Virus record (IMG/VR): IMGVR_UViG_3300032116_000001
Coordinates: 124,001-188,000 of that record
Reading direction: 5' to 3' (one strand)
DNA: 64,000 nucleotides
Source: a virus
The notes beneath the pieces are model-generated. The model searched no databases, was not told the DNA's origin, and saw only the letters and a list, made by a program, of their open reading frames with translations. The position numbers were made by a program, and so were the translations under genes. Positions 1-64,000 of the stretch are shown here, one piece after another (position 1 is the stretch's first letter; each line of letters opens with the position of its first letter).

Positions 1-2
1 CA

Positions 3-722
3 ATGTTTACAAGACACAAAGATGTGCTTTTGCAAATGCTAGAAAGTTTCTTTTTAAACAAAAACAACAAACCATCTGATGAAAAAGTAAAAGAAATGAT
101 CGAAAACCTTGATGCTCATACACGAATGGCCTCTTATGAGTGGGCTAGACATCAGTTAATGGGCGGTGATGGTGAACCGAAAGCATGGGCAGATTTAAGC
201 CCTGATGAACTCAAGGCCATTGCTGTGAAGGCCTGGGAATCTTTATACGCTGATGGTTTTAGACTTTTTAGAATTCAAGAAATTAATGAACGTGGCGAGC
301 CACATAGAAAAGGCCCTGTTATGCCATTGAGCAGATGGGTTAAGCCCGATGTCTTTTTGCCAATTATGGAAGAGGAAGTAAACAATATACAACGCATGCA
401 GGCCAACAAAGCGGCAGTTAAAAAGGGTTATAGCCCCATTGCACAACGAAGCCGACTTGACCCCAGTATTAATCTTCAGAATATTGGTCAAAAAAGGCGT
501 GAGATTTTGGACATTGCTAGAAATAATCAGGAAGTTCAGCAAAGCGATGTGCCTAAAACCTTTATCGAAGACAACTCTGTTGAGGATTCTAAAGATGCGT
601 TGCAGTCACATGCAAGTGTGCTAGATAGAATGCTTCTCAAAATTAGTTCCATGGAGCAATCTGGTGATTACAAAAATGCAGACATTGAAATGTCAAGGCT
701 AGAATCTATTTTAAGAGGATAA
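3..722 (+). CDS. Hypothetical helical protein, possibly 5'-partial
   Basis: The reading frame is open from the first bases of the window, so the ATG at 3 may be internal and the true start may lie upstream. The visible 239 residues are charged and mostly helical, with no domain I recognise. The C-terminus (about residues 200-239) has a pattern of short helices, ending in 'SGDYKNADIEMSRLESIL', that resembles helix pairs in other proteins of this window (22863-23516, 27406-27837, 41974-42324). It ends 5 bases before the DUF192 gene, so the two are probably co-transcribed. Its position upstream of the portal gene suggests a head-module or DNA-packaging role, but that rests on context only. Confidence 0.7.
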   Translation: MFTRHKDVLLQMLESFFLNKNNKPSDEKVKEMIENLDAHTRMASYEWARHQLMGGDGEPKAWADLSPDELKAIAVKAWESLYADGFRLFRIQEINERGEPHRKGPVMPLSRWVKPDVFLPIMEEEVNNIQRMQANKAAVKKGYSPIAQRSRLDPSINLQNIGQKRREILDIARNNQEVQQSDVPKTFIEDNSVEDSKDALQSHASVLDRMLLKISSMEQSGDYKNADIEMSRLESILRG

Positions 723-727
723 AAATC

Positions 728-1222
728 ATGACAGAGGGCACAAAATTTAGAATAAGATTTGTTGCTGACAATGATGAAAAAAGAACCAAGGGGCTCATGC
801 ATGCAGAGCCCCTTGAAGATGATGAAGTTGTTCTTTTTATATTCCCTCATCCAGATAGATATGGTTTTTGGAATAAGAATGTTTCTTTTGGATTAAGTCT
901 GGCATTTTGTGACGCCAATGGTAAAATTGTACATTTTTCAGACATGAAGCCTAATGACCCAACAAAAGTTGGACCAGAAAACGATAATGTAATGTTTGTG
1001 GTTGAGGCTAAAGAAGGGGCTTTTTCAAAGATCGGCGCGAAGAAAGGTGATCTAATCAATTACTCTAATAATTTACTCACTGTGCACAAGACATCATCAA
1101 GGCATGCTCAAAATAATGAAAAAAATAATTTTCAAAAAAATGGCATTAAAAAAACAGGTATAGACATTAACAAGTTGGAAGTTAATCTTTTAGCAGGGTC
1201 TCTTAAGGAGGACTATAAATAA
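728..1222 (+). CDS. DUF192 family protein
   Basis: A 164-residue protein. Residues about 5-110 match the DUF192 pattern: 'KGLMHAEPLEDDE', then an aromatic 'FWNKNVSFGLSLAFCD' strand block, then 'GKIVHFSDM' and a late 'VVEAKEGAFSKIGAKKGD' segment. In cellular DUF192 proteins the domain is a small beta-barrel of unknown biochemical role, often secreted. No signal peptide is visible here, so a cytoplasmic or virion location is more likely. The last 50 residues are a polar extension outside the domain. It follows the upstream gene by 5 bases and its stop is next to the downstream start, consistent with one transcript. Domain assignment is fairly sure; function is unknown. Confidence 0.75.
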   Translation: MTEGTKFRIRFVADNDEKRTKGLMHAEPLEDDEVVLFIFPHPDRYGFWNKNVSFGLSLAFCDANGKIVHFSDMKPNDPTKVGPENDNVMFVVEAKEGAFSKIGAKKGDLINYSNNLLTVHKTSSRHAQNNEKNNFQKNGIKKTGIDINKLEVNLLAGSLKEDYK

Positions 1223-1223
1223 T

Positions 1224-2213
1224 ATGGCAGATCGAATTTTCCCCACACAAATCCAAGGCGATGGCCTTGATTCGGAAAAAGTTTTCACTGGTATCAACTG
1301 GGACGATTTTGGTTCACGTCTTGCGCAAGTTCGCGAAGCCGAAGGTACCGAAATGTCTCCTGAAGTGAGAGAATATCTTGATTCACTCAAAAACGATGAA
1401 TCTGATTTTGCTTACGAAGATGATGTAACAGCTGAAAACGAAAGCTCCAATGTCACGACCGCAAAGCGTGAACTTCCCGAAGCACTGGTAGAGCACCAAT
1501 TTAAGTCCAAGGACGAAGACGAAAATGACGAGCAAGAAGAGTCTAAAATTGTAAGAGGCAAAGAGGCTTCTGCTCAAAACAGAAGAGTAGTCTTCTCTAG
1601 CGCCAAGCAGCTGACTGCCGAGGCTATTGAAGAGGCTAAGGCCAAGGGTGATCAGGGGCTGGTTAATGCAATTTTGGCTGCCAGAAATGATCGAAGAACC
1701 GCTCTTGCGGCCAAGATCGCGGAAGCCGCCAAAGAGCAGGTAGACAAGAATGTTCGCATTGCTGAGCGAAATGCTTATCGTATGTCGATTGTGAATTCTG
1801 TTGAAGAAACCTCTAAAAAAATTACAGAAGCTGCGGCAAGTAACAACACCAAGGTTGCCTCTGACAATGATGGTTTTGTGAAAATTTCTGACCTCAAGGG
1901 GCAAGAAAGACAGGCATTTATTAAGAAGTGCGCCAGCCAGGGCTTCCCCGAGGAATATGTTTCTGCAATGCTTGGTGAAACACTGCAGGCAAATGCTGAT
2001 TTTTCTGCCGAGGCCGACAACATTAGACAAGTTATGTCAGCTGATCTTGACAAAAATATCAAGAAATCTGCCGTAGAGGGAATGGTCAAGGTTTCCTCAC
2101 TTGACAAGGCTGAATATGATCGACTCAAGAGATATTGGAAAGAAGAGCTTGGCTATGGTGATGAAGAATGGATTGATGATCTTTTCTCATCAAAATATGA
2201 TAGCAAAAAGTAA
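1224..2213 (+). CDS. Hypothetical Ala/Glu/Lys-rich helical protein
   Basis: The start is well supported: an AAGGAGGA Shine-Dalgarno sequence lies at about 1205-1212 with the ATG at 1224. The 329 residues are acidic in the first third (a DEDENDEQEES run near residue 100) and then strongly helical, with Ala/Glu/Lys patterns suggesting coiled coils at about residues 130-210. I recognise no domain. Composition and position before the portal gene would suit a head-interior or scaffolding-like protein, but this is inference. It is followed by an intergenic perfect hairpin. Confidence 0.75.
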   Translation: MADRIFPTQIQGDGLDSEKVFTGINWDDFGSRLAQVREAEGTEMSPEVREYLDSLKNDESDFAYEDDVTAENESSNVTTAKRELPEALVEHQFKSKDEDENDEQEESKIVRGKEASAQNRRVVFSSAKQLTAEAIEEAKAKGDQGLVNAILAARNDRRTALAAKIAEAAKEQVDKNVRIAERNAYRMSIVNSVEETSKKITEAAASNNTKVASDNDGFVKISDLKGQERQAFIKKCASQGFPEEYVSAMLGETLQANADFSAEADNIRQVMSADLDKNIKKSAVEGMVKVSSLDKAEYDRLKRYWKEELGYGDEEWIDDLFSSKYDSKK

Positions 2214-2226
2214 CCGCCAATAAATA

Positions 2227-2264
2227 TTTTCTTCCCTCTTTATTATAAGAAAGAGGGAAGAAAA
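2227..2264 (+). terminator. Perfect 14-bp hairpin between genes
   Basis: The arms at 2227-2240 and 2251-2264 are exact reverse complements (TTTTCTTCCCTCTT and its complement) around a 10-base loop. The right arm ends in AAAA rather than a T-run, so on the plus strand it is not a textbook intrinsic terminator. It may act as an attenuator or RNA-processing or stability element in front of the gene at 2278. Confidence 0.5.
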
Positions 2265-2277
2265 GGTAAAAAACAAC

Positions 2278-2496
2278 ATGAGTGAAATTCGACGATTAAG
2301 TGAAGACAGCGCTGAACATTATATTTCTTTCTTAGAAAATAATGGTTTGGGTAACATAGGCAATAAAGCAAAAATGATTTTGCCAACTGATACAAAACAG
2401 TCGAACGTGGCAGGAGATGGCGTAGGCCTTCCTGTAATTCATAGCAATTTTATTTCGCTTACTAATCTTGTTAAGAAAACAGATGAAAGTGAGTAA
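2278..2496 (+). CDS. Small hypothetical protein (72 aa)
   Basis: A 72-residue protein beginning 'MSEIRRLSEDSAEHY' and ending in a polar tail. No domain is recognised. It sits after the 2227-2264 hairpin in the same direction as its neighbours. Upstream is a purine-rich 'AAGGTAAAAAAC' stretch that recurs almost unchanged before the next gene at 2522, which suggests a shared ribosome-binding context. Codon use is like its neighbours and I take it as a real small gene. Confidence 0.6.
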   Translation: MSEIRRLSEDSAEHYISFLENNGLGNIGNKAKMILPTDTKQSNVAGDGVGLPVIHSNFISLTNLVKKTDESE

Positions 2497-2521
2497 ATAT
2501 CAATCATTAAGGTAAAAAAAC

Positions 2522-3382
2522 ATGAGCAAATTTCTTCGTAAAGTTTCTGATACAGAAAAGCTGCCTTCATCTGTGCAGCAGGCGTTTATTGGTGCGTCCT
2601 CAAATCAGGACGACCCATATGCACATTTGCGCATGGCCTCAAGAGACAATCAACTTAGTATAGCTAAGCAGTCTATGGGATATGATGAAGATGATGCTGA
2701 CATCGATGACCGATCCTGGGAGAGAGTTCAGGGCGCAAGCATTTACGAAGATAGACGCGCATCTAATATGACAGAAAGAATGAATAATCTTTCAATAGAA
2801 GATTTTTCTCCGCACGCCGTAAGGCGCTCGGATTATGGTATAGATGCAGGCGAGTCTTACAGAGAGACAACAAGCTCTCTTCAGGCATATACCCCTGAAG
2901 ATTATATGGCAGCTATGCTTAGGGGGGCTAGCATTTGGGACCCTGATATGGAAGTTATTGCTGATGCATTCCATAACAGTCAAGAAACTCAATCAGAACA
3001 GGTTATAGCCGAAGCTAAAATTCGCAGGGAAGCAAGACAAAACAGGCATCAGCAATGGGAAGAAGAAACCTCAAGTCATTTAGATTCTATTCGCCCATCA
3101 CGTGTTCTGTCGGCTCGCGCCGCACCTATATTACGAACAGCTGCTGAGAACGAAGCTGCAGGAAACTTTGGAATGATTGATTTTGATTCATTAGACAATC
3201 ATGAAGCACAACGGCTTGCCATGCAGGAAGAAAAACGTAATAGTCGGCTTGCCTTAAAACGCAATGGGATCAAGGATCGCGACGAAAGACATAATGACTG
3301 GCAAGAGCATGTTCAGACTCATGCAAGCACTATTCAAGATATTTATAATTATCAAAAGTACAACTTAAGCAGTGAGGATTAA
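2522..3382 (+). CDS. Hypothetical polar helical protein
   Basis: A 286-residue protein, rich in Asp, Glu, Arg and Ser and low in hydrophobic residues, so it is likely extended or helical rather than a globular enzyme. No domain is recognised. The AAGGTAAAAAAAC sequence immediately before the ATG is the same ribosome-binding context seen at 2278. The gene ends 5 bases before the next start. Probably a virion or assembly component by context; function unknown. Confidence 0.7.
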   Translation: MSKFLRKVSDTEKLPSSVQQAFIGASSNQDDPYAHLRMASRDNQLSIAKQSMGYDEDDADIDDRSWERVQGASIYEDRRASNMTERMNNLSIEDFSPHAVRRSDYGIDAGESYRETTSSLQAYTPEDYMAAMLRGASIWDPDMEVIADAFHNSQETQSEQVIAEAKIRREARQNRHQQWEEETSSHLDSIRPSRVLSARAAPILRTAAENEAAGNFGMIDFDSLDNHEAQRLAMQEEKRNSRLALKRNGIKDRDERHNDWQEHVQTHASTIQDIYNYQKYNLSSED

Positions 3383-3387
3383 TTTTT

Positions 3388-4374
3388 ATGAAAGGGCTTC
3401 GAACCGCGCAAGAGTTTGGTGGTGGGTTGGCCTCTAATCCCGCAAACGGAATAGCTAATATCCCACTCAATTCAACAGAGGATTCATCTGGTGTTAAGCC
3501 AGATGAATTACTTTCTATTTTGTCAAAGTTTATAAATTCTGATAGCGCAAGTGCTGTTCAATTTAAAGCAAAATTTGAAGATATTTTGCTTCGGTTAACT
3601 AGGCCAGATATGATAGATGCAATCCAAAAAATCATAAAAGCTATTGATATGGCTCAAGACCCTAAAAAAAGAACAAAAGACCCAAATACAGGCAAGTTTG
3701 ACCCAACAGCACAGGAACTTGCGCAAAAACTTTCCGACAAGGTGAAAATGATGGAAAAATCAAGCAGTAATCAAAATTCAAATGTTCTCAAATTTAATTT
3801 ACGAGAAGCCCAAGCCAAAAAGCCAAAGAAAAAAACAAGAGGCAACCCATTTAGGGTTTTAATGGGTAAAGTTGGCAAATTGCTTGACCATGGACTTGAA
3901 AAAAGTGAAATCAGAAGATATCTTGTTAAGCTGGGTATGTGGAATGAAGAAACAATTGAAAGAGCTATTGACATTGTTAGAGATTACAATAAAAAGAAAA
4001 GACGCGACGATGCCGATGGAAACAAAAAGGAATCTCAAATGTCTTCTGAATTAATGAGATTAGCAGAATCTAAGTTGGCATCAATGACTGATGAAGAATT
4101 TGATAATTTTTTAAATTCCAGAATTGCAGCCAAGGTTTTAGATAATTCAATCTATGATATTCCTGCTGATTTTTCAAAAAGATCAACAACGGAGTTAATG
4201 GCAAGGGCAACGTGGTTAATGTCGCTAATGAATTATAGTAAAGACATGCCACAAGGAGACGGCAAAAAACCTGCTGACACCAAGGGGGCGTCGGCAGAGC
4301 TGAAGTCAATTAAAAAGGCTCTGGAAGATCGTGGTTTTAATGCAGATGACTTGTCTGAAATGGGAATTAAGTAA
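3388..4374 (+). CDS. Hypothetical helical protein with basic central segment
   Basis: A 328-residue protein. Residues about 30-100 form a helical domain ('KFEDILLRLTRPDMIDAIQ'). A lysine-rich linker at about 133-150 leads to a compact helical segment ('NPFRVLMGKVGKLLDHG', then 'IRRYLVKLGMWNEETIERA') that looks conserved-domain-like but that I cannot name. The C-terminal 100 residues are again helical. The basic centre would suit nucleic-acid binding or a scaffold-partner contact, but this is inference. It lies 5 bases downstream of the preceding gene, in the head-module operon. Confidence 0.7.
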   Translation: MKGLRTAQEFGGGLASNPANGIANIPLNSTEDSSGVKPDELLSILSKFINSDSASAVQFKAKFEDILLRLTRPDMIDAIQKIIKAIDMAQDPKKRTKDPNTGKFDPTAQELAQKLSDKVKMMEKSSSNQNSNVLKFNLREAQAKKPKKKTRGNPFRVLMGKVGKLLDHGLEKSEIRRYLVKLGMWNEETIERAIDIVRDYNKKKRRDDADGNKKESQMSSELMRLAESKLASMTDEEFDNFLNSRIAAKVLDNSIYDIPADFSKRSTTELMARATWLMSLMNYSKDMPQGDGKKPADTKGASAELKSIKKALEDRGFNADDLSEMGIK

Positions 4375-4397
4375 TTCGATTAAAGCGAATTGATTGG

Positions 4398-5957
4398 GTG
4401 AAAAAAATGTGTGAACATGTAAAAGAAGAAGAAACAAAATTTGAAGGCAAGCATGATCTTCAGATGGGTGGTGGGGGCTTGATTGAAATGATATTAAGCA
4501 CCATGGAGCAAATTAGCGAAGCTGTTAAATCAGCAGTTAAGGAAAATTCACACAATAAAGAATCTCCCATGGACTTAATCGAAGATTCAGACCTTGATGA
4601 TTCTGATCCCGTTGTTCAAGAGTTCTTTAATGACGGCGGGTGTAAAGGTGTATTAAAAATTATAAGATTAAACAAGCCCGAAGTTGCTCTTGAAAAGCTG
4701 TCTGAAATTTCAGTCAAGTTGCAAAAAGTTCGAATGGCAAATCGCCGTTTAATTTTAAGACAAATTTTTGCAGCAGCACAAATTGCGCGGGGAATTGATA
4801 ACGAAGCTGTAAATCTGGAGAGAGTCGCTCACAAAATGACTTCTCATAGCAAGGGATTTTATCAAGCAGAGTCTATTATGGCTATTGACAGCCTTGTTGC
4901 TGATACTTACAATCAGAGCGAGAAGCGCGTATTGGCTTCGGCCAGGGATTTAATTCTTTCTGGTGAATTCGAGAAAGGCGCACTGAAGCTAAAAGAAATT
5001 TATGCCTCAGCATTACCGCAATCACAAAATATCAGAACGGCTTACACAACGCTAAGAACCCAAGGTGGAGAGCCCTATTTGTTATGTCCAAAAGGCATTC
5101 ACGTAATGGGACATGCGGTGCCTATGGAAGTGAGCAAATGTAGAGAAAATTGCATTGATAGCAAGGTTGATGAAAGCGGGGCAGTATCATGCCAATATCA
5201 ATCTTGGCTCAAGCATGCTGATACTCACGAAAAAGCCATGGCAAGACTTGAAGTACATCGTCACCCAGATAATGCAGAAAACGCATTGGCGTATGATGAA
5301 GGTTCAAGAGGGCTACCATATAAGCTTAGTGATCTGCCTGTAGAGAAAAGATTTGAAGACAGCAATCAGGGATCAAATAAAGTGCGTGACAAAAAAGTAA
5401 GCGACGAAAGTATTGAGGCCAGACTGGAAAAAGCAAAATCTGGGCAGCCAGGACAGCGCCCAGGGCATTCTTCATCTATTTCAGATATGAACATAAAGGC
5501 ATCAAGTTTTAATAATAAAAGACATGCAATTGCTCAGAATGTGGGCATTAAATCAATGGAACAACAGCTGCGATCAGAATCCTCTGCAGAGCCTGCAAAT
5601 ATTACAATTGAAAAGCAGCTAGAAACAACAAATGGGTATAATGGCCACAGGGGCGAAATGGAACAAAGTTATGCCCACCAACTGGCCAATCAAGAATCCA
5701 ATTCAGAATCAATAACTGAACAGCTTTTGGACCAAGAAGAAATTGGTGGGGTGCGGGTCACAGAAAGACTTGCGTCAGATGTCGCAGAAATCAATCCAGA
5801 GTCTAAAGATACTTTAGGTAGCCAAATTTCTGAAGATCACACAAATGAACAATTGGATGATTTCACAATTGAAGAACTTCTTGCTGATGAAAGACGTGGG
5901 TTGTCGGAAGACGAAATCGATATGCTTTTAGAGCAATTGCTTGAAGAAACAAGATAG
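4398..5957 (+). CDS. Head-module protein with Cys cluster and repeated short motifs
   Basis: A 519-residue protein. The start is either GTG at 4398 or ATG at 4407 (MCEHVKEEE); neither has a strong Shine-Dalgarno site. Residues about 70-210 are helical. Around 225-265 there is a Cys/His-containing stretch ('LLCPKGIHVMGHAVPMEV', then three more Cys), possibly a metal site. The C-terminal third is polar and carries a degenerate repeat of the form [S/T]-[I/L/M]-E-x-x-L at least five times (ESIEARLEKAK, SMEQQLRSE, TIEKQLETT, SITEQLLDQ, TIEELLADE). Related motifs occur in the next gene and in the protease polyprotein. The role is unknown; an assembly or scaffold-partner role is inferred from the motif sharing. 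Confidence 0.7.
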   Translation: MKKMCEHVKEEETKFEGKHDLQMGGGGLIEMILSTMEQISEAVKSAVKENSHNKESPMDLIEDSDLDDSDPVVQEFFNDGGCKGVLKIIRLNKPEVALEKLSEISVKLQKVRMANRRLILRQIFAAAQIARGIDNEAVNLERVAHKMTSHSKGFYQAESIMAIDSLVADTYNQSEKRVLASARDLILSGEFEKGALKLKEIYASALPQSQNIRTAYTTLRTQGGEPYLLCPKGIHVMGHAVPMEVSKCRENCIDSKVDESGAVSCQYQSWLKHADTHEKAMARLEVHRHPDNAENALAYDEGSRGLPYKLSDLPVEKRFEDSNQGSNKVRDKKVSDESIEARLEKAKSGQPGQRPGHSSSISDMNIKASSFNNKRHAIAQNVGIKSMEQQLRSESSAEPANITIEKQLETTNGYNGHRGEMEQSYAHQLANQESNSESITEQLLDQEEIGGVRVTERLASDVAEINPESKDTLGSQISEDHTNEQLDDFTIEELLADERRGLSEDEIDMLLEQLLEETR

Positions 5958-5976
5958 TGCAAAAGGTGTGTGCAAG

Positions 5977-6417
5977 GTGTGGTATCGACTTTCGCAAAAA
6001 ACTTTAGGTATTGGCGGCGGGGCATTAAAGTCCTCGCCGTCAAATGATTCTGTATTGCCAGCAGAACAACATGCCAAAATGTGGGATGTATTGGTTAATC
6101 AAACAGATCATATCGGAAACAGAAAGGGCGAGCCAAATGAAACCACTGGTGATCAAGGTGCCATAAACGAGGGGCAAGCAACTCAAGGCACAGAAATGAG
6201 AAGAGTTTCGCCTTATCATAGCAATCCTGAACACACAACTCTTGAAGAGCAACTTGAAACCGCAAGGCAACAAAACGTAAATAACGATCCGATAGCAATG
6301 ACGCAAAACAATTTCGGAACTGGAGAAATGCTAATAAGAGGAGTGCCCCAGTATAGTTCTGGCAAAGGGTGGGTAGGCTTTCAAGGAAATAACCCGTCTG
6401 CGATAACCCTGGTTTAA
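5977..6417 (+). CDS. Small head-module protein with N-terminal WYRLSQ motif
   Basis: I place the start at GTG 5977, giving 'VWYRLSQKTLG'. An AAAAGG ribosome-binding site sits about 10 bases upstream, and two other genes here start with nearly the same peptide (MWYRFSNR at 22293, MWYRFAQK at 59320). An upstream ATG at 5941 would overlap the previous gene and is less attractive. The 146 residues are polar and low-complexity, with a 'TTLEEQLETAR' motif near residue 86 that matches 'TLEEQLSECR' in the protease polyprotein. No enzymatic domain is seen. It lies directly upstream of the portal gene. Confidence 0.65.
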   Translation: MWYRLSQKTLGIGGGALKSSPSNDSVLPAEQHAKMWDVLVNQTDHIGNRKGEPNETTGDQGAINEGQATQGTEMRRVSPYHSNPEHTTLEEQLETARQQNVNNDPIAMTQNNFGTGEMLIRGVPQYSSGKGWVGFQGNNPSAITLV

Positions 6418-6438
6418 AGGTTTTTTTCTTTTATGCAG

Positions 6439-6502
6439 ACAATATCTTAAGGAAAGAGTCTTAAGATATTGTATAATTGTGCAATATGTCTTTAAAGACA
6501 TA
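6439..6502 (+). promoter_or_regulatory. Two adjacent palindromes upstream of the portal gene
   Basis: The first is a 13-bp perfect stem (6439-6451 with 6460-6472, ACAATATCTTAAG) around an 8-base loop. The second, 6485-6502, is an 18-bp perfect palindrome (TATGTCTTTAAAGACATA). They fill the gap between the preceding stop and the portal ribosome-binding site. The first could be a weak terminator or attenuator. The second is symmetric enough to be a protein operator. Confidence 0.5.
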
Positions 6503-6517
6503 AGTGAGGTTTTGCTT

Positions 6518-8941
6518 TTGGCCAATCAAGAATCAATAATGGAAGCCCCAACATTAGCCAGTGTTATGAGGGTTGCCGCGCAAACTGTGTCTGGCGAGAG
6601 AGTGATCGGTGCAACAACAAAAAGAGACACAGGCCAGCAACATGTTGCGTCAAGAATTACGTCTGGGATCGGAGCCAGCGTACACAAAGGCGTGCGGGAA
6701 GCGCAGGTTTCACCCAACAGCATTACTACGGCACCCAACTTTTATAGCCCGTTTTTAACACCAAGGGCTTATCAAGTTCCAAACGCACGCAAAGAAGTGT
6801 ATCTTTGGGCAAACTGGTGGCGAAATAATGAACCAAAAGTTGCCGCGGCTATAAATTTTTACAAACTTTTTCCTTTTTCTGGATGGAAACTTGAATGTTC
6901 AAGTTCATATGTCAAAGACTATTTTGAGAAATTAATCCAAAAGCTTAATTTCCAAAAATGGCTTCCAGAAATCAGTGGCGTATATCATCTTTTTGGAGAC
7001 TGCTTTGTACTTGCAACTCTTGAGTGCGAACACTGTGAGGGAAGCATGATTGATAAAAACACGGGAGAAGCCTGCAGCCATGATGGGGCAACATGGGCCA
7101 GCCTGACTATTTTAAACCCCGACAGTATTCAGATTAGGCCTGGTATATCTGGTCAGGAAAATTCATATTTTTATCAACCAACCGAAAGAGACATTCGATT
7201 AATCAATGAACGTCAATCACAACAATTCTATCATCAAATACCAGATAATGTAAAGAGACTTATCAAAAAGGGAGAGCCATTCCTTCTTAATTCCATATGC
7301 ATAGAGCACTTTAAATTTGGCTCTAGCCCTTGGGAAGATTACGGAACGCCAATGATTAGGTCGCTCTTTCCGACACTGGCTTATAAAGATAAATTAAGAA
7401 ATGCTCAATGGCTTATTGCTGAACGACATATTCTTCCCGTTAAAGTTGTAAAAGTTGGATCAGACAACAGGCCAGCAAGCCAATCTGATATTGATAGCGT
7501 GCAAGAAGAATTGGCCGCTGTTGCAAATGACCCCAATTTGACTTTAGTCACTCATAATGCATTCGATTTTGATTATGTGGGAGCATCAGGAAAAGTTCTG
7601 CAGCTTACAAATGAATTTGAGCTTATAGATCAAGAGATTCTTGATGGCGTAATGCTAAATAAGGCACTATTAAATGGTGAAGGCCCAACATATGGAAATG
7701 CCCAGGTTGGCCTCTTGGCAATGAAACAGCGCTTAGAAACATTCCGAAATGAAGTTGCAAGATGGATTGAAGAAAAATTATTTAAACCAGTCGCAGAATG
7801 GAACGGCTTTGTCATTGAGGGCGAAAGAGGACAAGATGAATTAGTTTATCCCAAAATTGTTTTTAGTGATTTAGAGCTTAAGGACAAAACTGGGATTTTG
7901 CAAATGTTTGTCACTGCTAATAGCAATGGTGTTATTTCAAATCAGTCATTAATTGAAGAATTTGGCCTTAATCCAGACCAAGAAATTGAAAGACTCCGTG
8001 AGGAGCAGGGCGCTAACTTTGTGCAAAACCCAGCAATAGGAAACACAGACCTTGGTAATGGTTTTGCAGGCGGCATGGGTGGAGGATTCGGCGGGATGGC
8101 CCCATCAATGCCTGCGCCAGGCGGAATGCCAGCGGCTCCTGGTATTGATGGTATGGGTGGAATGCCGCCTATTGGAGCAAGAGATTACCGAGAAAATTAT
8201 CGCCTGGCATCTGGTATAATGAACGACATTTATCGTGAAAAAATTGGCATTCATACTGCAGAAATTCAGACGAGAACAGCATCAAAAACAATTAAGTCTC
8301 AGGCTCATTACGAATTTTTAAGCACAATAAAACCTGTTTCTGGTCGGGGATTGGCTGGGGAACTTCCAGAGGAATATGATGGCTTTGGCAATGTCCTAGA
8401 GCCACAGTTGTTAGGAGGACCATTCTGTTTTCCTCTTAATTCATCGGCAATTCATGAGCTAAGAAACATAATCGCAGAAGCCTCTAATGATCCTGCAGGC
8501 AAAATTGCTTTAGCCTCGGCTGAAGAAGCAAAAAATAGAATAACCATTGGCAAGAAGGGTGGCAGAAATGAAGAGAAACAAGTTAATTTGTTCACAAGCA
8601 TTGAGAAGAAACTTTACTATCTTTTGACATCTTTAAACTTACCTTTTGCGATTTATGCTCAATATAGTATGGGGCAAACAAGTGATTACACCCTGGATGC
8701 CGCAATACCATCGTTGAGGCTAGGCTTTGAGGCAGATGGTGAAATTTGGCACAATAGTCCAGATAAAATTGCAAGAGATAAAAGAAGAGATATGGAGCTA
8801 GCAGCAAATGGCTGGACAATTCTTCGCTTTACAGACAAAGAGTTAAATGATCGCCAAAACGAAGTTGCCCAGGTAATTTTACAAGCTATCCGAAAAGTTG
8901 CAGCACCAGGTCAAGATAATCAAGGGAATATCATTCTCTAG
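6518..8941 (+). CDS. Portal protein fused to a DUF559/Vsr-like endonuclease domain
   Basis: The portal protein forms the dodecameric DNA channel at the capsid vertex. Residues about 60-500 read as a phage portal: 'VYLWANWWRNNEPKVAAA' near the start, a long stem region, and 'LNGEGPTYGNAQVGL' in the wing/crown part. A Gly/Met/Pro-rich linker (about 510-555) follows. The last ~115 residues (about 690-805) form a restriction-like nuclease domain: 'LDAAIPSLRLGFEADGEIWH' then 'WTILRFTDKEL', with candidate catalytic residues D727, E738, D740 and H745 all present. I choose the TTG at 6518 because AAGTGAGGT lies 7 bases upstream; GTG 6479 falls within the palindrome region, and ATG 6539 has no ribosome-binding site. 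The nuclease fold is well supported; its role in the particle is unknown. Confidence 0.85.
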   Translation: MANQESIMEAPTLASVMRVAAQTVSGERVIGATTKRDTGQQHVASRITSGIGASVHKGVREAQVSPNSITTAPNFYSPFLTPRAYQVPNARKEVYLWANWWRNNEPKVAAAINFYKLFPFSGWKLECSSSYVKDYFEKLIQKLNFQKWLPEISGVYHLFGDCFVLATLECEHCEGSMIDKNTGEACSHDGATWASLTILNPDSIQIRPGISGQENSYFYQPTERDIRLINERQSQQFYHQIPDNVKRLIKKGEPFLLNSICIEHFKFGSSPWEDYGTPMIRSLFPTLAYKDKLRNAQWLIAERHILPVKVVKVGSDNRPASQSDIDSVQEELAAVANDPNLTLVTHNAFDFDYVGASGKVLQLTNEFELIDQEILDGVMLNKALLNGEGPTYGNAQVGLLAMKQRLETFRNEVARWIEEKLFKPVAEWNGFVIEGERGQDELVYPKIVFSDLELKDKTGILQMFVTANSNGVISNQSLIEEFGLNPDQEIERLREEQGANFVQNPAIGNTDLGNGFAGGMGGGFGGMAPSMPAPGGMPAAPGIDGMGGMPPIGARDYRENYRLASGIMNDIYREKIGIHTAEIQTRTASKTIKSQAHYEFLSTIKPVSGRGLAGELPEEYDGFGNVLEPQLLGGPFCFPLNSSAIHELRNIIAEASNDPAGKIALASAEEAKNRITIGKKGGRNEEKQVNLFTSIEKKLYYLLTSLNLPFAIYAQYSMGQTSDYTLDAAIPSLRLGFEADGEIWHNSPDKIARDKRRDMELAANGWTILRFTDKELNDRQNEVAQVILQAIRKVAAPGQDNQGNIIL

Positions 8942-8962
8942 TGTTGAGTAATTTTTAGCATA

Positions 8963-9016
8963 TTTTCTGTTATTTTTTTGAAAATGTTACAGGTGCAAGC
9001 CTGAAAATAACAGAAA
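8963..9016 (+). repeat. Long inverted repeat in the leader of the protease gene
   Basis: A TTTCTGTTATTTT arm near 8964-8976 is complementary to AAAATAACAGAAA at about 9004-9016, with a small CAGG...CCTG hairpin between them. No T-run follows, so a simple terminator is unlikely. The 145-base gap (8942-9086) otherwise shows only an AGGAGA ribosome-binding site at 9071-9076. It is probably a structured 5' leader or operator. Confidence 0.5.
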
Positions 9017-9089
9017 GGCATATAAAGCGTTGGTTTTGAAAGTTTTCAAAAAATCAACATAACTAATTTTAGGAGAAAGAATCACCTTG

Positions 9090-12000
9090 ATGGAGCGGCG
9101 AGCCAAGTGCGGCATCATAAATATTCATAGCTTTCTCAACGAGGAAGATCGCAATGCGGCTCGTGATCACATGATGCGAACTGCTTCTGTTCAATTAAGA
9201 GAAGCAGCTAAAATTGGTTTGCAGTCTTTATATGCTGATCCAGAAGAAGTTTTAAAGAAATACAAAGACTTTGACATAGTTAAAGCAATGCAGGCAAGAA
9301 AAGGTGCCAAGCTTCTGTGGGTCAGGGCCAGGGCGATTGACGCTGATACAGTAAATGCCAATGGCGATTATTTCTCAAGGGCCGAGTTACTTAAGGAAGT
9401 TGAAGTTAAGGGCGAAAAGATACCTGCGTATAAAACATTTGAAGGTGTCCCGATTTATACAAATCACAAAAACGATGACATCGAGCAGGCAAAGGGTATG
9501 GTCGTTTATGCAGAATGGGACGAGGAACAAAATTGTGTATTCTGTACATTCTTCGTTGACGAAGAAGCGTACCCTGATATAGCAAGAAATATTCGAACTG
9601 GTGTAATCCATGATGTTTCTATGGGCTGTCAGGTGCAAAGTGGCGAGTGCTCTAAATGCGGCAATATAGCCACTATTGAAAAAGAATATTGTGATTGTCT
9701 CAAGAAATACAAAGGCAAAAAACACCCTGTAACAGGTGAAAAAATTTATGAAAAAAACTTTGGATTAAAGTTTATTGAATTAAGTTGTGTTGGTGACGGG
9801 GCATTTGAAACCTGCGAAATAGAAGAGCTTTATGACGTTGATGAAATTCTTGATGCTGCTATGAGCACAGAAAGACGTGCAAATTCTATTTATTCAAGCA
9901 TAGTTCTTGCCAGCACATTAATGCCAGACAACACTGTTGATAAGCATTATTTTGAGGAATCTTTAAGAGAAATTTCTGCCGCTGCTCAATCTGCAGTACG
10001 ATTAGCCCAATCTGCAGGCACCCTGGTTGGTGGGCAGTTGATGGCAGGCGAGGGCGCGGACCAAAATGCAACAGTTTCGGCAGTATTAAACGCTCTGGGA
10101 ATTGATCCAAGGTCAGGGTTAAATATTCTTGATTTACTTAATCTTGCCTTAAACTTTTTAGAAGTTGCGGTTATGAATCTTTTTGCAAGAAAAGATAATG
10201 TTGACTTGACTCATGTTGGAAAAATTACAAAAAGCATGGCCGATCTTCAAAACACCATGCAAGACATGATTGATGATGGCGTAGATACTGGTGTAAGAAA
10301 TCAACAGCCAATTAATCAAGGTCAAATTGCAAATCAGCCACCAATGGCAGCTCCACAAATGCCCCAGGGTGGTCAACAAATTAATCCTGGCGCTGGGCAG
10401 CAACCCATGAATTGGAATAACTTGGGAGATGTTGGAAGATCAATAAGCCCAATGTCTATGCCTGGGGGAATTGGTGGTGGCGTTGTGCTTTCATCTTCTG
10501 ATCCACAAATGATAATGTGGGCGTCAAAGGATGGAAGTCGCGAAGTTTACGCCAGCGTAAAAGCTTCGCAAAACAATCAATCTAGTAGATTGACAAACAA
10601 TATAGTAGAATTTGGACAAGCTCTTGTTGGCTTTAAAAATTCGCTTGGCATAGACCAAAAATCAATTGCCAATTTTAACAAAAACAATCAATTCGTGCGT
10701 GCTGCCCAAGGGCGCAACACAAATCAAAAGACCAACGCGCCTGTTACTGCAGGGGCGGGAGAATACCAAACTATGGATCATTTCGCAAAAATCGCTCAAG
10801 AGCAGCGCAAGAAATACGCTTTTACCGCCCATGTAGATGTTACTATGGAGGATGCCAGCGGCAACCGCGTTGTTCTTTCAACTGACGGAAATATTTCTGG
10901 ATTTGTCAAGGGTGTTAAAGCCCAGTGGGAGCCAGAACTTACTGAATCTCAAATCGCTCGCATGGAAAATGGCGAGGGCACAAGAGTTGCATCTGAGTTG
11001 CTTGCAAGTTTTGCAAAGCAAGTTAAAACAGCTGGATGGAAGCCTTATACCGAAACAGATGTCAAGGAAAACGAACTTGAGCCACATCGCAACGGGACAA
11101 AGATTGAAACAAGAGAAGAATCTTTGGAAAAAATGAGGTCCAACAACAAGGGTGAAAAAACCATGCAAGAAGCACTTGGTGGTGATTATTACTCCAATAG
11201 AAGAGACGCCGACGACGATGTTAAAGAAAACATGCTTGATGAAAGCGCAGGACTTTACGGCAGGGCCGTAAATGAGTCATTTAATGAAGTAAAGGATCGC
11301 TTGCTTGAAGATGCACGGCGTGGACATCCCGAAAATACACTTGAAGAACAACTTTCTGAGTGCAGAGAAAATCATGGAACCGCAGAAGTTGAAGTGGTAA
11401 TGACAATGGTGAAAGAAGCAATGGCCAAGGCCGTTGTTGCTTCAAGAGTTTTGCCAGAAGAAATTGTTTCCGTGGCTGAAACGCTGGCTTCGCGCAATGA
11501 TCTGGAAGAACTCGTTGCTCTTGCAAGCTTGGGTATGAATACCAGAAAGGCTTATGCTAATCGAAGAGCATTCCATAAAATTTCTGCTGTATTAATGGCA
11601 CCTGATGCTGCTCTGTTGCATTCGCTTGGTGAGATTGTGAGCCGTGAAATAACTGCATCTGATGTAAGTGAGGCAATTCGAGTTGCTGCATCTATGAAAG
11701 ACGTGGCAACTACTGCTGTCGCAAACATGGTTGAAGCCATGAGAGACGGCGAAATGGTTGAGGCAGCGCCTGTAAACATTAAGGTTAGCAGAGAAGAAAG
11801 ACTCAAAACAGCTCTTGCCTCTTCTGGGCACGAATCATTTAATAAAGAGCACTTAAAGGCTGTTATTTCAGCAATGGTGATGGCAAGTGAAGAAACACAA
11901 GCTACACCCGAAGAGGTTGTTGATTCACTCAAGGGACTTAATTTGGCCTCAAAAATCAACGAAGCCCGAACAGCTTCGGCGACGGATGGAAGATTGACTG

Positions 12001-13367
12001 CAAGAGCAAGAAAACAATTCTGGGGTAATGAAAGATTCGCATCTAAGTCAACGGTCTCTGATGCAACTGTTGGATGGATTGCTGATTACGCAACCAACTT
12101 TGATTACAGTACGCAGGCGGTGGCTCAGGCTGTGGAAAAACTTACCAATGATCCCAGGGTGGCAACGCACTTGATTACTAAGGCCATTGATGCCAAGCTC
12201 CAAGGCGAAAGAATGGCAGGTGTTACGGTTACAGAAGAAAAGTCAGAAATCATTCGCTTTGTGTGCAGGGCAGAAGACCTCGGAGGTATTGACCCCAAGG
12301 ACGAAGCTTTTGAAGACACTTTTAGACAAAAGGCTATTGAAATTCTAACCGCTCAAGGATTTACAGTTGATCCAGGAACATTTAGCTTTACTGATCTTTC
12401 AGTAACAGAAAACGGGGACATTACTGCGTCGGTTCAAACCAGAGTCACAAAGACTTTTAAAGCAGACGCCGAATTACCTGCTCAGCCCCTGGAAAATATG
12501 GACACAATGTCCGTGGCCCCAGAAGTTATTGAGCCAACAGTAGTAATGTCTGAAGCAGCAAGAGAAGCCAGACTTGCAAGGCGGCAGCAAATTTTAAGCA
12601 AGATTGCACAAGCCGCCCCTGGCATGATGCCACCAGCTCAAGAGATGGGCACGCCAGGCATGGATGCTTCGGGTATGGGAATGGCAGGCGCTGAAGGTCT
12701 TGGCGTTGCCGCCTTGTCGGTGCCGACGGCAGCGGGTGACAATCCTGTTGAAGAACCCGCTGATACTGATGCAATGCCAGAACCTGGCAATCCAAAGCCA
12801 ATTGGTACTATCTGCCCCATATGTGGCAGCGATGATGTTGATCTTGCTAACAGCGAGGGTGAGTGCAACTCGTGTGGCACGCGCTATAAAGTTATGCAAA
12901 GTATTGAAATCATTAGCATTGGTGGTGGTGAGCCCGTTAATAATGATTCGCCTGAGGCAGAAATGGATGGCATGGCGTCACCCGATACCATGGGTCTTGG
13001 AGAGGACACTGGTCTGGGCGCTGCCACTGCGCCCGCTCCTATGGGTTCACCCGACATGAACAACCCAGGAGGCATGCCGCCTGCTCAAGGAATGGGAGCC
13101 ATGGCCAGCGCAGGCGCAGCTTTGTATCGAATTGCTGCCACAGTTGACTCTGATGTGTATCTCAAAACAACTATGCCAAACTTTAGCCGAACTGCTGAAA
13201 AGCAATTGCCCATCGGCATGGTATGTCCAAAGTGCGGCAGCAGAGAGGCTCAAAAAGTCAAGAACTCTACGTTCTGTTATGATTGTGGAAACTATGCTAT
13301 TAGCAGCGTGAAGCCAAATGATTCTGATCCCACAAAGATCGATGTTTCAATAACCTGGTTGGCATAA
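9090..13367 (+). CDS. Capsid maturation protease polyprotein with zinc ribbons
   Basis: Residues about 70-260 match the phage prohead protease family that processes scaffold and capsid proteins: 'VNANGDYFSRAELLK', 'GVPIYTNHKNDD' and 'IRTGVIHDVSMGCQV', giving a His127/Ser178 catalytic pair. A CxxC-x(n)-CxC cluster (CSKCGN, EYCDC) follows directly, as in relatives I know from large phages. The rest is unusual: Pro/Gln-rich linkers (about 405-480), long helical stretches, a TLEEQL motif near 751, and two C-terminal zinc ribbons (CPICGS at 1243, CPKCGS at 1380). At about 1,426 residues it is several times the usual protease length, so it may be a protease-scaffold polyprotein. The start is TTG 9087 or ATG 9090, with AGGAGA upstream. 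Confidence 0.8.
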   Translation: MERRAKCGIINIHSFLNEEDRNAARDHMMRTASVQLREAAKIGLQSLYADPEEVLKKYKDFDIVKAMQARKGAKLLWVRARAIDADTVNANGDYFSRAELLKEVEVKGEKIPAYKTFEGVPIYTNHKNDDIEQAKGMVVYAEWDEEQNCVFCTFFVDEEAYPDIARNIRTGVIHDVSMGCQVQSGECSKCGNIATIEKEYCDCLKKYKGKKHPVTGEKIYEKNFGLKFIELSCVGDGAFETCEIEELYDVDEILDAAMSTERRANSIYSSIVLASTLMPDNTVDKHYFEESLREISAAAQSAVRLAQSAGTLVGGQLMAGEGADQNATVSAVLNALGIDPRSGLNILDLLNLALNFLEVAVMNLFARKDNVDLTHVGKITKSMADLQNTMQDMIDDGVDTGVRNQQPINQGQIANQPPMAAPQMPQGGQQINPGAGQQPMNWNNLGDVGRSISPMSMPGGIGGGVVLSSSDPQMIMWASKDGSREVYASVKASQNNQSSRLTNNIVEFGQALVGFKNSLGIDQKSIANFNKNNQFVRAAQGRNTNQKTNAPVTAGAGEYQTMDHFAKIAQEQRKKYAFTAHVDVTMEDASGNRVVLSTDGNISGFVKGVKAQWEPELTESQIARMENGEGTRVASELLASFAKQVKTAGWKPYTETDVKENELEPHRNGTKIETREESLEKMRSNNKGEKTMQEALGGDYYSNRRDADDDVKENMLDESAGLYGRAVNESFNEVKDRLLEDARRGHPENTLEEQLSECRENHGTAEVEVVMTMVKEAMAKAVVASRVLPEEIVSVAETLASRNDLEELVALASLGMNTRKAYANRRAFHKISAVLMAPDAALLHSLGEIVSREITASDVSEAIRVAASMKDVATTAVANMVEAMRDGEMVEAAPVNIKVSREERLKTALASSGHESFNKEHLKAVISAMVMASEETQATPEEVVDSLKGLNLASKINEARTASATDGRLTARARKQFWGNERFASKSTVSDATVGWIADYATNFDYSTQAVAQAVEKLTNDPRVATHLITKAIDAKLQGERMAGVTVTEEKSEIIRFVCRAEDLGGIDPKDEAFEDTFRQKAIEILTAQGFTVDPGTFSFTDLSVTENGDITASVQTRVTKTFKADAELPAQPLENMDTMSVAPEVIEPTVVMSEAAREARLARRQQILSKIAQAAPGMMPPAQEMGTPGMDASGMGMAGAEGLGVAALSVPTAAGDNPVEEPADTDAMPEPGNPKPIGTICPICGSDDVDLANSEGECNSCGTRYKVMQSIEIISIGGGEPVNNDSPEAEMDGMASPDTMGLGEDTGLGAATAPAPMGSPDMNNPGGMPPAQGMGAMASAGAALYRIAATVDSDVYLKTTMPNFSRTAEKQLPIGMVCPKCGSREAQKVKNSTFCYDCGNYAISSVKPNDSDPTKIDVSITWLA

Positions 13368-13382
13368 TTAAGCAAGAGTAGG

Positions 13383-13436
13383 AAACAAAACGAGACATGA
13401 TTGGTTAAATTCTAATCATGTCTCGTTTTGTTTTTT
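13383..13436 (+). terminator. Strong intrinsic terminator after the protease gene
   Basis: A perfect stem of about 20 bp (arms 13383-13402 and 13414-13433) encloses an 11-base loop and runs straight into TTTTTT. This is a textbook rho-independent terminator on the plus strand, 15 bases after the protease stop codon. Confidence 0.85.
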
Positions 13437-13475
13437 CATTTATTATTCCTTTTTATTGAATAATAAATGAAAAAA
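13431..13475 (+). promoter_or_regulatory. Second overlapping hairpin sharing the terminator T-run
   Basis: An 18-bp perfect stem (13431-13448 with 13458-13475, loop 13449-13457) uses the T-run of the previous terminator as its left arm. The two hairpins compete for bases 13431-13433, a layout reminiscent of attenuators. On the minus strand the right arm also gives a T-run. Confidence 0.5.
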
Positions 13476-13568
13476 AATATTTTTTTGCAGGTGTTAAAGC
13501 TATTTTTAGTGAAGTCTTTAAGCAGACACTCACTTGTTAATGCAAAACATAATCAAGTGAGGAGCCTA

Positions 13569-15305
13569 ATGGCTCTTAAACAGAGGGAAGCAGCAATTAT
13601 GAATAAGAATAACGAAACTCCCCTCCAGACTGATAGACTGAAACAAGTTCTTAGAATCGCAGAAATCAAAGCTACGGATAAAGAAGATATGGAAAATTGT
13701 GTAAACGACATGCAAAGAAGTGCTTCGCTTGATGAAAGTGAAGCACGCATTGTCGCCAAGGCCGTTAGGGCAAAGCATCTTCCTAATATTCTCCGTGAAG
13801 CGGGTGCTGAAGAAATGATTAAAGAGGATTTGTTAACGCCAGTTGGAGTGGCCTCGGAAACTGCTGACTTCGCTAAAGATAAAAATGACGACGATCACGA
13901 TGAAGATAATTCAGAATTTGTTGAAAACGAAGATTTTGATTTATTGAATTCTGAAGAAGATTTAAACGACGATATGGGCGAAGCAAACGACGAAACAAAC
14001 ATCGCCACTTTTGAAATCGACGTTCCCGCAGACAAGGTTGAGGAAGCGCAGAAAGCTGTGCAAGAAGCTCTTGACAAGATTTTTAGCGGAGACGCATCTG
14101 ACGATGAGTTAGATGAAGAAGACCATGACACAGCACTTGAAGGCCTTGCCGACGAAGACGTTGAGGAAGTGGATGATCTTGAAGGTGACATGGACATTGA
14201 TATGTCCACTGACGTAGAGGAGGCCGATGATGCCCCCTTGCAGCACACAGCAAGCACGGTGAATAAAATTATGACCCCAGAAGAAAGAACCAAGCGCCAA
14301 GCAGAGCGCGAAGCTATTCTCCAGCGCGTGGTCGTTGCTGAGGAAGCATCCAAGCCAAAAGACAGAGGTCTTGGCAAGGATACAACTGAAGGCACTTATG
14401 GTGGACAAAAGGCAAAGCCTTTCCAGCATAATGATGCCGCGCAATACCACGGCGAAGAAGCCTTCCCAACAATGTCCCTTAAGGGCGGTGAAGGTAATTC
14501 CCAGCGCGGAGACAATCCTAACTATGCCGATCAACCAATCCCGACTATGAATCCCGAAAACCTTCAGTTGAAGGGTGCCGTGGATGCGGTGAAGCTGGAC
14601 GGTCAGCCTGACGGAACTATCGAATATGTAATTGATTTCAATCATCTTGATGATGTTCCATCTGCGGAGCCTGAACGTGGCACCGCGTTTGAAATTCCAA
14701 CGCAAATGGAAAATCTTCCTCGCAAGACAACCGTTGCTTCTCAAAATGACACTGAGGAAAGACTGGCTGAAGTTGAAGATGTTGTTTACAATTACCTCGT
14801 TGAGGCTGGTGTAGACGGCGAAGAAGTTGGTAAAATGACAGTTGCCGAAGGTGTGAATCTTCTTATGAAGATTGCATCTGAAAAGAGTAAGGACACCGAG
14901 GCAAACGACCTTAACGTTGAAATCAATGCAGAAGATGCAAAAGATGAGCGCAAGGCCGCGATTCAAGAATCACGGATCAAAACTGCTTACTCTTGCGCAT
15001 TTAAGCTTGCTTTGAACAATGTCCTCGCACAAAATGAAGTTGATGGATACGCTGAAACTATGCTGAACGACAGGTTACCTGTTGACAGCATGATCAGACA
15101 AACAACGCTTCTGATGCGCTCTGCTAACAGTAGCGCTCAACGTGTCGCTCAGGCAGCCGCTGAGAACTTTGGCACTGCTCGCTCGGCTTCAAGCCAAGCC
15201 GTTTCGTCATCCCCTGCACTTTCTGGTGATTTTAACACCAATAGTGCTTCGACAGATATACAAGAGGCTCTTAGAGGTGTGTTTACCATGCCCCGTGAGA
15301 ACTAA
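13569..15305 (+). CDS. Acidic scaffold-like head protein
   Basis: I choose ATG 13569 (MALKQREA) because GAGGAG lies 5 bases upstream. A longer frame back to 13467 would begin inside the second hairpin and has no ribosome-binding site. The 578 residues include a very acidic segment (about residues 95-230, long runs of Asp and Glu), a polar middle with Gly/Gln/Asn, and a helical C-terminal domain (about 395-530). Acidic helical proteins encoded between the protease and capsid genes are typical of scaffolding or prohead-core proteins removed during maturation. No direct family match is recognised, so scaffold is inferred from composition and gene order. Downstream spacing to the decoration gene is 29 bases. 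Confidence 0.65.
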   Translation: MALKQREAAIMNKNNETPLQTDRLKQVLRIAEIKATDKEDMENCVNDMQRSASLDESEARIVAKAVRAKHLPNILREAGAEEMIKEDLLTPVGVASETADFAKDKNDDDHDEDNSEFVENEDFDLLNSEEDLNDDMGEANDETNIATFEIDVPADKVEEAQKAVQEALDKIFSGDASDDELDEEDHDTALEGLADEDVEEVDDLEGDMDIDMSTDVEEADDAPLQHTASTVNKIMTPEERTKRQAEREAILQRVVVAEEASKPKDRGLGKDTTEGTYGGQKAKPFQHNDAAQYHGEEAFPTMSLKGGEGNSQRGDNPNYADQPIPTMNPENLQLKGAVDAVKLDGQPDGTIEYVIDFNHLDDVPSAEPERGTAFEIPTQMENLPRKTTVASQNDTEERLAEVEDVVYNYLVEAGVDGEEVGKMTVAEGVNLLMKIASEKSKDTEANDLNVEINAEDAKDERKAAIQESRIKTAYSCAFKLALNNVLAQNEVDGYAETMLNDRLPVDSMIRQTTLLMRSANSSAQRVAQAAAENFGTARSASSQAVSSSPALSGDFNTNSASTDIQEALRGVFTMPREN

Positions 15306-15334
15306 TCTCTTCCATTTCAGGAGAAAATCAACAA

Positions 15335-15961
15335 ATGGCAATTCACATTATCAACGCTGTGATCGTAGCAAACTACGACACAAAGAAAAACACTGATTTC
15401 ACCCAGGGCGCTGCTCTGGCCCGTGATCTCTCTGGTGCCGATGCTGGTCTTGTTCGCAAGGCTGACCGCGCCTCTGACACTGCCGCTAACTGGGTTGGCC
15501 TTGCCGCTGACAACAACCAGAGAAGTGGCAACACGATCATTCTGAACGACCCCGTTGGTTCAACTTACGTTGACGGCAGCGGAAACCTGGTTAGCAATGC
15601 TAATGGTTTCTACGTCGGCGAAAAGCGTGCTATCGGCGACTTCCAAGACGAAACCGTCAACAATGTGACCAACCTCACGGCGGGCGCTGGCGGATTTGAA
15701 GGACCGCGCAGAGGAGTTGGTGTTTACACAACCCCATCTGGCCAATTCATCACTGACCAATTCGTGGCCGTAGCCACCTCTTCTGCCACTGCTGACAGTG
15801 GCTCTGCTATCACTTTCGCCATCGGTGATTCACTGACGTTTGGTGCTGGTGCCAATGCTGGTAAGCTCGTGAGACTTGCTAACGCGGCCCATGGACGAGC
15901 AGTTGCTGTGGTTGAAAAGTATGATGCTGCAGCTGGCCTTTTGTGGATTCAACAGGTCTAA
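15335..15961 (+). CDS. Probable capsid decoration/stabilisation protein
   Basis: A 208-residue, Gly/Ala/Thr/Asn-rich protein with beta-type patterning and few charged runs ('VGVYTTPSGQFITDQFV', 'GDSLTFGAGANAGKLV'). Small beta-rich proteins encoded just before the major capsid gene are commonly head decoration proteins that bind the outer capsid surface. An AGGAG ribosome-binding site lies 12 bases before the ATG. Codons are strongly C- and G-ending, like the capsid gene and unlike neighbours, suggesting high expression. The assignment rests on position, size and composition. Confidence 0.6.
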   Translation: MAIHIINAVIVANYDTKKNTDFTQGAALARDLSGADAGLVRKADRASDTAANWVGLAADNNQRSGNTIILNDPVGSTYVDGSGNLVSNANGFYVGEKRAIGDFQDETVNNVTNLTAGAGGFEGPRRGVGVYTTPSGQFITDQFVAVATSSATADSGSAITFAIGDSLTFGAGANAGKLVRLANAAHGRAVAVVEKYDAAAGLLWIQQV

Positions 15962-15985
15962 GATAATAAGGAGATCAACAAATAA

Positions 15986-16840
15986 ATGAGCATGATCAAG
16001 AGAAATACAAACGAGCAGCGCGAAGCCATTATTGCAATGGCTATGGAAACCCCCGAGGGTAGAACTGCGCTTGCACAAGCGATGGTTGAGCCAATCAAAA
16101 CATCGTTGATGTACCAAGCCATCGGGCGAAAGCTTCTGATGGTTGACGAGCTGCCAAACGGCGCTCTGGCCCGATACGAGCGCGACGTAGCTGTTAAGAG
16201 CTACGTGATTCCGAAGCGTGGTTCCGTGCCCGACGCCCTCGTGGAAGCTGAAGAGCTGATCGTTCCTACGATTGAGCTTGCTGCCCACCCCACGATCAGA
16301 CTGAACGAAATCCGCGCCCGCCGATTCTACATCGTGGACCGCGCACAAGTTCGTGCCAAGGACTCGCTCCAGCGACAGGAAGACGTTGAAGTCTTTAAGG
16401 TCATCAACGCTGCAATCCCAACTGACCACAGCATCTCCGTTTCAGGTACCCTGCAGGCTGAAAACATCAACCTGGCCCTTACCCTGATCGAAGAGCACGA
16501 ACTGATCGGTGCCAAGATTGTTCTCGCTCCACAGCGATACAAGGACATTCGGGGCTGGGGCAAGGAAGTGTACGATGAGGCAACTCAGCGCGACATCCTG
16601 ATGACTGGTCTGTACGGCCACATCTACAGTGCTGACATTCACGTTAGCACCATGGTTCCTAAGAACGCGGTCTACGTGCTTGCACCTGCCCAGTTCGTTG
16701 GTGCCATGCCAGTGAAGCAAGACATCACTGTTCTGCCCGCAGACGATCCTAAGCGACTCCGCCTCGGCTGGGTGGTCTATGAAGAAATCGGCTTTGCTGT
16801 CATCAATGATTACGCTTTGAGCCGCGTGACTGTTGCTTAA
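15986..16840 (+). CDS. Probable major capsid protein
   Basis: A 284-residue protein whose length and pattern suit an HK97-fold capsid subunit: an N-terminal helix with 'TPEGRTALAQAMVEPI', a beta-rich E-loop-like stretch ('RYERDVAVKSYVIPK'), a helical spine ('LQRQEDVEVFKVINAAIP') and C-terminal strands with 'PAQFVGAMPVKQDITVLPA'. Similar 'YVLAPAQFVGAMPVKQD' endings are typical of capsid proteins in large phages. An AAGGAG site precedes the ATG. It has the most biased codon use in the window (mostly CTG, ATC, AAC, GTC), as expected for the most abundant virion protein. Gene order (portal, protease, scaffold, decoration, capsid) supports the call. A terminator follows immediately. Confidence 0.8.
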   Translation: MSMIKRNTNEQREAIIAMAMETPEGRTALAQAMVEPIKTSLMYQAIGRKLLMVDELPNGALARYERDVAVKSYVIPKRGSVPDALVEAEELIVPTIELAAHPTIRLNEIRARRFYIVDRAQVRAKDSLQRQEDVEVFKVINAAIPTDHSISVSGTLQAENINLALTLIEEHELIGAKIVLAPQRYKDIRGWGKEVYDEATQRDILMTGLYGHIYSADIHVSTMVPKNAVYVLAPAQFVGAMPVKQDITVLPADDPKRLRLGWVVYEEIGFAVINDYALSRVTVA

Positions 16841-16858
16841 AAAGCAACCCGATAATAA

Positions 16859-16893
16859 AAATCCCCACGAAATTAGTTTCGTGGGGATTTTTT
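16859..16893 (+). terminator. Strong intrinsic terminator after the capsid gene
   Basis: A 14-bp perfect stem (AAATCCCCACGAAA with its complement, 16859-16872 and 16877-16890), loop TTAG, then continued T bases. It closes the head operon. The following 150 bases (16894-17043) are very AT-rich, with no gene visible. Confidence 0.9.
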
Positions 16894-17043
16894 GGCTTAT
16901 TTTGAACTTGTTTTATTTAATTTTTAAAAATCTATCGCTAAATTTCCCAAAATAAGAAAAAACAATTTTTAATAAAATCGTAAAATTTAATATTTAATTT
17001 CTATAAATTTAGTATGCATCAGCCAATTATAAAATGAGTTCAT

Positions 17044-18378
17044 ATGCCTAAAACACATATTTTTTCCAACGAATCAGAAAGTATTTTTCGATCAGGTCTT
17101 TATTCAGCTAAAGACTTGGCTGCGATGTTTAATTGTCACAGTCAAACTATTTATAGCACTGCTAAAAGACTTGGTGTTGTTTTGCCCCGATCAGATATGC
17201 GGCGGTACAAACCAAACGATCATTATTTTAAAACATGGTCTAATGAGATGGCATATGTTTTGGGTCTTCTTGCTGCTGATGGACATGTCGCAGTAACAAA
17301 AACTGGGCAACACATAGTAATGATTAATTTGAAAGAGTCAGATAAGGAGCTTGTAGAGAGAATAAAAAAATTTGTCGATTACAGTGGTCCAATTTATTCT
17401 CAGAGAAAATCAAACGGCGAAACTCAAGCAGTTCTAACAATGACGTCAAAAGAAATGGTAAATGATCTTAGAGTTCTTGGACTGGGGCAGAATAAAACCC
17501 ATTCTTTGGTGTGGCCTAATTCAATCTCTGATGAATTTGTTCCGCATTTCGTGAGGGGATATTTTGATGGAGATGGATGTATTTTTTATGAAAACAGCGC
17601 TAACAAAGACAATCTTTTAACAGTAAATATTATAGGCACACCATCATTTATTGATTATTTAAAGAATCAATATCATATTATGTCAGGCAATGCGCATGGA
17701 TATATAGCCAAAAAGGGAGTAGTTAATTCTATGGTTATTAATGGTAAATTTGCCGCTCGATCATTTTTGGATTGGATTTATAAAGACAGCACTGAAGAAA
17801 CCCGTTTGTCAAGAAAATACAATATATATCAAAAGTTTCTTTTGGATTATGGCACTGATAAAAAATTACCAAATAATAGCAAAATTAATTTTGAAATAGC
17901 TAAAGTTATAAGAGATAGACACGCCAATGGCGAAACCGTGTCTTTTATTGCTTCTGAGTTAAACATTGGGGAGGCACTGGTTCATGATGTGGTTGGAAAT
18001 CGATCATGGGTGGATAATAATTATTTACCAGTGCGAAAAAAATCAAAAACCATTGTTTTCGATCATGATGGTCGCAGTGGAACTTTAAAGCAATGGGCTG
18101 AGTGGACAGGTGTGGCTAAATCAACAATAGATAGGCGATTAAGAGAGGGCAAGTCTTTCGCAGATGCTATTTCAACCAATAAATTTAAAACTGCAAAACC
18201 AGAAGTTAATATTGGTCGAAGCGGAATGACAAGAAGTAAAGCCACTGAAATTCGAAAAGCATATTCAAATGGCATTAAGGGAAAAGAGTCAATGTCTTGT
18301 TTTAATATTAGCAAAAGTCAATATATTGATATTATCGGCAATAGAGTATGGAAAGAAGAAGATTTGTGGTGGAAGTAA
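17044..18378 (+). CDS. Free-standing LAGLIDADG homing endonuclease
   Basis: A 444-residue protein with two LAGLIDADG motifs: 'YVLGLLAADG' at residues 71-80 and 'VRGYFDGDGC' at 170-179, both ending in the acidic metal ligand. The spacing of about 100 residues is that of a monomeric two-motif enzyme that cuts a long DNA site and promotes its own spread. An N-terminal helix-turn-helix (residues 20-50) and three C-terminal helix-turn-helix-like modules ('IASELNIGEALVHDVVGN', 'LKQWAEWTGVAKSTIDRRL', 'SMSCFNISKSQYIDIIGN') resemble the NUMOD-type DNA-binding repeats of homing enzymes. There is no intron or intein around it, so it is free-standing. It lies in an AT-rich island after the capsid terminator, with codon use more AT-rich than the capsid genes. 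Confidence 0.9.
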   Translation: MPKTHIFSNESESIFRSGLYSAKDLAAMFNCHSQTIYSTAKRLGVVLPRSDMRRYKPNDHYFKTWSNEMAYVLGLLAADGHVAVTKTGQHIVMINLKESDKELVERIKKFVDYSGPIYSQRKSNGETQAVLTMTSKEMVNDLRVLGLGQNKTHSLVWPNSISDEFVPHFVRGYFDGDGCIFYENSANKDNLLTVNIIGTPSFIDYLKNQYHIMSGNAHGYIAKKGVVNSMVINGKFAARSFLDWIYKDSTEETRLSRKYNIYQKFLLDYGTDKKLPNNSKINFEIAKVIRDRHANGETVSFIASELNIGEALVHDVVGNRSWVDNNYLPVRKKSKTIVFDHDGRSGTLKQWAEWTGVAKSTIDRRLREGKSFADAISTNKFKTAKPEVNIGRSGMTRSKATEIRKAYSNGIKGKESMSCFNISKSQYIDIIGNRVWKEEDLWWK

Positions 18379-18404
18379 ATTGATGCTTCGGGCGGATGTG
18401 AGCA

Positions 18405-18971
18405 ATGGTCATTAATCTTGATAATCTATACGTGACTCAGAGCAGTATTAGGAATTGGGAGCGAGTGGTTCGAATGATTGATTTTGTTCGGAATGGGGGA
18501 ATTTTCACGAATGAATTCATTCAGCAATATCACAATGATGAGTCTTCAATAAATCATCAGCCGATGAAAATTAAAATCATGCCCGATGATAAGCATTTTC
18601 TACACGATGGGCATCACAGGGCTATTGCCTTGTGGATTGCTGGCCGAAAAGAGCTGTATCCCGAAGAATACACAACGCACAATTGGCCGTCGTATGAATC
18701 TTTTTCGGAAGTTAATTTAAGTGTTGGGTGGGTGACTCCTTTGGATATAAGAGAAGAAATTAGATATCCAGATGTTGTTCCTTTTAAGGAAAGGGTTTTA
18801 ATGCTGCCATGTGAAGATCAATTAGATTATATTATGGCTCACAAATCAGAATATTGCCATCCCCGAAATGGCATAAATTATGTTAGTGATTTGGTCAAGT
18901 GTGTTCTTGATGGGCAATGTTGCACTAGTTCCGAAGGATGCCCTTGTAAAACAGATGAATTAATAAATTAA
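18405..18971 (+). CDS. ParB/sulfiredoxin-fold-like protein
   Basis: A 188-residue protein with a 'FLHDGHHRAIALWIAG' segment near residues 65-80, the conserved loop of ParB-like/Srx nuclease-fold domains (consensus DGHHR near an Arg). A positioning helix and an 'IKIMPDDK' strand precede it. The C-terminus holds a Cys-rich stretch ('DGQCCTSSEGCPCKTDE') that may bind a metal. ParB-like domains bind nucleotides and are common in phage accessory genes. The stop overlaps the next gene's ATG by one base (TAATG), indicating translational coupling with the ADP-ribosyltransferase-like gene. Function in the phage is unknown. Confidence 0.7.
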   Translation: MVINLDNLYVTQSSIRNWERVVRMIDFVRNGGIFTNEFIQQYHNDESSINHQPMKIKIMPDDKHFLHDGHHRAIALWIAGRKELYPEEYTTHNWPSYESFSEVNLSVGWVTPLDIREEIRYPDVVPFKERVLMLPCEDQLDYIMAHKSEYCHPRNGINYVSDLVKCVLDGQCCTSSEGCPCKTDELIN

Positions 18972-20182
18972 TGCCTTTTTTCCGCAGAATATCTCAAAAT
19001 GATAAAGCCCAACCGAGTTTATTTTTTGATGCATGGGCAAACAATGATCTGGTGACAGATGATTTTAATCCTGAATACCCCAAGGTGCTTTATCATGGGA
19101 CCACGCATGGGTTTAATGCCTTTGACCCCCAAAGCCCGCACTTAAGCCCAGAGGGTTTCTGGGGCAAGGGATTTTATTTTAGCGATGATTACCAAGATGT
19201 AAATACTAATTATGCAACATTTGATAGCCCAGATGCAACAAATAAAATGGAAAACATGGCAGAAAGAATCGTTGCAAATGAAAATTTTTCAAGCTTTGAT
19301 TTAGATAAATACAAAAAATCTCATCCTCAGTTTTTTGATCAAAATGGCAACATAACGGATGAATATGAATTGGCAAAAGTAATTGCAAGTGAAAAAACTT
19401 TTGGGGCGGGGCCGCAAGTTATGCCAGTTTATCTTAAGATGAAAAATCCCCTAAACACAACTGAAGAAAATCCTACAGTCTTTGATATTCATTATGAATA
19501 TGATGAATACGGTGACCCAATTGGGGAGCCAAGTGGAAATTTTTTCGATCTTAAGGATGCCGTTATAGACACTGCGAATGACTATGGGCTGAACGGTGAT
19601 GAATTTTGGGAGTCAATGGAACATTTTTTAGCAATCAAGGCATATGATGGCTATCTCACGGCAAATGATGTTGTGCAAACACTAAAGGAACAAGATATGC
19701 TTTATTATCTTGACTCTGATGAAAACGGAAACAACATGGCAAGCGAGTTTATTAAGGCTATTTTTCAGAGACTTGGTTATGATGGTGTAATAATGAGTGC
19801 ATGGCAGCATTTTGGAGGCGATAAAAACGCTATGCGCGGCATCAATCCTGATACTAAGCATTATATAACATGGGAACCAACAAACATTAAGTCGGCGATT
19901 GGAAACAATGGTCTTTACGACCCCGAAAACCCAGTAATTACAGCAAATATGCATTTAGATAGCGAAAAAATTGTTAAATATGCCTCGTATTTAGATTTGC
20001 AAGAAAGATTTTGTGAGGCCGATGAGATGGATTTGAAGATTTTAAGAATCTCAAAATCTCTAAATGGAGTAAACGCAAAGGCAGATAAAATTTCCCGAAA
20101 GTTCCTTGGCATGTACACAATACATAATATATCTGGCTCAAGCCCGAGAGCGGCAGTATTGGTTTATAGGAGGGAGCGGTGA
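18971..20182 (+). CDS. ADP-ribosyltransferase-like (ART-PolyVal type), 3' end interrupted by an IS element
   Basis: The 403 residues visible match the ART fold found in phage 'polyvalent' proteins: 'VLYHGTTHGFNAFDP' (His42), 'GKGFYFSDD' (Tyr69) and the typical closing segment 'WEPTNIKSAIGNNGLYDPE' near residue 300. ART enzymes move ADP-ribose from NAD+ to proteins or nucleic acids; here a host target after injection is possible but unproven. An N-terminal 'FFRRISQ' recalls the short motifs of other proteins here. The ATG overlaps the upstream stop. After Tyr399 (bases 20165-20167) the frame enters the IS element and gains only five foreign residues before a stop. The original C-terminus continues at 21499 and would give a 442-residue protein. 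All conserved ART residues are upstream of the insertion, so the shortened protein may still be active. Confidence 0.8.
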   Translation: MPFFRRISQNDKAQPSLFFDAWANNDLVTDDFNPEYPKVLYHGTTHGFNAFDPQSPHLSPEGFWGKGFYFSDDYQDVNTNYATFDSPDATNKMENMAERIVANENFSSFDLDKYKKSHPQFFDQNGNITDEYELAKVIASEKTFGAGPQVMPVYLKMKNPLNTTEENPTVFDIHYEYDEYGDPIGEPSGNFFDLKDAVIDTANDYGLNGDEFWESMEHFLAIKAYDGYLTANDVVQTLKEQDMLYYLDSDENGNNMASEFIKAIFQRLGYDGVIMSAWQHFGGDKNAMRGINPDTKHYITWEPTNIKSAIGNNGLYDPENPVITANMHLDSEKIVKYASYLDLQERFCEADEMDLKILRISKSLNGVNAKADKISRKFLGMYTIHNISGSSPRAAVLVYRRER

Positions 20183-21498
20183 AACCCCGCGCCTTGTGGG
20201 CGGGGATGAGAGCGACATTGCATAATTATCTAAATATTTACGAATCAAAGCAGGTGTTCGTAAGAAGGCTGTAGAAAGAAGATATTATGCTCAGGGCATA
20301 CAAGTATCGAATCTATCCTAACAAGGAGCAAGCCGAAATGTTCGTTGAACATTTCGGCGCTTGTCGGTTCGTATACAATTGGGGACTGCAACTCAAGACG
20401 GAAACGTATCAACAGGCGTCGAAGACGCTTTCTTACTACGACTTGAACAATCTGCTTCCGAAGCTAAAAACAGAGCATGTTTGGTTGAAGAATGTTAATT
20501 CTCAATCTATTCAGTCTGCTTTGAAGAATCTGGAAAGTGCATATACCAAGTTCTTCCGAGAAAAGAAGGGATTCCCAAAGTTCAAATCAAAACACAATCC
20601 GAAACAGTCTTTCCAGTGTCCTCAGCATTGTTCTGTGAATTGGGAGAGCGGAACACTCTCCATACCAAAAATTAAAGGAATCAAGGCGAAGTTTCATCGC
20701 AAGTTTGATGGAGAGATTAAGACTGTCACTGTCAGCAGGAATGCTGTCGGACATTTCTATGTCTCAATCCTTGTTGAAAACAGTCAACCTCTGCCACCGA
20801 AGGCAGCTCTAAGTGCTGATGATGCCGTAGGCATCGACGTAGGATTGTCAAGATTTCTTACAGCATCAGACGGAATGATTGTCGCGAATCCGAAGTTCCT
20901 TCGGAAGTCTGAGAAGAGACTTGCATATGAGCAATATCGACTTAGTAAGATGAAGAAAGACTCTGCAAGCAGAGCAAAACAAAAGAAACGAATTGCTCGT
21001 ATTCACGAGCATATATCCAATCAAAGACGAGACTTCCTGCACAAAGTGACGAGCAGACTTGTTGGCGAGAGCCAAGCAACAACGTTCTGTGTCGAAGACC
21101 TTTCAGTTAAGAACATGCAGAAGAATCGTTGTCTTGCAAAATCCATCGCTGATGTATCTTGGGGAATGTTCTTTGACTTTCTCAAGTACAAGTGCGAATG
21201 GACAGGAAAGAATCTTCTCGACATCGGAAGATTCGAGCCAAGCTCCAAGATGTGCAGCGCTTGCGGTGCTGTGAATAAAGAACTAAAGCTATCTAACAGA
21301 GAATGGCTTTGCTCCTGCGGAGCCAAGCATGATAGAGATGTCAATGCTGCTGAGAACATCAAAAGAATGGCATTTCAGAAGCAAAACTTAATTAGATGTA
21401 TAGGGCTGGAACAGCCCGAATCAACGCCTTTGGACACTGTAGCGATAGATACGTGATTGAAGAAGGAAGCCCCACCCCTTGTGGGTTGGGCAGTTCAC
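20168..21498 (+). mobile_element. IS200/IS605-type TnpB-only element
   Basis: A 1,331-base element. The left end begins just after a TTTAT pentamer (20163-20167) with 'AGGAGGGAGCGGTGAAACCC' and a CCCCGC/GCGGGG-type hairpin. The right end is the characteristic GAAGCCCC...GGGC hairpin followed by CAGTTCAC, ending at 21498. It carries tnpB but no tnpA, so it is likely mobilised in trans. No target duplication is present, as expected for this single-strand 'peel and paste' family. The ends were set by the fact that deleting exactly this interval rejoins the ART gene in frame. Confidence 0.9.
20287..21456 (+). CDS. tnpB: TnpB RNA-guided endonuclease
   Basis: TnpB is the RuvC-family, RNA-guided nuclease of IS200/IS605 elements and the ancestor of Cas12. 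The 389 residues are of normal length. The RuvC acidic triad is intact: D184 (GIDVGLSRF), E270 (CVEDLSVKNM) and D351 (HDRDVNAAENI). The zinc-ribbon cysteines are present (C323, C326, C342, C344). The N-terminal 'RAYKYRIYPNKEQAEM' and the 'ACRFVYNWGL' segment are family hallmarks. It should use an omega-RNA from the element's right end, whose guide is the flanking sequence at 21499 onward, to cut empty target sites preceded by TTTAT. Codon use is more GC-rich than neighbouring accessory genes, consistent with recent transfer. Confidence 0.95.
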   Translation: MLRAYKYRIYPNKEQAEMFVEHFGACRFVYNWGLQLKTETYQQASKTLSYYDLNNLLPKLKTEHVWLKNVNSQSIQSALKNLESAYTKFFREKKGFPKFKSKHNPKQSFQCPQHCSVNWESGTLSIPKIKGIKAKFHRKFDGEIKTVTVSRNAVGHFYVSILVENSQPLPPKAALSADDAVGIDVGLSRFLTASDGMIVANPKFLRKSEKRLAYEQYRLSKMKKDSASRAKQKKRIARIHEHISNQRRDFLHKVTSRLVGESQATTFCVEDLSVKNMQKNRCLAKSIADVSWGMFFDFLKYKCEWTGKNLLDIGRFEPSSKMCSACGAVNKELKLSNREWLCSCGAKHDRDVNAAENIKRMAFQKQNLIRCIGLEQPESTPLDTVAIDT

Positions 21499-21518
21499 GC
21501 GGATGATTTGGAAGAAAT
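21390..21518 (+). ncRNA. Predicted omega-RNA (reRNA) with guide into the ART gene
   Basis: By analogy with characterised TnpB elements, the RNA scaffold spans the 3' part of tnpB and the right-end hairpin (about 21473-21498), and the guide begins directly after CAGTTCAC at 21499 (GCGGATGATTTGGAAG...). The 5' boundary is a guess. The guide sequence together with TTTAT recreates the uninterrupted ART target. Confidence 0.55.
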
Positions 21519-21630
21519 ACCTGGTAGCGTCAAGAAAGAAATGAGAAAGATAGCAAAGCCATATGACGTGAGATTCGAAAGATCAGAAGACAAAAGCGAT
21601 TCATCCAATCGCCTTGATGAAATTATTTAA
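21499..21630 (+). pseudogene. Detached 3' end of the ADP-ribosyltransferase-like gene
   Basis: Forty-three in-frame codons (ADDLEEIPGSVKKEMRK...) followed by TAA at 21628-21630. They continue the reading frame of the ART gene exactly when 20168-21498 is removed (Tyr399 then Ala). The stop abuts the convergent RusA gene, as a native gene end would. There is no start codon or ribosome-binding site of its own, so it is not independently translated. Confidence 0.85.
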
Positions 21631-22029
21631 TTAGTCCCAATCATAAGTTTCTTTTTCTGATTCCGTATATGAAATTCTCGTTAGAGCCTCACCGTACCGA
21701 TTGGGTCCTGGCAAAAACCTAACAGAAGCATATTCAACATATTTGTTGTTGTCGTCGGGTATTATTTCTGCTTTCACGAGTGCGTCAATGATCGGCTTGC
21801 AAACATTGTCAACGTCTTGTTGTTTTGACCATCCGCGGCCCCCAAGAACAAAAATTTCAATTCTAATTGGGAATGCCTCTGCGGGCGAAAGCTTTTCTTG
21901 AATTTCTGGAACTACTTTTTCCAACCATTGTCTGTATTTTTTTGATTTGGACATTCGACCGCGGGCAGTCGGCACATACATATTATTGGCCGAAAACGGG
22001 GGACCAATGCTACACGAAACATTTCGCAT
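21631..22029 (-). CDS. RusA-like Holliday-junction resolvase
   Basis: A 132-residue protein with the RusA pattern: an N-terminal strand plus 'PPFSANNMYVP', then 'DVDNVCKPIIDALVKAEIIPDD' with the metal-binding and catalytic Asp residues (D72, D74, D82 and the DD at 92-93) and K78 all in place. RusA enzymes are homodimers that cut four-way DNA junctions; in phages they resolve branched replicative DNA before packaging. Size matches the family. It is transcribed leftward and converges on the ART gene with no gap. It is the last gene of a four-gene minus-strand set. Confidence 0.9.
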   Translation of the reverse strand: MRNVSCSIGPPFSANNMYVPTARGRMSKSKKYRQWLEKVVPEIQEKLSPAEAFPIRIEIFVLGGRGWSKQQDVDNVCKPIIDALVKAEIIPDDNNKYVEYASVRFLPGPNRYGEALTRISYTESEKETYDWD

Positions 22030-22047
22030 ATTGTTTTTTGTACAATT

Positions 22048-22293
22048 TTAATCTCGTATTGTAGTGTAGTTAAGTTTTTCTTCGCCAGCTTTTTCGCAAA
22101 TAAATTTTACAAATTGCTCTCCATATGGTAAGCATGTTGGCTTAAGTTCAGCACAATGTTCTTCTAAAAATGATTTTCCTTTTTTGCTTCTACTCCAGAA
22201 TCTGACTTGAATTACATCATCACCGTCCTGATACTCTCTGATTTCAAAATCAATTTTTGCATCTTTTGGCCGATTGGAAAATCTATACCACAT
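22048..22293 (-). CDS. Small hypothetical protein with N-terminal MWYRF motif
   Basis: The start is at 22293, two bases after the preceding stop, giving 'MWYRFSNRPKDAKIDFE'. An upstream extension to 22473 would lie antiparallel-in-frame over the previous gene and is unlikely. The 81 residues form an alpha/beta-like mix ending in 'EKAGEEKLNYTTIRD'. No domain is recognised. The first five residues match those of the 59320 gene and nearly match 5977, a shared N-terminal tag in unrelated proteins. Confidence 0.65.
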   Translation of the reverse strand: MWYRFSNRPKDAKIDFEIREYQDGDDVIQVRFWSRSKKGKSFLEEHCAELKPTCLPYGEQFVKFICEKAGEEKLNYTTIRD

Positions 22294-22294
22294 A

Positions 22295-22909
22295 TTACAT
22301 AATTCCCTTTTGTTCTTTGACGTAAAGCATTCCATTTTTAAACAAAATTGTAATTTGTTTTTGTGAATTACCCCATCTGTACCAAGTGAAATCAGTTCCC
22401 GCCTCAATAGAACGAGATGTGTATTGCCGAAGTACATTGGTTGGTGCTCCAAGAATTTGTACCACTTCGTCAAAGCTCATACCGACCTCCAGTTGTGCAA
22501 ATTGCGAAAGACTTGGCGCAACTTCAGTTGACAATGAAGAGAATTCGCCCTCGGCATCGGCGTTGAGATTTTCTTCTTGGTTTTTCTGAGCGTTTTCTTT
22601 CTGTTCCATGATTGGTGGCAAATTACCATTCTTGTCTGGTTTTATGGTGCCGATGAAGAACCCGCCAACTCCAATAGATGTGTTTTTGGCATTAGATGAT
22701 TGGCCAATTTGAAAAGCCAGATATCCAAATACAAGAAAAATAATTACCACAATCCAGAGTGAACACCCAAAACGATTATTGAGCCTTTGGCCAAGGCTGG
22801 TGTCCATTTTTTCAAATATTGTTTGTTTATTGTCAGAAAGTGATGAAACTTTCAGGTTCTTTTCATTTTGCTTGCTGCATTCGCAGGTCTCGCCACAGGT
22901 TGAGCACAT
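22295..22909 (-). CDS. Membrane-anchored protein with SmpA/OmlA-like domain
   Basis: I use ATG 22909 (MCSTCGETCEC), which has GTGAGGA about 11 bases upstream; a GTG at 22927 is the alternative. An N-terminal Cys cluster (CSTCGETCEC) is followed by one transmembrane helix at about residues 50-70 ('IVVIIFLVFGYLAFQIG'), a polar linker, and a C-terminal domain of about 75 residues ('VGMSFDEVVQILGAPTNVL', then 'KQITILFKNGMLYVK'). The latter has the pattern of SmpA/OmlA-type or BamE-like folds, in which 'GM...eV...lG.P' is the hallmark. In bacteria these bind envelope proteins. The role in a phage is unknown; a host-envelope interaction is plausible. It overlaps the upstream gene by 47 bases. Confidence 0.65.
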   Translation of the reverse strand: MCSTCGETCECSKQNEKNLKVSSLSDNKQTIFEKMDTSLGQRLNNRFGCSLWIVVIIFLVFGYLAFQIGQSSNAKNTSIGVGGFFIGTIKPDKNGNLPPIMEQKENAQKNQEENLNADAEGEFSSLSTEVAPSLSQFAQLEVGMSFDEVVQILGAPTNVLRQYTSRSIEAGTDFTWYRWGNSQKQITILFKNGMLYVKEQKGIM

Positions 22910-23516
22910 GATTTGTAAAGTCCTCACTTTGATTATTATTCAAATGTTTAAACATTGCCTGCTCACCATGTTTGACTCCATAGGCCAAATATCTTCGAGC
23001 AAGTATGTTGTACTTTAGCTCTTCCTTTTCTTTAGTTGCGTTTTCTTTCAATTGATCATTTTGTGATTGTATGACCTGAGAATTGGCCAAGTGCAATAAC
23101 TCTTGTACTTTGGGCGCGACAAAGGCTGCTGGACCTGATAAATTGTTTTGTGCCATTTGAATTAATTGTTTAATCTTGCTGCTAATGTATGTTACTTCGC
23201 CAAATGCGGCTGTTTTTTGAAATTGAGTTTTTTTAGATAACTCAAGCGCATTGTTTCTTTCATTTTGTTGTGCCTGATTAGAAAAAGGCAAAATTATTTC
23301 TCTAGCCTGTCTTAGATAAAGCAAAACAGCTTCTTTTGTTGGGCTCGCAACTAAGCTGTTATAAACATAATTAATAAGCGAATTAATTTCAACGAAGAAT
23401 AAGTCAGCGTCAGGGTTATTTACAAAGCCTTCCATAATGCTATCTGCTTTTCTAAATTGACCAGATTCATCATAATATCTCGCCAATTTAAGCATTTTAA
23501 TTAATTGGTTTTTCAA
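22863..23516 (-). CDS. Hypothetical helical protein starting with TTG
   Basis: The start codon is TTG at 23516, with AGGAG about 7 bases upstream. The 217 residues are helical, and the first 30 ('KLARYYDESGQFRKADSIM') resemble the helix-pair motif seen near the termini of several small proteins here. No enzymatic motif is seen. First gene of the leftward set ending at RusA. Confidence 0.65.
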   Translation of the reverse strand: MKNQLIKMLKLARYYDESGQFRKADSIMEGFVNNPDADLFFVEINSLINYVYNSLVASPTKEAVLLYLRQAREIILPFSNQAQQNERNNALELSKKTQFQKTAAFGEVTYISSKIKQLIQMAQNNLSGPAAFVAPKVQELLHLANSQVIQSQNDQLKENATKEKEELKYNILARRYLAYGVKHGEQAMFKHLNNNQSEDFTNHVLNLWRDLRMQQAK

Positions 23517-23692
23517 TTGGGTCTCCTGCGCTTAAATTTAACTTAAATTATTCCATTTAAGACTGAGGAAAACCTGTTTTATGTTTAATAAAGAGTATTT
23601 AAATCTTAACAAAATTAATCATATTTTTCCAAGGCTCTCAAGGTTTTAAATAAGAAGTATTTAAAATGGATGTTATTGCCAGGGGGAACTAA
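23517..23692. promoter_or_regulatory. Divergent intergenic region
   Basis: A 176-base AT-rich gap between a leftward and a rightward gene, so it should hold promoters for both. The only clear signals are AGGAG for the left gene and CAGGGGGAAC (about 23680-23690) as a ribosome-binding site for the right gene. A TATTTAAA-type sequence occurs twice. No promoter can be named with confidence. Confidence 0.4.
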
Positions 23693-24745
23693 ATGGAAAT
23701 AGCTTTGTGTGGATTTTATGGTAAAAGCAACTTTGGCGATGATCTTATGGCAGATTGTTTGCCAGAGGTTCTTAGTCTTGGTGGAAGGCATAATGTTACG
23801 GTATTTTCTGATTGTGAATCTCATGGTGTCAAGAGCGCTAAAAATGAACTAAACTATTTTAATTATGATGTTGTTGTTATCGGTGGCGGCGGAATTATAA
23901 ATCCTAAGTTTTGGGCTTTTAAAAAAGCTGAATTAGAAAAATTAATTCAAAGCCAAGCACCAATATTTTTTCTTAATGTAAATGTAACTGAGGATTTTAA
24001 TTTAGAACAAGGATTTCCTGAACAAATTGCAAGGCTTAATGCTCGTTGGTGGGTTAGAGATGATTTTTCGCACACTATTTTAGCAAAGCATGGTATACAA
24101 AGCAAGGTTCTTCCTGATATATCTTTTAGGATTACGAATCACTCAATGCCAAAAGATCAAAAAAAACTTTTGTTCTTTCCTAATGCTTACTTATTAAATA
24201 AGCTTTTCTGCAAAAACAACACACTAGATTATATAAAGGCGCACGAATCTGCTTTTACAATTGCGAATTTTTTAGATTGGATGGCTCATTTTGGATGGAA
24301 AATAGAATTTATTCCATCTCAGACTGGGAAAGATTTTGATGACAGAATTGTTGGGGGATTGATATATAGTCTTATGCAAAGAAAAGATGTTGCTTTTTGG
24401 CAATCAAATTCTTTGCCATGGGTAAATATAATTCATAAAATTTGTGAATCTGATCTTGTAATTTCTATGAGATATCATGCATCCACAGTGTCCATTGCTT
24501 CTGGAGTGTCATTAATTGATATTACTCATCATGCCAAGAACAAAAATTTGATGCGCGATTTAAATTTAGAGTCTGTCTCTGTAGATTATGATGCACTGTC
24601 TCATAATGCCTTAGTGTCTGCTGCCAACAACTCTCATATGATAAAATCTTCAGAAATTAATTTGTTTAATCAAATGGCCAAAAAATCATGGGATGAATTT
24701 ATTGTTGAGTGGAGTTTAATAATGGCAAATTTGGAAAAGCGGTGA
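23693..24745 (+). CDS. Polysaccharide pyruvyl-transferase family protein
   Basis: A 350-residue protein starting with 'CGFYGKSNFGDDLMADC', the glycine- and aspartate-rich opening of the PS_pyruv_trans family, which moves a pyruvyl ketal from PEP onto a sugar. Further hallmarks are 'DVVVIGGGGIINPKFW' and, near residue 260, 'LVISMRYHASTVSIASG', which is the conserved MRxH segment. It fits a two-domain GT-B-like enzyme of usual length. It is coupled to a GT4 glycosyltransferase 7 bases downstream, so the pair probably builds or modifies a surface glycan. Substrate unknown. Confidence 0.85.
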   Translation: MEIALCGFYGKSNFGDDLMADCLPEVLSLGGRHNVTVFSDCESHGVKSAKNELNYFNYDVVVIGGGGIINPKFWAFKKAELEKLIQSQAPIFFLNVNVTEDFNLEQGFPEQIARLNARWWVRDDFSHTILAKHGIQSKVLPDISFRITNHSMPKDQKKLLFFPNAYLLNKLFCKNNTLDYIKAHESAFTIANFLDWMAHFGWKIEFIPSQTGKDFDDRIVGGLIYSLMQRKDVAFWQSNSLPWVNIIHKICESDLVISMRYHASTVSIASGVSLIDITHHAKNKNLMRDLNLESVSVDYDALSHNALVSAANNSHMIKSSEINLFNQMAKKSWDEFIVEWSLIMANLEKR

Positions 24746-24752
24746 TATAAAA

Positions 24753-26270
24753 ATGGACTTTAAACCAGTGAAATGCAAAGGATGTACACTGTTTGAGTGC
24801 TCAGTTGACCTTAATCAGCAAAGATTTTGTGACAAAATTCGCCCTTTAAGGCATGTTAAAATATCAAGAAGAAAAAAAGAATATATTTCATGCAATGACA
24901 ATATAGAAAAAAATACAATGAAAACTATCTGGCAAAAAATTTATCTTAGCTTTGTGTCTTTGTGGAAAATAATTTTTGGACGAAAATGCACATCCATCGT
25001 GCCTCATTGCGGCTGTGCGCCTCATTGTGGCTATTCGCCATGTGATTGTAATGGCGGATTAGACCGTATTGCCAATTGGTGGAACAATCTAATTTGGGTG
25101 TCTAAAATCAAAAGACGAAAACACCTTAAAAAATGTACAAACAAGCCAAGGGTTGCTTTTATAAGCGTGTACAACACATCATGTGGAATAGCTACCTATA
25201 ATCAAGAGCTGATCGACGAATTAATGCATTACGCTGATGTTCATGTTTTTGCCGAATATGCGAATGAAAAAAGAGAAGTCTCTGTGCCTGGTGATCCTCA
25301 TTTTGTCACGAGATGCTGGGACAGAAAAACTCATCCAAAGAAAAAATTACTTAATGAAATAGATAATTTCCAGCCAGACATTATCCACATTGGTCATGAA
25401 TATGGCTTTTTCCCGAAAAGCTATTTGTTTACAAATTTAGTTAGCGCACTAAAAATGAGAGGATACCCTGTAGTGGCGACCATGCATTCCATTTATGATC
25501 ACAGGGATAAAGTTGTTCAAGAGGCAAGTGGGCAACATATTATTGCTCACACACTGCCAGGTAAGGCCACTTTAGTAAAAAAAGGTGTTAATGAAAAGAA
25601 CATCACGGTTATTCCTCACGGCACATCAATTTTTGCTGGCACCACCGACAACCCCGATCTTTTAACACCTTTGTGGAACACATGGGGCAATGAACATACA
25701 ATATTCCATCCTGGATTTTTATTCGGCTACAAAGGTCACATGAGAATGTTAGATGTGGTCAGCAAGTTAAAAGAAGATTTTAGCGATGTGCACTATATTA
25801 TTCAAGCAAGTGAAAATCCTCATACCATGGCTGAGCACGATGCAATATATCAAAGCTTAGTGTCTCGAATTAAGGAGCTAGGAATTGAAGGCAATGTGAC
25901 TATTAGCAGAGGTTTTGTTGCTAAGGAGGTTTTGATGAGTTATATTCGCACGGTTAAGTGTGTTGTGCTGCCATATGCAAATCATCCAGATCATGACGTG
26001 CGAGCAACATCTGGAATTGCTAGATTAGTTATGGGAACAGAAACACCCATGGTAGTCACAAATGTTCATTTATTTGACGACGTTGAAGGAGTTGTACCTA
26101 GAGCAAACAATGATCAAGAGCTTTACGAGTATATTAAGAATATATTCAACTCTGATAATGAAAAGAATAGGCAAATAGGATATAGAAAAAATTTCCTGAG
26201 AAAAACTGGCTGGGCAACAGTTGCTTTTTCGACTGCTGCTTTGTACCAAAAAATATTGGATAATATTTAA
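24753..26270 (+). CDS. GT4-type glycosyltransferase with Cys-rich N-terminal extension
   Basis: Residues about 130-500 form a GT-B glycosyltransferase of family 4 type: 'RVAFISVYNTSCGIATYNQ', 'DIIHIGHEYGFFPKSY', 'ITVIPHGT', 'HPGFLFGYKGH' and a late sugar-nucleotide site 'HPDHDVRATSGIARLVMGTE'. The first 115 residues are unusual: a Cys cluster ('CKGCTLFECSVDLNQQRFC'), a hydrophobic stretch ('IWQKIYLSFVSLWKIIFG') and a second Cys/His-rich run ('CGCAPHCGYSPCDC'). These might bind metal and anchor the enzyme. It pairs with the pyruvyl transferase upstream. Glycosyltransferase call is firm; extension role unknown. Confidence 0.85.
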   Translation: MDFKPVKCKGCTLFECSVDLNQQRFCDKIRPLRHVKISRRKKEYISCNDNIEKNTMKTIWQKIYLSFVSLWKIIFGRKCTSIVPHCGCAPHCGYSPCDCNGGLDRIANWWNNLIWVSKIKRRKHLKKCTNKPRVAFISVYNTSCGIATYNQELIDELMHYADVHVFAEYANEKREVSVPGDPHFVTRCWDRKTHPKKKLLNEIDNFQPDIIHIGHEYGFFPKSYLFTNLVSALKMRGYPVVATMHSIYDHRDKVVQEASGQHIIAHTLPGKATLVKKGVNEKNITVIPHGTSIFAGTTDNPDLLTPLWNTWGNEHTIFHPGFLFGYKGHMRMLDVVSKLKEDFSDVHYIIQASENPHTMAEHDAIYQSLVSRIKELGIEGNVTISRGFVAKEVLMSYIRTVKCVVLPYANHPDHDVRATSGIARLVMGTETPMVVTNVHLFDDVEGVVPRANNDQELYEYIKNIFNSDNEKNRQIGYRKNFLRKTGWATVAFSTAALYQKILDNI

Positions 26271-26298
26271 ATGATCGGGGCTTGCCCCGATCATTTAA
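26267..26298. terminator. Bidirectional terminator hairpin
   Basis: A perfect 14-bp stem (TTAAATGATCGGGG, 26267-26280, with its complement at 26285-26298) and CTTG loop separate convergent genes ending at 26270 and 26295. The symmetric AAAT/ATTT flanks suit termination from both sides, though T-runs are short. Confidence 0.7.
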
Positions 26299-27275
26299 AT
26301 CGCCTTCTGCTTGGTGTTAAAAACAAGATTTTCGTTTTTGGAATAGTACTGTCCTCCACCGAGATTTATCATTGCGGTGGTGTCACCATTAAGTGCCAAT
26401 TTAAGTTCGGCTAGATCACTATCACTTGGTAAAATAATCTTCCCCGATTTATACGCGCCAGAGTCTATCGGGACTGGCAAAGACATAATATGGTGCATTG
26501 AGTCTGTGTAAATCTTTGGCATTAAATTTGATTTTATGGATGCGTTTCTGTTTGATCTCCTGCTTTTGAGATATACTGCTAATCCCACCACGCCCATTTT
26601 TTCAAATTTGTCTGGCACTACAATCGCATCGCATTTGCAAACAGTATCCCATAGCGGATGCCAAAACACCCTCATACCTTCGCCATGATGATTTGCTTCC
26701 CCCAAAGACAACAAGACGTACATTTCTCTCACAAAAGCCGCATAGTTTCTTTTACATCTGTACTGAGCACCCTCTACGATTAGTTCTTTAGCCTCCGATT
26801 GCGTGATTTTTTCTTCTCTCATCAGGGCGCTTGTTGGCGATGTCTGATTTATTGAGGTGTTAAAATTCATTGACTTTTCGTTGCACTCCATCCATGTTTT
26901 CCAAAATAGATCAGGTGATCCAAGGCTTTGGTATTGATCAATCATTTTGAAGAAAGCCATTACATATTTTGTGTCCCATTGAAAAAGCAAATCATCTTCA
27001 ACTTGTTTACACTCTCGCAATTTGCCAAAAAAATTCATTCCATCTGCCTTTTCCACATGTGCCTTGATATCGTTTGTATTTAGGTGTAAAAAAACATATT
27101 CAAGGTTGTCTTCATTTATTTTAAGGTTATTCCAAATTTTAGTATTTGGATTTTTTTTAATGTAAGACCATACATCGGGAAAGAATTGTCCAGATTTGAT
27201 CATGCGAACTCCTGTTCCAGGGGCAATTTTGAGCATAGATTGCAATGGAGCTGTAATTATAGCTTTTTTAGCCAT
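26295..27275 (-). CDS. Hypothetical protein (326 aa)
   Basis: A mostly alpha/beta protein with many aromatic residues. Residues about 175-245 read 'RNYAAFVREMYVLLSLGE', then 'CKCDAIVVPDKF' and 'GVVGLAVYLKSRRS', an order (Glu in a helix, Asp at a strand start, a later xxK) that faintly recalls PD-(D/E)xK nucleases. The central acidic residue of the second motif is replaced by Tyr, so I do not assign that function. It converges on the GT4 gene and has a divergent partner upstream. Confidence 0.6.
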   Translation of the reverse strand: MAKKAIITAPLQSMLKIAPGTGVRMIKSGQFFPDVWSYIKKNPNTKIWNNLKINEDNLEYVFLHLNTNDIKAHVEKADGMNFFGKLRECKQVEDDLLFQWDTKYVMAFFKMIDQYQSLGSPDLFWKTWMECNEKSMNFNTSINQTSPTSALMREEKITQSEAKELIVEGAQYRCKRNYAAFVREMYVLLSLGEANHHGEGMRVFWHPLWDTVCKCDAIVVPDKFEKMGVVGLAVYLKSRRSNRNASIKSNLMPKIYTDSMHHIMSLPVPIDSGAYKSGKIILPSDSDLAELKLALNGDTTAMINLGGGQYYSKNENLVFNTKQKAI

Positions 27276-27405
27276 GTTTATTTATCGTTGATTTTCATTA
27301 AAGAAATTAAGATTCCATCTGTTTACAGGGAGAATTTTAAAAAACAATGAAGTAAACAATACAGAAGGGTATTTTTCAATACTCCGAAAACAATTAGGAC
27401 CTATC
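27276..27405. promoter_or_regulatory. Divergent intergenic region
   Basis: A 130-base AT-rich gap between divergent genes. It must contain a start site for each, but I see no recognisable promoter. It contains short repeated AGTAAACAATA-like words and no hairpin of note. Confidence 0.35.
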
Positions 27406-27837
27406 ATGAATAACCGCACCGTTGTCGCCAGATTAATTGAAATTGCAAATATACTAGATTCCCATAATTTAGTAAATGAATCCGATGAAATTACACGAAT
27501 TGCTCAAGATTTTTCATCTTCTCCGTCTTTTGATTATTTGCCAGGCACTAACTCTTACGACATTGAGGGTCCAGATGATTATCGAGCAGATGACATGATG
27601 ATTCGCGGCGATCAATTTGAGTCAGAAAATGAACTTATGATGGAGCTTGCAAGAGCCGAAGCTTTTGATCGAATAAATCAAATTGTAAATAATCCCAACC
27701 CAAGTGAAAAAGAAATCGAAGAATATAATAGACTGCTTCAATTGTTGGATGGAAGTCGATCCGAAGAAGATTTTAAACAAAATATTCTTGATAGCGGTGC
27801 AAATATTATTGATGATGAAGACATTTTTAATAATTAA
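27406..27837 (+). CDS. Small acidic hypothetical protein
   Basis: 143 residues, acidic. The N-terminal 30 residues ('ARLIEIANILDSHNLVNES', then 'ITRIAQDF') match a helix-pair motif also present near the start of 41974-42324. The rest is polar, with a helical segment around residues 75-130. It overlaps the convergent gene at 27834 by 4 bases. It is a lone plus-strand gene among leftward genes; function unknown. Confidence 0.65.
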   Translation: MNNRTVVARLIEIANILDSHNLVNESDEITRIAQDFSSSPSFDYLPGTNSYDIEGPDDYRADDMMIRGDQFESENELMMELARAEAFDRINQIVNNPNPSEKEIEEYNRLLQLLDGSRSEEDFKQNILDSGANIIDDEDIFNN

Positions 27838-28202
27838 TCTATATCAGAATCATCTGGTTTCATAAAAAAATCAAGATCAAATGGGGGCAAAATTAACCTA
27901 TGAGGATCAAGGCTTTGTTCTTGGTCCTCATCTTTGGTTTTAATATCTAATGAAAAATCAAAATGGCTGCCAAGCGATGATATAATGTCGGCCATATTAT
28001 TCAGCGACGCTGCATATAAGTCCATGATTGTTGCCCACCAATACAAAGCCTCTTCTTGACTTATGTCTTTTGTGCCATATTGATGTATTTTTTTAGCACA
28101 TTCTGACAGCATTATCGCTTTGTTTCTAAACATTTCAGCCGACTCTTCTGGCGTCATAGCTATTTTTCCTCTGTTGATTATTGTTTTTTGTTTTTGCCCC
28201 AT
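27834..28202 (-). CDS. Small helical protein overlapping the upstream gene
   Basis: 122 residues, helical in the middle ('EESAEMFRNKAIMLSECAK', 'ALYWWATIMDLYAASLNN') with an acidic tail. Its start overlaps the end of the upstream gene by 25 bases in the -1 frame. Small overlapping genes after tail-tube genes are often tail assembly chaperones (lambda G/T type). That role is possible here but the slippery site is not canonical. Last gene of the leftward tail operon. Confidence 0.6.
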   Translation of the reverse strand: MGQKQKTIINRGKIAMTPEESAEMFRNKAIMLSECAKKIHQYGTKDISQEEALYWWATIMDLYAASLNNMADIISSLGSHFDFSLDIKTKDEDQEQSLDPHRLILPPFDLDFFMKPDDSDID

Positions 28203-28921
28203 ATATTTTGAGGCAGTGTTGACATGAAAGATTCTTCTATCCCTTGTGGTCTTTCCTTATTTGTCTGATTGTTTGGGGAAGTTATTCCCAAAACATCACT
28301 TCTTGCTGTTAAGATTAATTGTATTCTTTCTAAATCAGATGCGCTAATACTTCTAAATTCTTCTTTTGTCCACTGCACTCCCTTTAGCCAAAAGTCAACT
28401 TCTATAACAATCGGGGGCACTGGATGGCCACTTTGGGCCTTGCCTTCAAAATAAGATTGTGCAGCTGAATATAAAAATGCTGCCTCTGAAGAGCCCAGTG
28501 TAGTATAAGACTGATATTTCCCCCAAAGATCATTAATAATATCGTCTTGTATAATCTTTACAATATTACCGCTTGAATCATTTAAGAAATATTTTGCTTC
28601 TGGTTCGATTTGACACACCCAGATTATTGCTTTTTTTAAAATTTCTCTTTTTTCAAATTCTCCAGAAAAATAATTACTGTCTTTTCCATTTGCCCTAAAG
28701 GCTTTAAGTTCTATTTCTTGAGCTTCAAACCAACTTAACTCTCTTGCACAAAAAACAGCAATGTTATTGTTTTGTTTAACAGTTATTAAAAACTGGCCAT
28801 CTTCAACGCTTGGAAGTTGGCTTTGGATATCATTAATTTTATTAATGTATTCTGTATTATTTTCTGATGATTCGATCATTTGTTGTGTTAATTTAATAAC
28901 TTCTTCGGAATTATAATTCAT
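28178..28921 (-). CDS. Hypothetical tail-operon protein, possible assembly chaperone
   Basis: 247 residues of mixed alpha/beta pattern without a recognised family. It starts within the stop of the upstream tube-like gene (4-base overlap, ATGA) and ends by overlapping a small -1-frame gene, the layout of phage tail assembly chaperones. The last codons include A-rich runs (GGC AAA AAC AAA AAA CAA TAA) that could allow slippage but do not form a canonical heptamer. It could equally be an ordinary virion protein. Confidence 0.6.
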   Translation of the reverse strand: MNYNSEEVIKLTQQMIESSENNTEYINKINDIQSQLPSVEDGQFLITVKQNNNIAVFCARELSWFEAQEIELKAFRANGKDSNYFSGEFEKREILKKAIIWVCQIEPEAKYFLNDSSGNIVKIIQDDIINDLWGKYQSYTTLGSSEAAFLYSAAQSYFEGKAQSGHPVPPIVIEVDFWLKGVQWTKEEFRSISASDLERIQLILTARSDVLGITSPNNQTNKERPQGIEESFMSTLPQNIWGKNKKQ

Positions 28922-30279
28922 GCTTCTTCATCGTCTCCAATTTCTTCTTCTTTTTCTTCTTTTTTGCCTGGAGTTGCTTGCAAATCGTTACTGCTTAGCC
29001 AAAACTCTGATATTGGATAGTCCAACGCACTTGTCGTAAAGCCTTTTTGTATTGACAATGGGGCAGCGCGAGCTAAGAATTCAAACGTGTAGAAAAACCC
29101 AGATTTCAAATTACCTTCGACTTTCACGGGCTGAAACTCTACGTTTGGCATTGGAAAAAACCAAATTGAACCAAAATACAAAGTAAGAGCACTGGTGTTG
29201 GGTATTTCAAAATCATTTGATCGAGACCAGAACACCAACGAGCCCTTAACTGATCTTTTTGTAAGCGAAGCAAACCTTGGGCCATTTTGATCTGTTCGTG
29301 ATAAATTTAGCGCCGTAAAAGCAAATTCCCAGTTTTGGTTTAATGATATATCAGCTGTCACAAGTCGTTGTTCTGCGTTTAACGCTTCAGTGGAAATCAC
29401 TGTGTCCATCGCCTCGATCATTTCATCGGCGCTATTATATAGCTTAAAGTCAACAAGCGCATCCATCGTTGACGCAACTCTATAGTGTCTATAATCTTCT
29501 GTCGCCTCCTCATCAGAAGCGATAGGGCTTTCTTCAGGATCGGAATCATCTGACTGTATTGTCACCAATTGTGGCTCAATGTCAATAACCTCAGGCGAGA
29601 CACTAATCATTTTTTCAGAAATAATTGATCGCCCCCCAACAATATCAATAGATATGTTTACAGGACTTAATTGACCAGTGCCGCTACAGGATATTCTTAC
29701 TGATTCAACAAAAGAAGGACCAAAATAATACTCATTTGATGGCGTGGACGCAGAAATCATAATTGGGTAGCCTGGATATACAATGGCTTTGTAAAAAACC
29801 AATTCCCCTGGCTCAGTTTCTGCAGCTTGGCGCTCAACTATAATGTTTCCATCTTCATCTGTTTTAATAATTGGGGCTGGAATTAGTGGGGAAAATTTTA
29901 AATTTGCTTTCTGAACATATCCAGTGGCTAATGGCCTTGTAAAAGGAGACACTCCAAACGGCGTGGGAAGATTTTCATAAACAGAGCTTCCTGTTGTAAT
30001 GGTAAACCCCTCCACCCATGCGGGATGCCAATTTGGGTCATCTTTTTTAATTTGCCAATACCCGTTGCCGTCATAAACTTCTTCGCCGATTAGTTCGGCC
30101 ATGCGATATAGGTCCCATACATACGCATCTCTAAAAGTTTTACGCCTTCCTCGACCGCCCACATCCATTCTTAAATGATTTGTATCCGCCCAAATACCCT
30201 TGTTCGCCTCTGTAAATGAGATTACGAACAGGGATTGCTGCGCGACAGCTGAATTTAAGATAATGGTTTTTTGTGTCAT
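28918..30279 (-). CDS. Beta-rich tail protein, tube-like
   Basis: 453 residues with strand-rich pattern throughout, no signal peptide and no enzyme motif. Segments such as 'FVESVRISCSGTGQLSPVN' and 'LKSGFFYTFEFLARAAPL' have the alternating pattern of tail-tube/baseplate beta-barrels; the C-terminus is a lysine/glutamate tail. The first residues 'KTIILNSAVAQQSLFVI' recall tube-associated proteins. It lies two genes downstream of a similar-length protein (30690-32048), and the two may be distant paralogues. Structural assignment is by composition and context. Confidence 0.55.
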   Translation of the reverse strand: MTQKTIILNSAVAQQSLFVISFTEANKGIWADTNHLRMDVGGRGRRKTFRDAYVWDLYRMAELIGEEVYDGNGYWQIKKDDPNWHPAWVEGFTITTGSSVYENLPTPFGVSPFTRPLATGYVQKANLKFSPLIPAPIIKTDEDGNIIVERQAAETEPGELVFYKAIVYPGYPIMISASTPSNEYYFGPSFVESVRISCSGTGQLSPVNISIDIVGGRSIISEKMISVSPEVIDIEPQLVTIQSDDSDPEESPIASDEEATEDYRHYRVASTMDALVDFKLYNSADEMIEAMDTVISTEALNAEQRLVTADISLNQNWEFAFTALNLSRTDQNGPRFASLTKRSVKGSLVFWSRSNDFEIPNTSALTLYFGSIWFFPMPNVEFQPVKVEGNLKSGFFYTFEFLARAAPLSIQKGFTTSALDYPISEFWLSSNDLQATPGKKEEKEEEIGDDEEA

Positions 30280-30282
30280 GTT

Positions 30283-30678
30283 TTAACTCGTGGCTTTTAT
30301 CCACTCTTTTGATATTGCTTTAATTATATCATACTGCATTTGATTAACGGTTTCGCTGCGTATGGGGATTGGATTGCCGTCAATGTCAGTCGCGGTCCAG
30401 TGTTTAACAAATCTTAAAACAATTAATTTACAAAACAAACTATATCTTACCAAAGGTCGCCCCGTTATATGATTAATTATAGTTGATTCCTCCAATACCT
30501 TACTCATGTTGTCATAGTCTCTTCCTGCACAATGGCACACCAAAGAGCGTACTGTTTCACTTTTTTCGACATTGCTTGGGAGTATCTTTACGCCTGTGAT
30601 AACACCATCAGAATTCGCAATGTGTTCATATTTAATCGTTATTTTAAAAGTTATCTTCGGGTCTACAAATATATTCAT
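30283..30678 (-). CDS. Small tail-operon protein
   Basis: 131 residues. It opens with a beta pattern ('VDPKITFKITIKYEHI') and ends in helices ('MQYDIIKAISKEWIKATS'). No family recognised. It sits between two tube-like genes with gaps of 3 and 11 bases, so it is likely a tail or connector component. Confidence 0.65.
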   Translation of the reverse strand: MNIFVDPKITFKITIKYEHIANSDGVITGVKILPSNVEKSETVRSLVCHCAGRDYDNMSKVLEESTIINHITGRPLVRYSLFCKLIVLRFVKHWTATDIDGNPIPIRSETVNQMQYDIIKAISKEWIKATS

Positions 30679-30689
30679 ATTATGCTCTT

Positions 30690-32048
30690 TTAACTAAACT
30701 TAAGCTCTGGGAACTCATCGTAATTTTCTGAAATCATTGTCCATTGAATTTCTCTTGATTGGTCAGACTTAACGTCTCCTTCGCTTGTGGATAATGACCA
30801 CGCTATCTCTGGCAAACTTATTACAAAGTCACTATAATTGATTTCGATTCCTCCGCCATTAATGCTTGATGGCCCAGCTAGTCTCTCCATTAGTGTGAAC
30901 GGGGCTATTGGGCTTTTGTATCTTAAGGTCCCTGAAATTTTTCGACCTTGAGAAACTAGCGCAAATGGATAAGAGTTTTCTAATTGACGTATTGATGGGT
31001 CATTTGATAATGAATGTGCCGCGTAAATTTCTTGAATTTGATTATCAATAGTTATACTGATTCCTGTAACAGTTGAAGAATAATCAAGGCCTTGAAAGCC
31101 CGCAAATAATGGATGATTCTGAGGTGTGGCCAATCCAAAATTGCCTATATTTGCTGATTTTGGATTGATAGTAATCAACATAGGGTCTATTTTTCTTGTG
31201 GGAGGAAGTGTAGAAAAAGCAGTTAATATATTTTTTTGTTGTGTTCTTAAGTCAATTTGTTTGTCTCGCCAAAGCCTTAGTGAGGCAAATTCAACTGTGA
31301 CATAAACTCCTGATTCTATGTCTGCGTCTATTGTTATTTTATTAACTAAGCATGGCGAAAAAAGACCTTCGCGCAAAGATAGCAAAGAAAATGCAGGTTC
31401 GCGAACGGGGGCGGAGCCAGTGGTTATGCGTGCGCTTAAAATTGTGTTGTTCGGCGTATGCGGATGGGCAGTTGGCGAGGAAAAAGTAAGCGTTCTATTC
31501 GTTTTATTTACTCCTGAAACCAAGACTGTTTCTGATGTTTGTCCAGAGCCCGCGGCAGCCAAAATACTCATCTGAAAAGGTGTTGGAATTGCCAAAAAAT
31601 CAGATATATTATCAACAACAAAACTTGAAGCCCCTGAAGAAACTGCAACAGATGGGGTGTTAGTTACTATTCTACTCATTGCGGCTGTGGCGGTGCCCCA
31701 CCTAGCCAAAAGCGCAGCATCCCACAAGGCTGCAAACGCCCAGTCTATATATCCAGTCACGCTTGCCCTTATTGGCATTTTAATTGTAGCCCTAATAGTA
31801 ACAGGGCTTGTCACAAATGCATTGGGGTCGGCTCCCTCGCCTGCTCGTCGGTTTTTGGGATCAGAACTTTGATCAATTCTTAATGATAATGATTCTGCAG
31901 CTATTAAATACTCTTTTGCAATACTTCCTGCATTCGCATCTATGTCTGACTCTCGCGGAGCATCTCTTATAATGGCCAATAAATCAGAATAACCTGGTTG
32001 AAAACCAATGGCAGCATATGTGCTTGACATTGTATTAAGCCAACTCAT
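30690..32048 (-). CDS. Probable tail tube-like structural protein
   Basis: 452 residues, rich in beta strands and Ser/Thr/Ala, with two similar halves. The first includes 'KITIDADIESGVYVTVEFA' and the second 'ISITIDNQIQEIYAA' followed by 'KISGTLRYKSP', both like the paired strands of phage tail-tube proteins ('...v.ItidN.l......G.....G'). It lies 1 base from the upstream gene. Tube is the best guess; a baseplate ring protein is also possible. Confidence 0.55.
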   Translation of the reverse strand: MSWLNTMSSTYAAIGFQPGYSDLLAIIRDAPRESDIDANAGSIAKEYLIAAESLSLRIDQSSDPKNRRAGEGADPNAFVTSPVTIRATIKMPIRASVTGYIDWAFAALWDAALLARWGTATAAMSRIVTNTPSVAVSSGASSFVVDNISDFLAIPTPFQMSILAAAGSGQTSETVLVSGVNKTNRTLTFSSPTAHPHTPNNTILSARITTGSAPVREPAFSLLSLREGLFSPCLVNKITIDADIESGVYVTVEFASLRLWRDKQIDLRTQQKNILTAFSTLPPTRKIDPMLITINPKSANIGNFGLATPQNHPLFAGFQGLDYSSTVTGISITIDNQIQEIYAAHSLSNDPSIRQLENSYPFALVSQGRKISGTLRYKSPIAPFTLMERLAGPSSINGGGIEINYSDFVISLPEIAWSLSTSEGDVKSDQSREIQWTMISENYDEFPELKFS

Positions 32049-32049
32049 T

Positions 32050-34431
32050 TTACGGGGCAGTCTCCACTGTTATAAAATCATAAATACTCCAGTCTATCTG
32101 CCCATTGGGGCTGACTGTAAGGTTTGATCCTGGTCGAACACTAACATCATCAACTCTGTCAAAAAGCTGATTGGAAGTTCCCAAAAGAAATCTTCTTCCT
32201 CTTGGTGTTCCCTTGGGAATAACTGTCGATAAAACAGTCGGTGTTCCTGAAGAGCCATTTCTAGCGGTCACTGTGACAATAAGTTCATTTTTCGTTTCAG
32301 CAGATTCAACTTCGTTTAATAGTGGATTCCCGTCTAAGCCATATCGTGGCCCAGTTGATGGAATCTCTTCGATTTCTGGTACAAGCACAGAAAGTCTGCG
32401 CGGGATTCGGGATATTCTTCCCGTTATTTTGATTCCTCTTTTTAAAGGAAATTGCGCAGACAGGCCATTATCTAGCCATCCCCTTAGCTTAAAATATGCT
32501 GTTCTACTAGACACAGGGCTCCATGTTGTATTATCTGCAGAAGTTGATATTTGGTTTGTTCCAGAAGTTGCCACAGCAATTTTTACAGAGCCTCCCACTG
32601 GGGCTGCTGTGCGTCCAATTTTAAGCCAATAGGTTGCAGACGGTGTTACAGCAACATTAAATTTCGCTGTAAATTCCTGGGGCTCGGTGGTTAGGCTGCC
32701 GAAAGATATATTTTCAGCTGTCGCTAACAATGTCCCTGGATTACCTGCGGTATCAGAATGTAAAGTAACTACAAGGCCTTGCGAAGTGTTTGTAATTGCC
32801 GCGGTGGCGGAAAGAAGAATGCTTATGCCCCCTAAATAAGAGCCACTTTGTGGCACAATCTTGATTGCATAATAAGCAGATGATATTGTGTCATGCTGAC
32901 TTACTGCTACGGGTGTGTTTGTAAATTTAGGCACACCTGTGATTTCGTTTACATTTGTCAGCCTAAACTCATTAAGTTCACCGACCAGATTTGATCGTTT
33001 ATATACATGATAAAAAAGCGCCCCAGACACAGAATTCCAAGACAACTCATTTAAAAAATAATCAGGAACTGAACTTTCCGACAAGACTGAGGTATATGTT
33101 GGTGGTGTTTCGCCCGCTGGTAAAACTGCAGAAACTCCATAGACATGTGTTCCTCTGCCAAGAGCCGAATCCTCGTCTTTTGCTAAAACAGAATTTGAAA
33201 CAACACCACTCACAGACGACAATCCCAAAACAACATTTGTTTGTGAAACAAGGTCGCCCCTAAATAAAGCAAAAGTGTGTTGTATGTCGTCATTATAAAG
33301 ATCATAATAAGCTCGCGCAAAAGAGCTTGGAAATTCTATTCTTTCTAGCCCAGCAAATGATATGCCCTTGCCAAAATAGCTTGTTGGCCTAAACGGTTGC
33401 TGGCTCCAGAATTGACGAAAACTTGTTTGTGGACTGTCGGCTTTCCTGCTTGTATACTTTTTTATAGCCTGAATTAACCCAGCAGTGCTCGCATTATCTC
33501 TTATAGCTCGTAAAGCCTGTCTTGTTGCTGCACATGTGCTAGAAATTAGTGCGCCATCACTAGCCGAAAACACTGTGTTATTTGATCCTGGGGCGGGCCA
33601 GTAAATAGCAGTGCTTCTGACAGACCAGTTCGGGTCGGTGCCTGAAAGTCTTGGGTCGTTTGGGTTTATAATTAAAATATCGGCAATAGGAAGCCAGCTT
33701 GAGGGCATGGGTGGATAATAATTAAAATCATCTGGATCGCTTCCAGCCCCTGCCTGAGGCAGTCCGCACACAGCTCTTATTTTGGGTTCATAAATAAATC
33801 TTACAGGGGTGCCGACATGAATCGTAGATGCCAAAGTCCCATAGCCCGAGCCATTATAAAATCCTGGATCAATAATCAATGCTGTTTTGTCTTCATTGAT
33901 TCCAGAAAAAATCATAAATGTTGTCCCTACATGAGCCTGTATCGGGAAACCAAGTTCTTCAATCACGGTGGCATCTGCTACAAATAGTTGTGACGTCCCC
34001 GAAAGAGAAGACGACGATACATTTGTGCTATAAATTCTTGTAGCTCTGCGTGCTTCTTCAATTGGGAAGCCGAGTCTTATGCCATATTGATCGGTGTTGC
34101 CGTAAGATTGCGCAAAGTCTCTTCTTATAGGTATCCTTTGAGACAATATTGAAAGCCTTGACCCATTAAATCCAATTTCGCCTGGCCCAATAGTAATAAA
34201 GTAAGGATCATTAGACTCATCATAAGTAATTTGGAAGCCCTGCGGATCGGTTTCAATTATTCCAAAATAAGGCAAAGAATTATTGGCGAGTCTTTCTAAA
34301 TTTCTTATCTCAAAGAGAGCAGTATTAGGAATTGTCTCGCTGCCTATACCATCGTTTAATGCTTCATGAATTTCGCCAATGGCTCGTGCCACTTCAAAAA
34401 TAATTTCTTCACTTTTTGCTGTTATTGCCAT
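32050..34431 (-). CDS. Large beta-rich tail/baseplate protein with carbohydrate-binding-like module
   Basis: 793 residues. The N-terminal helix-rich part ('EEIIFEVARAIGEIHEAL') may attach the protein to the tail. The middle (about 425-500) resembles a fibronectin-type repeat ('PDYFLNELSWNSVSGALFYH'). Residues about 500-650 form a jelly-roll-like module ('SGSYLGGISILLSATAAI', 'SATYWLKIGRTAAPVGGSV') of the anchor/choice-R type seen also in the 1,324-residue protein next door. The C-terminus is beta-rich. It is probably a baseplate or fibre protein contacting the host. Coupled to neighbours by 1-5 base gaps. Confidence 0.65.
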   Translation of the reverse strand: MAITAKSEEIIFEVARAIGEIHEALNDGIGSETIPNTALFEIRNLERLANNSLPYFGIIETDPQGFQITYDESNDPYFITIGPGEIGFNGSRLSILSQRIPIRRDFAQSYGNTDQYGIRLGFPIEEARRATRIYSTNVSSSSLSGTSQLFVADATVIEELGFPIQAHVGTTFMIFSGINEDKTALIIDPGFYNGSGYGTLASTIHVGTPVRFIYEPKIRAVCGLPQAGAGSDPDDFNYYPPMPSSWLPIADILIINPNDPRLSGTDPNWSVRSTAIYWPAPGSNNTVFSASDGALISSTCAATRQALRAIRDNASTAGLIQAIKKYTSRKADSPQTSFRQFWSQQPFRPTSYFGKGISFAGLERIEFPSSFARAYYDLYNDDIQHTFALFRGDLVSQTNVVLGLSSVSGVVSNSVLAKDEDSALGRGTHVYGVSAVLPAGETPPTYTSVLSESSVPDYFLNELSWNSVSGALFYHVYKRSNLVGELNEFRLTNVNEITGVPKFTNTPVAVSQHDTISSAYYAIKIVPQSGSYLGGISILLSATAAITNTSQGLVVTLHSDTAGNPGTLLATAENISFGSLTTEPQEFTAKFNVAVTPSATYWLKIGRTAAPVGGSVKIAVATSGTNQISTSADNTTWSPVSSRTAYFKLRGWLDNGLSAQFPLKRGIKITGRISRIPRRLSVLVPEIEEIPSTGPRYGLDGNPLLNEVESAETKNELIVTVTARNGSSGTPTVLSTVIPKGTPRGRRFLLGTSNQLFDRVDDVSVRPGSNLTVSPNGQIDWSIYDFITVETAP

Positions 34432-34436
34432 TATAA

Positions 34437-35324
34437 TTACACCACATATCCAAGTTCTGTTTCTAAATATTCACGCAATCGTGAAGGCATTTCCACAATA
34501 GATGTTTGCCAATAACTCAAGAAATTTGGTTCCCATGAATCCAATTGCACCCATTGATCCACCATGACCTTTATTGATTCATTTACCTGGTTGTATTGTT
34601 CTTGATTTATAGGAGCTGATTGTATTAGTGCTGGTACTAAAAACGCTCCAAGCGCTTCCTCGGCGAAGCCCAATGCGCCTCGGGGCTTTCTTTTATCGAC
34701 TGGAATTACATTTATTCTATTTTTAGAACTATTATTGGCATCAAAATAATCTATATCTATCAAAAACTTTATAATTTCAACAGTTTTATATTCTGTCGCC
34801 CATCCTGGGGGAGCGGGAACTGTGGTCTGGCCGATTATGTTTTGGCTAATCCAACTAATCGCTTCTGATTGTGAAACATCCTTGAACATTAACAATGGAT
34901 TTCCGCCACCACTGCCGCGTAAAACTTCCACCTGTACATCAAAACTCGAAACTCCCATGTTTTTCCATGCCCTTAGGAAAACACCACCAAATGCATACGC
35001 ATTTTGAATAACCGTAGAGCCCAGCAAGCTCGTGGGATTAAAGGCTTGTTCAGGCGGTGATGATGTATGTATTTTGTTTGGTACTTCATCATTTAAGTAT
35101 CTGGCAAGACCAGCGCCGATGATCAACTCAGCATTAGCATTGATTGCCGATCTTGTTTCTACAGTTGCTAATCCATAACATAAATCTAAATCTCTTTCTT
35201 CCAGCGGAGCGCCTAACCCGTACTCTTCGATTGCCAATGACGTATCAACCATGGTCGCAACCCTGTCAAGGCTGCGAATTACAGAGTCAAGTATGTATGC
35301 TGTATATGGGTTCGGAGATGACAT
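34437..35324 (-). CDS. Hypothetical tail-operon structural protein
   Basis: 295 residues, alpha/beta, without a recognised domain. It opens 'NPYTAYILDSVIRSLDRV' with amphipathic helices and ends 'EMPSRLREYLETELGYVV'. It lies between two large beta-rich tail proteins with 5-6 base gaps, so it is probably a baseplate or connector component. Confidence 0.65.
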   Translation of the reverse strand: MSSPNPYTAYILDSVIRSLDRVATMVDTSLAIEEYGLGAPLEERDLDLCYGLATVETRSAINANAELIIGAGLARYLNDEVPNKIHTSSPPEQAFNPTSLLGSTVIQNAYAFGGVFLRAWKNMGVSSFDVQVEVLRGSGGGNPLLMFKDVSQSEAISWISQNIIGQTTVPAPPGWATEYKTVEIIKFLIDIDYFDANNSSKNRINVIPVDKRKPRGALGFAEEALGAFLVPALIQSAPINQEQYNQVNESIKVMVDQWVQLDSWEPNFLSYWQTSIVEMPSRLREYLETELGYVV

Positions 35325-35330
35325 ATGTAT

Positions 35331-38300
35331 TTAAACACTCCTTATAACTATTTTGTCACCAGGTGGTGCGCCATTTGTGGGGGTGGTTATATCTGGCATT
35401 TCTTTACCCACTGATAAATATGTTATTCTTTGAATTTTATCGGAATCAATAATTAAAGGCGCTGGTGTTGGGTCCACAGACGTTGATGGTCCAATTTCGG
35501 CCAAAGTCTGCGAAGATGATTGCCAGCGAATTTGCAATCTTTGTGATCCTGTAGAATGGAAATGTTCCACAACAATTCTTTGTGGAGTGGTATTAGAAAG
35601 AAGCCCCATCACATAATTAAATGTATTAAGAGAGTCATTTAGCCACTCATCTAAGACCAAAACATCATTAATATACACTCTAACCCCCTGGCTAGATGTA
35701 ACACTCAGTGTATAACTTTCGTTATAAATTGGAGTGAAAACTCCCTCTATTCTGGTGTTTATGTTTTCATTCTGTCCATCTAAAGTGAAATTTGTGTAAT
35801 TAATCGATGTTATAATTTCGTCTGTTGTGGGCGAAATGGATGTGTCTAGGTTATTGTAATCAAGAGATGATTTTTTCCACCATTGTGCACGCCATGATGG
35901 TGATGAATTAAAGGTGTGCAAAAGTGTTTTTATGATTCCATCCACAGAATATTTAACACAAACATGTATATCATTTGAAAACTTAGCATACCTCCATTGT
36001 GTCCCATCGTGGAAGGCACGAGGATAGATGGATAGTTGTGATGGCGGGTTTATATCTTTGCATGTGTAAGCCCAATGACCTTCGACTTTATAGACAGGGT
36101 TCGACTCTCTTTCTTTGTTTGGCGGGGGGAGATATGCTGTTATATTTGGAGTATCTCTATTAAAAGCGCCATAAACTTCATTAGATGTTTGGTAAAACTT
36201 AATCCAAACTTCTCCAGCCTCATTTATCCAATTATTGTCTACATCGGGTTTTGAAATATTTTCATTTACACTTGTTACATAATCAAACTCAATGGTGCCT
36301 CCAATTTCCAAAGATGTCTTTTCAAGCACAATCCAGTATGTATTGTTGTTAGAGAACGTATACGGAAGTGAAAAAGTTATTTCCGTAAATCCTGAAGTTG
36401 ATAACTCGCCAAATGAAACTCCATCACCAGAGATTATCCTTTGGCCTGGAAGGTCATTGTTATTGGCATAAATATGCGGTATCAATTTTGAAGAGCTGGA
36501 ATTAAGCAGTTCTGTAAATCCCGAGTCTAAATCTACTTGCAATCGAAGCGAAAAACTTGATGCGAATGTCTTTTCTGTTGTTTCAATCTTAAATGCGATA
36601 TATTTACTAAAATTCCCCGTAGAACCCCCAGATGTTTGGTTTAAAGATGGGTCAAGAACCTCAACAGATTGTGTTCCGTACTGTTCTAAGTCTCCTGCTG
36701 ACAAGCCCGTTGGCGCTATGGTAAATGAGTCGGCTCTAACCTCCTCGACAGATGGATTGGGGTCGTCCTTAACCGCATTTGCAATGCCAAAATAAGGATT
36801 TAAATTAATTTTCCAATAAGGAACGTCAGAAAATGTATATTTCGATACAGAAACGCCAAGGTTTCTTAAGCCTACCCACAATTCTGGATACTGATTAAGA
36901 TCAATTATTAGAAACTCTCCGCCATCATTAAGAAAATCTTGAACCTCTTCATCAATCTCATCCTCAGTGTAACCCTGATTTGCTAGTCTTTTTCTAAACT
37001 GCTCTTCCGTTTCTCTGGTTTCGTCTGGAGGAGATACAACCTTGGTGCGAATCAATCTGGAGTCTCCCATGGTTAAATCAGGTATAATACCAGCGTAGCC
37101 ATGAAGCCTCCATGAATCAATGGTTTCTAGCGTGCCTGGTGCTCGATTGGCCTGGTCTTCACTTGTTCCTCTTCGATAATATCCCGTTGTACTTTGTCCT
37201 TTTAATTCTCTATTGGCGTATTCTCCATCTGTTAAAAAGAACATGCTCGCCATAACAAAAAGGTCTTTTTGAAGAACGTTTTCATCACTGTCTTCAAGCT
37301 CAAACCTAATTGTGTAATCTTGGCCAAGGGCAATTCCTGATTTATTGGGATCAATTGCTTCGCATTGGCTAGATGGTTCCATATAGATTTCAAAATTATT
37401 GGCTATATTTATTTTTTGTTTTGTTAATGAGAGAGCATTAGAATTTAATCGACCCATTTCCGTTGATGGCGGTGCCGCTGATAAGTCTTCTATTATAGCA
37501 ATCCCAGGGCTATTGAACGGTATTGCTCTAGGAGGGGCATTATCGGGGTTTTGAAGGTCTGTGTCAAAGGGGTTTTTTAATAATCCCCTGAATATCTTTG
37601 ACTGCAAAGATGCAGAGTCTAGTAGTTGGTTTTGCTTTGGCGTTATGGTTTCTGGAAACCTTGATGCTGGTAATAATACATCAAAGGCGGCTGATCTTGT
37701 AGCACCTTTGATATCCAAGTTCCTAAAAGTTTGTAACAAATTGTAAACCTCAGGAAGAATTATGGATGCAAGGAGGGGGTCTCCATGAGGTTTTTGTGCA
37801 AATGTTTTTATCTCTTGGTCTGCCCATATTATAGAAAGGCCAGCTAAAATATTTCTCTCACTTCCCGTTTCTAAGTCGGCTCTCATAATTGTACCTGATC
37901 CGCTCGATGAAGTGCCCGCGACTAAATTACTTATACTTCCTGGTGCCTTTGCGAGAACCAATCTTGAAATTAAAACATAATCTCTTGGAACTCGTGGAAA
38001 ATATTTGCAAATATCCCAATTAGCTGGCCAAAGCTCGCTGGGCACTGGAGGAGAAGATATGATTAAATATTCAGCTATGGGGCCGTCACTTGGTGTGCCC
38101 TGTGGCGTGGCGCAAATGATGACAGGCACGGCTTCTGCATCACGCGGGGCTGAATATCCGATCATGCTATTGCTTAGCCCAATGACTGGCACTTTCGGAA
38201 AATCTTCAAGAAGTTCGTATTTGGGCGGAATTTCTGGATTAGAATATTCTCCGTCTTTAAAAAGAAAATGCGTCCTGTTGCTGGCCACTAAATACTTGTT

Positions 38301-39305
38301 ATCATCATTGATACTTGTTGGTTTCCATGAAAGACTTTCATAAATTCTAGTGTTAAAGAAATTTTTTCGTGGCCAAAATATAATATCGTCAAGGTCGGGG
38401 TTTATAGTTGTCCCTGATGTGTAAGTATATGTTGGTAAATCGTCTTGACTCCCCCAATACATTGCTATATGCCACCAAGAATCAGGCCCCCAGGTGAAAC
38501 TTGGGTCATTGACAGTTCTTAAAGTTACATTATAGCCATTTGTAGTTTTTTGAATTGTATATGCCAAGACGCTTAGTTCTTCATATAAACTAGGCTCGGC
38601 ATCAAGTTCTTGCCAGTCTGATCCAGATTTCTCTTGAACTAGGCCAATGTGTGAATAAAACCTGACGTCTAACGGGGCGTCATTTAAGTGGTTGGAATGT
38701 TTGTGTCCGTCTACAGCATCATTAGGAATAAAAAATTCAATTTGATATGTGTGGTCATATGTGGTTATCCCTGGGTTGTAAAAAGATACCCACGTCGCAC
38801 TTTCGTAAAATGGAACTTCCTCATAATCGGTGCCATCCCAGCGCACTGGGTGGTTTTTGGTTAGTCTTTGTGAACCTCCTGAAGGCTCACCGCCGTTGGT
38901 TGTGTAAATGGGGTTACCGTCATCATCTCTGGGAATCCACCCAGACCAAGCATTATATTTCCAGACCCCCCAGCCCTCTGGAGATGGCGGACCATAATAA
39001 TAAGGGCTCCAGAACTCACCCGAAGGTATTTCTGGGAAATCAGATGCAAAATTTAATTTAACATCAATCTCACCACCTTGTATTCCAAGGCCAACGGGGT
39101 CTTTTTCTCCGAAAAGCAGCAATCCCTCAGCAGAATCTTCGTCATGAAATAGCGTTGCTGTTCTGAGTCTGCAAAAGATAGTTTCCAGGGCCAGAAGAGC
39201 GCCTGGATTTTTCGAAGTGTCTCCTATTTTTGACACTATCCTTTCTCTTGCTCGCCCCAAAGTTTCGGCTATAATCTGCAATCCCTCGCGATTAATCTCG
39301 CTCAT
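35331..39305 (-). CDS. Giant tail/baseplate protein with PA14 domain
   Basis: 1,324 residues. The C-terminal part (about 1140-1290) is a PA14 domain: 'WRAQWWKKSSLDYNN', 'YTLSVTSSQGVRVYINDVLV', 'RIVVEHFHSTGSQRLQIRW', a beta-barrel that binds carbohydrates. Residues about 895-1015 hold an anchor-type jelly-roll like that of the 793-residue protein ('ASSFSLRLQVDLDSGF', 'SNNNTYWIVLEKTSLEIGG'). The first half is beta-rich and Trp/Tyr-rich with no family I can name. The likely role is a receptor-binding or baseplate protein. The gene ends 6 bases before the next one. Confidence 0.75.
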   Translation of the reverse strand: MSEINREGLQIIAETLGRARERIVSKIGDTSKNPGALLALETIFCRLRTATLFHDEDSAEGLLLFGEKDPVGLGIQGGEIDVKLNFASDFPEIPSGEFWSPYYYGPPSPEGWGVWKYNAWSGWIPRDDDGNPIYTTNGGEPSGGSQRLTKNHPVRWDGTDYEEVPFYESATWVSFYNPGITTYDHTYQIEFFIPNDAVDGHKHSNHLNDAPLDVRFYSHIGLVQEKSGSDWQELDAEPSLYEELSVLAYTIQKTTNGYNVTLRTVNDPSFTWGPDSWWHIAMYWGSQDDLPTYTYTSGTTINPDLDDIIFWPRKNFFNTRIYESLSWKPTSINDDNKYLVASNRTHFLFKDGEYSNPEIPPKYELLEDFPKVPVIGLSNSMIGYSAPRDAEAVPVIICATPQGTPSDGPIAEYLIISSPPVPSELWPANWDICKYFPRVPRDYVLISRLVLAKAPGSISNLVAGTSSSGSGTIMRADLETGSERNILAGLSIIWADQEIKTFAQKPHGDPLLASIILPEVYNLLQTFRNLDIKGATRSAAFDVLLPASRFPETITPKQNQLLDSASLQSKIFRGLLKNPFDTDLQNPDNAPPRAIPFNSPGIAIIEDLSAAPPSTEMGRLNSNALSLTKQKINIANNFEIYMEPSSQCEAIDPNKSGIALGQDYTIRFELEDSDENVLQKDLFVMASMFFLTDGEYANRELKGQSTTGYYRRGTSEDQANRAPGTLETIDSWRLHGYAGIIPDLTMGDSRLIRTKVVSPPDETRETEEQFRKRLANQGYTEDEIDEEVQDFLNDGGEFLIIDLNQYPELWVGLRNLGVSVSKYTFSDVPYWKINLNPYFGIANAVKDDPNPSVEEVRADSFTIAPTGLSAGDLEQYGTQSVEVLDPSLNQTSGGSTGNFSKYIAFKIETTEKTFASSFSLRLQVDLDSGFTELLNSSSSKLIPHIYANNNDLPGQRIISGDGVSFGELSTSGFTEITFSLPYTFSNNNTYWIVLEKTSLEIGGTIEFDYVTSVNENISKPDVDNNWINEAGEVWIKFYQTSNEVYGAFNRDTPNITAYLPPPNKERESNPVYKVEGHWAYTCKDINPPSQLSIYPRAFHDGTQWRYAKFSNDIHVCVKYSVDGIIKTLLHTFNSSPSWRAQWWKKSSLDYNNLDTSISPTTDEIITSINYTNFTLDGQNENINTRIEGVFTPIYNESYTLSVTSSQGVRVYINDVLVLDEWLNDSLNTFNYVMGLLSNTTPQRIVVEHFHSTGSQRLQIRWQSSSQTLAEIGPSTSVDPTPAPLIIDSDKIQRITYLSVGKEMPDITTPTNGAPPGDKIVIRSV

Positions 39306-39309
39306 CGTA

Positions 39310-40080
39310 TTACACCGCCTCTATCGGAACTGAATCAGGTCCTGCATTAACAATGGGCACCAGCTCCCTGGCGGTCAGGGTAAATTGACCTTGTTTGAGT
39401 AGTTGTTGCCCGCGGCCATCGTCTGATGGCTTGGCCTCAGATATTTTAACCCCATAAATCAATCGTATTGGCGAAAGCAAGTCTTTTTGCATTTGCTTAA
39501 TGTTAAGTCTTGCTTCTTCGGTTAAATTTGTTACAGACGTGTCGTTTCTGACTGCCTCGTACATTCTCAGAAAGGCATCGGCAGCAATACCAGACGCGAG
39601 CGGGGCTGGAGACGGTGAAGAGTGTGTTTCAGCCCAAAGAGTTGAAAATGCACTTTGGGCCGCTGTAACAAAAGGAGAAAGTATTGTATTGTGCTGATTT
39701 GTAAAATGCTCGGGTGTAAGTGCCCATTTTTGGCAAATTGGGCACAAATCCATAATCCACATTACTCTATAATCTTTTAGTGAATAATAAACCAATCTTG
39801 CAAGTTCTTGCACTAATTTTTCAGAATTTTCTGTTTGGTTAGAGCCCGCGGATATTCCAATAGTGATTCTGTGCTCAATTTCTTGCATACCAAAAGCCGC
39901 ATCGCCAATATTTTCCGAAGAACCATAAATAATTATAGACAAATTTGACGGCAGAACATCTCTATCGCCTAAATGCCATCCTTCAAGAACATGGTCGTAA
40001 ACAACAACATGCCCTTCTGCGTTTTTTGGCATTTTGTAAAATAAAATGCCCCTTATGGTTTCATAAATTTTTTCCAACAT
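39310..40080 (-). CDS. Tail-terminator-like protein
   Basis: 256 residues. The opening 'MLEKIYETIRGILFYKMPK', a strand ('SNLSIIIYGSSENIG') and 'IEHRITIGISAGSNQTENS' followed by 'KLVQELARLVYYSLKDYRV' fit the helix-strand order of phage tail terminator/completion proteins, which cap the tail tube and join it to the head. A CPICQ pair near residue 113 is extra. Position beside a DUF1320-like connector supports this. Moderate confidence. Confidence 0.6.
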   Translation of the reverse strand: MLEKIYETIRGILFYKMPKNAEGHVVVYDHVLEGWHLGDRDVLPSNLSIIIYGSSENIGDAAFGMQEIEHRITIGISAGSNQTENSEKLVQELARLVYYSLKDYRVMWIMDLCPICQKWALTPEHFTNQHNTILSPFVTAAQSAFSTLWAETHSSPSPAPLASGIAADAFLRMYEAVRNDTSVTNLTEEARLNIKQMQKDLLSPIRLIYGVKISEAKPSDDGRGQQLLKQGQFTLTARELVPIVNAGPDSVPIEAV

Positions 40081-40107
40081 AATTAAAATGCGATCTTTGT
40101 CTTAAGA

Positions 40108-40602
40108 TTATTGATTTTGACCTTTTGACCGCCCGCCTTCGGCTGGATTTTTTGGTGCGCCACGCAATGTTGATCTCACAAATCTATCACCCTTTGTTGA
40201 TCTTTGTCCCGACAATCTGATTTCTCCATTTTGAATTCTAACAAGCTCATTCATAGCCCAATCAAATCGTGTTTTTTGTGCTTCGCTATATTGTCTATCG
40301 GCACCCTGAAGGGGCTGGTTGTAATACATTTGAGCTGACAAAATAGCACAAATAACAGGTATTGGGTGAGGGTAGCTAATCTCGCCTCCATTGTTTTTTT
40401 GCACTAAAGGAACGTCATAAATAACCCCTATGTTTGCATCTATCTGACTAGACGCTTCTTCAATAAAAAAATCCAAATCAATGTTTTTGGCCGACTCTGG
40501 TGATGGATTTCTAAAATTAGGAATAGGGTTGTCGCCCTCCAGTGTAATATTCGGCGGGAGATATTGTTTTACATCGTTTATTGTGCAGTAGCGTCTTGCC
40601 AT
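40108..40602 (-). CDS. Head-tail connector, DUF1320/gp6-like
   Basis: 164 residues with the pattern of Mu gp36/DUF1320-type adaptors: 'RYCTINDVKQYLPPNI', 'DLDFFIEEASSQIDANIGV', 'PIPVICAILSAQMYYNQ', and a final helix 'DWAMNELVRIQNGEIRL'. These small helical-bundle proteins form a ring below the portal and connect it to the tail. The C-terminus is a basic disordered tail. Its start abuts the stop of the upstream gene. Confidence 0.75.
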   Translation of the reverse strand: MARRYCTINDVKQYLPPNITLEGDNPIPNFRNPSPESAKNIDLDFFIEEASSQIDANIGVIYDVPLVQKNNGGEISYPHPIPVICAILSAQMYYNQPLQGADRQYSEAQKTRFDWAMNELVRIQNGEIRLSGQRSTKGDRFVRSTLRGAPKNPAEGGRSKGQNQ

Positions 40603-41297
40603 TATTTATTTACCCCTTGCTGATTCGCATCATCTCGTCTTAGGTATTCAGGAGTGTATTCTACCCCCTGTCCAGTGGGCAGCAGCCCCATGGCTTCTAT
40701 GTCTTTTCTTCCAATCATAGTAAATGCATTAATTTTTTCAAGATCGGTGCCTGAAGCCGCTCCCGACGTTATAAATCTATGAAAGTCAACATCTATGTCT
40801 TGGAAGCCCCCTGATTTGGCGCAGTAGATTTCCACAGCATCGGGAATTGATGTCCCTTTTGCTAATTTGTTGATTTCTTGAGCCTGTCGCTTACCCACAT
40901 TCGCAATCATAACAAGCCCATTATTTTTGTGCGCAATTTCACACGCTTGGCTAAGGGAAAGATTTGGAGGCAATGAATCTTTAATATTAAAAGCAATAAT
41001 ATGAGCCTTGTCTGTGCATGTGTATTCTTGGCCTGGGACCACATGCAAATCTAAGTTCTGCTCTCTGCATAGTTGCTGAGCACGCCAGCCAGCTTGCGGG
41101 CCATAATTATTCACCACGCCGATGACATCAAGTCCCTTGACTATAGCGGCTGTTAAAATAGATTTTATGGATGAATCCAAGTCATTTTGATTGGTAAAAT
41201 TTTCAACACGATCAATATACACGCGCAAATCCACCCGCAACACATGTTTGCGGAGGGCTATACACTCTCGTGCGGTGGAATACCATCTATTAAACAC
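40602..41297 (-). CDS. Degenerate PHP-domain protein
   Basis: 231 residues whose order of elements follows the PHP phosphoesterase fold: a first strand 'RVDLRVYIDRVEN' where active enzymes have HxHs, 'AAIVKGLDVIGVVNNY' where they have ITDHn, 'LDLHVVPGQEYTC' (the GxE strand is kept), 'KAHIIAFNI', 'LVMIANVGK' in place of a His, and 'PDAVEIYCAKSGG'. Most metal-binding His/Asp residues are replaced, so it is probably catalytically inactive and perhaps structural. It lies between head-tail connector and zinc-ribbon genes in the leftward operon. Fold assignment is moderate. Confidence 0.65.
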   Translation of the reverse strand: MFNRWYSTARECIALRKHVLRVDLRVYIDRVENFTNQNDLDSSIKSILTAAIVKGLDVIGVVNNYGPQAGWRAQQLCREQNLDLHVVPGQEYTCTDKAHIIAFNIKDSLPPNLSLSQACEIAHKNNGLVMIANVGKRQAQEINKLAKGTSIPDAVEIYCAKSGGFQDIDVDFHRFITSGAASGTDLEKINAFTMIGRKDIEAMGLLPTGQGVEYTPEYLRRDDANQQGVNK

Positions 41298-41342
41298 TTC
41301 AGAAACTCCTATTGGTATTTTCTGAAGAAAATTAACTTAAAC

Positions 41343-41930
41343 CTATCGCCGCTCACCACAGTCGGGGCAGAATTTTTCTGCCCCCGAAAACTTATAACCA
41401 CATTGATAGCAAAATTTTATCAATGACACTCCACAATGAGGGCAGAATTTTGCATTTTTAGGATAATCATTGCCACAAGAAGCACACCCAATATTAATAG
41501 AATCTTTTGCGATTTGAACGGGCGGGGTGGTTTTTTTGGCAATTTCTTTTGAGATATTTACCACAGAATCTTCCATAAATTCGGACAATGTTGTTGGTAT
41601 ATTGTCGAATATGGATTTGTTTTCAGCGTGGTTATATTGATCTTCATTAATAAATTCCGATTCATCAGCTTCTGGCTCTTCGCTTGGAAAAACATGGTCT
41701 GATATAAATTTTTGCATAGCTGGGTGGTCAATGAGGCTTTGTGAATCAGAAGCATTTATATTGCCACTTTCATCTATAATGACTTTCATTCGATCATGAG
41801 GAAGCACATTGTTATTTGAATCCTGCCCCAAAACTGTGTGCCCAAACCTATTTAATCCAAAAGAAGATTGAGCCGCTTTTTCTGGATCGACAAAAGAATG
41901 CCTATGTATTGGTTTTTCGTCTTCGGTCAC
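41343..41930 (-). CDS. Double zinc ribbon protein
   Basis: 195 residues. The C-terminal 50 carry two zinc ribbons: 'CASCGNDYPKNAKFCPHCG' and 'CYQCGYKFSGAEKFCPDCG', the double zinc ribbon (DZR) pattern. The first 140 are acidic and low-complexity. It may be a small scaffold or adaptor for protein or nucleic-acid contacts; a specific role is unknown. Confidence 0.8.
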   Translation of the reverse strand: MTEDEKPIHRHSFVDPEKAAQSSFGLNRFGHTVLGQDSNNNVLPHDRMKVIIDESGNINASDSQSLIDHPAMQKFISDHVFPSEEPEADESEFINEDQYNHAENKSIFDNIPTTLSEFMEDSVVNISKEIAKKTTPPVQIAKDSINIGCASCGNDYPKNAKFCPHCGVSLIKFCYQCGYKFSGAEKFCPDCGERR

Positions 41931-41973
41931 TTTTTCCTATCGTGGCGCATTAGCCATTAATGTTTATACAGAA

Positions 41974-42324
41974 TTAGTTTTTACCTTTGGTTTCGCTTTT
42001 CTTCCAGCTAAAGCCATCAATATCAACCCCAAGGTCTTTAACTGAGTTCATTATAGCGTGCATAATTTCTGCCTCGGAAACCCCCTCGGGCACCTTAAAA
42101 GTTACACTTGTTGTATGAGTTTCGCGATCATCTTTAGGCGGAGCTTCTGTGATTTTTGCAAAGGGTTGTATCATCGGATTGTAAGGCATGTCATGCATGA
42201 TGTTGTCATCGCCACTTGATAAATACTGAGCTATTCGGTGAAGCTCCTTAGACATCGGGCTTCCTTTTTTATCCAGTGAATCGGCGACGTTTGTAATTCT
42301 ATTTGCAATATTTTTGTTGCTCAT
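41974..42324 (-). CDS. Small hypothetical protein with helix-pair N-terminus
   Basis: 116 residues. It starts 'NKNIANRITNVADSLDKKG', then 'ELHRIAQYL', the recurring N-terminal helix pair of this genome (compare 27406-27837). The C-terminal half is a small alpha/beta segment ('SVTFKVPEGVSEAEIMHA'). No known family. Upstream lies an AT-rich repeat region, so it probably has its own promoter. Confidence 0.65.
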   Translation of the reverse strand: MSNKNIANRITNVADSLDKKGSPMSKELHRIAQYLSSGDDNIMHDMPYNPMIQPFAKITEAPPKDDRETHTTSVTFKVPEGVSEAEIMHAIMNSVKDLGVDIDGFSWKKSETKGKN

Positions 42325-42480
42325 AATTCCTTTCCCAAGGTTGTTTTTTGTCCGTTTTTTTACACCCTACTATAAGGCATATTAATTATGATCATTATTA
42401 TGATTAGTATTATGATCATAATAATGAAATTTCTTCAATTGATAATTTCTGATGTATTTTGGGATATTCCTTTAAGGATA
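42325..42480 (-). promoter_or_regulatory. AT-rich intergenic region with repeats
   Basis: The 156-base gap holds two direct copies of ATTATGATCAT (42385-42395, 42409-42419), whose core ATGATCAT is itself palindromic, and a 12-bp inverted repeat (42393-42404 with 42415-42426). It lies upstream of the leftward 41974-42324 gene and downstream of the RNA-ligase gene, so it is suited to an operator or terminator/promoter junction. Confidence 0.45.
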
Positions 42481-43698
42481 TCAGTTGTCCTTAACCTCTT
42501 CGTCGAATCGCTTTAGTGCATTGACTTGGTCTTCTTCTGTTGTTTTGTTAAGAATGTCTGACATGGCATATCCTTGATCAAGTAATGCAATGGCTTCTGG
42601 CCATACGGACATTACGGGGTGACCTTGCCTTTCTTCTGGAGATAAGTCCCTAATCTGATCGTAGCTTTCAGAAACCCACTTTGCTACATATAGAATTCGA
42701 TTAATTACACTTCTTAGAACAGATTGAGAAGACTGTTGAATTCTTGCCTCTCCAGTTGATTCTCCTCCAAGCGGCGCTGTGTCAGGATCATTACCGCCAC
42801 TGCCTGTACTTGTGCCTGTATCTATCGTTGAACTCATTAGGAAAACTGATCGAAGCTCTCGCAATGCATTTATCTCGTCACTCATATCATGAGTTCTCAT
42901 AATTTCAGTGTATCTTGGATTTCTTATTTTCAATCTATTGAAGGACGAATCCACCACTACAAAGCCCTCATATTCTAGTGGATCATAGTATTGATTCAAA
43001 AGCTCTTCGCAATCACTTATTGAATTCACTGGAAATTTCTGTGGCAAAAACCCATTAAACTCGTTTTTAAATGGTTTCATGGAGAATATATCAATTTCTT
43101 CTAAGGAATCGTTATTTACCGCCGCAACAAGCCATAAATGGCGTTCTTTATAAATGCAAACAACTCTGTTTTCTGGTGTGCATAATTCAAATATATAAGT
43201 TGTGTTTTTATCAAGGCTTTTTGTAAATGCATCAAATGATGTCCCCATGTCATTTAGGGTTTGCTCAAAAAGCTCTCGCCAGGTGATTTTATTGTTGTTA
43301 CTATTTGGAGTATAAACAGGCCATGATCCATCGGCCACAAATCTTGTACCCACATGCCACTCGTTTTTGTAAAAGTATAAGCTGACCATTGCTCCGTCAT
43401 ATTTTGATAGCGCGTATGCTTCGTGCCATTTGAAATTATTCAAAATATCTTTGCCATAAGGGTTGTTTGGCTCAAAAAAAGCATCAATTGGCTTACTGAC
43501 AACATTCCATGTGTCTAACTCAAGGATCAGCCCTCTTGTTTCTCTAACCAATGGGTTGTCAAGAGGGCTAAGAACTCTATAATTAAAAACAACTACGCCA
43601 AGATTTTCACATATGTTGAATTGAATGTCGAATCTCTGGAAAAGATTATGAAGTGTTTTCCCAGAGCGTAAATATTCTTGTGTCAACAGGGTTTTCAT
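42481..43698 (-). CDS. T4 Rnl1-type RNA ligase
   Basis: A 405-residue nucleotidyltransferase. Motif I is 'LSKYDGAMVSLYF' with the adenylated lysine K99. Further elements are 'VRETRGLILELD' just before it, 'TTYIFELCTPENRVV' (motif III/IIIa), 'YEGFVVVDSS' (IV) and 'NRLKIRNPRYTE' (V). These match Rnl1-like ligases, which seal RNA breaks, for example tRNA nicked by host anticodon nucleases. Residues about 290-330 are a Ser/Thr/Gly-rich spacer, followed by a C-terminal helical domain of the Rnl1 type. No polynucleotide kinase partner is seen in this window. Catalytic residues are intact, so it should be active. Confidence 0.9.
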   Translation of the reverse strand: MKTLLTQEYLRSGKTLHNLFQRFDIQFNICENLGVVVFNYRVLSPLDNPLVRETRGLILELDTWNVVSKPIDAFFEPNNPYGKDILNNFKWHEAYALSKYDGAMVSLYFYKNEWHVGTRFVADGSWPVYTPNSNNNKITWRELFEQTLNDMGTSFDAFTKSLDKNTTYIFELCTPENRVVCIYKERHLWLVAAVNNDSLEEIDIFSMKPFKNEFNGFLPQKFPVNSISDCEELLNQYYDPLEYEGFVVVDSSFNRLKIRNPRYTEIMRTHDMSDEINALRELRSVFLMSSTIDTGTSTGSGGNDPDTAPLGGESTGEARIQQSSQSVLRSVINRILYVAKWVSESYDQIRDLSPEERQGHPVMSVWPEAIALLDQGYAMSDILNKTTEEDQVNALKRFDEEVKDN

Positions 43699-43776
43699 GC
43701 AGTTTGAATTCTTGTTTTTATCAATTTTGGCCTATTTTTGCCACAGGAATAGGGCTTTAAATTTTCTGTTTTTGAT

Positions 43777-44640
43777 TTATGATGGCCAAATACCCCATCT
43801 TTCATGCATAGCAAAACATACTCTTTGTAAAGATGCATAGTAGGTGAAATTTTGTACATTATCTCCTTGAATTACTTTGTTGAAGAAATAAGTAGGATCA
43901 CTGCTTATAGTGTTCATAATAATCGTGGCTGGTATATTTTGACTAACACACCAGTGTGCAAGACTATTGCTTGTGCTAAAAACTCCTTTGGCCTTTTGTG
44001 ATAATGCAAAAAGGTGACATATTGTGGGAAATTTATCAACCATGTTGTACACATTAGATAAATTTGAATACAATTTTGAATCCCATCTTATTCCCGATAA
44101 GATATATCTTTTTTCCAGGTCTCCAGAAATCCATTGAATAAATTCATGCCAATGGGGCCAATGAGCCGCGTATGTTGTCGTATTTATGCTGAATGGTTGA
44201 ATAATATAAAAATCTGATTCTATTTTGGCAGCAATATCATCTGCCCATTCGTGACATTCTTGTGGAAGATTGAGATTTTTTGCTATTTCTATATTTCTAT
44301 CCCATGACCTGTTTTTATCCATTACCGTTGTGGTCGGATAAAAGTCATCGGGGCTTATGTCTTTGTTTTTTATTATTTTTTTCAAACCTTCTAAAAAGGT
44401 CCGTTCATACATTAACAAACTGTTTTTTGCCTTGAAATCATCTATATCGGCGGGCTTCACGAGAATCAGATTGTCTACAAAGTCTTGGCATTTTAAAAAA
44501 GACTCCATAGCGGGATTTTCGGGACCAAAATAAACTAAGTTTTTTGCTCCCGATGATTTTACATAACCAAGCTCACAGATGACATCACCCCACGCCCCAG
44601 AAACTATAGCCCATTGTTTTTTTGAATCTGCATTCATCAT
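43777..44640 (-). CDS. GT9-like glycosyltransferase (heptosyltransferase-like)
   Basis: 287 residues with a GT-B pattern: 'QWAIVSGAWGDVICELGYV' at the start (the 'GD' loop of heptosyltransferases), 'DFYIIQPFSINTTTYAAHW' in the middle and 'LFALSQKAKGVFSTSNSLAH' near the acceptor/donor cleft. GT9 enzymes transfer heptose or similar sugars. It overlaps the upstream gene by one base, so the two are co-translated. The product of the pathway is unknown. Confidence 0.7.
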   Translation of the reverse strand: MMNADSKKQWAIVSGAWGDVICELGYVKSSGAKNLVYFGPENPAMESFLKCQDFVDNLILVKPADIDDFKAKNSLLMYERTFLEGLKKIIKNKDISPDDFYPTTTVMDKNRSWDRNIEIAKNLNLPQECHEWADDIAAKIESDFYIIQPFSINTTTYAAHWPHWHEFIQWISGDLEKRYILSGIRWDSKLYSNLSNVYNMVDKFPTICHLFALSQKAKGVFSTSNSLAHWCVSQNIPATIIMNTISSDPTYFFNKVIQGDNVQNFTYYASLQRVCFAMHERWGIWPS

Positions 44641-46568
44641 TACATTCTCTCGATAGTGTGAACTTTATGAGCATCAAAAGATGATCTGTAGTCATTATTG
44701 CTTGATATTTTTAAATTATTTATTCTCAGTTTTCTTGCCACAGAATCCATATTGCACAACGGGTTGTTTTTGTCATGAACAAGAATAATACCATTGTCAT
44801 TTAACATATTTGAAGCTAACAAAATTAGCACAGAGGTGTTTTTGTCATTTTCTGAAGTGTCCATTATAATTATATCATACTTTTTATTTAAATCATTTAT
44901 CTTTTTGCACTCAACAAAAACATTTTCTATACAATCGTTTTTGTATTTTTTGCTTAATTTTGCAATTAGCTGACTGCCTGAACTTTGAATTCTTTGATAT
45001 TCAGTATTGTTTATTTCGGAATATTTCAGACAAACTCCACCAACTGCTCCATGATAAGTATTTATATCAAGTATATTCAATGGCTGAAGCCTAGATATTT
45101 CTGATGCAACGTGTCTAATTGAGCTGTCTGAATCCAATATGTTTTTAAATATATGAGCATTAAATACATTTTCTTCTTGATCGAATTCACGCGCATAATC
45201 AACAACAAACTCAATATATTCTTCAACCCATTTTTCAGACACGTTTCCAAATTTTCCAAGATCAAGATTTGAAAATAATGATGAAAATTTATTGTATTTT
45301 TCTTTTCCTTCTTTGCCGTTAAAATGAAGAACATTTATTGTCTTTTTATCAATTGATGCGATTAAATTCGATTCTGACACATGTATTTGCAGATTTTCTG
45401 GTTCTTTCAGAAGTTGCATATTATATTTTTCATCAATTTCATTAACGCATCCCATTTTTGCAATAGCAGCATTAAGAAGGGCTTGCTCTCTCCATGGCAA
45501 ATCTATTCTTTGGTCCATCCATACAATACCCATTGGGGCCATTGATCTCATCATATTATCAAGAGCAAGCATTGATTTTCTACTTCCCCCAAAAACCCCA
45601 CCATTAATAATGAACTTTAAACTTTTGTCTTTTTGGCTTAAATTTAAAAAGTCTGAAGCTCCTTGTTGTCCCCCGTAGGGCTCGCTTAAGTTATCAAGTA
45701 TATCTTCTACCGATGTTTGTTTACTAATCCAATTTTCTCTTCCAGCTAATATAGCAAGATCATTGCATGAATCCATTGTATTAAAAAGATTTCTTACATC
45801 GCCTATAACAAGAATGTCAGTGTCGAATACTAAATACTGATCTGCGCACACAACATGCGCAATGCTATAAACAGCAGTTTTTATCCATATATTTACATCA
45901 TCGACGACCCTTTTAATTTCAATGGTGTCTGCTCCAAATTTTCGACAAATTTTAGGAACAATAACGCTGTTTTCCTCAGTCATGACAACTACGTGGCAAT
46001 CCCTGACATTTCCATATTTGTAAAGAGACGCAAGAAAATTACTAAGCATGTCTGCCATGCTATCATCCGCAACTGCGCAGATGCATCTTTTCACCTTTTT
46101 AATTTTTCGAGGAACTAAAATATGAACTCTATTTAAGGCTGCCATCATTACATTAGGCGCGGAAGCATGCAATACGGGGTCAATCCATACTGCATGACAT
46201 CCATGTGGATTATCTGACTCAATAATTAATTCTATTTTCTTGGGATTGTAAATTCTAGCCTCAATAAATCTTGGATCACAATTTTTCCTTACATTTGTTG
46301 CTGCGCCAACTAATATACCATCAGCGTAAATAAAGAAATTAGCCTCGCTGTCTTCAACAGAGCTATCATTCAATGCAACGTGACAGCTTAGTAAATTAAA
46401 GCCTTCATGAATCTCAAACTTCAATTTACTATTTGGGTGAGCTGATATACTATGTTCAAAAAAAGATTTATTTACCGATAAAAGAATCGGATATCCCATG
46501 CCACCACGGCTGCCAATACCTCCGTGGCCAACTTTATATTCTGATGGTATTAATGTGTCTAAATACAT
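44640..46568 (-). CDS. NPCBM-GT8 glycosyltransferase-methyltransferase fusion
   Basis: 642 residues, three modules. Residues about 20-140 look like an NPCBM carbohydrate-binding module ('SISAHPNSKLKFEIHEGF', 'FFIYADGILVGAA', 'CHAVWIDPVL'). Residues 160-440 are a GT8-like glycosyltransferase: 'RCICAVADDSMADMLSNFL', 'YLVFDTDILVIGDV' with the D249-T-D251 metal motif, and 'INGGVFGGSRKSM'. Residues about 485-630 are a class I methyltransferase (Methyltransf_24-like): 'LNILDINTYHGAVGG', 'KYDIIIMDTSENDKN' and 'LNDNGIILVHDK'. A single chain that binds, extends and methylates a glycan is implied. Substrate is unknown. Confidence 0.75.
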   Translation of the reverse strand: MYLDTLIPSEYKVGHGGIGSRGGMGYPILLSVNKSFFEHSISAHPNSKLKFEIHEGFNLLSCHVALNDSSVEDSEANFFIYADGILVGAATNVRKNCDPRFIEARIYNPKKIELIIESDNPHGCHAVWIDPVLHASAPNVMMAALNRVHILVPRKIKKVKRCICAVADDSMADMLSNFLASLYKYGNVRDCHVVVMTEENSVIVPKICRKFGADTIEIKRVVDDVNIWIKTAVYSIAHVVCADQYLVFDTDILVIGDVRNLFNTMDSCNDLAILAGRENWISKQTSVEDILDNLSEPYGGQQGASDFLNLSQKDKSLKFIINGGVFGGSRKSMLALDNMMRSMAPMGIVWMDQRIDLPWREQALLNAAIAKMGCVNEIDEKYNMQLLKEPENLQIHVSESNLIASIDKKTINVLHFNGKEGKEKYNKFSSLFSNLDLGKFGNVSEKWVEEYIEFVVDYAREFDQEENVFNAHIFKNILDSDSSIRHVASEISRLQPLNILDINTYHGAVGGVCLKYSEINNTEYQRIQSSGSQLIAKLSKKYKNDCIENVFVECKKINDLNKKYDIIIMDTSENDKNTSVLILLASNMLNDNGIILVHDKNNPLCNMDSVARKLRINNLKISSNNDYRSSFDAHKVHTIERM

Positions 46569-46575
46569 GCTTCAC

Positions 46576-47247
46576 TTACATTGAAGTCGATAGATAGTTT
46601 TTGGGTCCTAGTTCTTGACTTCTTAAATATTCAAGAGTTTCTTTCTTTTCTATATAAAAGCTTTGATATTTATACAAATCTATTTCTGGATAATATATTA
46701 CTCTCCTTATCACCCCATCTCCATAAACATCTCTGTGAGCTAGAAAACTAAATCCATGCCTTCCACAATAACTTGAACTCTCTGTTAATTTTGGATACAC
46801 TCTCTCGCTTAATATTGCCCTAAGTTTACTACAATTTTTTAAAGAAAGTATGTAGTTTTTACATTCTGTGATAAATTTCAAAGAAAAAAGACCCATATTA
46901 AGCCAACCTTCATCTCCGATTGCTATATGATCATGGGTGCATCCTCTTTTTGCAATTAGATTCAAGAAATTGCTTCCAACCTCAGTTGTGTCATGCAATA
47001 CCCACCACCACGGGTTAGTATTATTCGACTCTAGTAAATAAATTAACCCAGTGTGATCATAGGAATTATGATTAACATAAGCGTAGGTTATGTTGTTTTT
47101 GCGTATTGTTTGTTCAAATTCGGCCCCACCAACAACGACTAGTATTTGGTCATTTTTAACGCCGCATTTCAGAAGACTTTTTATAAGCTTTTCTGCATGT
47201 TTTTTATGCGAGCTTATGTGCGAAGATACTAAAAAATTTATCATCAT
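46576..47247 (-). CDS. Glycosyltransferase-like protein
   Basis: 223 residues with a GT-A-like order: 'INFLVSSHISSHKKHAEKL', 'NDQILVVVGGAEFEQ' and 'PWWWVLHDTTEVGSNFL' where GT2/GT-A enzymes have the DxD metal site. It overlaps the upstream gene by 4 bases (ATGA). Its neighbours on both sides are glycan genes. Family assignment is tentative. Confidence 0.6.
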   Translation of the reverse strand: MMINFLVSSHISSHKKHAEKLIKSLLKCGVKNDQILVVVGGAEFEQTIRKNNITYAYVNHNSYDHTGLIYLLESNNTNPWWWVLHDTTEVGSNFLNLIAKRGCTHDHIAIGDEGWLNMGLFSLKFITECKNYILSLKNCSKLRAILSERVYPKLTESSSYCGRHGFSFLAHRDVYGDGVIRRVIYYPEIDLYKYQSFYIEKKETLEYLRSQELGPKNYLSTSM

Positions 47248-48038
47248 GTTTGGCCTCCGATCAGCAAATATCTGTTTTTAAATTCAGATGTTTTTGGCTC
47301 ATCTGCTGCACACCATGCATTTCCAATAATTGCATTCTTTTTACTCGGGTCACTTAAAGCCACCTCTGAAACTTGGGAAACCAGTTCTTCTATATTATTT
47401 ATTTTGGAAGTTTTGATAAAAAAAAGATTTGACTTCATCAAGTTACCATCAAAGCAAAATGCTCCACAATAATAATCGTAGTAATTATCAAAAAGCCATC
47501 TGCCGTAATTAATATTGCCTAAACTGTTCGTTTCAGATAGAAAAATAATTTTTTCATGCAATTCTTGTATCATTGCAGGGTGATCTAGCTTGTATGAAAA
47601 AATGTAGTCGGCATGCCATCGATGAATTAAAACATCTGGCAAAAGCCCCATAACTTGCATTAAATATCCACTAAAATCTGATGCCGCAAGAGTCATAAAA
47701 GACAAAAAATGCGACTTGTGATTTAAATGACTTTCTATTAAATTACTTATTGAATTCTTTGACGCCCAAAAAACCAAGCCACTCATCACAACATAAATTG
47801 TATTGTTTTTTTTACATTGCTTTAAAATATGAGTGTGTAAATGATCCTCAAGAATTAAAACTTTTTTATCTTTCTGATCGAAATTTAATAAATAGTCGGT
47901 TTTAAGAAAATTTCTATTTTTTATCAAAAATCTTATTTCATCAGCATACTCGCATTTTTTTAGCTCATTTAGAATAGACATGGTGTACTGAAGATTATCA
48001 ACCTCAACAACAATAACTACATTTTTTTTATCTATCAT
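47244..48038 (-). CDS. Glycan-cassette protein of unknown function
   Basis: 264 residues, alpha/beta, with strands 'KNVVIVVEVDNL' and 'KVLILEDHLHTHIL' and a Trp/Tyr-rich region ('INYGRWLFDNYYDYYCGAF'). I do not recognise a family, but it sits inside a co-translated set of glycosyltransferase genes with a 1-base gap and a 4-base overlap. It may be an accessory transferase or polymer-handling protein. Confidence 0.55.
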   Translation of the reverse strand: MIDKKNVVIVVEVDNLQYTMSILNELKKCEYADEIRFLIKNRNFLKTDYLLNFDQKDKKVLILEDHLHTHILKQCKKNNTIYVVMSGLVFWASKNSISNLIESHLNHKSHFLSFMTLAASDFSGYLMQVMGLLPDVLIHRWHADYIFSYKLDHPAMIQELHEKIIFLSETNSLGNINYGRWLFDNYYDYYCGAFCFDGNLMKSNLFFIKTSKINNIEELVSQVSEVALSDPSKKNAIIGNAWCAADEPKTSEFKNRYLLIGGQT

Positions 48039-48039
48039 T

Positions 48040-48876
48040 TTAGGCTCCCGACACTGACAGATATTGGCTTAATACATCAGTGTCGTCTATGTGCGATCTT
48101 TGAGGAAAATACGCATAATGCGCTACAAGAGAATTGCCAGAAATTAGCAAGCCACGCTTTAATTCTTTTGGTTTATATATTGAAAGCCAATCTTCTTCCT
48201 TTTCTCCCACTTCGCCATCAAAATCAGCCATGTCTTCTCCAAACCAGCAGATACAATTTATTGCTACTCGATTACCGCAATCATAAGGAATTTCCACATC
48301 GGGAAAATAAAATTCATTATGATTACCATTTTTTACATGCTCTAAAAACACTCTATGAACGTGTTCTCCAAACTCTCCGCTTCGCCACCCAATGTCGCAC
48401 AATCCGTCTCCACTAGCCCTGCCTTTATCAAAGGACATTAAACCTAACTCTTGATGAATTTTTGAACAAAATGGATGATTTATTGTATTTGCATAAACCA
48501 AAAAAGCATTTGGATTATTGATTCTCGCGGTTATAAGATTTGAAACAGCATTATTGTCTATCCAGCATATATCATCGTCAAATCTTATATAAATTGTATC
48601 ATTTTCACAACAATTTTTAAAAAACTTGTGAATAGTAAAAATGCCGTCTGGCTCTTCATTTAAATAAATGGCTTTGAAAAAATTAGGATGGCTTTTACAC
48701 AGTGATTCAATGCATTCTATATCTTCATCTTGGGTCGTATTTACCCAGAAGTGATGTTCATCGATCACGTTGCTATTATCTAAAAGATATTTAGCTAGGA
48801 TAATAAGATGATCTTTACGCCCCGATGGGGTAACGCTTATTATCTTTTTACCATATAACACAATGTAATTATACAA
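48040..48876 (-). CDS. GT-A-type glycosyltransferase
   Basis: 278 residues. 'KIISVTPSGRKDHLIILAK' opens a Rossmann-like strand-helix pair, and 'DTIYIRFDDDICWIDN' carries the DxD metal motif at about residue 100. 'GWRSGEFGEHVHRVFLEHV' and 'WFGEDMADFDG' resemble acceptor-side segments. First gene of the glycan set in transcription order after the structural gene at 48880. Confidence 0.7.
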   Translation of the reverse strand: MYNYIVLYGKKIISVTPSGRKDHLIILAKYLLDNSNVIDEHHFWVNTTQDEDIECIESLCKSHPNFFKAIYLNEEPDGIFTIHKFFKNCCENDTIYIRFDDDICWIDNNAVSNLITARINNPNAFLVYANTINHPFCSKIHQELGLMSFDKGRASGDGLCDIGWRSGEFGEHVHRVFLEHVKNGNHNEFYFPDVEIPYDCGNRVAINCICWFGEDMADFDGEVGEKEEDWLSIYKPKELKRGLLISGNSLVAHYAYFPQRSHIDDTDVLSQYLSVSGA

Positions 48877-48879
48877 GTA

Positions 48880-49977
48880 TTACTGGCCTTTGCCCCAGAT
48901 ATATCTGAAGAATCGGCTGCGCCCACCAGGCATATTGAATTCGGGAACAGTAATAGAGCCAATTTTGGGAAATTGAGCAATGGGAAGTTTTTTAAGAAGA
49001 TCATCAAAGTCTTCTTTGTACATTTTTGCAGTGTCTCTTAGGCTATTTATCGCATCATAAGTGCCAGAATCTGGGTCTTGAAGCAATAATCTTTGCTGTC
49101 TTTGATTAAGACCAACAAGCAAGCTTCTTATCAGAAAATATGTTGCACCGTAAATAATTGCTGGCTCATAATAATAAGGCGCACTAATAATTGTAGGATA
49201 TTTATTCGCGCCTGGCTGGGCATTAACAATTTGTAATGCATGGTGCATAGCATCATTCATTTGTGATCCAGTAAATAATCTTACATTATAGCTTACCATC
49301 ACTGTATCATAAGGGTGAATTTCCACTGGATCGTCATTTTCGTCAATAAAGTAAATAGTGCCCTTATAATCAAGTTTAATTTTTAATCCGTCGGGATAAT
49401 TTGGGTTAGGACCATTGATAGTTTGATTAATAGTTTCGTATTCAGAAAGTATAATCATGGGCTCTCTATTCCCATCGCTACTATACCCTGTAATTCTTAC
49501 TTGCGGTCGTGGGGTATAATTCCAGAAAGAAAATGCTACAGTGGCCTTGGTTCTGTCTTTGTTAAAAATGACTTCTTCGTCGTAGATAGGGACATTAAGC
49601 AAATGCAATAATTCGTGCCTTAGACTTGATTTTATTAGAAGCTCGTCACCATTTATAGGCTGACTGGTTGTAATAACCACGTCACTGGCGTTTACTTCTT
49701 GTATTTTGTAATAACTACTTGCTAACCCGTCTTCATCTACGTAGTCATTTTGCGGGAAGTCAACGCTGCCTACCAGTGAATATGGACCATCTATGTGGCT
49801 TGATCTTAGAATGTTATATTTAGAAACACCAGTCAAAGTGTATCTTTCCCATTCTATGTAAATGCCCTGGGCTTCCGAGGAGTTTGAATAATAAATAAGC
49901 GGACTTTCACTATATGTTTGGGATTCAAATCCCCCAAGCATATTAATCTCATTTGTTTGCTGTGTTTCTTCGGACAT
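48880..49977 (-). CDS. Structural protein with fibronectin-III-like domain
   Basis: 365 residues. Residues about 25-95 resemble a fibronectin type III repeat ('IYIEWERYTLTGVSKYNILR', then 'SSYYKIQEVNA'). The middle is beta-rich and the C-terminal 120 residues are helical ('AIIYGATYFLIRSLLVGLNQ'). It is likely a head-tail or tail surface protein. It lies just downstream of a strong leftward terminator, so it should have its own promoter in 49978-50006. Confidence 0.6.
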   Translation of the reverse strand: MSEETQQTNEINMLGGFESQTYSESPLIYYSNSSEAQGIYIEWERYTLTGVSKYNILRSSHIDGPYSLVGSVDFPQNDYVDEDGLASSYYKIQEVNASDVVITTSQPINGDELLIKSSLRHELLHLLNVPIYDEEVIFNKDRTKATVAFSFWNYTPRPQVRITGYSSDGNREPMIILSEYETINQTINGPNPNYPDGLKIKLDYKGTIYFIDENDDPVEIHPYDTVMVSYNVRLFTGSQMNDAMHHALQIVNAQPGANKYPTIISAPYYYEPAIIYGATYFLIRSLLVGLNQRQQRLLLQDPDSGTYDAINSLRDTAKMYKEDFDDLLKKLPIAQFPKIGSITVPEFNMPGGRSRFFRYIWGKGQ

Positions 49978-50006
49978 GATTAGTGCAAGCCTCTCTTTGC
50001 TTTTAA

Positions 50007-50042
50007 AAAGCGGCTTGCATATATTTCAATGCAAGCCGCTTT
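50007..50042 (-). terminator. Intrinsic terminator for the leftward gene at 50068
   Basis: A 14-bp perfect stem (AAAGCGGCTTGCAT at 50007-50020 with its complement at 50029-50042), 8-base loop, with a T-run on the minus strand after the stem. It follows the stop codon of the 50068-50895 gene by 25 bases. Confidence 0.85.
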
Positions 50043-50067
50043 AGGCATTTGTTTTCAATGCGGCTGA

Positions 50068-50895
50068 TTATTTCTTTCTTTTCACTGAACCCTTTGCCCT
50101 TGTGTTTGTCTCAGATGCTTCATCTTCTGACAAGTCAATTTCATGGGCAACAGCAACTTCGTCGCTTCCTTCCAGGTCTACATCCACACTATTATATCTT
50201 CGGTCACCAGCCATATAACCATCATTATTGAAATTGGTCATTTGTTCACTTCTGGTACTTGTACCGTCATAAGGGTTGGCAGGCGGCTCAGCAAATACGG
50301 CTCGGCCTTTTCGGGGATCGCCCGAGGTGGAGCTGTTGCTAGAATTAACATATCGCCCAATTAATGAAGGGTCATTCTCAACAAGCTCAGCAAAAGCTTC
50401 AACAGTTAGTTCTCTTCCTTGTGCCGCTGCCTCAACCTGAGCAGCGTTTAAAGCAGTGACATAAGTAAGTGAGTCATTGGCATAACCACTTGTTGATACT
50501 TCTGATTTTTTATTGTACGAGTTTTGTGCATCGAAGGTTTCTGCAACAATTTGTTTTCCGTCAGCATCGGTAACTACATTCATTTTGCGACTTGCTTGCG
50601 CTCGGCCTAATGAATCTTTTTCTTTTTGAATTCTGGCATCTTCAATTCTTTCAAATTCCTCCCGAGTAATTCTTCGCAAAATGCCAGATTTTAAAGAATA
50701 TTTAAGATTATTGCTACTCTTAACATACAGGGGATTTTCCCATGTAAGGTCCACGATACCAAAAGGCTCAATTGCGAGCTTAATGTCAGATACGTAATGT
50801 GGTCCAAGCGTGACGTTCTGGATAATGAAGTCTTCTCTAGGCTGCATGTCAGAGTATGCTTCAATTTTTTCAGCAAGGCTGCGGTTTCTATTCAT
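50068..50895 (-). CDS. Hypothetical polar virion protein
   Basis: 275 residues with a short globular start ('QPREDFIIQNVTLGPHYV', 'SDIKLAIEPFGIVDLTWE') and a long polar, helical and disordered remainder ending in a basic tail. The start is supported by AAGGAG upstream (minus strand, about 50905). The pattern suggests a capsid-associated or vertex protein, but no family is recognised. Confidence 0.65.
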   Translation of the reverse strand: MNRNRSLAEKIEAYSDMQPREDFIIQNVTLGPHYVSDIKLAIEPFGIVDLTWENPLYVKSSNNLKYSLKSGILRRITREEFERIEDARIQKEKDSLGRAQASRKMNVVTDADGKQIVAETFDAQNSYNKKSEVSTSGYANDSLTYVTALNAAQVEAAAQGRELTVEAFAELVENDPSLIGRYVNSSNSSTSGDPRKGRAVFAEPPANPYDGTSTRSEQMTNFNNDGYMAGDRRYNSVDVDLEGSDEVAVAHEIDLSEDEASETNTRAKGSVKRKK

Positions 50896-50924
50896 TATTT
50901 TTAACTCCTTTTTGTTTTTTTGAG

Positions 50925-50950
50925 TTTTAAGACTTATTATAGTCTTAAAA
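50925..50950. repeat. 10-bp hairpin between leftward genes
   Basis: TTTTAAGACT (50925-50934) with AGTCTTAAAA (50941-50950) around a 6-base loop. A third related TTAAGACTA word lies at about 50964-50973. It has no T-run and may be a weak terminator after the 50971 gene or an operator. Confidence 0.4.
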
Positions 50951-50970
50951 AATTAATTATATATTTAAGA

Positions 50971-51333
50971 CTATTTTACCTTCTTTGCAGAAGATGCATC
51001 TATTGGAAGGCTTGTTACGCCGTCAATTCCTTCTTTTCCAGTCCAGATTTCATTAGATTTTCCTTCTCTGGTGTCAGGCCCATAAGTTTTTTTTCTTACA
51101 TCTCTTTGATCCTTCATAAATTTGCCCATTTCTTTGCGGGTTTTTGTGGTCCCTATGCGTTTTTCTTCTGCTGTGAGCCCATGATGGACGCTAACTGACG
51201 AGTCAAAAACACGTTTTCCAAATCCATTTCCGCATGGGCAAGGCATTTCTTCCTTGTATTCAGAAATAGAAATTCTGAGAACGAATGTTTTTCGCTCTCC
51301 ATTACAATTGCATTCATATTCATATCGTGGCAC
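50971..51333 (-). CDS. FmdB-like zinc ribbon protein
   Basis: 120 residues beginning at GTG: 'PRYEYECNCNGERKTFVL', then 'EMPCPCGNGFGKRVF', a CxC...CxCG arrangement resembling FmdB-type regulatory zinc ribbons. The remainder is lysine/arginine-rich and probably extended. Zinc ribbons of this type bind nucleic acid or protein; its target is unknown. It is divergent from the 51415 gene, so the 81-base gap holds promoters for both. Confidence 0.65.
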   Translation of the reverse strand: MPRYEYECNCNGERKTFVLRISISEYKEEMPCPCGNGFGKRVFDSSVSVHHGLTAEEKRIGTTKTRKEMGKFMKDQRDVRKKTYGPDTREGKSNEIWTGKEGIDGVTSLPIDASSAKKVK

Positions 51334-51414
51334 TAGTCCTACACCTTAGGGATAATTTGGCTTTTGCTTGCCTTAATTGAATTTTGTACAACAAAAGGTG
51401 AAAAACATAATATC

Positions 51415-51606
51415 ATGAGCGTAAAAAATATTATTGATCCTACAATGACGGTTACTATGTATTGTGTCAAATGTCGCACAATGGTGGCGGTAACTGGTTT
51501 GGAAAGGACTGTATTGAAAAATGATCGACATGCCTTACGAGGTCAATGCCCTCATTGCTCAACTTTTGTTTATAAAATTGTCTCCAAGGACGAAGTCTTT
51601 AATTAA
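51415..51606 (+). CDS. DUF5679 zinc-binding protein
   Basis: 63 residues from ATG 51415 (MSVKNIIDP): a longer frame from 51364 has no ribosome-binding site. The pattern 'YCVKCRTMVAVTGLERTVL', 'GQCPHCSTFVYKIV' has two CxxC pairs with a central strand, as in DUF5679. Such tiny domains occur beside DNA-related phage genes. Function unknown. Confidence 0.8.
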   Translation: MSVKNIIDPTMTVTMYCVKCRTMVAVTGLERTVLKNDRHALRGQCPHCSTFVYKIVSKDEVFN

Positions 51607-51621
51607 TTAGGTGAAAATACT

Positions 51622-53730
51622 GTGGATAAAATTCAAAAAATAACCCTGGCACAAGCAGCAGAAATGGCTTTGCTTGAAGGTGGTGTTCAGGCTGTTCAAC
51701 AGTTAAACAAAGGAATTCAAAATGAAGAAAATAAGCAACAAGTTAATCCCGACGGAACTTCAAATTTAGACAAGCCAATTACAGATGAGCTGGAGCGCAT
51801 CCGCGCTGAGCAATTAGTCACAGAATCGCTTGGGACATTTGGTATTGACAGGGCCGCTGCAGAAAACTATATGAAGGTGATCGCTGAAAAAACTGGCGCT
51901 CCTTTCACGCACCAGGTTCAAATTTTACAAATGATTGGCCAGAAAGCGGGTGAAATGGGAACAACACCACAAGATATTTTCCCTTTAGTGCTTGCTATTT
52001 ATATCAGAAATAAGGATGTTCAGTTAACACAGGGCATACTGTCTATATTGGCAAAATATGAAAGCCAAGCGCCAGGCATTGGGGTATTAGATGTTGCTAA
52101 AAAAACAGCCATGGGACAACCCACTGGTCACGAATTGATGCAAATTAGAATTGCTCTTATGGCAGCAGGTGGTGAATTTAATAGTAAGGGACTAACTTCA
52201 ACAAAAGATTTGGAAAAGGCTATTTACAGCATTGTGGCCCCGCAAAGCGAGTCTGGAGCCGCGATTATGAAGTGGCAAGAACAAAGACTAAAAACACAAA
52301 GTGGCATAGAAGATTGGCTGAGATCACTTGGGAGATTTCAGGCTAATTACTCTACACAAAGACTTAAGAAAGTTGAAGAGGCTTATGAATTTTTGATAAA
52401 AACATTTCCTAACATTGCCACCACAGCCCCTATGGATTGGTGGATGAAGGTTTTAAATGGTGTTGCCGCAGCTTCGACGGTTAAGGAATATGGTATGATT
52501 GCTATCAATCCCACCATTCAGGGTGAAACACCTGTCCAAAAAATTCAACAGATGAGCCAGATGCCGCTTATAAACCGAGGAGCAAATAATCAATCTAAAA
52601 TTATAACGGCACAATCTGCTCCTCAAGATTTAAGGAGCCAAGACCCTGTTGCAACAACCTCGGCAGGGCAAAACCAGCAATCAATACCAAACTCAGGCGA
52701 AGTTGATATCGCTACCCAAGTGGCCAATCAAGCTAATAATGCGCAATTGCCCGCTTCCGTGGAGCCTATGCTGGGGCAGTTTTTAAACAGCACTCAGATG
52801 GGCAAAGAGCTTTTGGTTGCAATTGACGTTTTTGAACGAGGGCAGCTAATTCTTGACACTGAAATGAAGACTTTGCAAGACATTATTGCAAAGTCGGGAG
52901 CAACTGATTACATGGCAGACGGTAGGCCAAATAATGCCGTTTTCATGACTCCTGAACAATTTCAACAAGCTGCCACACGAGTATACAACTTAGCCACGCA
53001 GCAACAAACAGTACTGGTTAAAATTCTTAATTTATTCAGCTCCATGGTGAATCAAATAGAAAACAGGCCCCAGTTATTAAGTTTAATTCAAAAAGCTATT
53101 AGCGAGTGGAGAGCAAGGCATGCAAAGGTTGAGTCAAATTTAATTACCGCATTTGAGCTTCAGCTAGTTGGACCAATTGAGCAATCTATAGCTATGCTTA
53201 TTCCACAAAAAGAATATTTACAAAACGGTATTCAAATGGCCGCAATGATCAACAATATCGGCGCGGACCAATATGTTGGCCCATTTAGCGCCCTGTGTAT
53301 GCAGATTAGCAATTTGCGCGAAGAGGCTTCAAAGCGATATATGAAAGTCGCCTCTAATGCTAAAGTTCTCCCTCAGTTTAAAAACTATGCCTTACAAAGA
53401 GCAAGACAGCAAATGCAGCAAGCGCTTGCTGTTAGAAACGAGGGCGTCATGGCGGTAATGAAAATGTCACAAGGTATTTTTGGTGGACAATCCCTCTTGC
53501 CAACTGCAGACACAAAGGCATGGGTGAAGTTATCTTCAGAAAGATTCCCAGACGATGATATAGAGAAATTGGCAGACGCTAAGCTCGAAGAATACTGGAA
53601 TGAACTTTATGAAGATTCTCCTGGCGCTGAAGGCTATGGCACAGCCATAGAGCACGCTGTTGAACTACACGGAGTTCCAACAAAGGAAATATCACAAAAA
53701 AGCAAAATGAAAAGAAACCAAGACTGCTAA
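51622..53730 (+). CDS. Large helical virion-associated protein
   Basis: 702 residues from GTG 51622, with GGTGAAAA upstream. Nearly all helical, glutamine-rich, with long coiled-coil-like stretches (about 365-560) and a disordered centre. No catalytic domain is seen. A tape-measure-like or internal virion role is possible, but there is no hydrophobic core segment, so I do not name it. Confidence 0.65.
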   Translation: MDKIQKITLAQAAEMALLEGGVQAVQQLNKGIQNEENKQQVNPDGTSNLDKPITDELERIRAEQLVTESLGTFGIDRAAAENYMKVIAEKTGAPFTHQVQILQMIGQKAGEMGTTPQDIFPLVLAIYIRNKDVQLTQGILSILAKYESQAPGIGVLDVAKKTAMGQPTGHELMQIRIALMAAGGEFNSKGLTSTKDLEKAIYSIVAPQSESGAAIMKWQEQRLKTQSGIEDWLRSLGRFQANYSTQRLKKVEEAYEFLIKTFPNIATTAPMDWWMKVLNGVAAASTVKEYGMIAINPTIQGETPVQKIQQMSQMPLINRGANNQSKIITAQSAPQDLRSQDPVATTSAGQNQQSIPNSGEVDIATQVANQANNAQLPASVEPMLGQFLNSTQMGKELLVAIDVFERGQLILDTEMKTLQDIIAKSGATDYMADGRPNNAVFMTPEQFQQAATRVYNLATQQQTVLVKILNLFSSMVNQIENRPQLLSLIQKAISEWRARHAKVESNLITAFELQLVGPIEQSIAMLIPQKEYLQNGIQMAAMINNIGADQYVGPFSALCMQISNLREEASKRYMKVASNAKVLPQFKNYALQRARQQMQQALAVRNEGVMAVMKMSQGIFGGQSLLPTADTKAWVKLSSERFPDDDIEKLADAKLEEYWNELYEDSPGAEGYGTAIEHAVELHGVPTKEISQKSKMKRNQDC

Positions 53731-53806
53731 TATTGAATTGACGCAATAATACTTGGCAGTTACGCTCTTTCATTTATAATGAAAGTAAAAAAAATGGAGA
53801 GATACA

Positions 53807-54949
53807 ATGTCATTGCAAAATTTAATTGATTCTTTGGTCTTTGACAACAATTGTGGTGATTTTATTGAGTCAACTCAGATATGTAAATGTCTTGTGCCTG
53901 CGTATATTGGCGCTTTTTCGGGATATGATAAAATCAGATCAAAAGCATTGCCAGTGGATAAATACACGGCAGGGGATACAAATAATTTTGGATTTCAAAC
54001 ACTTGATACTCCTCAACTTTCAAAAAATCCTTCAAGAATATCCAGAAGATATTCGCCCATTGTAAGACAAGAATTTTCTGGACATCGATCTGATGATCCA
54101 ACATTTTTAAAAATTGAATCAAATAATAAAAATCAATACTATCCTGGGGCACTAGAGCGAACAACAAGTTTGATTACTTTATTTAGTGATCAGTCTGATT
54201 TAATCTTTGATCAAGGAGACCAATTGCATGATGGGCTTGAAGATGATCCAGATGTTATTCGACTACTAAGGGCCATGAATAATGAATTAGAACTTAAAAC
54301 GTCTTTCTCGGAAGACATGGCTGGACCAGATGATATTGACTTCTTTACTGATACTTTGATATTTTCAGAAACACCCAAAGAAAATTTGATTTTAGATTCT
54401 AGTAAAAATACAAATATTACCAACAATACCACAAATAATAATTATTTAAATAATGTTTATAGCAAATTAGAGACTGTTATTAATTCTATAGCCACGGAGA
54501 ATCAGCCACAATATGTCAATGATTCCTATGCTGGAGCCGAATCTAAGGTCAACACTTTTGAAAAATTGGAAAAAGAAAGTGAAAAGATAGCTATGAAAAG
54601 AGCAGAAAATCGCATTAAAGACAGAGTTCATAATGATCTTCCTAGTGTAATAGAAGTCACGAATTCAATTGCTCGCGAAATTACAAAACAACCAACTCAT
54701 GCGGTAAGCAATATATCTCAAGGTAATAATCCTGTATCATTAACAACAGGCCTTGACACCCCTGTGACAACTAAACAAATTCAAGCCATGCATGAAAATC
54801 AAAATAATAAAGCAGAAATTATTAAAAGAGAAATAAGCAAAGAAATTCGTGAAGAATCTGCAAACACTATACAGAAGAAATTTAAACAGTCTGAGGAAGA
54901 TAGTGTTAAAAGAATGAGAACTGCACTTAACAGGATATTAAATTCGTAA
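53807..54949 (+). CDS. Hypothetical tail-region protein
   Basis: 380 residues. The first third is polar with Pro/Tyr-containing loops; the last third is helical and charged, suggesting a coiled coil ('KKFKQSEEDSVKRMRTALN'). ATGGAGAG lies before the ATG. Its stop overlaps the next gene's ATG (TAATG), so it is translationally coupled to the giant protein and may be its partner or chaperone. Confidence 0.65.
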   Translation: MSLQNLIDSLVFDNNCGDFIESTQICKCLVPAYIGAFSGYDKIRSKALPVDKYTAGDTNNFGFQTLDTPQLSKNPSRISRRYSPIVRQEFSGHRSDDPTFLKIESNNKNQYYPGALERTTSLITLFSDQSDLIFDQGDQLHDGLEDDPDVIRLLRAMNNELELKTSFSEDMAGPDDIDFFTDTLIFSETPKENLILDSSKNTNITNNTTNNNYLNNVYSKLETVINSIATENQPQYVNDSYAGAESKVNTFEKLEKESEKIAMKRAENRIKDRVHNDLPSVIEVTNSIAREITKQPTHAVSNISQGNNPVSLTTGLDTPVTTKQIQAMHENQNNKAEIIKREISKEIREESANTIQKKFKQSEEDSVKRMRTALNRILNS

Positions 54950-57900
54950 TGCCTGACCCGTATGTAAACCCTAATAAAACCATTCCATCTGGAGGATATT
55001 TGTGGGTGCCTAATGTCACCCCAAACGGCGGCGCAACGCCAATAGGATTTCGTCCGACGATTGTGGGCCGAGGTCAGTTTCGAAATGATTTACCAGTACA
55101 GACTGATTATCCCAACGGCAGTGTTGTAGTTACTTATGATGGTGAATTAATTTCTTTGGAAAATTCTGAAAATTGGCCATTCTTAAATGCTTTTAGACCT
55201 CTTCAAAGACCATCTGCGGTCAGAGGGGCAGCCCCCAATAGTCCCTTTATTGTCTCGGGCACTGATTGGAAGTGGCAAGTGGATTTAAAAACTCCCACGC
55301 GGCTTTCCGCAGCCACGTTTACATACTCTTTAACAGTGGATGTTCAAGATGACTCTGTATTCAATCTTATAGATCGAGAAAGTGATGATGGCAGAGCTAT
55401 ATTGGCTTATCGATCCAATCCATCACAATCACTTGACATTGACTGGTCTAAATATATTTGGGGGCGTGTTGATGTTGATGACATTGAGTTTCCGCCATTG
55501 GTGGAAGATAAGCCATCACAAATAGCAGTTACGGGTATCCAATCAACTACCGATAATCAAGCTGAGCCGACAACAACTGTTACTATAAAATTTGGAACAG
55601 GATTAAATGCAGAGGATTATCAAATAAGGCAAAAATTAACCATTAAAAATAGGCACGAAATTTCTGCTCTTAAATTCTCTCTTCATGAAATACTTTTATT
55701 TGACGCAGCGCGAGTTAACCTAATCGAAGAACAGCTTCCATGCGCCCTTCTGTCTTATGCCTTTCCAGTGGCATTTAATTACAGCCCTTCACGCGGTTCA
55801 TTAGTGCATCCAAATAATTTATCAACCCCTAATTTTCACGTAAAGCTTTTTCATCCAGAATCCAATACTAATAGTCCTGGGTTTGCCCACTCAATGTCAG
55901 TGAGATTTTTACTTTTTTCAATGCCGATTTCTGGCATCGATCCATTTTCTTTTTTTGGTGTAGCCAATCCATTTTCTTTGTACTTTGTTGTGTTTATTGG
56001 CCCCGTTCCTGGTAAACGAACCCTCAGATATGGCATGATTGGCAAATATTCGAAAGCCACGGCTGGCCGCGTAGTTCCAGTAGATTATTTTACTCTACAA
56101 CAAAATGCAAGAATATTCAAAATTCAAAAAACAGAATCAGAAGGAAGACCAAGTGATAATGCAACATGGACCGATGTTGACAATGGTGAATATGACCCAC
56201 AAAATATTCCCGCATTTGATCCGATTCGAGGTCCGTGGCTAAGGCATTTTACGTATTTTGATGACAATGGTGATAATAAATCTTGGTATAGAGTTATTCA
56301 GACATTAAGCACGGGCAATCAATTTATTGGTCCGAGTTTTCAGGGAAGTCTTTTTTCTGAAAGATTGCCACTCAGAATGGTTGATAGTCCATCAACCACC
56401 ACAGCGATTGACTCAACAACTTTGATAAGAAGAATTCAAGTTGATTCAGGTAACAACCCATTAAACTCTAATCCATTGGCCTTGTTTGTTGCAGTCAATG
56501 AAGACCGTCCACCCGCCGATCCCGTAAATTTTGTTAAAGGTTCATGGAAGCTATCACTTCGGGCAGCATGCCCCGATCCGAATTATCTCTCGTACTCTCA
56601 CTTATATGCAAGAATTTGGTTTGTTCCAGAAGACCATAATATTTCAGAAACAAATATACATGAATACCGAGACAAAACTGAAATATGTTTTGAAACATCA
56701 GATGGGCAAACCAAACTAGTTCGTCGTGCACCAAGGTCATTGTCTGAGCTAATGGTTTCTCCACCATTGCCACAATCGATATCTGATTTAGAGATAGCAA
56801 GATACATAGATGTTGACACTAGCTTTAATTTTAATCTTGGCTCTAGAGCCAAGATGGTAGCAGGGCTATACGAAGTCACTGCTTTGAGCGAGGACGGCAT
56901 AAGTTCTGATCTTTCTAATAATGACTATGATTTACCTAAAATCAACATTGAAATAAACGCAGAATCAACGGCGGTTGATACTACGCTGCAACAAACACTG
57001 TCGCAGGTGTTGTATCCACAGAGAGCATCTAATTTTGATTCCTCAAGATATATTATCTATCCAAAACCATTGGTTGTATCAACAAAATTGGTCGGGGGAA
57101 GTGAAATACCATCGGGTAATGATGTTTATACTGAGTACAATAAAACCTTTGCTTCAAAAACAGACAATAATTCAAATATAACCAATGCCTTTGACCAACT
57201 TTTAACATTTGTTAAATCTGGCCAAGATAATAATATTGGAAAAGTTGGAATCCCATTTGAAAATGTCCCACAACAAAGAGACCCAAACCTTTTTGTTGTG
57301 GCCGACTTTGTCACAAATGATCTTTCATTACAGGCAGGCAAAATAGATACGGGACCATGGAGTATTGTATTGCGATCACATAGGTCCATTGACAATGAAC
57401 GCATAGCTATTGACATAAGACTTGAGGCCATGCTTGTAACAACTGATGGCCGCGTGTCAGAAAGAATTTTTAGGTCACCTTATATAAAGGATCGCGGCCA
57501 AGAAGAAGCTGATTATGTTTATGACGTTGACTTACAAATTCCGTTTCTTATAGGAAACTCTGACACTCAAATGGTTTTAAGAGTATACGCTTATCCTTAT
57601 TCCAGAAGTGGCCAGTTGCTTGATATCAATGCCATTAAATCTAGTTTAAATAACTTATCAGGTATAATACCTTTCGGCTTAAGAATTCAAGAACTCACAA
57701 TTATTGATCATACTATTAATAGGCTTGAAATTGATCAAATAGATTCGGTTTTGGGATCGCCAGCTTTTTATGAAGACTTGCCATTGGTGCCCAATCGAAC
57801 AATTGGTGATCAAGAATTTTGGTTTATCGCTGCTAATGATTTATTGACAACAAGGGTTGTTGATGGCTTGCGTGGCCTTGATGTTACTGGTTGTATTTAT

Positions 57901-59247
57901 AGTCCAACATGGTTTGTGAATTTACCAAAAGACATTGAGGTACGATCAGGTGCCCAAGGCTTTAGAGACAGACTGGTTTGGTTTAGAACCGTGCCTGCTG
58001 AGGGGGATAATTTGGGAGAGTTTGCAGTTTCAGCACTTGAAAATCCAACAAGCGGCAGAATTCATGTTGTTCAAGACGGCGACCCTGAGATTTCAAGCCA
58101 GTCATTTAACTCTATGAATGCGACTGGAAAAATAATCAAACAATATAGTTTTGACGCACCTTATTTACCACTGCTTGACAAAGGAACTGTGCAGGGGCCA
58201 AATGGCAATGGGTTTAGAGACTTTGAAGGAAAAAACCCAAGTATTGTAATGATGCCTACAACTATGAGTGGAGAAAATCCATCTCTTATTGCATTGGTTG
58301 CCCAAGCTGATGATAGTGAATCTTCTTTCAATGTCGCACTTAATGCTCGCAGCGGTTTAGTGGGAAGCTGGATCGGTCCAAATAGAGAACTTGGTGAGTC
58401 TGAGTTCGGAAAAATAAGAAAAGTTGCACAAGGCATGTTCAATCCATCTGTTGCGATATCTAATAATGGCGTCAGCGCATATGTTGCTGGCTGGGTCAAT
58501 CCTGGAACTATAGTACTTAAGCAGACAAATTTATTTGATGCTCGTAAATCAACCACAATCGCAGAGGGCTTAAATTTCATTATTGATGGCGACCCTAATC
58601 CATCATTGGGCTCTGGACAAAGATCAATTATTCCAAGGGGCAGTTTATCGGGGAAAGCTACGCAAACATTTCCAGCAATTATGATTGATGATCGAGAAAT
58701 TGTAACAATTGCTTATGCAATTGATGGTGAATCAGGAAAACTATTTGCACGAAGATTTGACGGATATAATGTGAGCAACAAGTTTCTTCTAGCTGATTTA
58801 AGGGCTCAGGGCACCGCTGGAAATGATACAATTTCTATTTTTGGACCCGCGCTAGCCTGGAACAAAAAAACACATTCAGCATTTATGGCTTGGTGGTGCG
58901 GAGGTAAAATTTTTGCAGGATCGTTTTCTCTGCTAACTTCTGACTCTTCACAAAGTCTGCTCACTCCTATTCAATTAGTTGCTGGAAACAGAGACTTTAC
59001 GTCCTCGGGGAACTCAGCACATGCATCATTTATAGCATTGAAATCCAATGGCTCATTAAGAGTTGATCAATTGGGCACACCAGAGCAAGACGTCCCAAGA
59101 CAAAGAGTGGGCCTGTTTGTTAGTCAAAAATTCCCCCACCAAGGCAATTTATTCATTTGGTATCGAGACTCCGAGGGCAATTTGAGAATGCGCGAGGTGA
59201 TGATTGGCGGAGTGGTCGGAGCCCCAACTATATACTCGCAAGATTAA
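54949..59247 (+). CDS. Giant beta-rich tail protein with C-terminal propeller-like repeats
   Basis: 1,432 residues, beta-rich throughout. The first 1,080 residues show strand-loop patterns without a known family. From about residue 1090 to the end there are six segments of similar design ('NPSIVMMPT', 'NPSVAISNNGVSAYVAGW', 'FPAIMIDDREIVTIAYAI', 'GPALAWNKKTHSAFMAWW', 'HASFIALKSNG', 'VGLFVSQKFPHQGNLFIWY') that resemble blades of a sialidase/BNR-type propeller. A receptor-binding or glycan-contacting role is plausible. It is coupled to the upstream gene. Confidence 0.65.
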   Translation: MPDPYVNPNKTIPSGGYLWVPNVTPNGGATPIGFRPTIVGRGQFRNDLPVQTDYPNGSVVVTYDGELISLENSENWPFLNAFRPLQRPSAVRGAAPNSPFIVSGTDWKWQVDLKTPTRLSAATFTYSLTVDVQDDSVFNLIDRESDDGRAILAYRSNPSQSLDIDWSKYIWGRVDVDDIEFPPLVEDKPSQIAVTGIQSTTDNQAEPTTTVTIKFGTGLNAEDYQIRQKLTIKNRHEISALKFSLHEILLFDAARVNLIEEQLPCALLSYAFPVAFNYSPSRGSLVHPNNLSTPNFHVKLFHPESNTNSPGFAHSMSVRFLLFSMPISGIDPFSFFGVANPFSLYFVVFIGPVPGKRTLRYGMIGKYSKATAGRVVPVDYFTLQQNARIFKIQKTESEGRPSDNATWTDVDNGEYDPQNIPAFDPIRGPWLRHFTYFDDNGDNKSWYRVIQTLSTGNQFIGPSFQGSLFSERLPLRMVDSPSTTTAIDSTTLIRRIQVDSGNNPLNSNPLALFVAVNEDRPPADPVNFVKGSWKLSLRAACPDPNYLSYSHLYARIWFVPEDHNISETNIHEYRDKTEICFETSDGQTKLVRRAPRSLSELMVSPPLPQSISDLEIARYIDVDTSFNFNLGSRAKMVAGLYEVTALSEDGISSDLSNNDYDLPKINIEINAESTAVDTTLQQTLSQVLYPQRASNFDSSRYIIYPKPLVVSTKLVGGSEIPSGNDVYTEYNKTFASKTDNNSNITNAFDQLLTFVKSGQDNNIGKVGIPFENVPQQRDPNLFVVADFVTNDLSLQAGKIDTGPWSIVLRSHRSIDNERIAIDIRLEAMLVTTDGRVSERIFRSPYIKDRGQEEADYVYDVDLQIPFLIGNSDTQMVLRVYAYPYSRSGQLLDINAIKSSLNNLSGIIPFGLRIQELTIIDHTINRLEIDQIDSVLGSPAFYEDLPLVPNRTIGDQEFWFIAANDLLTTRVVDGLRGLDVTGCIYSPTWFVNLPKDIEVRSGAQGFRDRLVWFRTVPAEGDNLGEFAVSALENPTSGRIHVVQDGDPEISSQSFNSMNATGKIIKQYSFDAPYLPLLDKGTVQGPNGNGFRDFEGKNPSIVMMPTTMSGENPSLIALVAQADDSESSFNVALNARSGLVGSWIGPNRELGESEFGKIRKVAQGMFNPSVAISNNGVSAYVAGWVNPGTIVLKQTNLFDARKSTTIAEGLNFIIDGDPNPSLGSGQRSIIPRGSLSGKATQTFPAIMIDDREIVTIAYAIDGESGKLFARRFDGYNVSNKFLLADLRAQGTAGNDTISIFGPALAWNKKTHSAFMAWWCGGKIFAGSFSLLTSDSSQSLLTPIQLVAGNRDFTSSGNSAHASFIALKSNGSLRVDQLGTPEQDVPRQRVGLFVSQKFPHQGNLFIWYRDSEGNLRMREVMIGGVVGAPTIYSQD

Positions 59248-59319
59248 CACAATTCGCTTCGCGCAGACGTATTAGAATTGTCCAGGTAAAATTTTGGAAT
59301 ATATGGAAAAATAAAATTC

Positions 59320-61488
59320 ATGTGGTATCGATTTGCTCAAAAAAAATCAAAAAACGAAGGCGTATTTTATCACCCTTTGGACATTTCTTTTAGTTCAACA
59401 CTAAGGGGAATATTTGATTTTCTGAGACAAAAAAATTACAAAGCATTAATTGTTGGCGGATCGGTAAGAGATGCTTTGCAAGGCATAAGCCCCAAAGATA
59501 TCGACATTGAGGTTTATGGAATATCATATGATGAATTGGCAAAACTTTTGTCTAACTTTGGCAAAATAGACATTGTTGGGAAAACATTTGGTGTAATTAA
59601 GCTTTCAGACAATGAAGGCAATGACTTTGATTTTTCTATTCCCCGAAGAGAAAATAAAACAGGAGTGGGCCATAAAGACTTTTCTGTAATTTTTGACCCC
59701 AGTATTAATCCCAAGGAGGCCGCGGCTCGCAGAGATTTTACAATTAATTCGCTGGCTTACGACCCATTAACAGAAGAAGTGCATGATTACTTTGGTGGCA
59801 TTGAAGACCTTCAAAACAAAGTTCTGCGACATACAAGCAATGCATTCGCAGAGGACCCACTTAGGGTTTTGCGCGGAATGCAATTTGCCACAAGATTTAA
59901 TATGAATTTGGCCCCTGAAACTGCGAATATTATTAGGGAAGAAGTTTCGGATGATGAGCACTACCATTCTTTGGCTAAAGAAAGAATCTCAGAAGAATTT
60001 ATGAAAATGGCCACAAAAGGCAAATATCCTGGCAGGGCGATTCAATATTTAAAGGACACGGGATGGATTAGATTTTTTCCTCAGCTTGAGGCAATAATTG
60101 GCGTGCCACAAGAATATGAGTGGCACCCAGAAGGCTGGTCTCATTCATTAATTTCTAAAAAAAGCATTAATAACCAAGGTCAGAAACTTCCAATTGAAAA
60201 TTTGACTCGCGAATTTCTTAATAGTGCCATTCGTGAATATCGGGCCAATCAACAAAAAACATTCAGAAGAAATTCCTCTTCACGTCAATCAAGAAGTATT
60301 TTGGCAGATAGCACCTTAAAAGAAAAACAAAACATTGCTTTTGAGATTCCAATAACAACCTTGATGTCAGTGATGGGGGATTCATTGGAAGAACACGCTG
60401 TTGTTCAAAATATGATTTACTCTGTTGCATCTTATGCGGCGGGCTCAATTTTGGGAGATCACAATAGCGCAAATGTGGGGTTTGCTAATCGCTCTAGCGA
60501 TAACGCGCTTGATGCTGTTATAGATAATGCTGTATTTTCTGTTGATAATGACAGAATTTTATTCAATTTTGATTTGATATTTCGCACAAATAAAATTAAT
60601 GATGCACAAACATTGAGCACAAAAGATGTGCATTTTATCACAATCGGTGACGTTGGCACTCATACTTCACACGTTATGGACGCGGCTGCTGAAATTGCGG
60701 ACAGAGATGGTTTACAAGGGGATGAACGTGCCGCCCTGATTTTTGCTGCCCTTGGGCATGACCTTGCGAAAGCCACTACCACCGAACAAAGAGAAAAAGG
60801 TGGAAAAATCAGATGGACGGCTCATGGCCACGAGGAAGCATCTGTTCCAGTGGCAGAAGAACTTTTGCAATCAATAGGCATTAAGCAAGATATTATCAAG
60901 CGCGTACTACCGATTATTGAGCGGCATCTTGAACACATTAGGTTTAATCCAGCGACATCGTCTATTGCTCAAATTAGGCAATTAGCAAATAGCCTACACC
61001 CTGCTAATATTGAAGATTTGGCAAGATTAATGGAAGCAGACTCTAGTGGCCGACCACCATTGCCCAAGGGCCTCCCAGATCAAGCCAGACTAATGCTCAA
61101 TTTGGCCCGAGAAGACGGCTCCAATGCTGGCCGACCAAATCCCCTAATACAGGGCAGAGATGTGATGCCTTATTATCAAAACAGGGGCGGCAAGCATATT
61201 GGCGAAGTGGTGCAAGATGCTTATAACGCGCAAATTAAAGGAAGAATTTCCACTGTGGAACAAGCAAGGGAGTGGTTAGATAACTATCTTCGTGGTCGCA
61301 CATCTTTACTAAGAGGAGACGATATACTACCATATTTTAACAACAATGGCGGCCCACATATTGCTGAAATTCTAAAGCAGGCCTGGACCGCGCAACAAGC
61401 TGGGGAATTTGATACTCAAGAATCCGCAAGAAGCTGGCTGTCTAATTACATGCAAAACAAATCAAATAAGCCAGATGCGACTGTATAA
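59320..61488 (+). CDS. tRNA CCA-nucleotidyltransferase-like protein with internal insertion and duplicated C-terminal domain
   Basis: 722 residues. The nucleotidyltransferase core is intact: 'ALIVGGSVRDALQGISPKDI' (GGxVRD, with DxD in IDIE), 'AAARRDFTINSLAYDP' and 'AEDPLRVLRGMQFATRF'. Bacterial CCA enzymes continue 'HPEGD...HT'. Here HPEG (residues 269-272) is followed by 171 foreign residues (273-443; bases 60136-60648), and only then by 'DVGTHTSHVMDAAAEIADR' and the HD motif 'AALGHDLAKATTT'. The final 115 residues carry the enzyme's terminal domain twice ('PLIQGRDVMPYYQNRGGK', 'SLLRGDDILPYFNNNGGP'). It opens with MWYRFAQ. It may repair host or phage tRNAs; no tRNA genes were seen here. Confidence 0.85.
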   Translation: MWYRFAQKKSKNEGVFYHPLDISFSSTLRGIFDFLRQKNYKALIVGGSVRDALQGISPKDIDIEVYGISYDELAKLLSNFGKIDIVGKTFGVIKLSDNEGNDFDFSIPRRENKTGVGHKDFSVIFDPSINPKEAAARRDFTINSLAYDPLTEEVHDYFGGIEDLQNKVLRHTSNAFAEDPLRVLRGMQFATRFNMNLAPETANIIREEVSDDEHYHSLAKERISEEFMKMATKGKYPGRAIQYLKDTGWIRFFPQLEAIIGVPQEYEWHPEGWSHSLISKKSINNQGQKLPIENLTREFLNSAIREYRANQQKTFRRNSSSRQSRSILADSTLKEKQNIAFEIPITTLMSVMGDSLEEHAVVQNMIYSVASYAAGSILGDHNSANVGFANRSSDNALDAVIDNAVFSVDNDRILFNFDLIFRTNKINDAQTLSTKDVHFITIGDVGTHTSHVMDAAAEIADRDGLQGDERAALIFAALGHDLAKATTTEQREKGGKIRWTAHGHEEASVPVAEELLQSIGIKQDIIKRVLPIIERHLEHIRFNPATSSIAQIRQLANSLHPANIEDLARLMEADSSGRPPLPKGLPDQARLMLNLAREDGSNAGRPNPLIQGRDVMPYYQNRGGKHIGEVVQDAYNAQIKGRISTVEQAREWLDNYLRGRTSLLRGDDILPYFNNNGGPHIAEILKQAWTAQQAGEFDTQESARSWLSNYMQNKSNKPDATV

Positions 61489-61559
61489 AAGAATACATTA
61501 GGCTCATCACAACACCACTGATAGGATGATGATCTTGAAAAACAGAAAAATATACGCAG

Positions 61560-64000
61560 ATGGCTGATATAAGAGAATTAAATGCGACTTGCATAATCGG
61601 GGCGATATTCGTTCCATCTGGTGGTTACATCGGAGGGACATATTCTCGCACAAGGGTGCAAAAAGACCCCGCTAATTTAGCACCATCTACATTTAATTAT
61701 AATTCTAACAGGCCCAGTGATGTTTCGCCAAGGCTTCAGCCAATAGCACAAAATGCTGGTTCATTAATGGCAATTCCCAATAAATTTGTGGGAGCATCGC
61801 TTTGTACATTTGTTTTTGGGGGCATAGCACCTGATGATAACAAAAGCGGTAATGCAAAGCATCCATTGTTTAATCTTATTAAAGGTCCAAAAACATCTGT
61901 GGCCTATGATGATGACCCCAACACAATTTTAAAATATGACCCGACTTTTGATGGGGAAGCCAATGTCGGCACAACGGGAGATACAGAGGATGATTTTCCA
62001 GACTATACACCAGTAATACCCCCAGTGCCATCCTCGCAATTTCCTTTTATACCCTCAGTATCTAGCTCAAGGTTTCAAAATGCTCAAATACTACCAACTT
62101 ATAATATTTGGAAACTAAGCAACATTGATGAATCTCAACTGACTTATAAGAAGTATTATGGTCCAGTTTTTCCCGATGGTTATCAAGGGCCACACATACG
62201 TCAAGTTTTTAACTCGGACGGTTCTTGCTCCGTTGAGGTTAGCGCACAAAATGTTGCGGCTGACATTAAAAGAATTTTCCCAATATCGAGAGATTTGATG
62301 TATGAAGATGGAGCAAAGTTATATTATCCAACATCTTCTGAGCAAACTTTTTCAAGAGAAATTAAAGCCCGCGGTGGAAAAAATTGCGGATTCCAAATAC
62401 ATTTTAACCACTCAACTGTGTCTTCAATGACTAATCCAAAATCAAGCGATAGTACAGGAAGCATTAGAATAACATGGGGGAACAATGCGCCTTTAAAAAA
62501 AGGCGACTATATAACAAACTATATGCTGACGTTAGTTCCTGGAAAATCTCCAGAACTTACGTTTTATCACCCAGGCAAGGGAGAGTGGACAACATTCCCT
62601 CTAAATGGCCCAACTTTTGGCGGAGGGGACGGCAATTATTCAGTTTATGTGCATTATTCTGGCCCATCAATGCTTGTAGGTTTTGATTCTGATATGAATC
62701 AGTGGAACACATTTTCTCCACTTGATGATAGACAGGGTGGAGATTATGCCAGAATTTACGAACATCTTATCGATGAAACAGCATCTATAAGCATGATATT
62801 AACCAATATAACCACTTCGTTTCAGTATGGCGGGATTGCTTTTAGTAATTACAATCCTGAACAGCGCATTCCTGATGCCAATGGCAATATTGATCCAGAT
62901 AGTGATTATGGCTTCAATAAAGTTAGTTTTTCGGCCCCTAAAGACAAAGAATCAACAATAACACCATCTGCTATTCAAAAAAACCTAGATAAGCATAGAT
63001 ATTTATCAAAGTCTCAGCAAGATTTTGAAAATGATTTTGAAAGCAATGCTTCGTATTACGGCGACTGGAGGTCTCCTGGCCCCGAGCTTATTTATATTGA
63101 AAAAACAAGAGCTTCTGATTCTATCAGCACTCAAGTTGAGGGAATTATACAGTTTAGAACAACAATCGAGGGTGTGGGATTCTTGCATGTTCGAAACTCT
63201 GATGAGGGCACATCAACTGCGTCGCAAGGCCAGACACTCGGAGATTCGGCTGCTGGAAGTTTTTTCTCCGAAACATCAATTGCCTCAGAAGCCGAAACCC
63301 CTTCTTCTGCGGTTAGAAGCAAGGTTGTTCAGGAACTTCCTTGGGGTGATATTTCACAATGGCTTACTGGATGGTCTATTAACTATTCTCTTAACGGAAA
63401 TAATCGCACATCTGTTGAAGGTCGCGCAAACATCACGCTTGTAAACATGGCGTTAACGGAAGAAGGAAGCCAAATTTTAGATGTTCTTGAGAACAACACA
63501 CTTGCCGTGACATTATCTGCTGGCTACGGCGACACACCTGTGTATTTTCAGGGAATAATAGAGTCTCAGAAAACCACAAGAGAGGGCAACAAGATGGTTA
63601 CGGTTTTGACAGCGACAGATGTCGCGACGAAGTGTCTATCAGATATACCATTCAGAAGCGTATTGTATTTCGGAGGCATGCGATACGGAAGAATTCTTGA
63701 TTATTGTATTGCTTGTTCTGGATTCGGGGATCATTACATTAGGCAATCCGACTCGACTGATGAAAGATTTTCTATTTTTCAGAATAATATGAATTTCAGA
63801 CTTTCAAACTCGCCAATTTCTGAAAGTTTGGCCAACGATGTTCTTAGTGCTAATTTTAAGAAAGTTATCATGGACGTAATTCGTCCCACTTTAGACTTAA
63901 TATCTAGTAGAGAGGCTCTCCCTGTGTTGTTCTGGGACTATGACAACCAAATCATTCGCATAGGATGGAGGTATGAACCAGATTATCAAGATTCATTAAA
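61560..64000 (+). CDS. Baseplate hub/tail-like protein, partial at the window end
   Basis: From ATG 61560 the frame is open for 813 codons up to the last bases of the window. It is not preceded by a clear ribosome-binding site. The first ~450 residues are beta-rich. From about residue 590 the order 'LPWGDISQWLTGWSINYSL', 'NITLVNMALTEEG' and 'NTLAVTLSAGYGDTPVYF' then 'GIIESQKTTREGNKMVTV' matches gp27/gpD-like hub domains of contractile-tail baseplates, whose 'F.G.I......' strand pair is typical. It may form the hub that carries the tail spike. The C-terminus is not in the window. Confidence 0.65.
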   Translation, partial: MADIRELNATCIIGAIFVPSGGYIGGTYSRTRVQKDPANLAPSTFNYNSNRPSDVSPRLQPIAQNAGSLMAIPNKFVGASLCTFVFGGIAPDDNKSGNAKHPLFNLIKGPKTSVAYDDDPNTILKYDPTFDGEANVGTTGDTEDDFPDYTPVIPPVPSSQFPFIPSVSSSRFQNAQILPTYNIWKLSNIDESQLTYKKYYGPVFPDGYQGPHIRQVFNSDGSCSVEVSAQNVAADIKRIFPISRDLMYEDGAKLYYPTSSEQTFSREIKARGGKNCGFQIHFNHSTVSSMTNPKSSDSTGSIRITWGNNAPLKKGDYITNYMLTLVPGKSPELTFYHPGKGEWTTFPLNGPTFGGGDGNYSVYVHYSGPSMLVGFDSDMNQWNTFSPLDDRQGGDYARIYEHLIDETASISMILTNITTSFQYGGIAFSNYNPEQRIPDANGNIDPDSDYGFNKVSFSAPKDKESTITPSAIQKNLDKHRYLSKSQQDFENDFESNASYYGDWRSPGPELIYIEKTRASDSISTQVEGIIQFRTTIEGVGFLHVRNSDEGTSTASQGQTLGDSAAGSFFSETSIASEAETPSSAVRSKVVQELPWGDISQWLTGWSINYSLNGNNRTSVEGRANITLVNMALTEEGSQILDVLENNTLAVTLSAGYGDTPVYFQGIIESQKTTREGNKMVTVLTATDVATKCLSDIPFRSVLYFGGMRYGRILDYCIACSGFGDHYIRQSDSTDERFSIFQNNMNFRLSNSPISESLANDVLSANFKKVIMDVIRPTLDLISSREALPVLFWDYDNQIIRIGWRYEPDYQDSL

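Follow-up and report, generated by a model that had tools for sequence, protein, structure and literature searches.

A Vsr-like nuclease domain fused to the portal protein throughout a lineage of jumbo phages

In the usual view, portals are DNA channels and fullness sensors, and a portal gene that continues in frame into a predicted nuclease raises the question of what a DNA-cutting domain would do there. Such a gene was found in the window analysed here, a 64,000-base stretch that spans positions 124001-188000 of a virus record 378,848 bases long. A preliminary description had placed one gene at 6518-8941, with a portal at the N-terminus and a nuclease at the C-terminus. The longest reading frame is a single + strand ORF that opens at GTG 6479 and is uninterrupted up to its stop at 8941; TTG 6518, which has a GAGG upstream, and ATG 6539 are equally plausible candidate starts. 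Residues are counted here from GTG 6479, which makes them 13 higher than in the preliminary description. We regard it as virtually certain that portal core, linker and DUF559/Vsr-like nuclease domain lie in one gene as described. The parts of the gene and its head-gene neighbours are as follows.

6479..8941, + strand: portal-nuclease fusion gene, 820 aa from GTG 6479, start possibly TTG 6518 or ATG 6539
6662..8029, + strand: portal core, aa 62-517 (phrog_16240, Portal_Mu, phage G portal, fold matches)
8030..8197, + strand: Gly/Met/Pro-rich flexible linker, aa 518-573 (low pLDDT, raised dN/dS)
8198..8458, + strand: moderately conserved intervening segment, aa 574-660 (column conservation)
8591..8896, + strand: DUF559/Vsr-like nuclease domain, aa 705-806 (Pfam, fold match, invariant residues)
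9087..13367, + strand: next gene, a 1426-aa protein with an N-terminal head maturation protease domain (phrog_18299, 9.8e-17, aa 87-242)
15986..16840, + strand: major head protein (phrog_2522, 6.7e-66)

The N-terminal part is a true tailed-phage portal by profile, fold and gene context. In profile searches, the core matches PHROG family phrog_16240 (1.6e-32) and, above its cut-off, Pfam Portal_Mu (1e-8), and its nearest named relative is the gp14 portal of Bacillus phage G, at 29.6% identity and an E-value of 4e-65. AlphaFold2 modelled the fusion protein with moderate confidence (mean pLDDT 61.7, with much of the core at 75-90). When this model was compared with the PDB, the best 50 matches listed were all portals or portal/neck complexes, the best with an E-value of 2.5e-9, and the portal core proposed ahead of the linker was thus borne out by profiles and by predicted fold. 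The gene sits among head and packaging genes, with the large terminase (TerL) 13.6 kb upstream and the protease and major head protein downstream. Several neighbours were noted in passing: a LAGLIDADG-type homing endonuclease gene immediately after the major head protein (window 17044-18378, + strand), a transposase-like gene (window 20287-21456, + strand; phrog_506, 1.7e-127), and a gene resembling the T4 RNA ligase / tail fiber attachment catalyst (window 42481-43698, - strand; phrog_562, 7.1e-32). In the related contig L038, the start of an intein lies in the head protease gene, at about 9000-9600.

The C-terminal domain matches DUF559 (PF04480) over aa 706-804 with 3.1e-9 and 37.1 bits, above the curated cut-off of 20.6. 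Modelled separately, it reached a pLDDT of 85.5, and this model matched the catalytic domain of the homing endonuclease I-Bth0305I (3r3p; 5.4e-6, TM 0.83 by target), the DUF559 protein NGO0050 (3hrl; 1.3e-4) and E. coli Vsr (1vsr; 4e-4), the first two of which were also found independently by sequence profiles. A C-terminal nuclease fold of the Vsr/DUF559 type, as first proposed, is therefore present. Against the Vsr family itself (TIGR00632) the domain scored 16.6-21 bits with a cut-off of 97.85, so it is Vsr-like and not a Vsr. Five residues, E709, D740, E751, D753 and H758, are invariant in 42/42 aligned full-length homologues and likewise across 23 diverse domains; the last four are the candidate catalytic residues named in the preliminary description as D727, E738, D740 and H745. 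Vsr has an Asp51-His69 pair (PMC11879112), to which D740 and H758 would correspond by a reading of the alignment rather than by computation. From fold and conservation we infer that the domain would cut DNA.

A Vsr-like fold might instead bind DNA, scaffold or protease and not cut. Non-cleaving folds of this kind exist, FASTKD4 being one (PMC11879112), and a nuclease inside the head would be hazardous to the phage's own genome. FASTKD4 itself, however, is without the histidine (PMC11879112), whereas here the acidic and histidine residues are invariant from identical portals down to distant intein-bearing ones, and binding alone needs no such invariance. We consider a domain that only binds to be improbable.

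Between portal and nuclease, the proposed Gly/Met/Pro linker was seen at aa 518-573, and in the model of the fusion protein pLDDT falls below 50 across aa 505-567. The median pairwise dN/dS was 0.034 for the portal core and 0.041 for the nuclease, with 0.233 for the linker (aa 518-590) and 0.157 for the middle segment, descriptive figures drawn from 368 non-independent pairs. By this measure the nuclease is under purifying selection close to the level of the portal core, and it appears to be selected as an enzyme. The intervening segment, aa 574-660, is missing from the short linkers of the distant relatives L208 and L209.

A check proposed at the outset was to look for the same fusion in other phage portals. 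A portal profile search collected 66 viral contigs with this portal, and in 58 of them portal and nuclease share one stop-free frame; 7 more break off at the contig end before reaching the nuclease. In the remaining contig (L123 = L038 = L203) the linker is interrupted by one TGA, beyond which the nuclease frame stays open; this TGA could be a sequencing error, a recent mutation or a natural split. The frame is thus unbroken in 58/59 contigs that reach the nuclease, and a frame error joining two separate genes is ruled out by one frame across dozens of contigs with that TGA as the sole exception. The fusion also occurs in more distant portals, some with inteins (L204, L208, L209, L268 and L276). 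Portal genes of L204, L208 and L209 carry one to three inteins each, at conserved positions.

The nuclease domain is absent from phage G and from seven further portals that share about 30% identity with the portal of the window. A portal-core tree, built by a quick method and with some long branches, separates the fused portals from the rest at a branch supported at 99, so that one change suffices, and places the phage G-like group, without nuclease, as their sister. Portal and nuclease distances correlate with r 0.90, as high in 0/2000 permutations, which indicates that the two halves were inherited together. No loss of the nuclease was seen inside the fused clade, and one scan of genome contigs found no relatives in bacterial genomes. 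The fusion is old and fixed across a whole phage lineage, and is not an accident of frame or assembly. A 1016-aa phage G-like portal ORF (L277:3695-6742) has a C-terminal part without a match to the nuclease.

This history bears on whether the domain is the relic of a homing endonuclease, an EDxHD-type nuclease that became fused to the portal and persists to further its own spread. Among solved structures the nearest is that of the homing endonuclease I-Bth0305I, and these phages often carry inteins and LAGLIDADG enzymes. EDxHD homing endonucleases are carried by an intron, an intein or a free-standing mobile gene, whereas this domain is the in-frame C-terminus of a portal, gained once, inherited vertically, carried by no intron or intein, never lost inside the clade, and under selection as strong as that on the portal. 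Each genome has one DUF559 copy above the cut-off, which also rules out a DUF559 family dispersed as mobile copies over the genome. We consider a selfish origin of this kind very improbable.

Two other leads were dropped. A match to a 'helicase' of Pseudomonas phage MR14 is not a related architecture, since its DUF559 ORF overlaps an intein in another frame; this 241-aa ORF with a DUF559-like end (L051:4869-5594), lying inside the intein of the annotated helicase, is possibly an out-of-frame homing endonuclease. A link between the lineage and published bS21 phages by way of ribosomal protein S21 was not upheld, the marker being present in only 2/14 records and absent from G000.

A nuclease on the portal could make up for one missing elsewhere, and this was evaluated for the terminase and for the resolvases. 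The terminase profiles PF03237 and phrog_2 missed TerL because of its divergence and its intein, which has a LAGLIDADG domain and sits in the Walker A motif (GRRSGK/S). With the Tunturi_5 terminase, TerL was located at record 114897-118121 (L058:4897-8121), upstream of the window. Its RNase H-type acidic triad is invariant in 80/80 homologues, which rules out the portal nuclease as a stand-in for a broken terminase nuclease. Searches found no confident endonuclease VII, and no RuvC in the fused genomes; RuvC is present in phage G (NC_023719.1, 257469-257819), whereas most fused-portal phages carry a RusA. The resolvase of the window is the following.

21631..22029, - strand: RusA-type Holliday junction resolvase (Pfam RusA 2e-7, above cut-off)

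RusA was found in G000 and in 5/6 fused genomes, in some of these below the cut-off, and despite the absence of RuvC it rules out the portal nuclease as a substitute for a missing Holliday junction resolvase. With the TerL triad kept and RusA present, the portal nuclease is an extra activity that replaces neither.

A second feature of the inter-domain region is a set of candidate cleavage sites. The pattern [RK][TVILM]A[SAQN] was first picked out by eye and occurs 31 times in the head region with 5.4 expected, compared with 58 and 46 in the rest of the genome. When every gapped three-residue pattern in the head-region proteins was counted, R.AS ranked first (14 seen, 2.4 expected; p 2.6e-7, with no correction for how many patterns were scanned), with R.AQ in third place. 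A related enrichment is seen in relatives, less marked in the most distant ones. Two such sites lie between the domains of the fusion protein.

8201..8212, + strand: candidate head-protease site RLAS, aa 575-578 (motif enriched in head proteins and between the domains)
8273..8284, + strand: candidate head-protease site RTAS, aa 599-602 (motif enriched in head proteins and between the domains)

Among the fused relatives, [RK]xA[SQA] occurs 40 times between portal and nuclease with 6.2 expected, and it does not occur in the linkers of L208, L209 and L276. We treat R-x-A-[S/Q/A] as a candidate prohead-protease motif, unlike the known AxE motif, and the adjoining 1426-aa head protease as the candidate enzyme for cutting the linker. 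In head-region proteins generally (window 1-16000; record 120000-141000) the motif is often found near residues 31-37, and the head region of phage G is also enriched in it (12 seen, 2.8 expected). With the sites lying between the domains and the protease gene next door, proteolytic release of the nuclease is plausible in the main clade. Phage SPN3US offers a precedent, its portal and ejected head proteins being processed by the prohead protease, at a motif (AXE) that differs from the candidate here (PMC10052503).

Release of this kind suggests the main rival to a role in packaging: the head protease would free a nuclease of about 22-25 kDa, which would remain in the head, enter the cell with the genome and attack host or competitor DNA, in the manner proposed for effectors fused to MuF. 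The enrichment of R.AS above all other patterns, the inter-domain sites, the adjoining protease gene and the processing in SPN3US are all consistent with such delivery, and head proteins that carry enzymes have been described, among them MuF toxins and portal-PBECR (PMC5576092, PMC5512222). The cleavage motif is itself only a candidate, however, and the distant fused portals L208, L209 and L276 have linkers without it. MuF-type and polymorphic effectors are moreover recognised by exchange of the C-terminal domain among close relatives, and here the same nuclease is found throughout, never exchanged for another domain. They also have an immunity gene alongside; the gene that directly follows the fusion encodes the head protease protein. 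We judge delivery after release to be unlikely, though less so than binding without cutting or a homing relic.

We favour processing of DNA at packaging, in which each portal subunit would carry an active nuclease that faces the capsid interior and processes phage DNA during packaging, and give this reading a probability of roughly 45%. The end of the core forms the crown in known portals and lies within the capsid, and a portal is as a rule a 12-mer. A restriction endonuclease (REase)-fold domain of the DUF559/Vsr/EDxHD-like type, flexibly tethered to the end of the core, would accordingly lie on the side of the procapsid interior, and about a dozen such domains would stand where DNA enters. 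There they may cut or trim the phage DNA as it is packaged, removing branches, flaps or damage that stalls the motor, or trimming ends after the terminase cut. Substrate, interior location and timing are the parts of this proposal that we infer. For packaging speak a domain that was gained once on the portal tree, that is conserved at the level of the portal, and that has never been swapped (branch support 99, r 0.90), which is how a core function would behave. Against it, TerL triad and RusA are both kept, with no processing step visibly missing; phage G, with a larger genome, packages without the domain; and the candidate protease sites suggest that the domain may be removed, possibly ahead of packaging.

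Comparable activities are known from T4. Endonuclease VII (gp49) is described as portal-bound and frees stalled branched DNA in packaging (PMC10893049, PMC9958956); it is likewise an endonuclease at the portal acting on DNA as it is packaged, but it is a separate protein of another fold held non-covalently, whereas here an REase-fold domain is within the portal chain and a separate RusA is present. The head completion nuclease gp4, TnsA-like and also of REase fold, has a DNase activity reportedly needed for packaging (PMC7824862), but it has its own gene, belongs to a different REase subfamily and lies outside the portal. By analogy, the portal nuclease would be a covalent counterpart of endonuclease VII or of gp4. 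I-Bth0305I, NGO0050 and Vsr share the fold of the catalytic domain and are stand-alone or intron-borne, with no portal. The closest named portals, gp14 of phage G and its sister-group relatives, share a Pro/Gly-rich C-terminal tail and have no nuclease domain.

The preliminary description had called a DNA-cutting extension of a portal unusual. This stands for an REase-fold nuclease fixed throughout a lineage, and has to be qualified for enzyme fusions as such: portals joined to a predicted RNase (PBECR), a 2H phosphoesterase and a pyrophosphatase are published (PMC5512222), as are enzymes on portal-associated MuF head proteins (PMC5576092). Enzyme domains on portals and head nucleases in packaging are thus already known, and what is unusual here is the kind of nuclease and its fixed, unswapped conservation. 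In the open-licence papers searched, no report of a portal fused to DUF559 or another REase-fold nuclease turned up, an absence that counts for little. Predicted viral proteins searched by fold gave DUF559, Vsr and homing endonuclease matches, none of them named as a portal and many unnamed.

With its active site intact across the lineage, the domain points to DNA cutting as a step in the assembly or use of the virus particle. We hold more tentatively, and with greater doubt than the packaging role, that this jumbo-phage lineage has a fixed endonuclease on every portal subunit and a channel that inspects and edits the entering DNA independently of terminase nuclease and resolvase. If the portal nuclease is what it seems to be, the packaging channel would be a DNA-processing enzyme, and the question becomes how the particle cuts only the proper DNA while holding its own genome. 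The fused lineage and the phage G relatives without the domain offer a natural comparison, and the nuclease may serve as a marker domain for a jumbo-phage group known here only from metagenomes.
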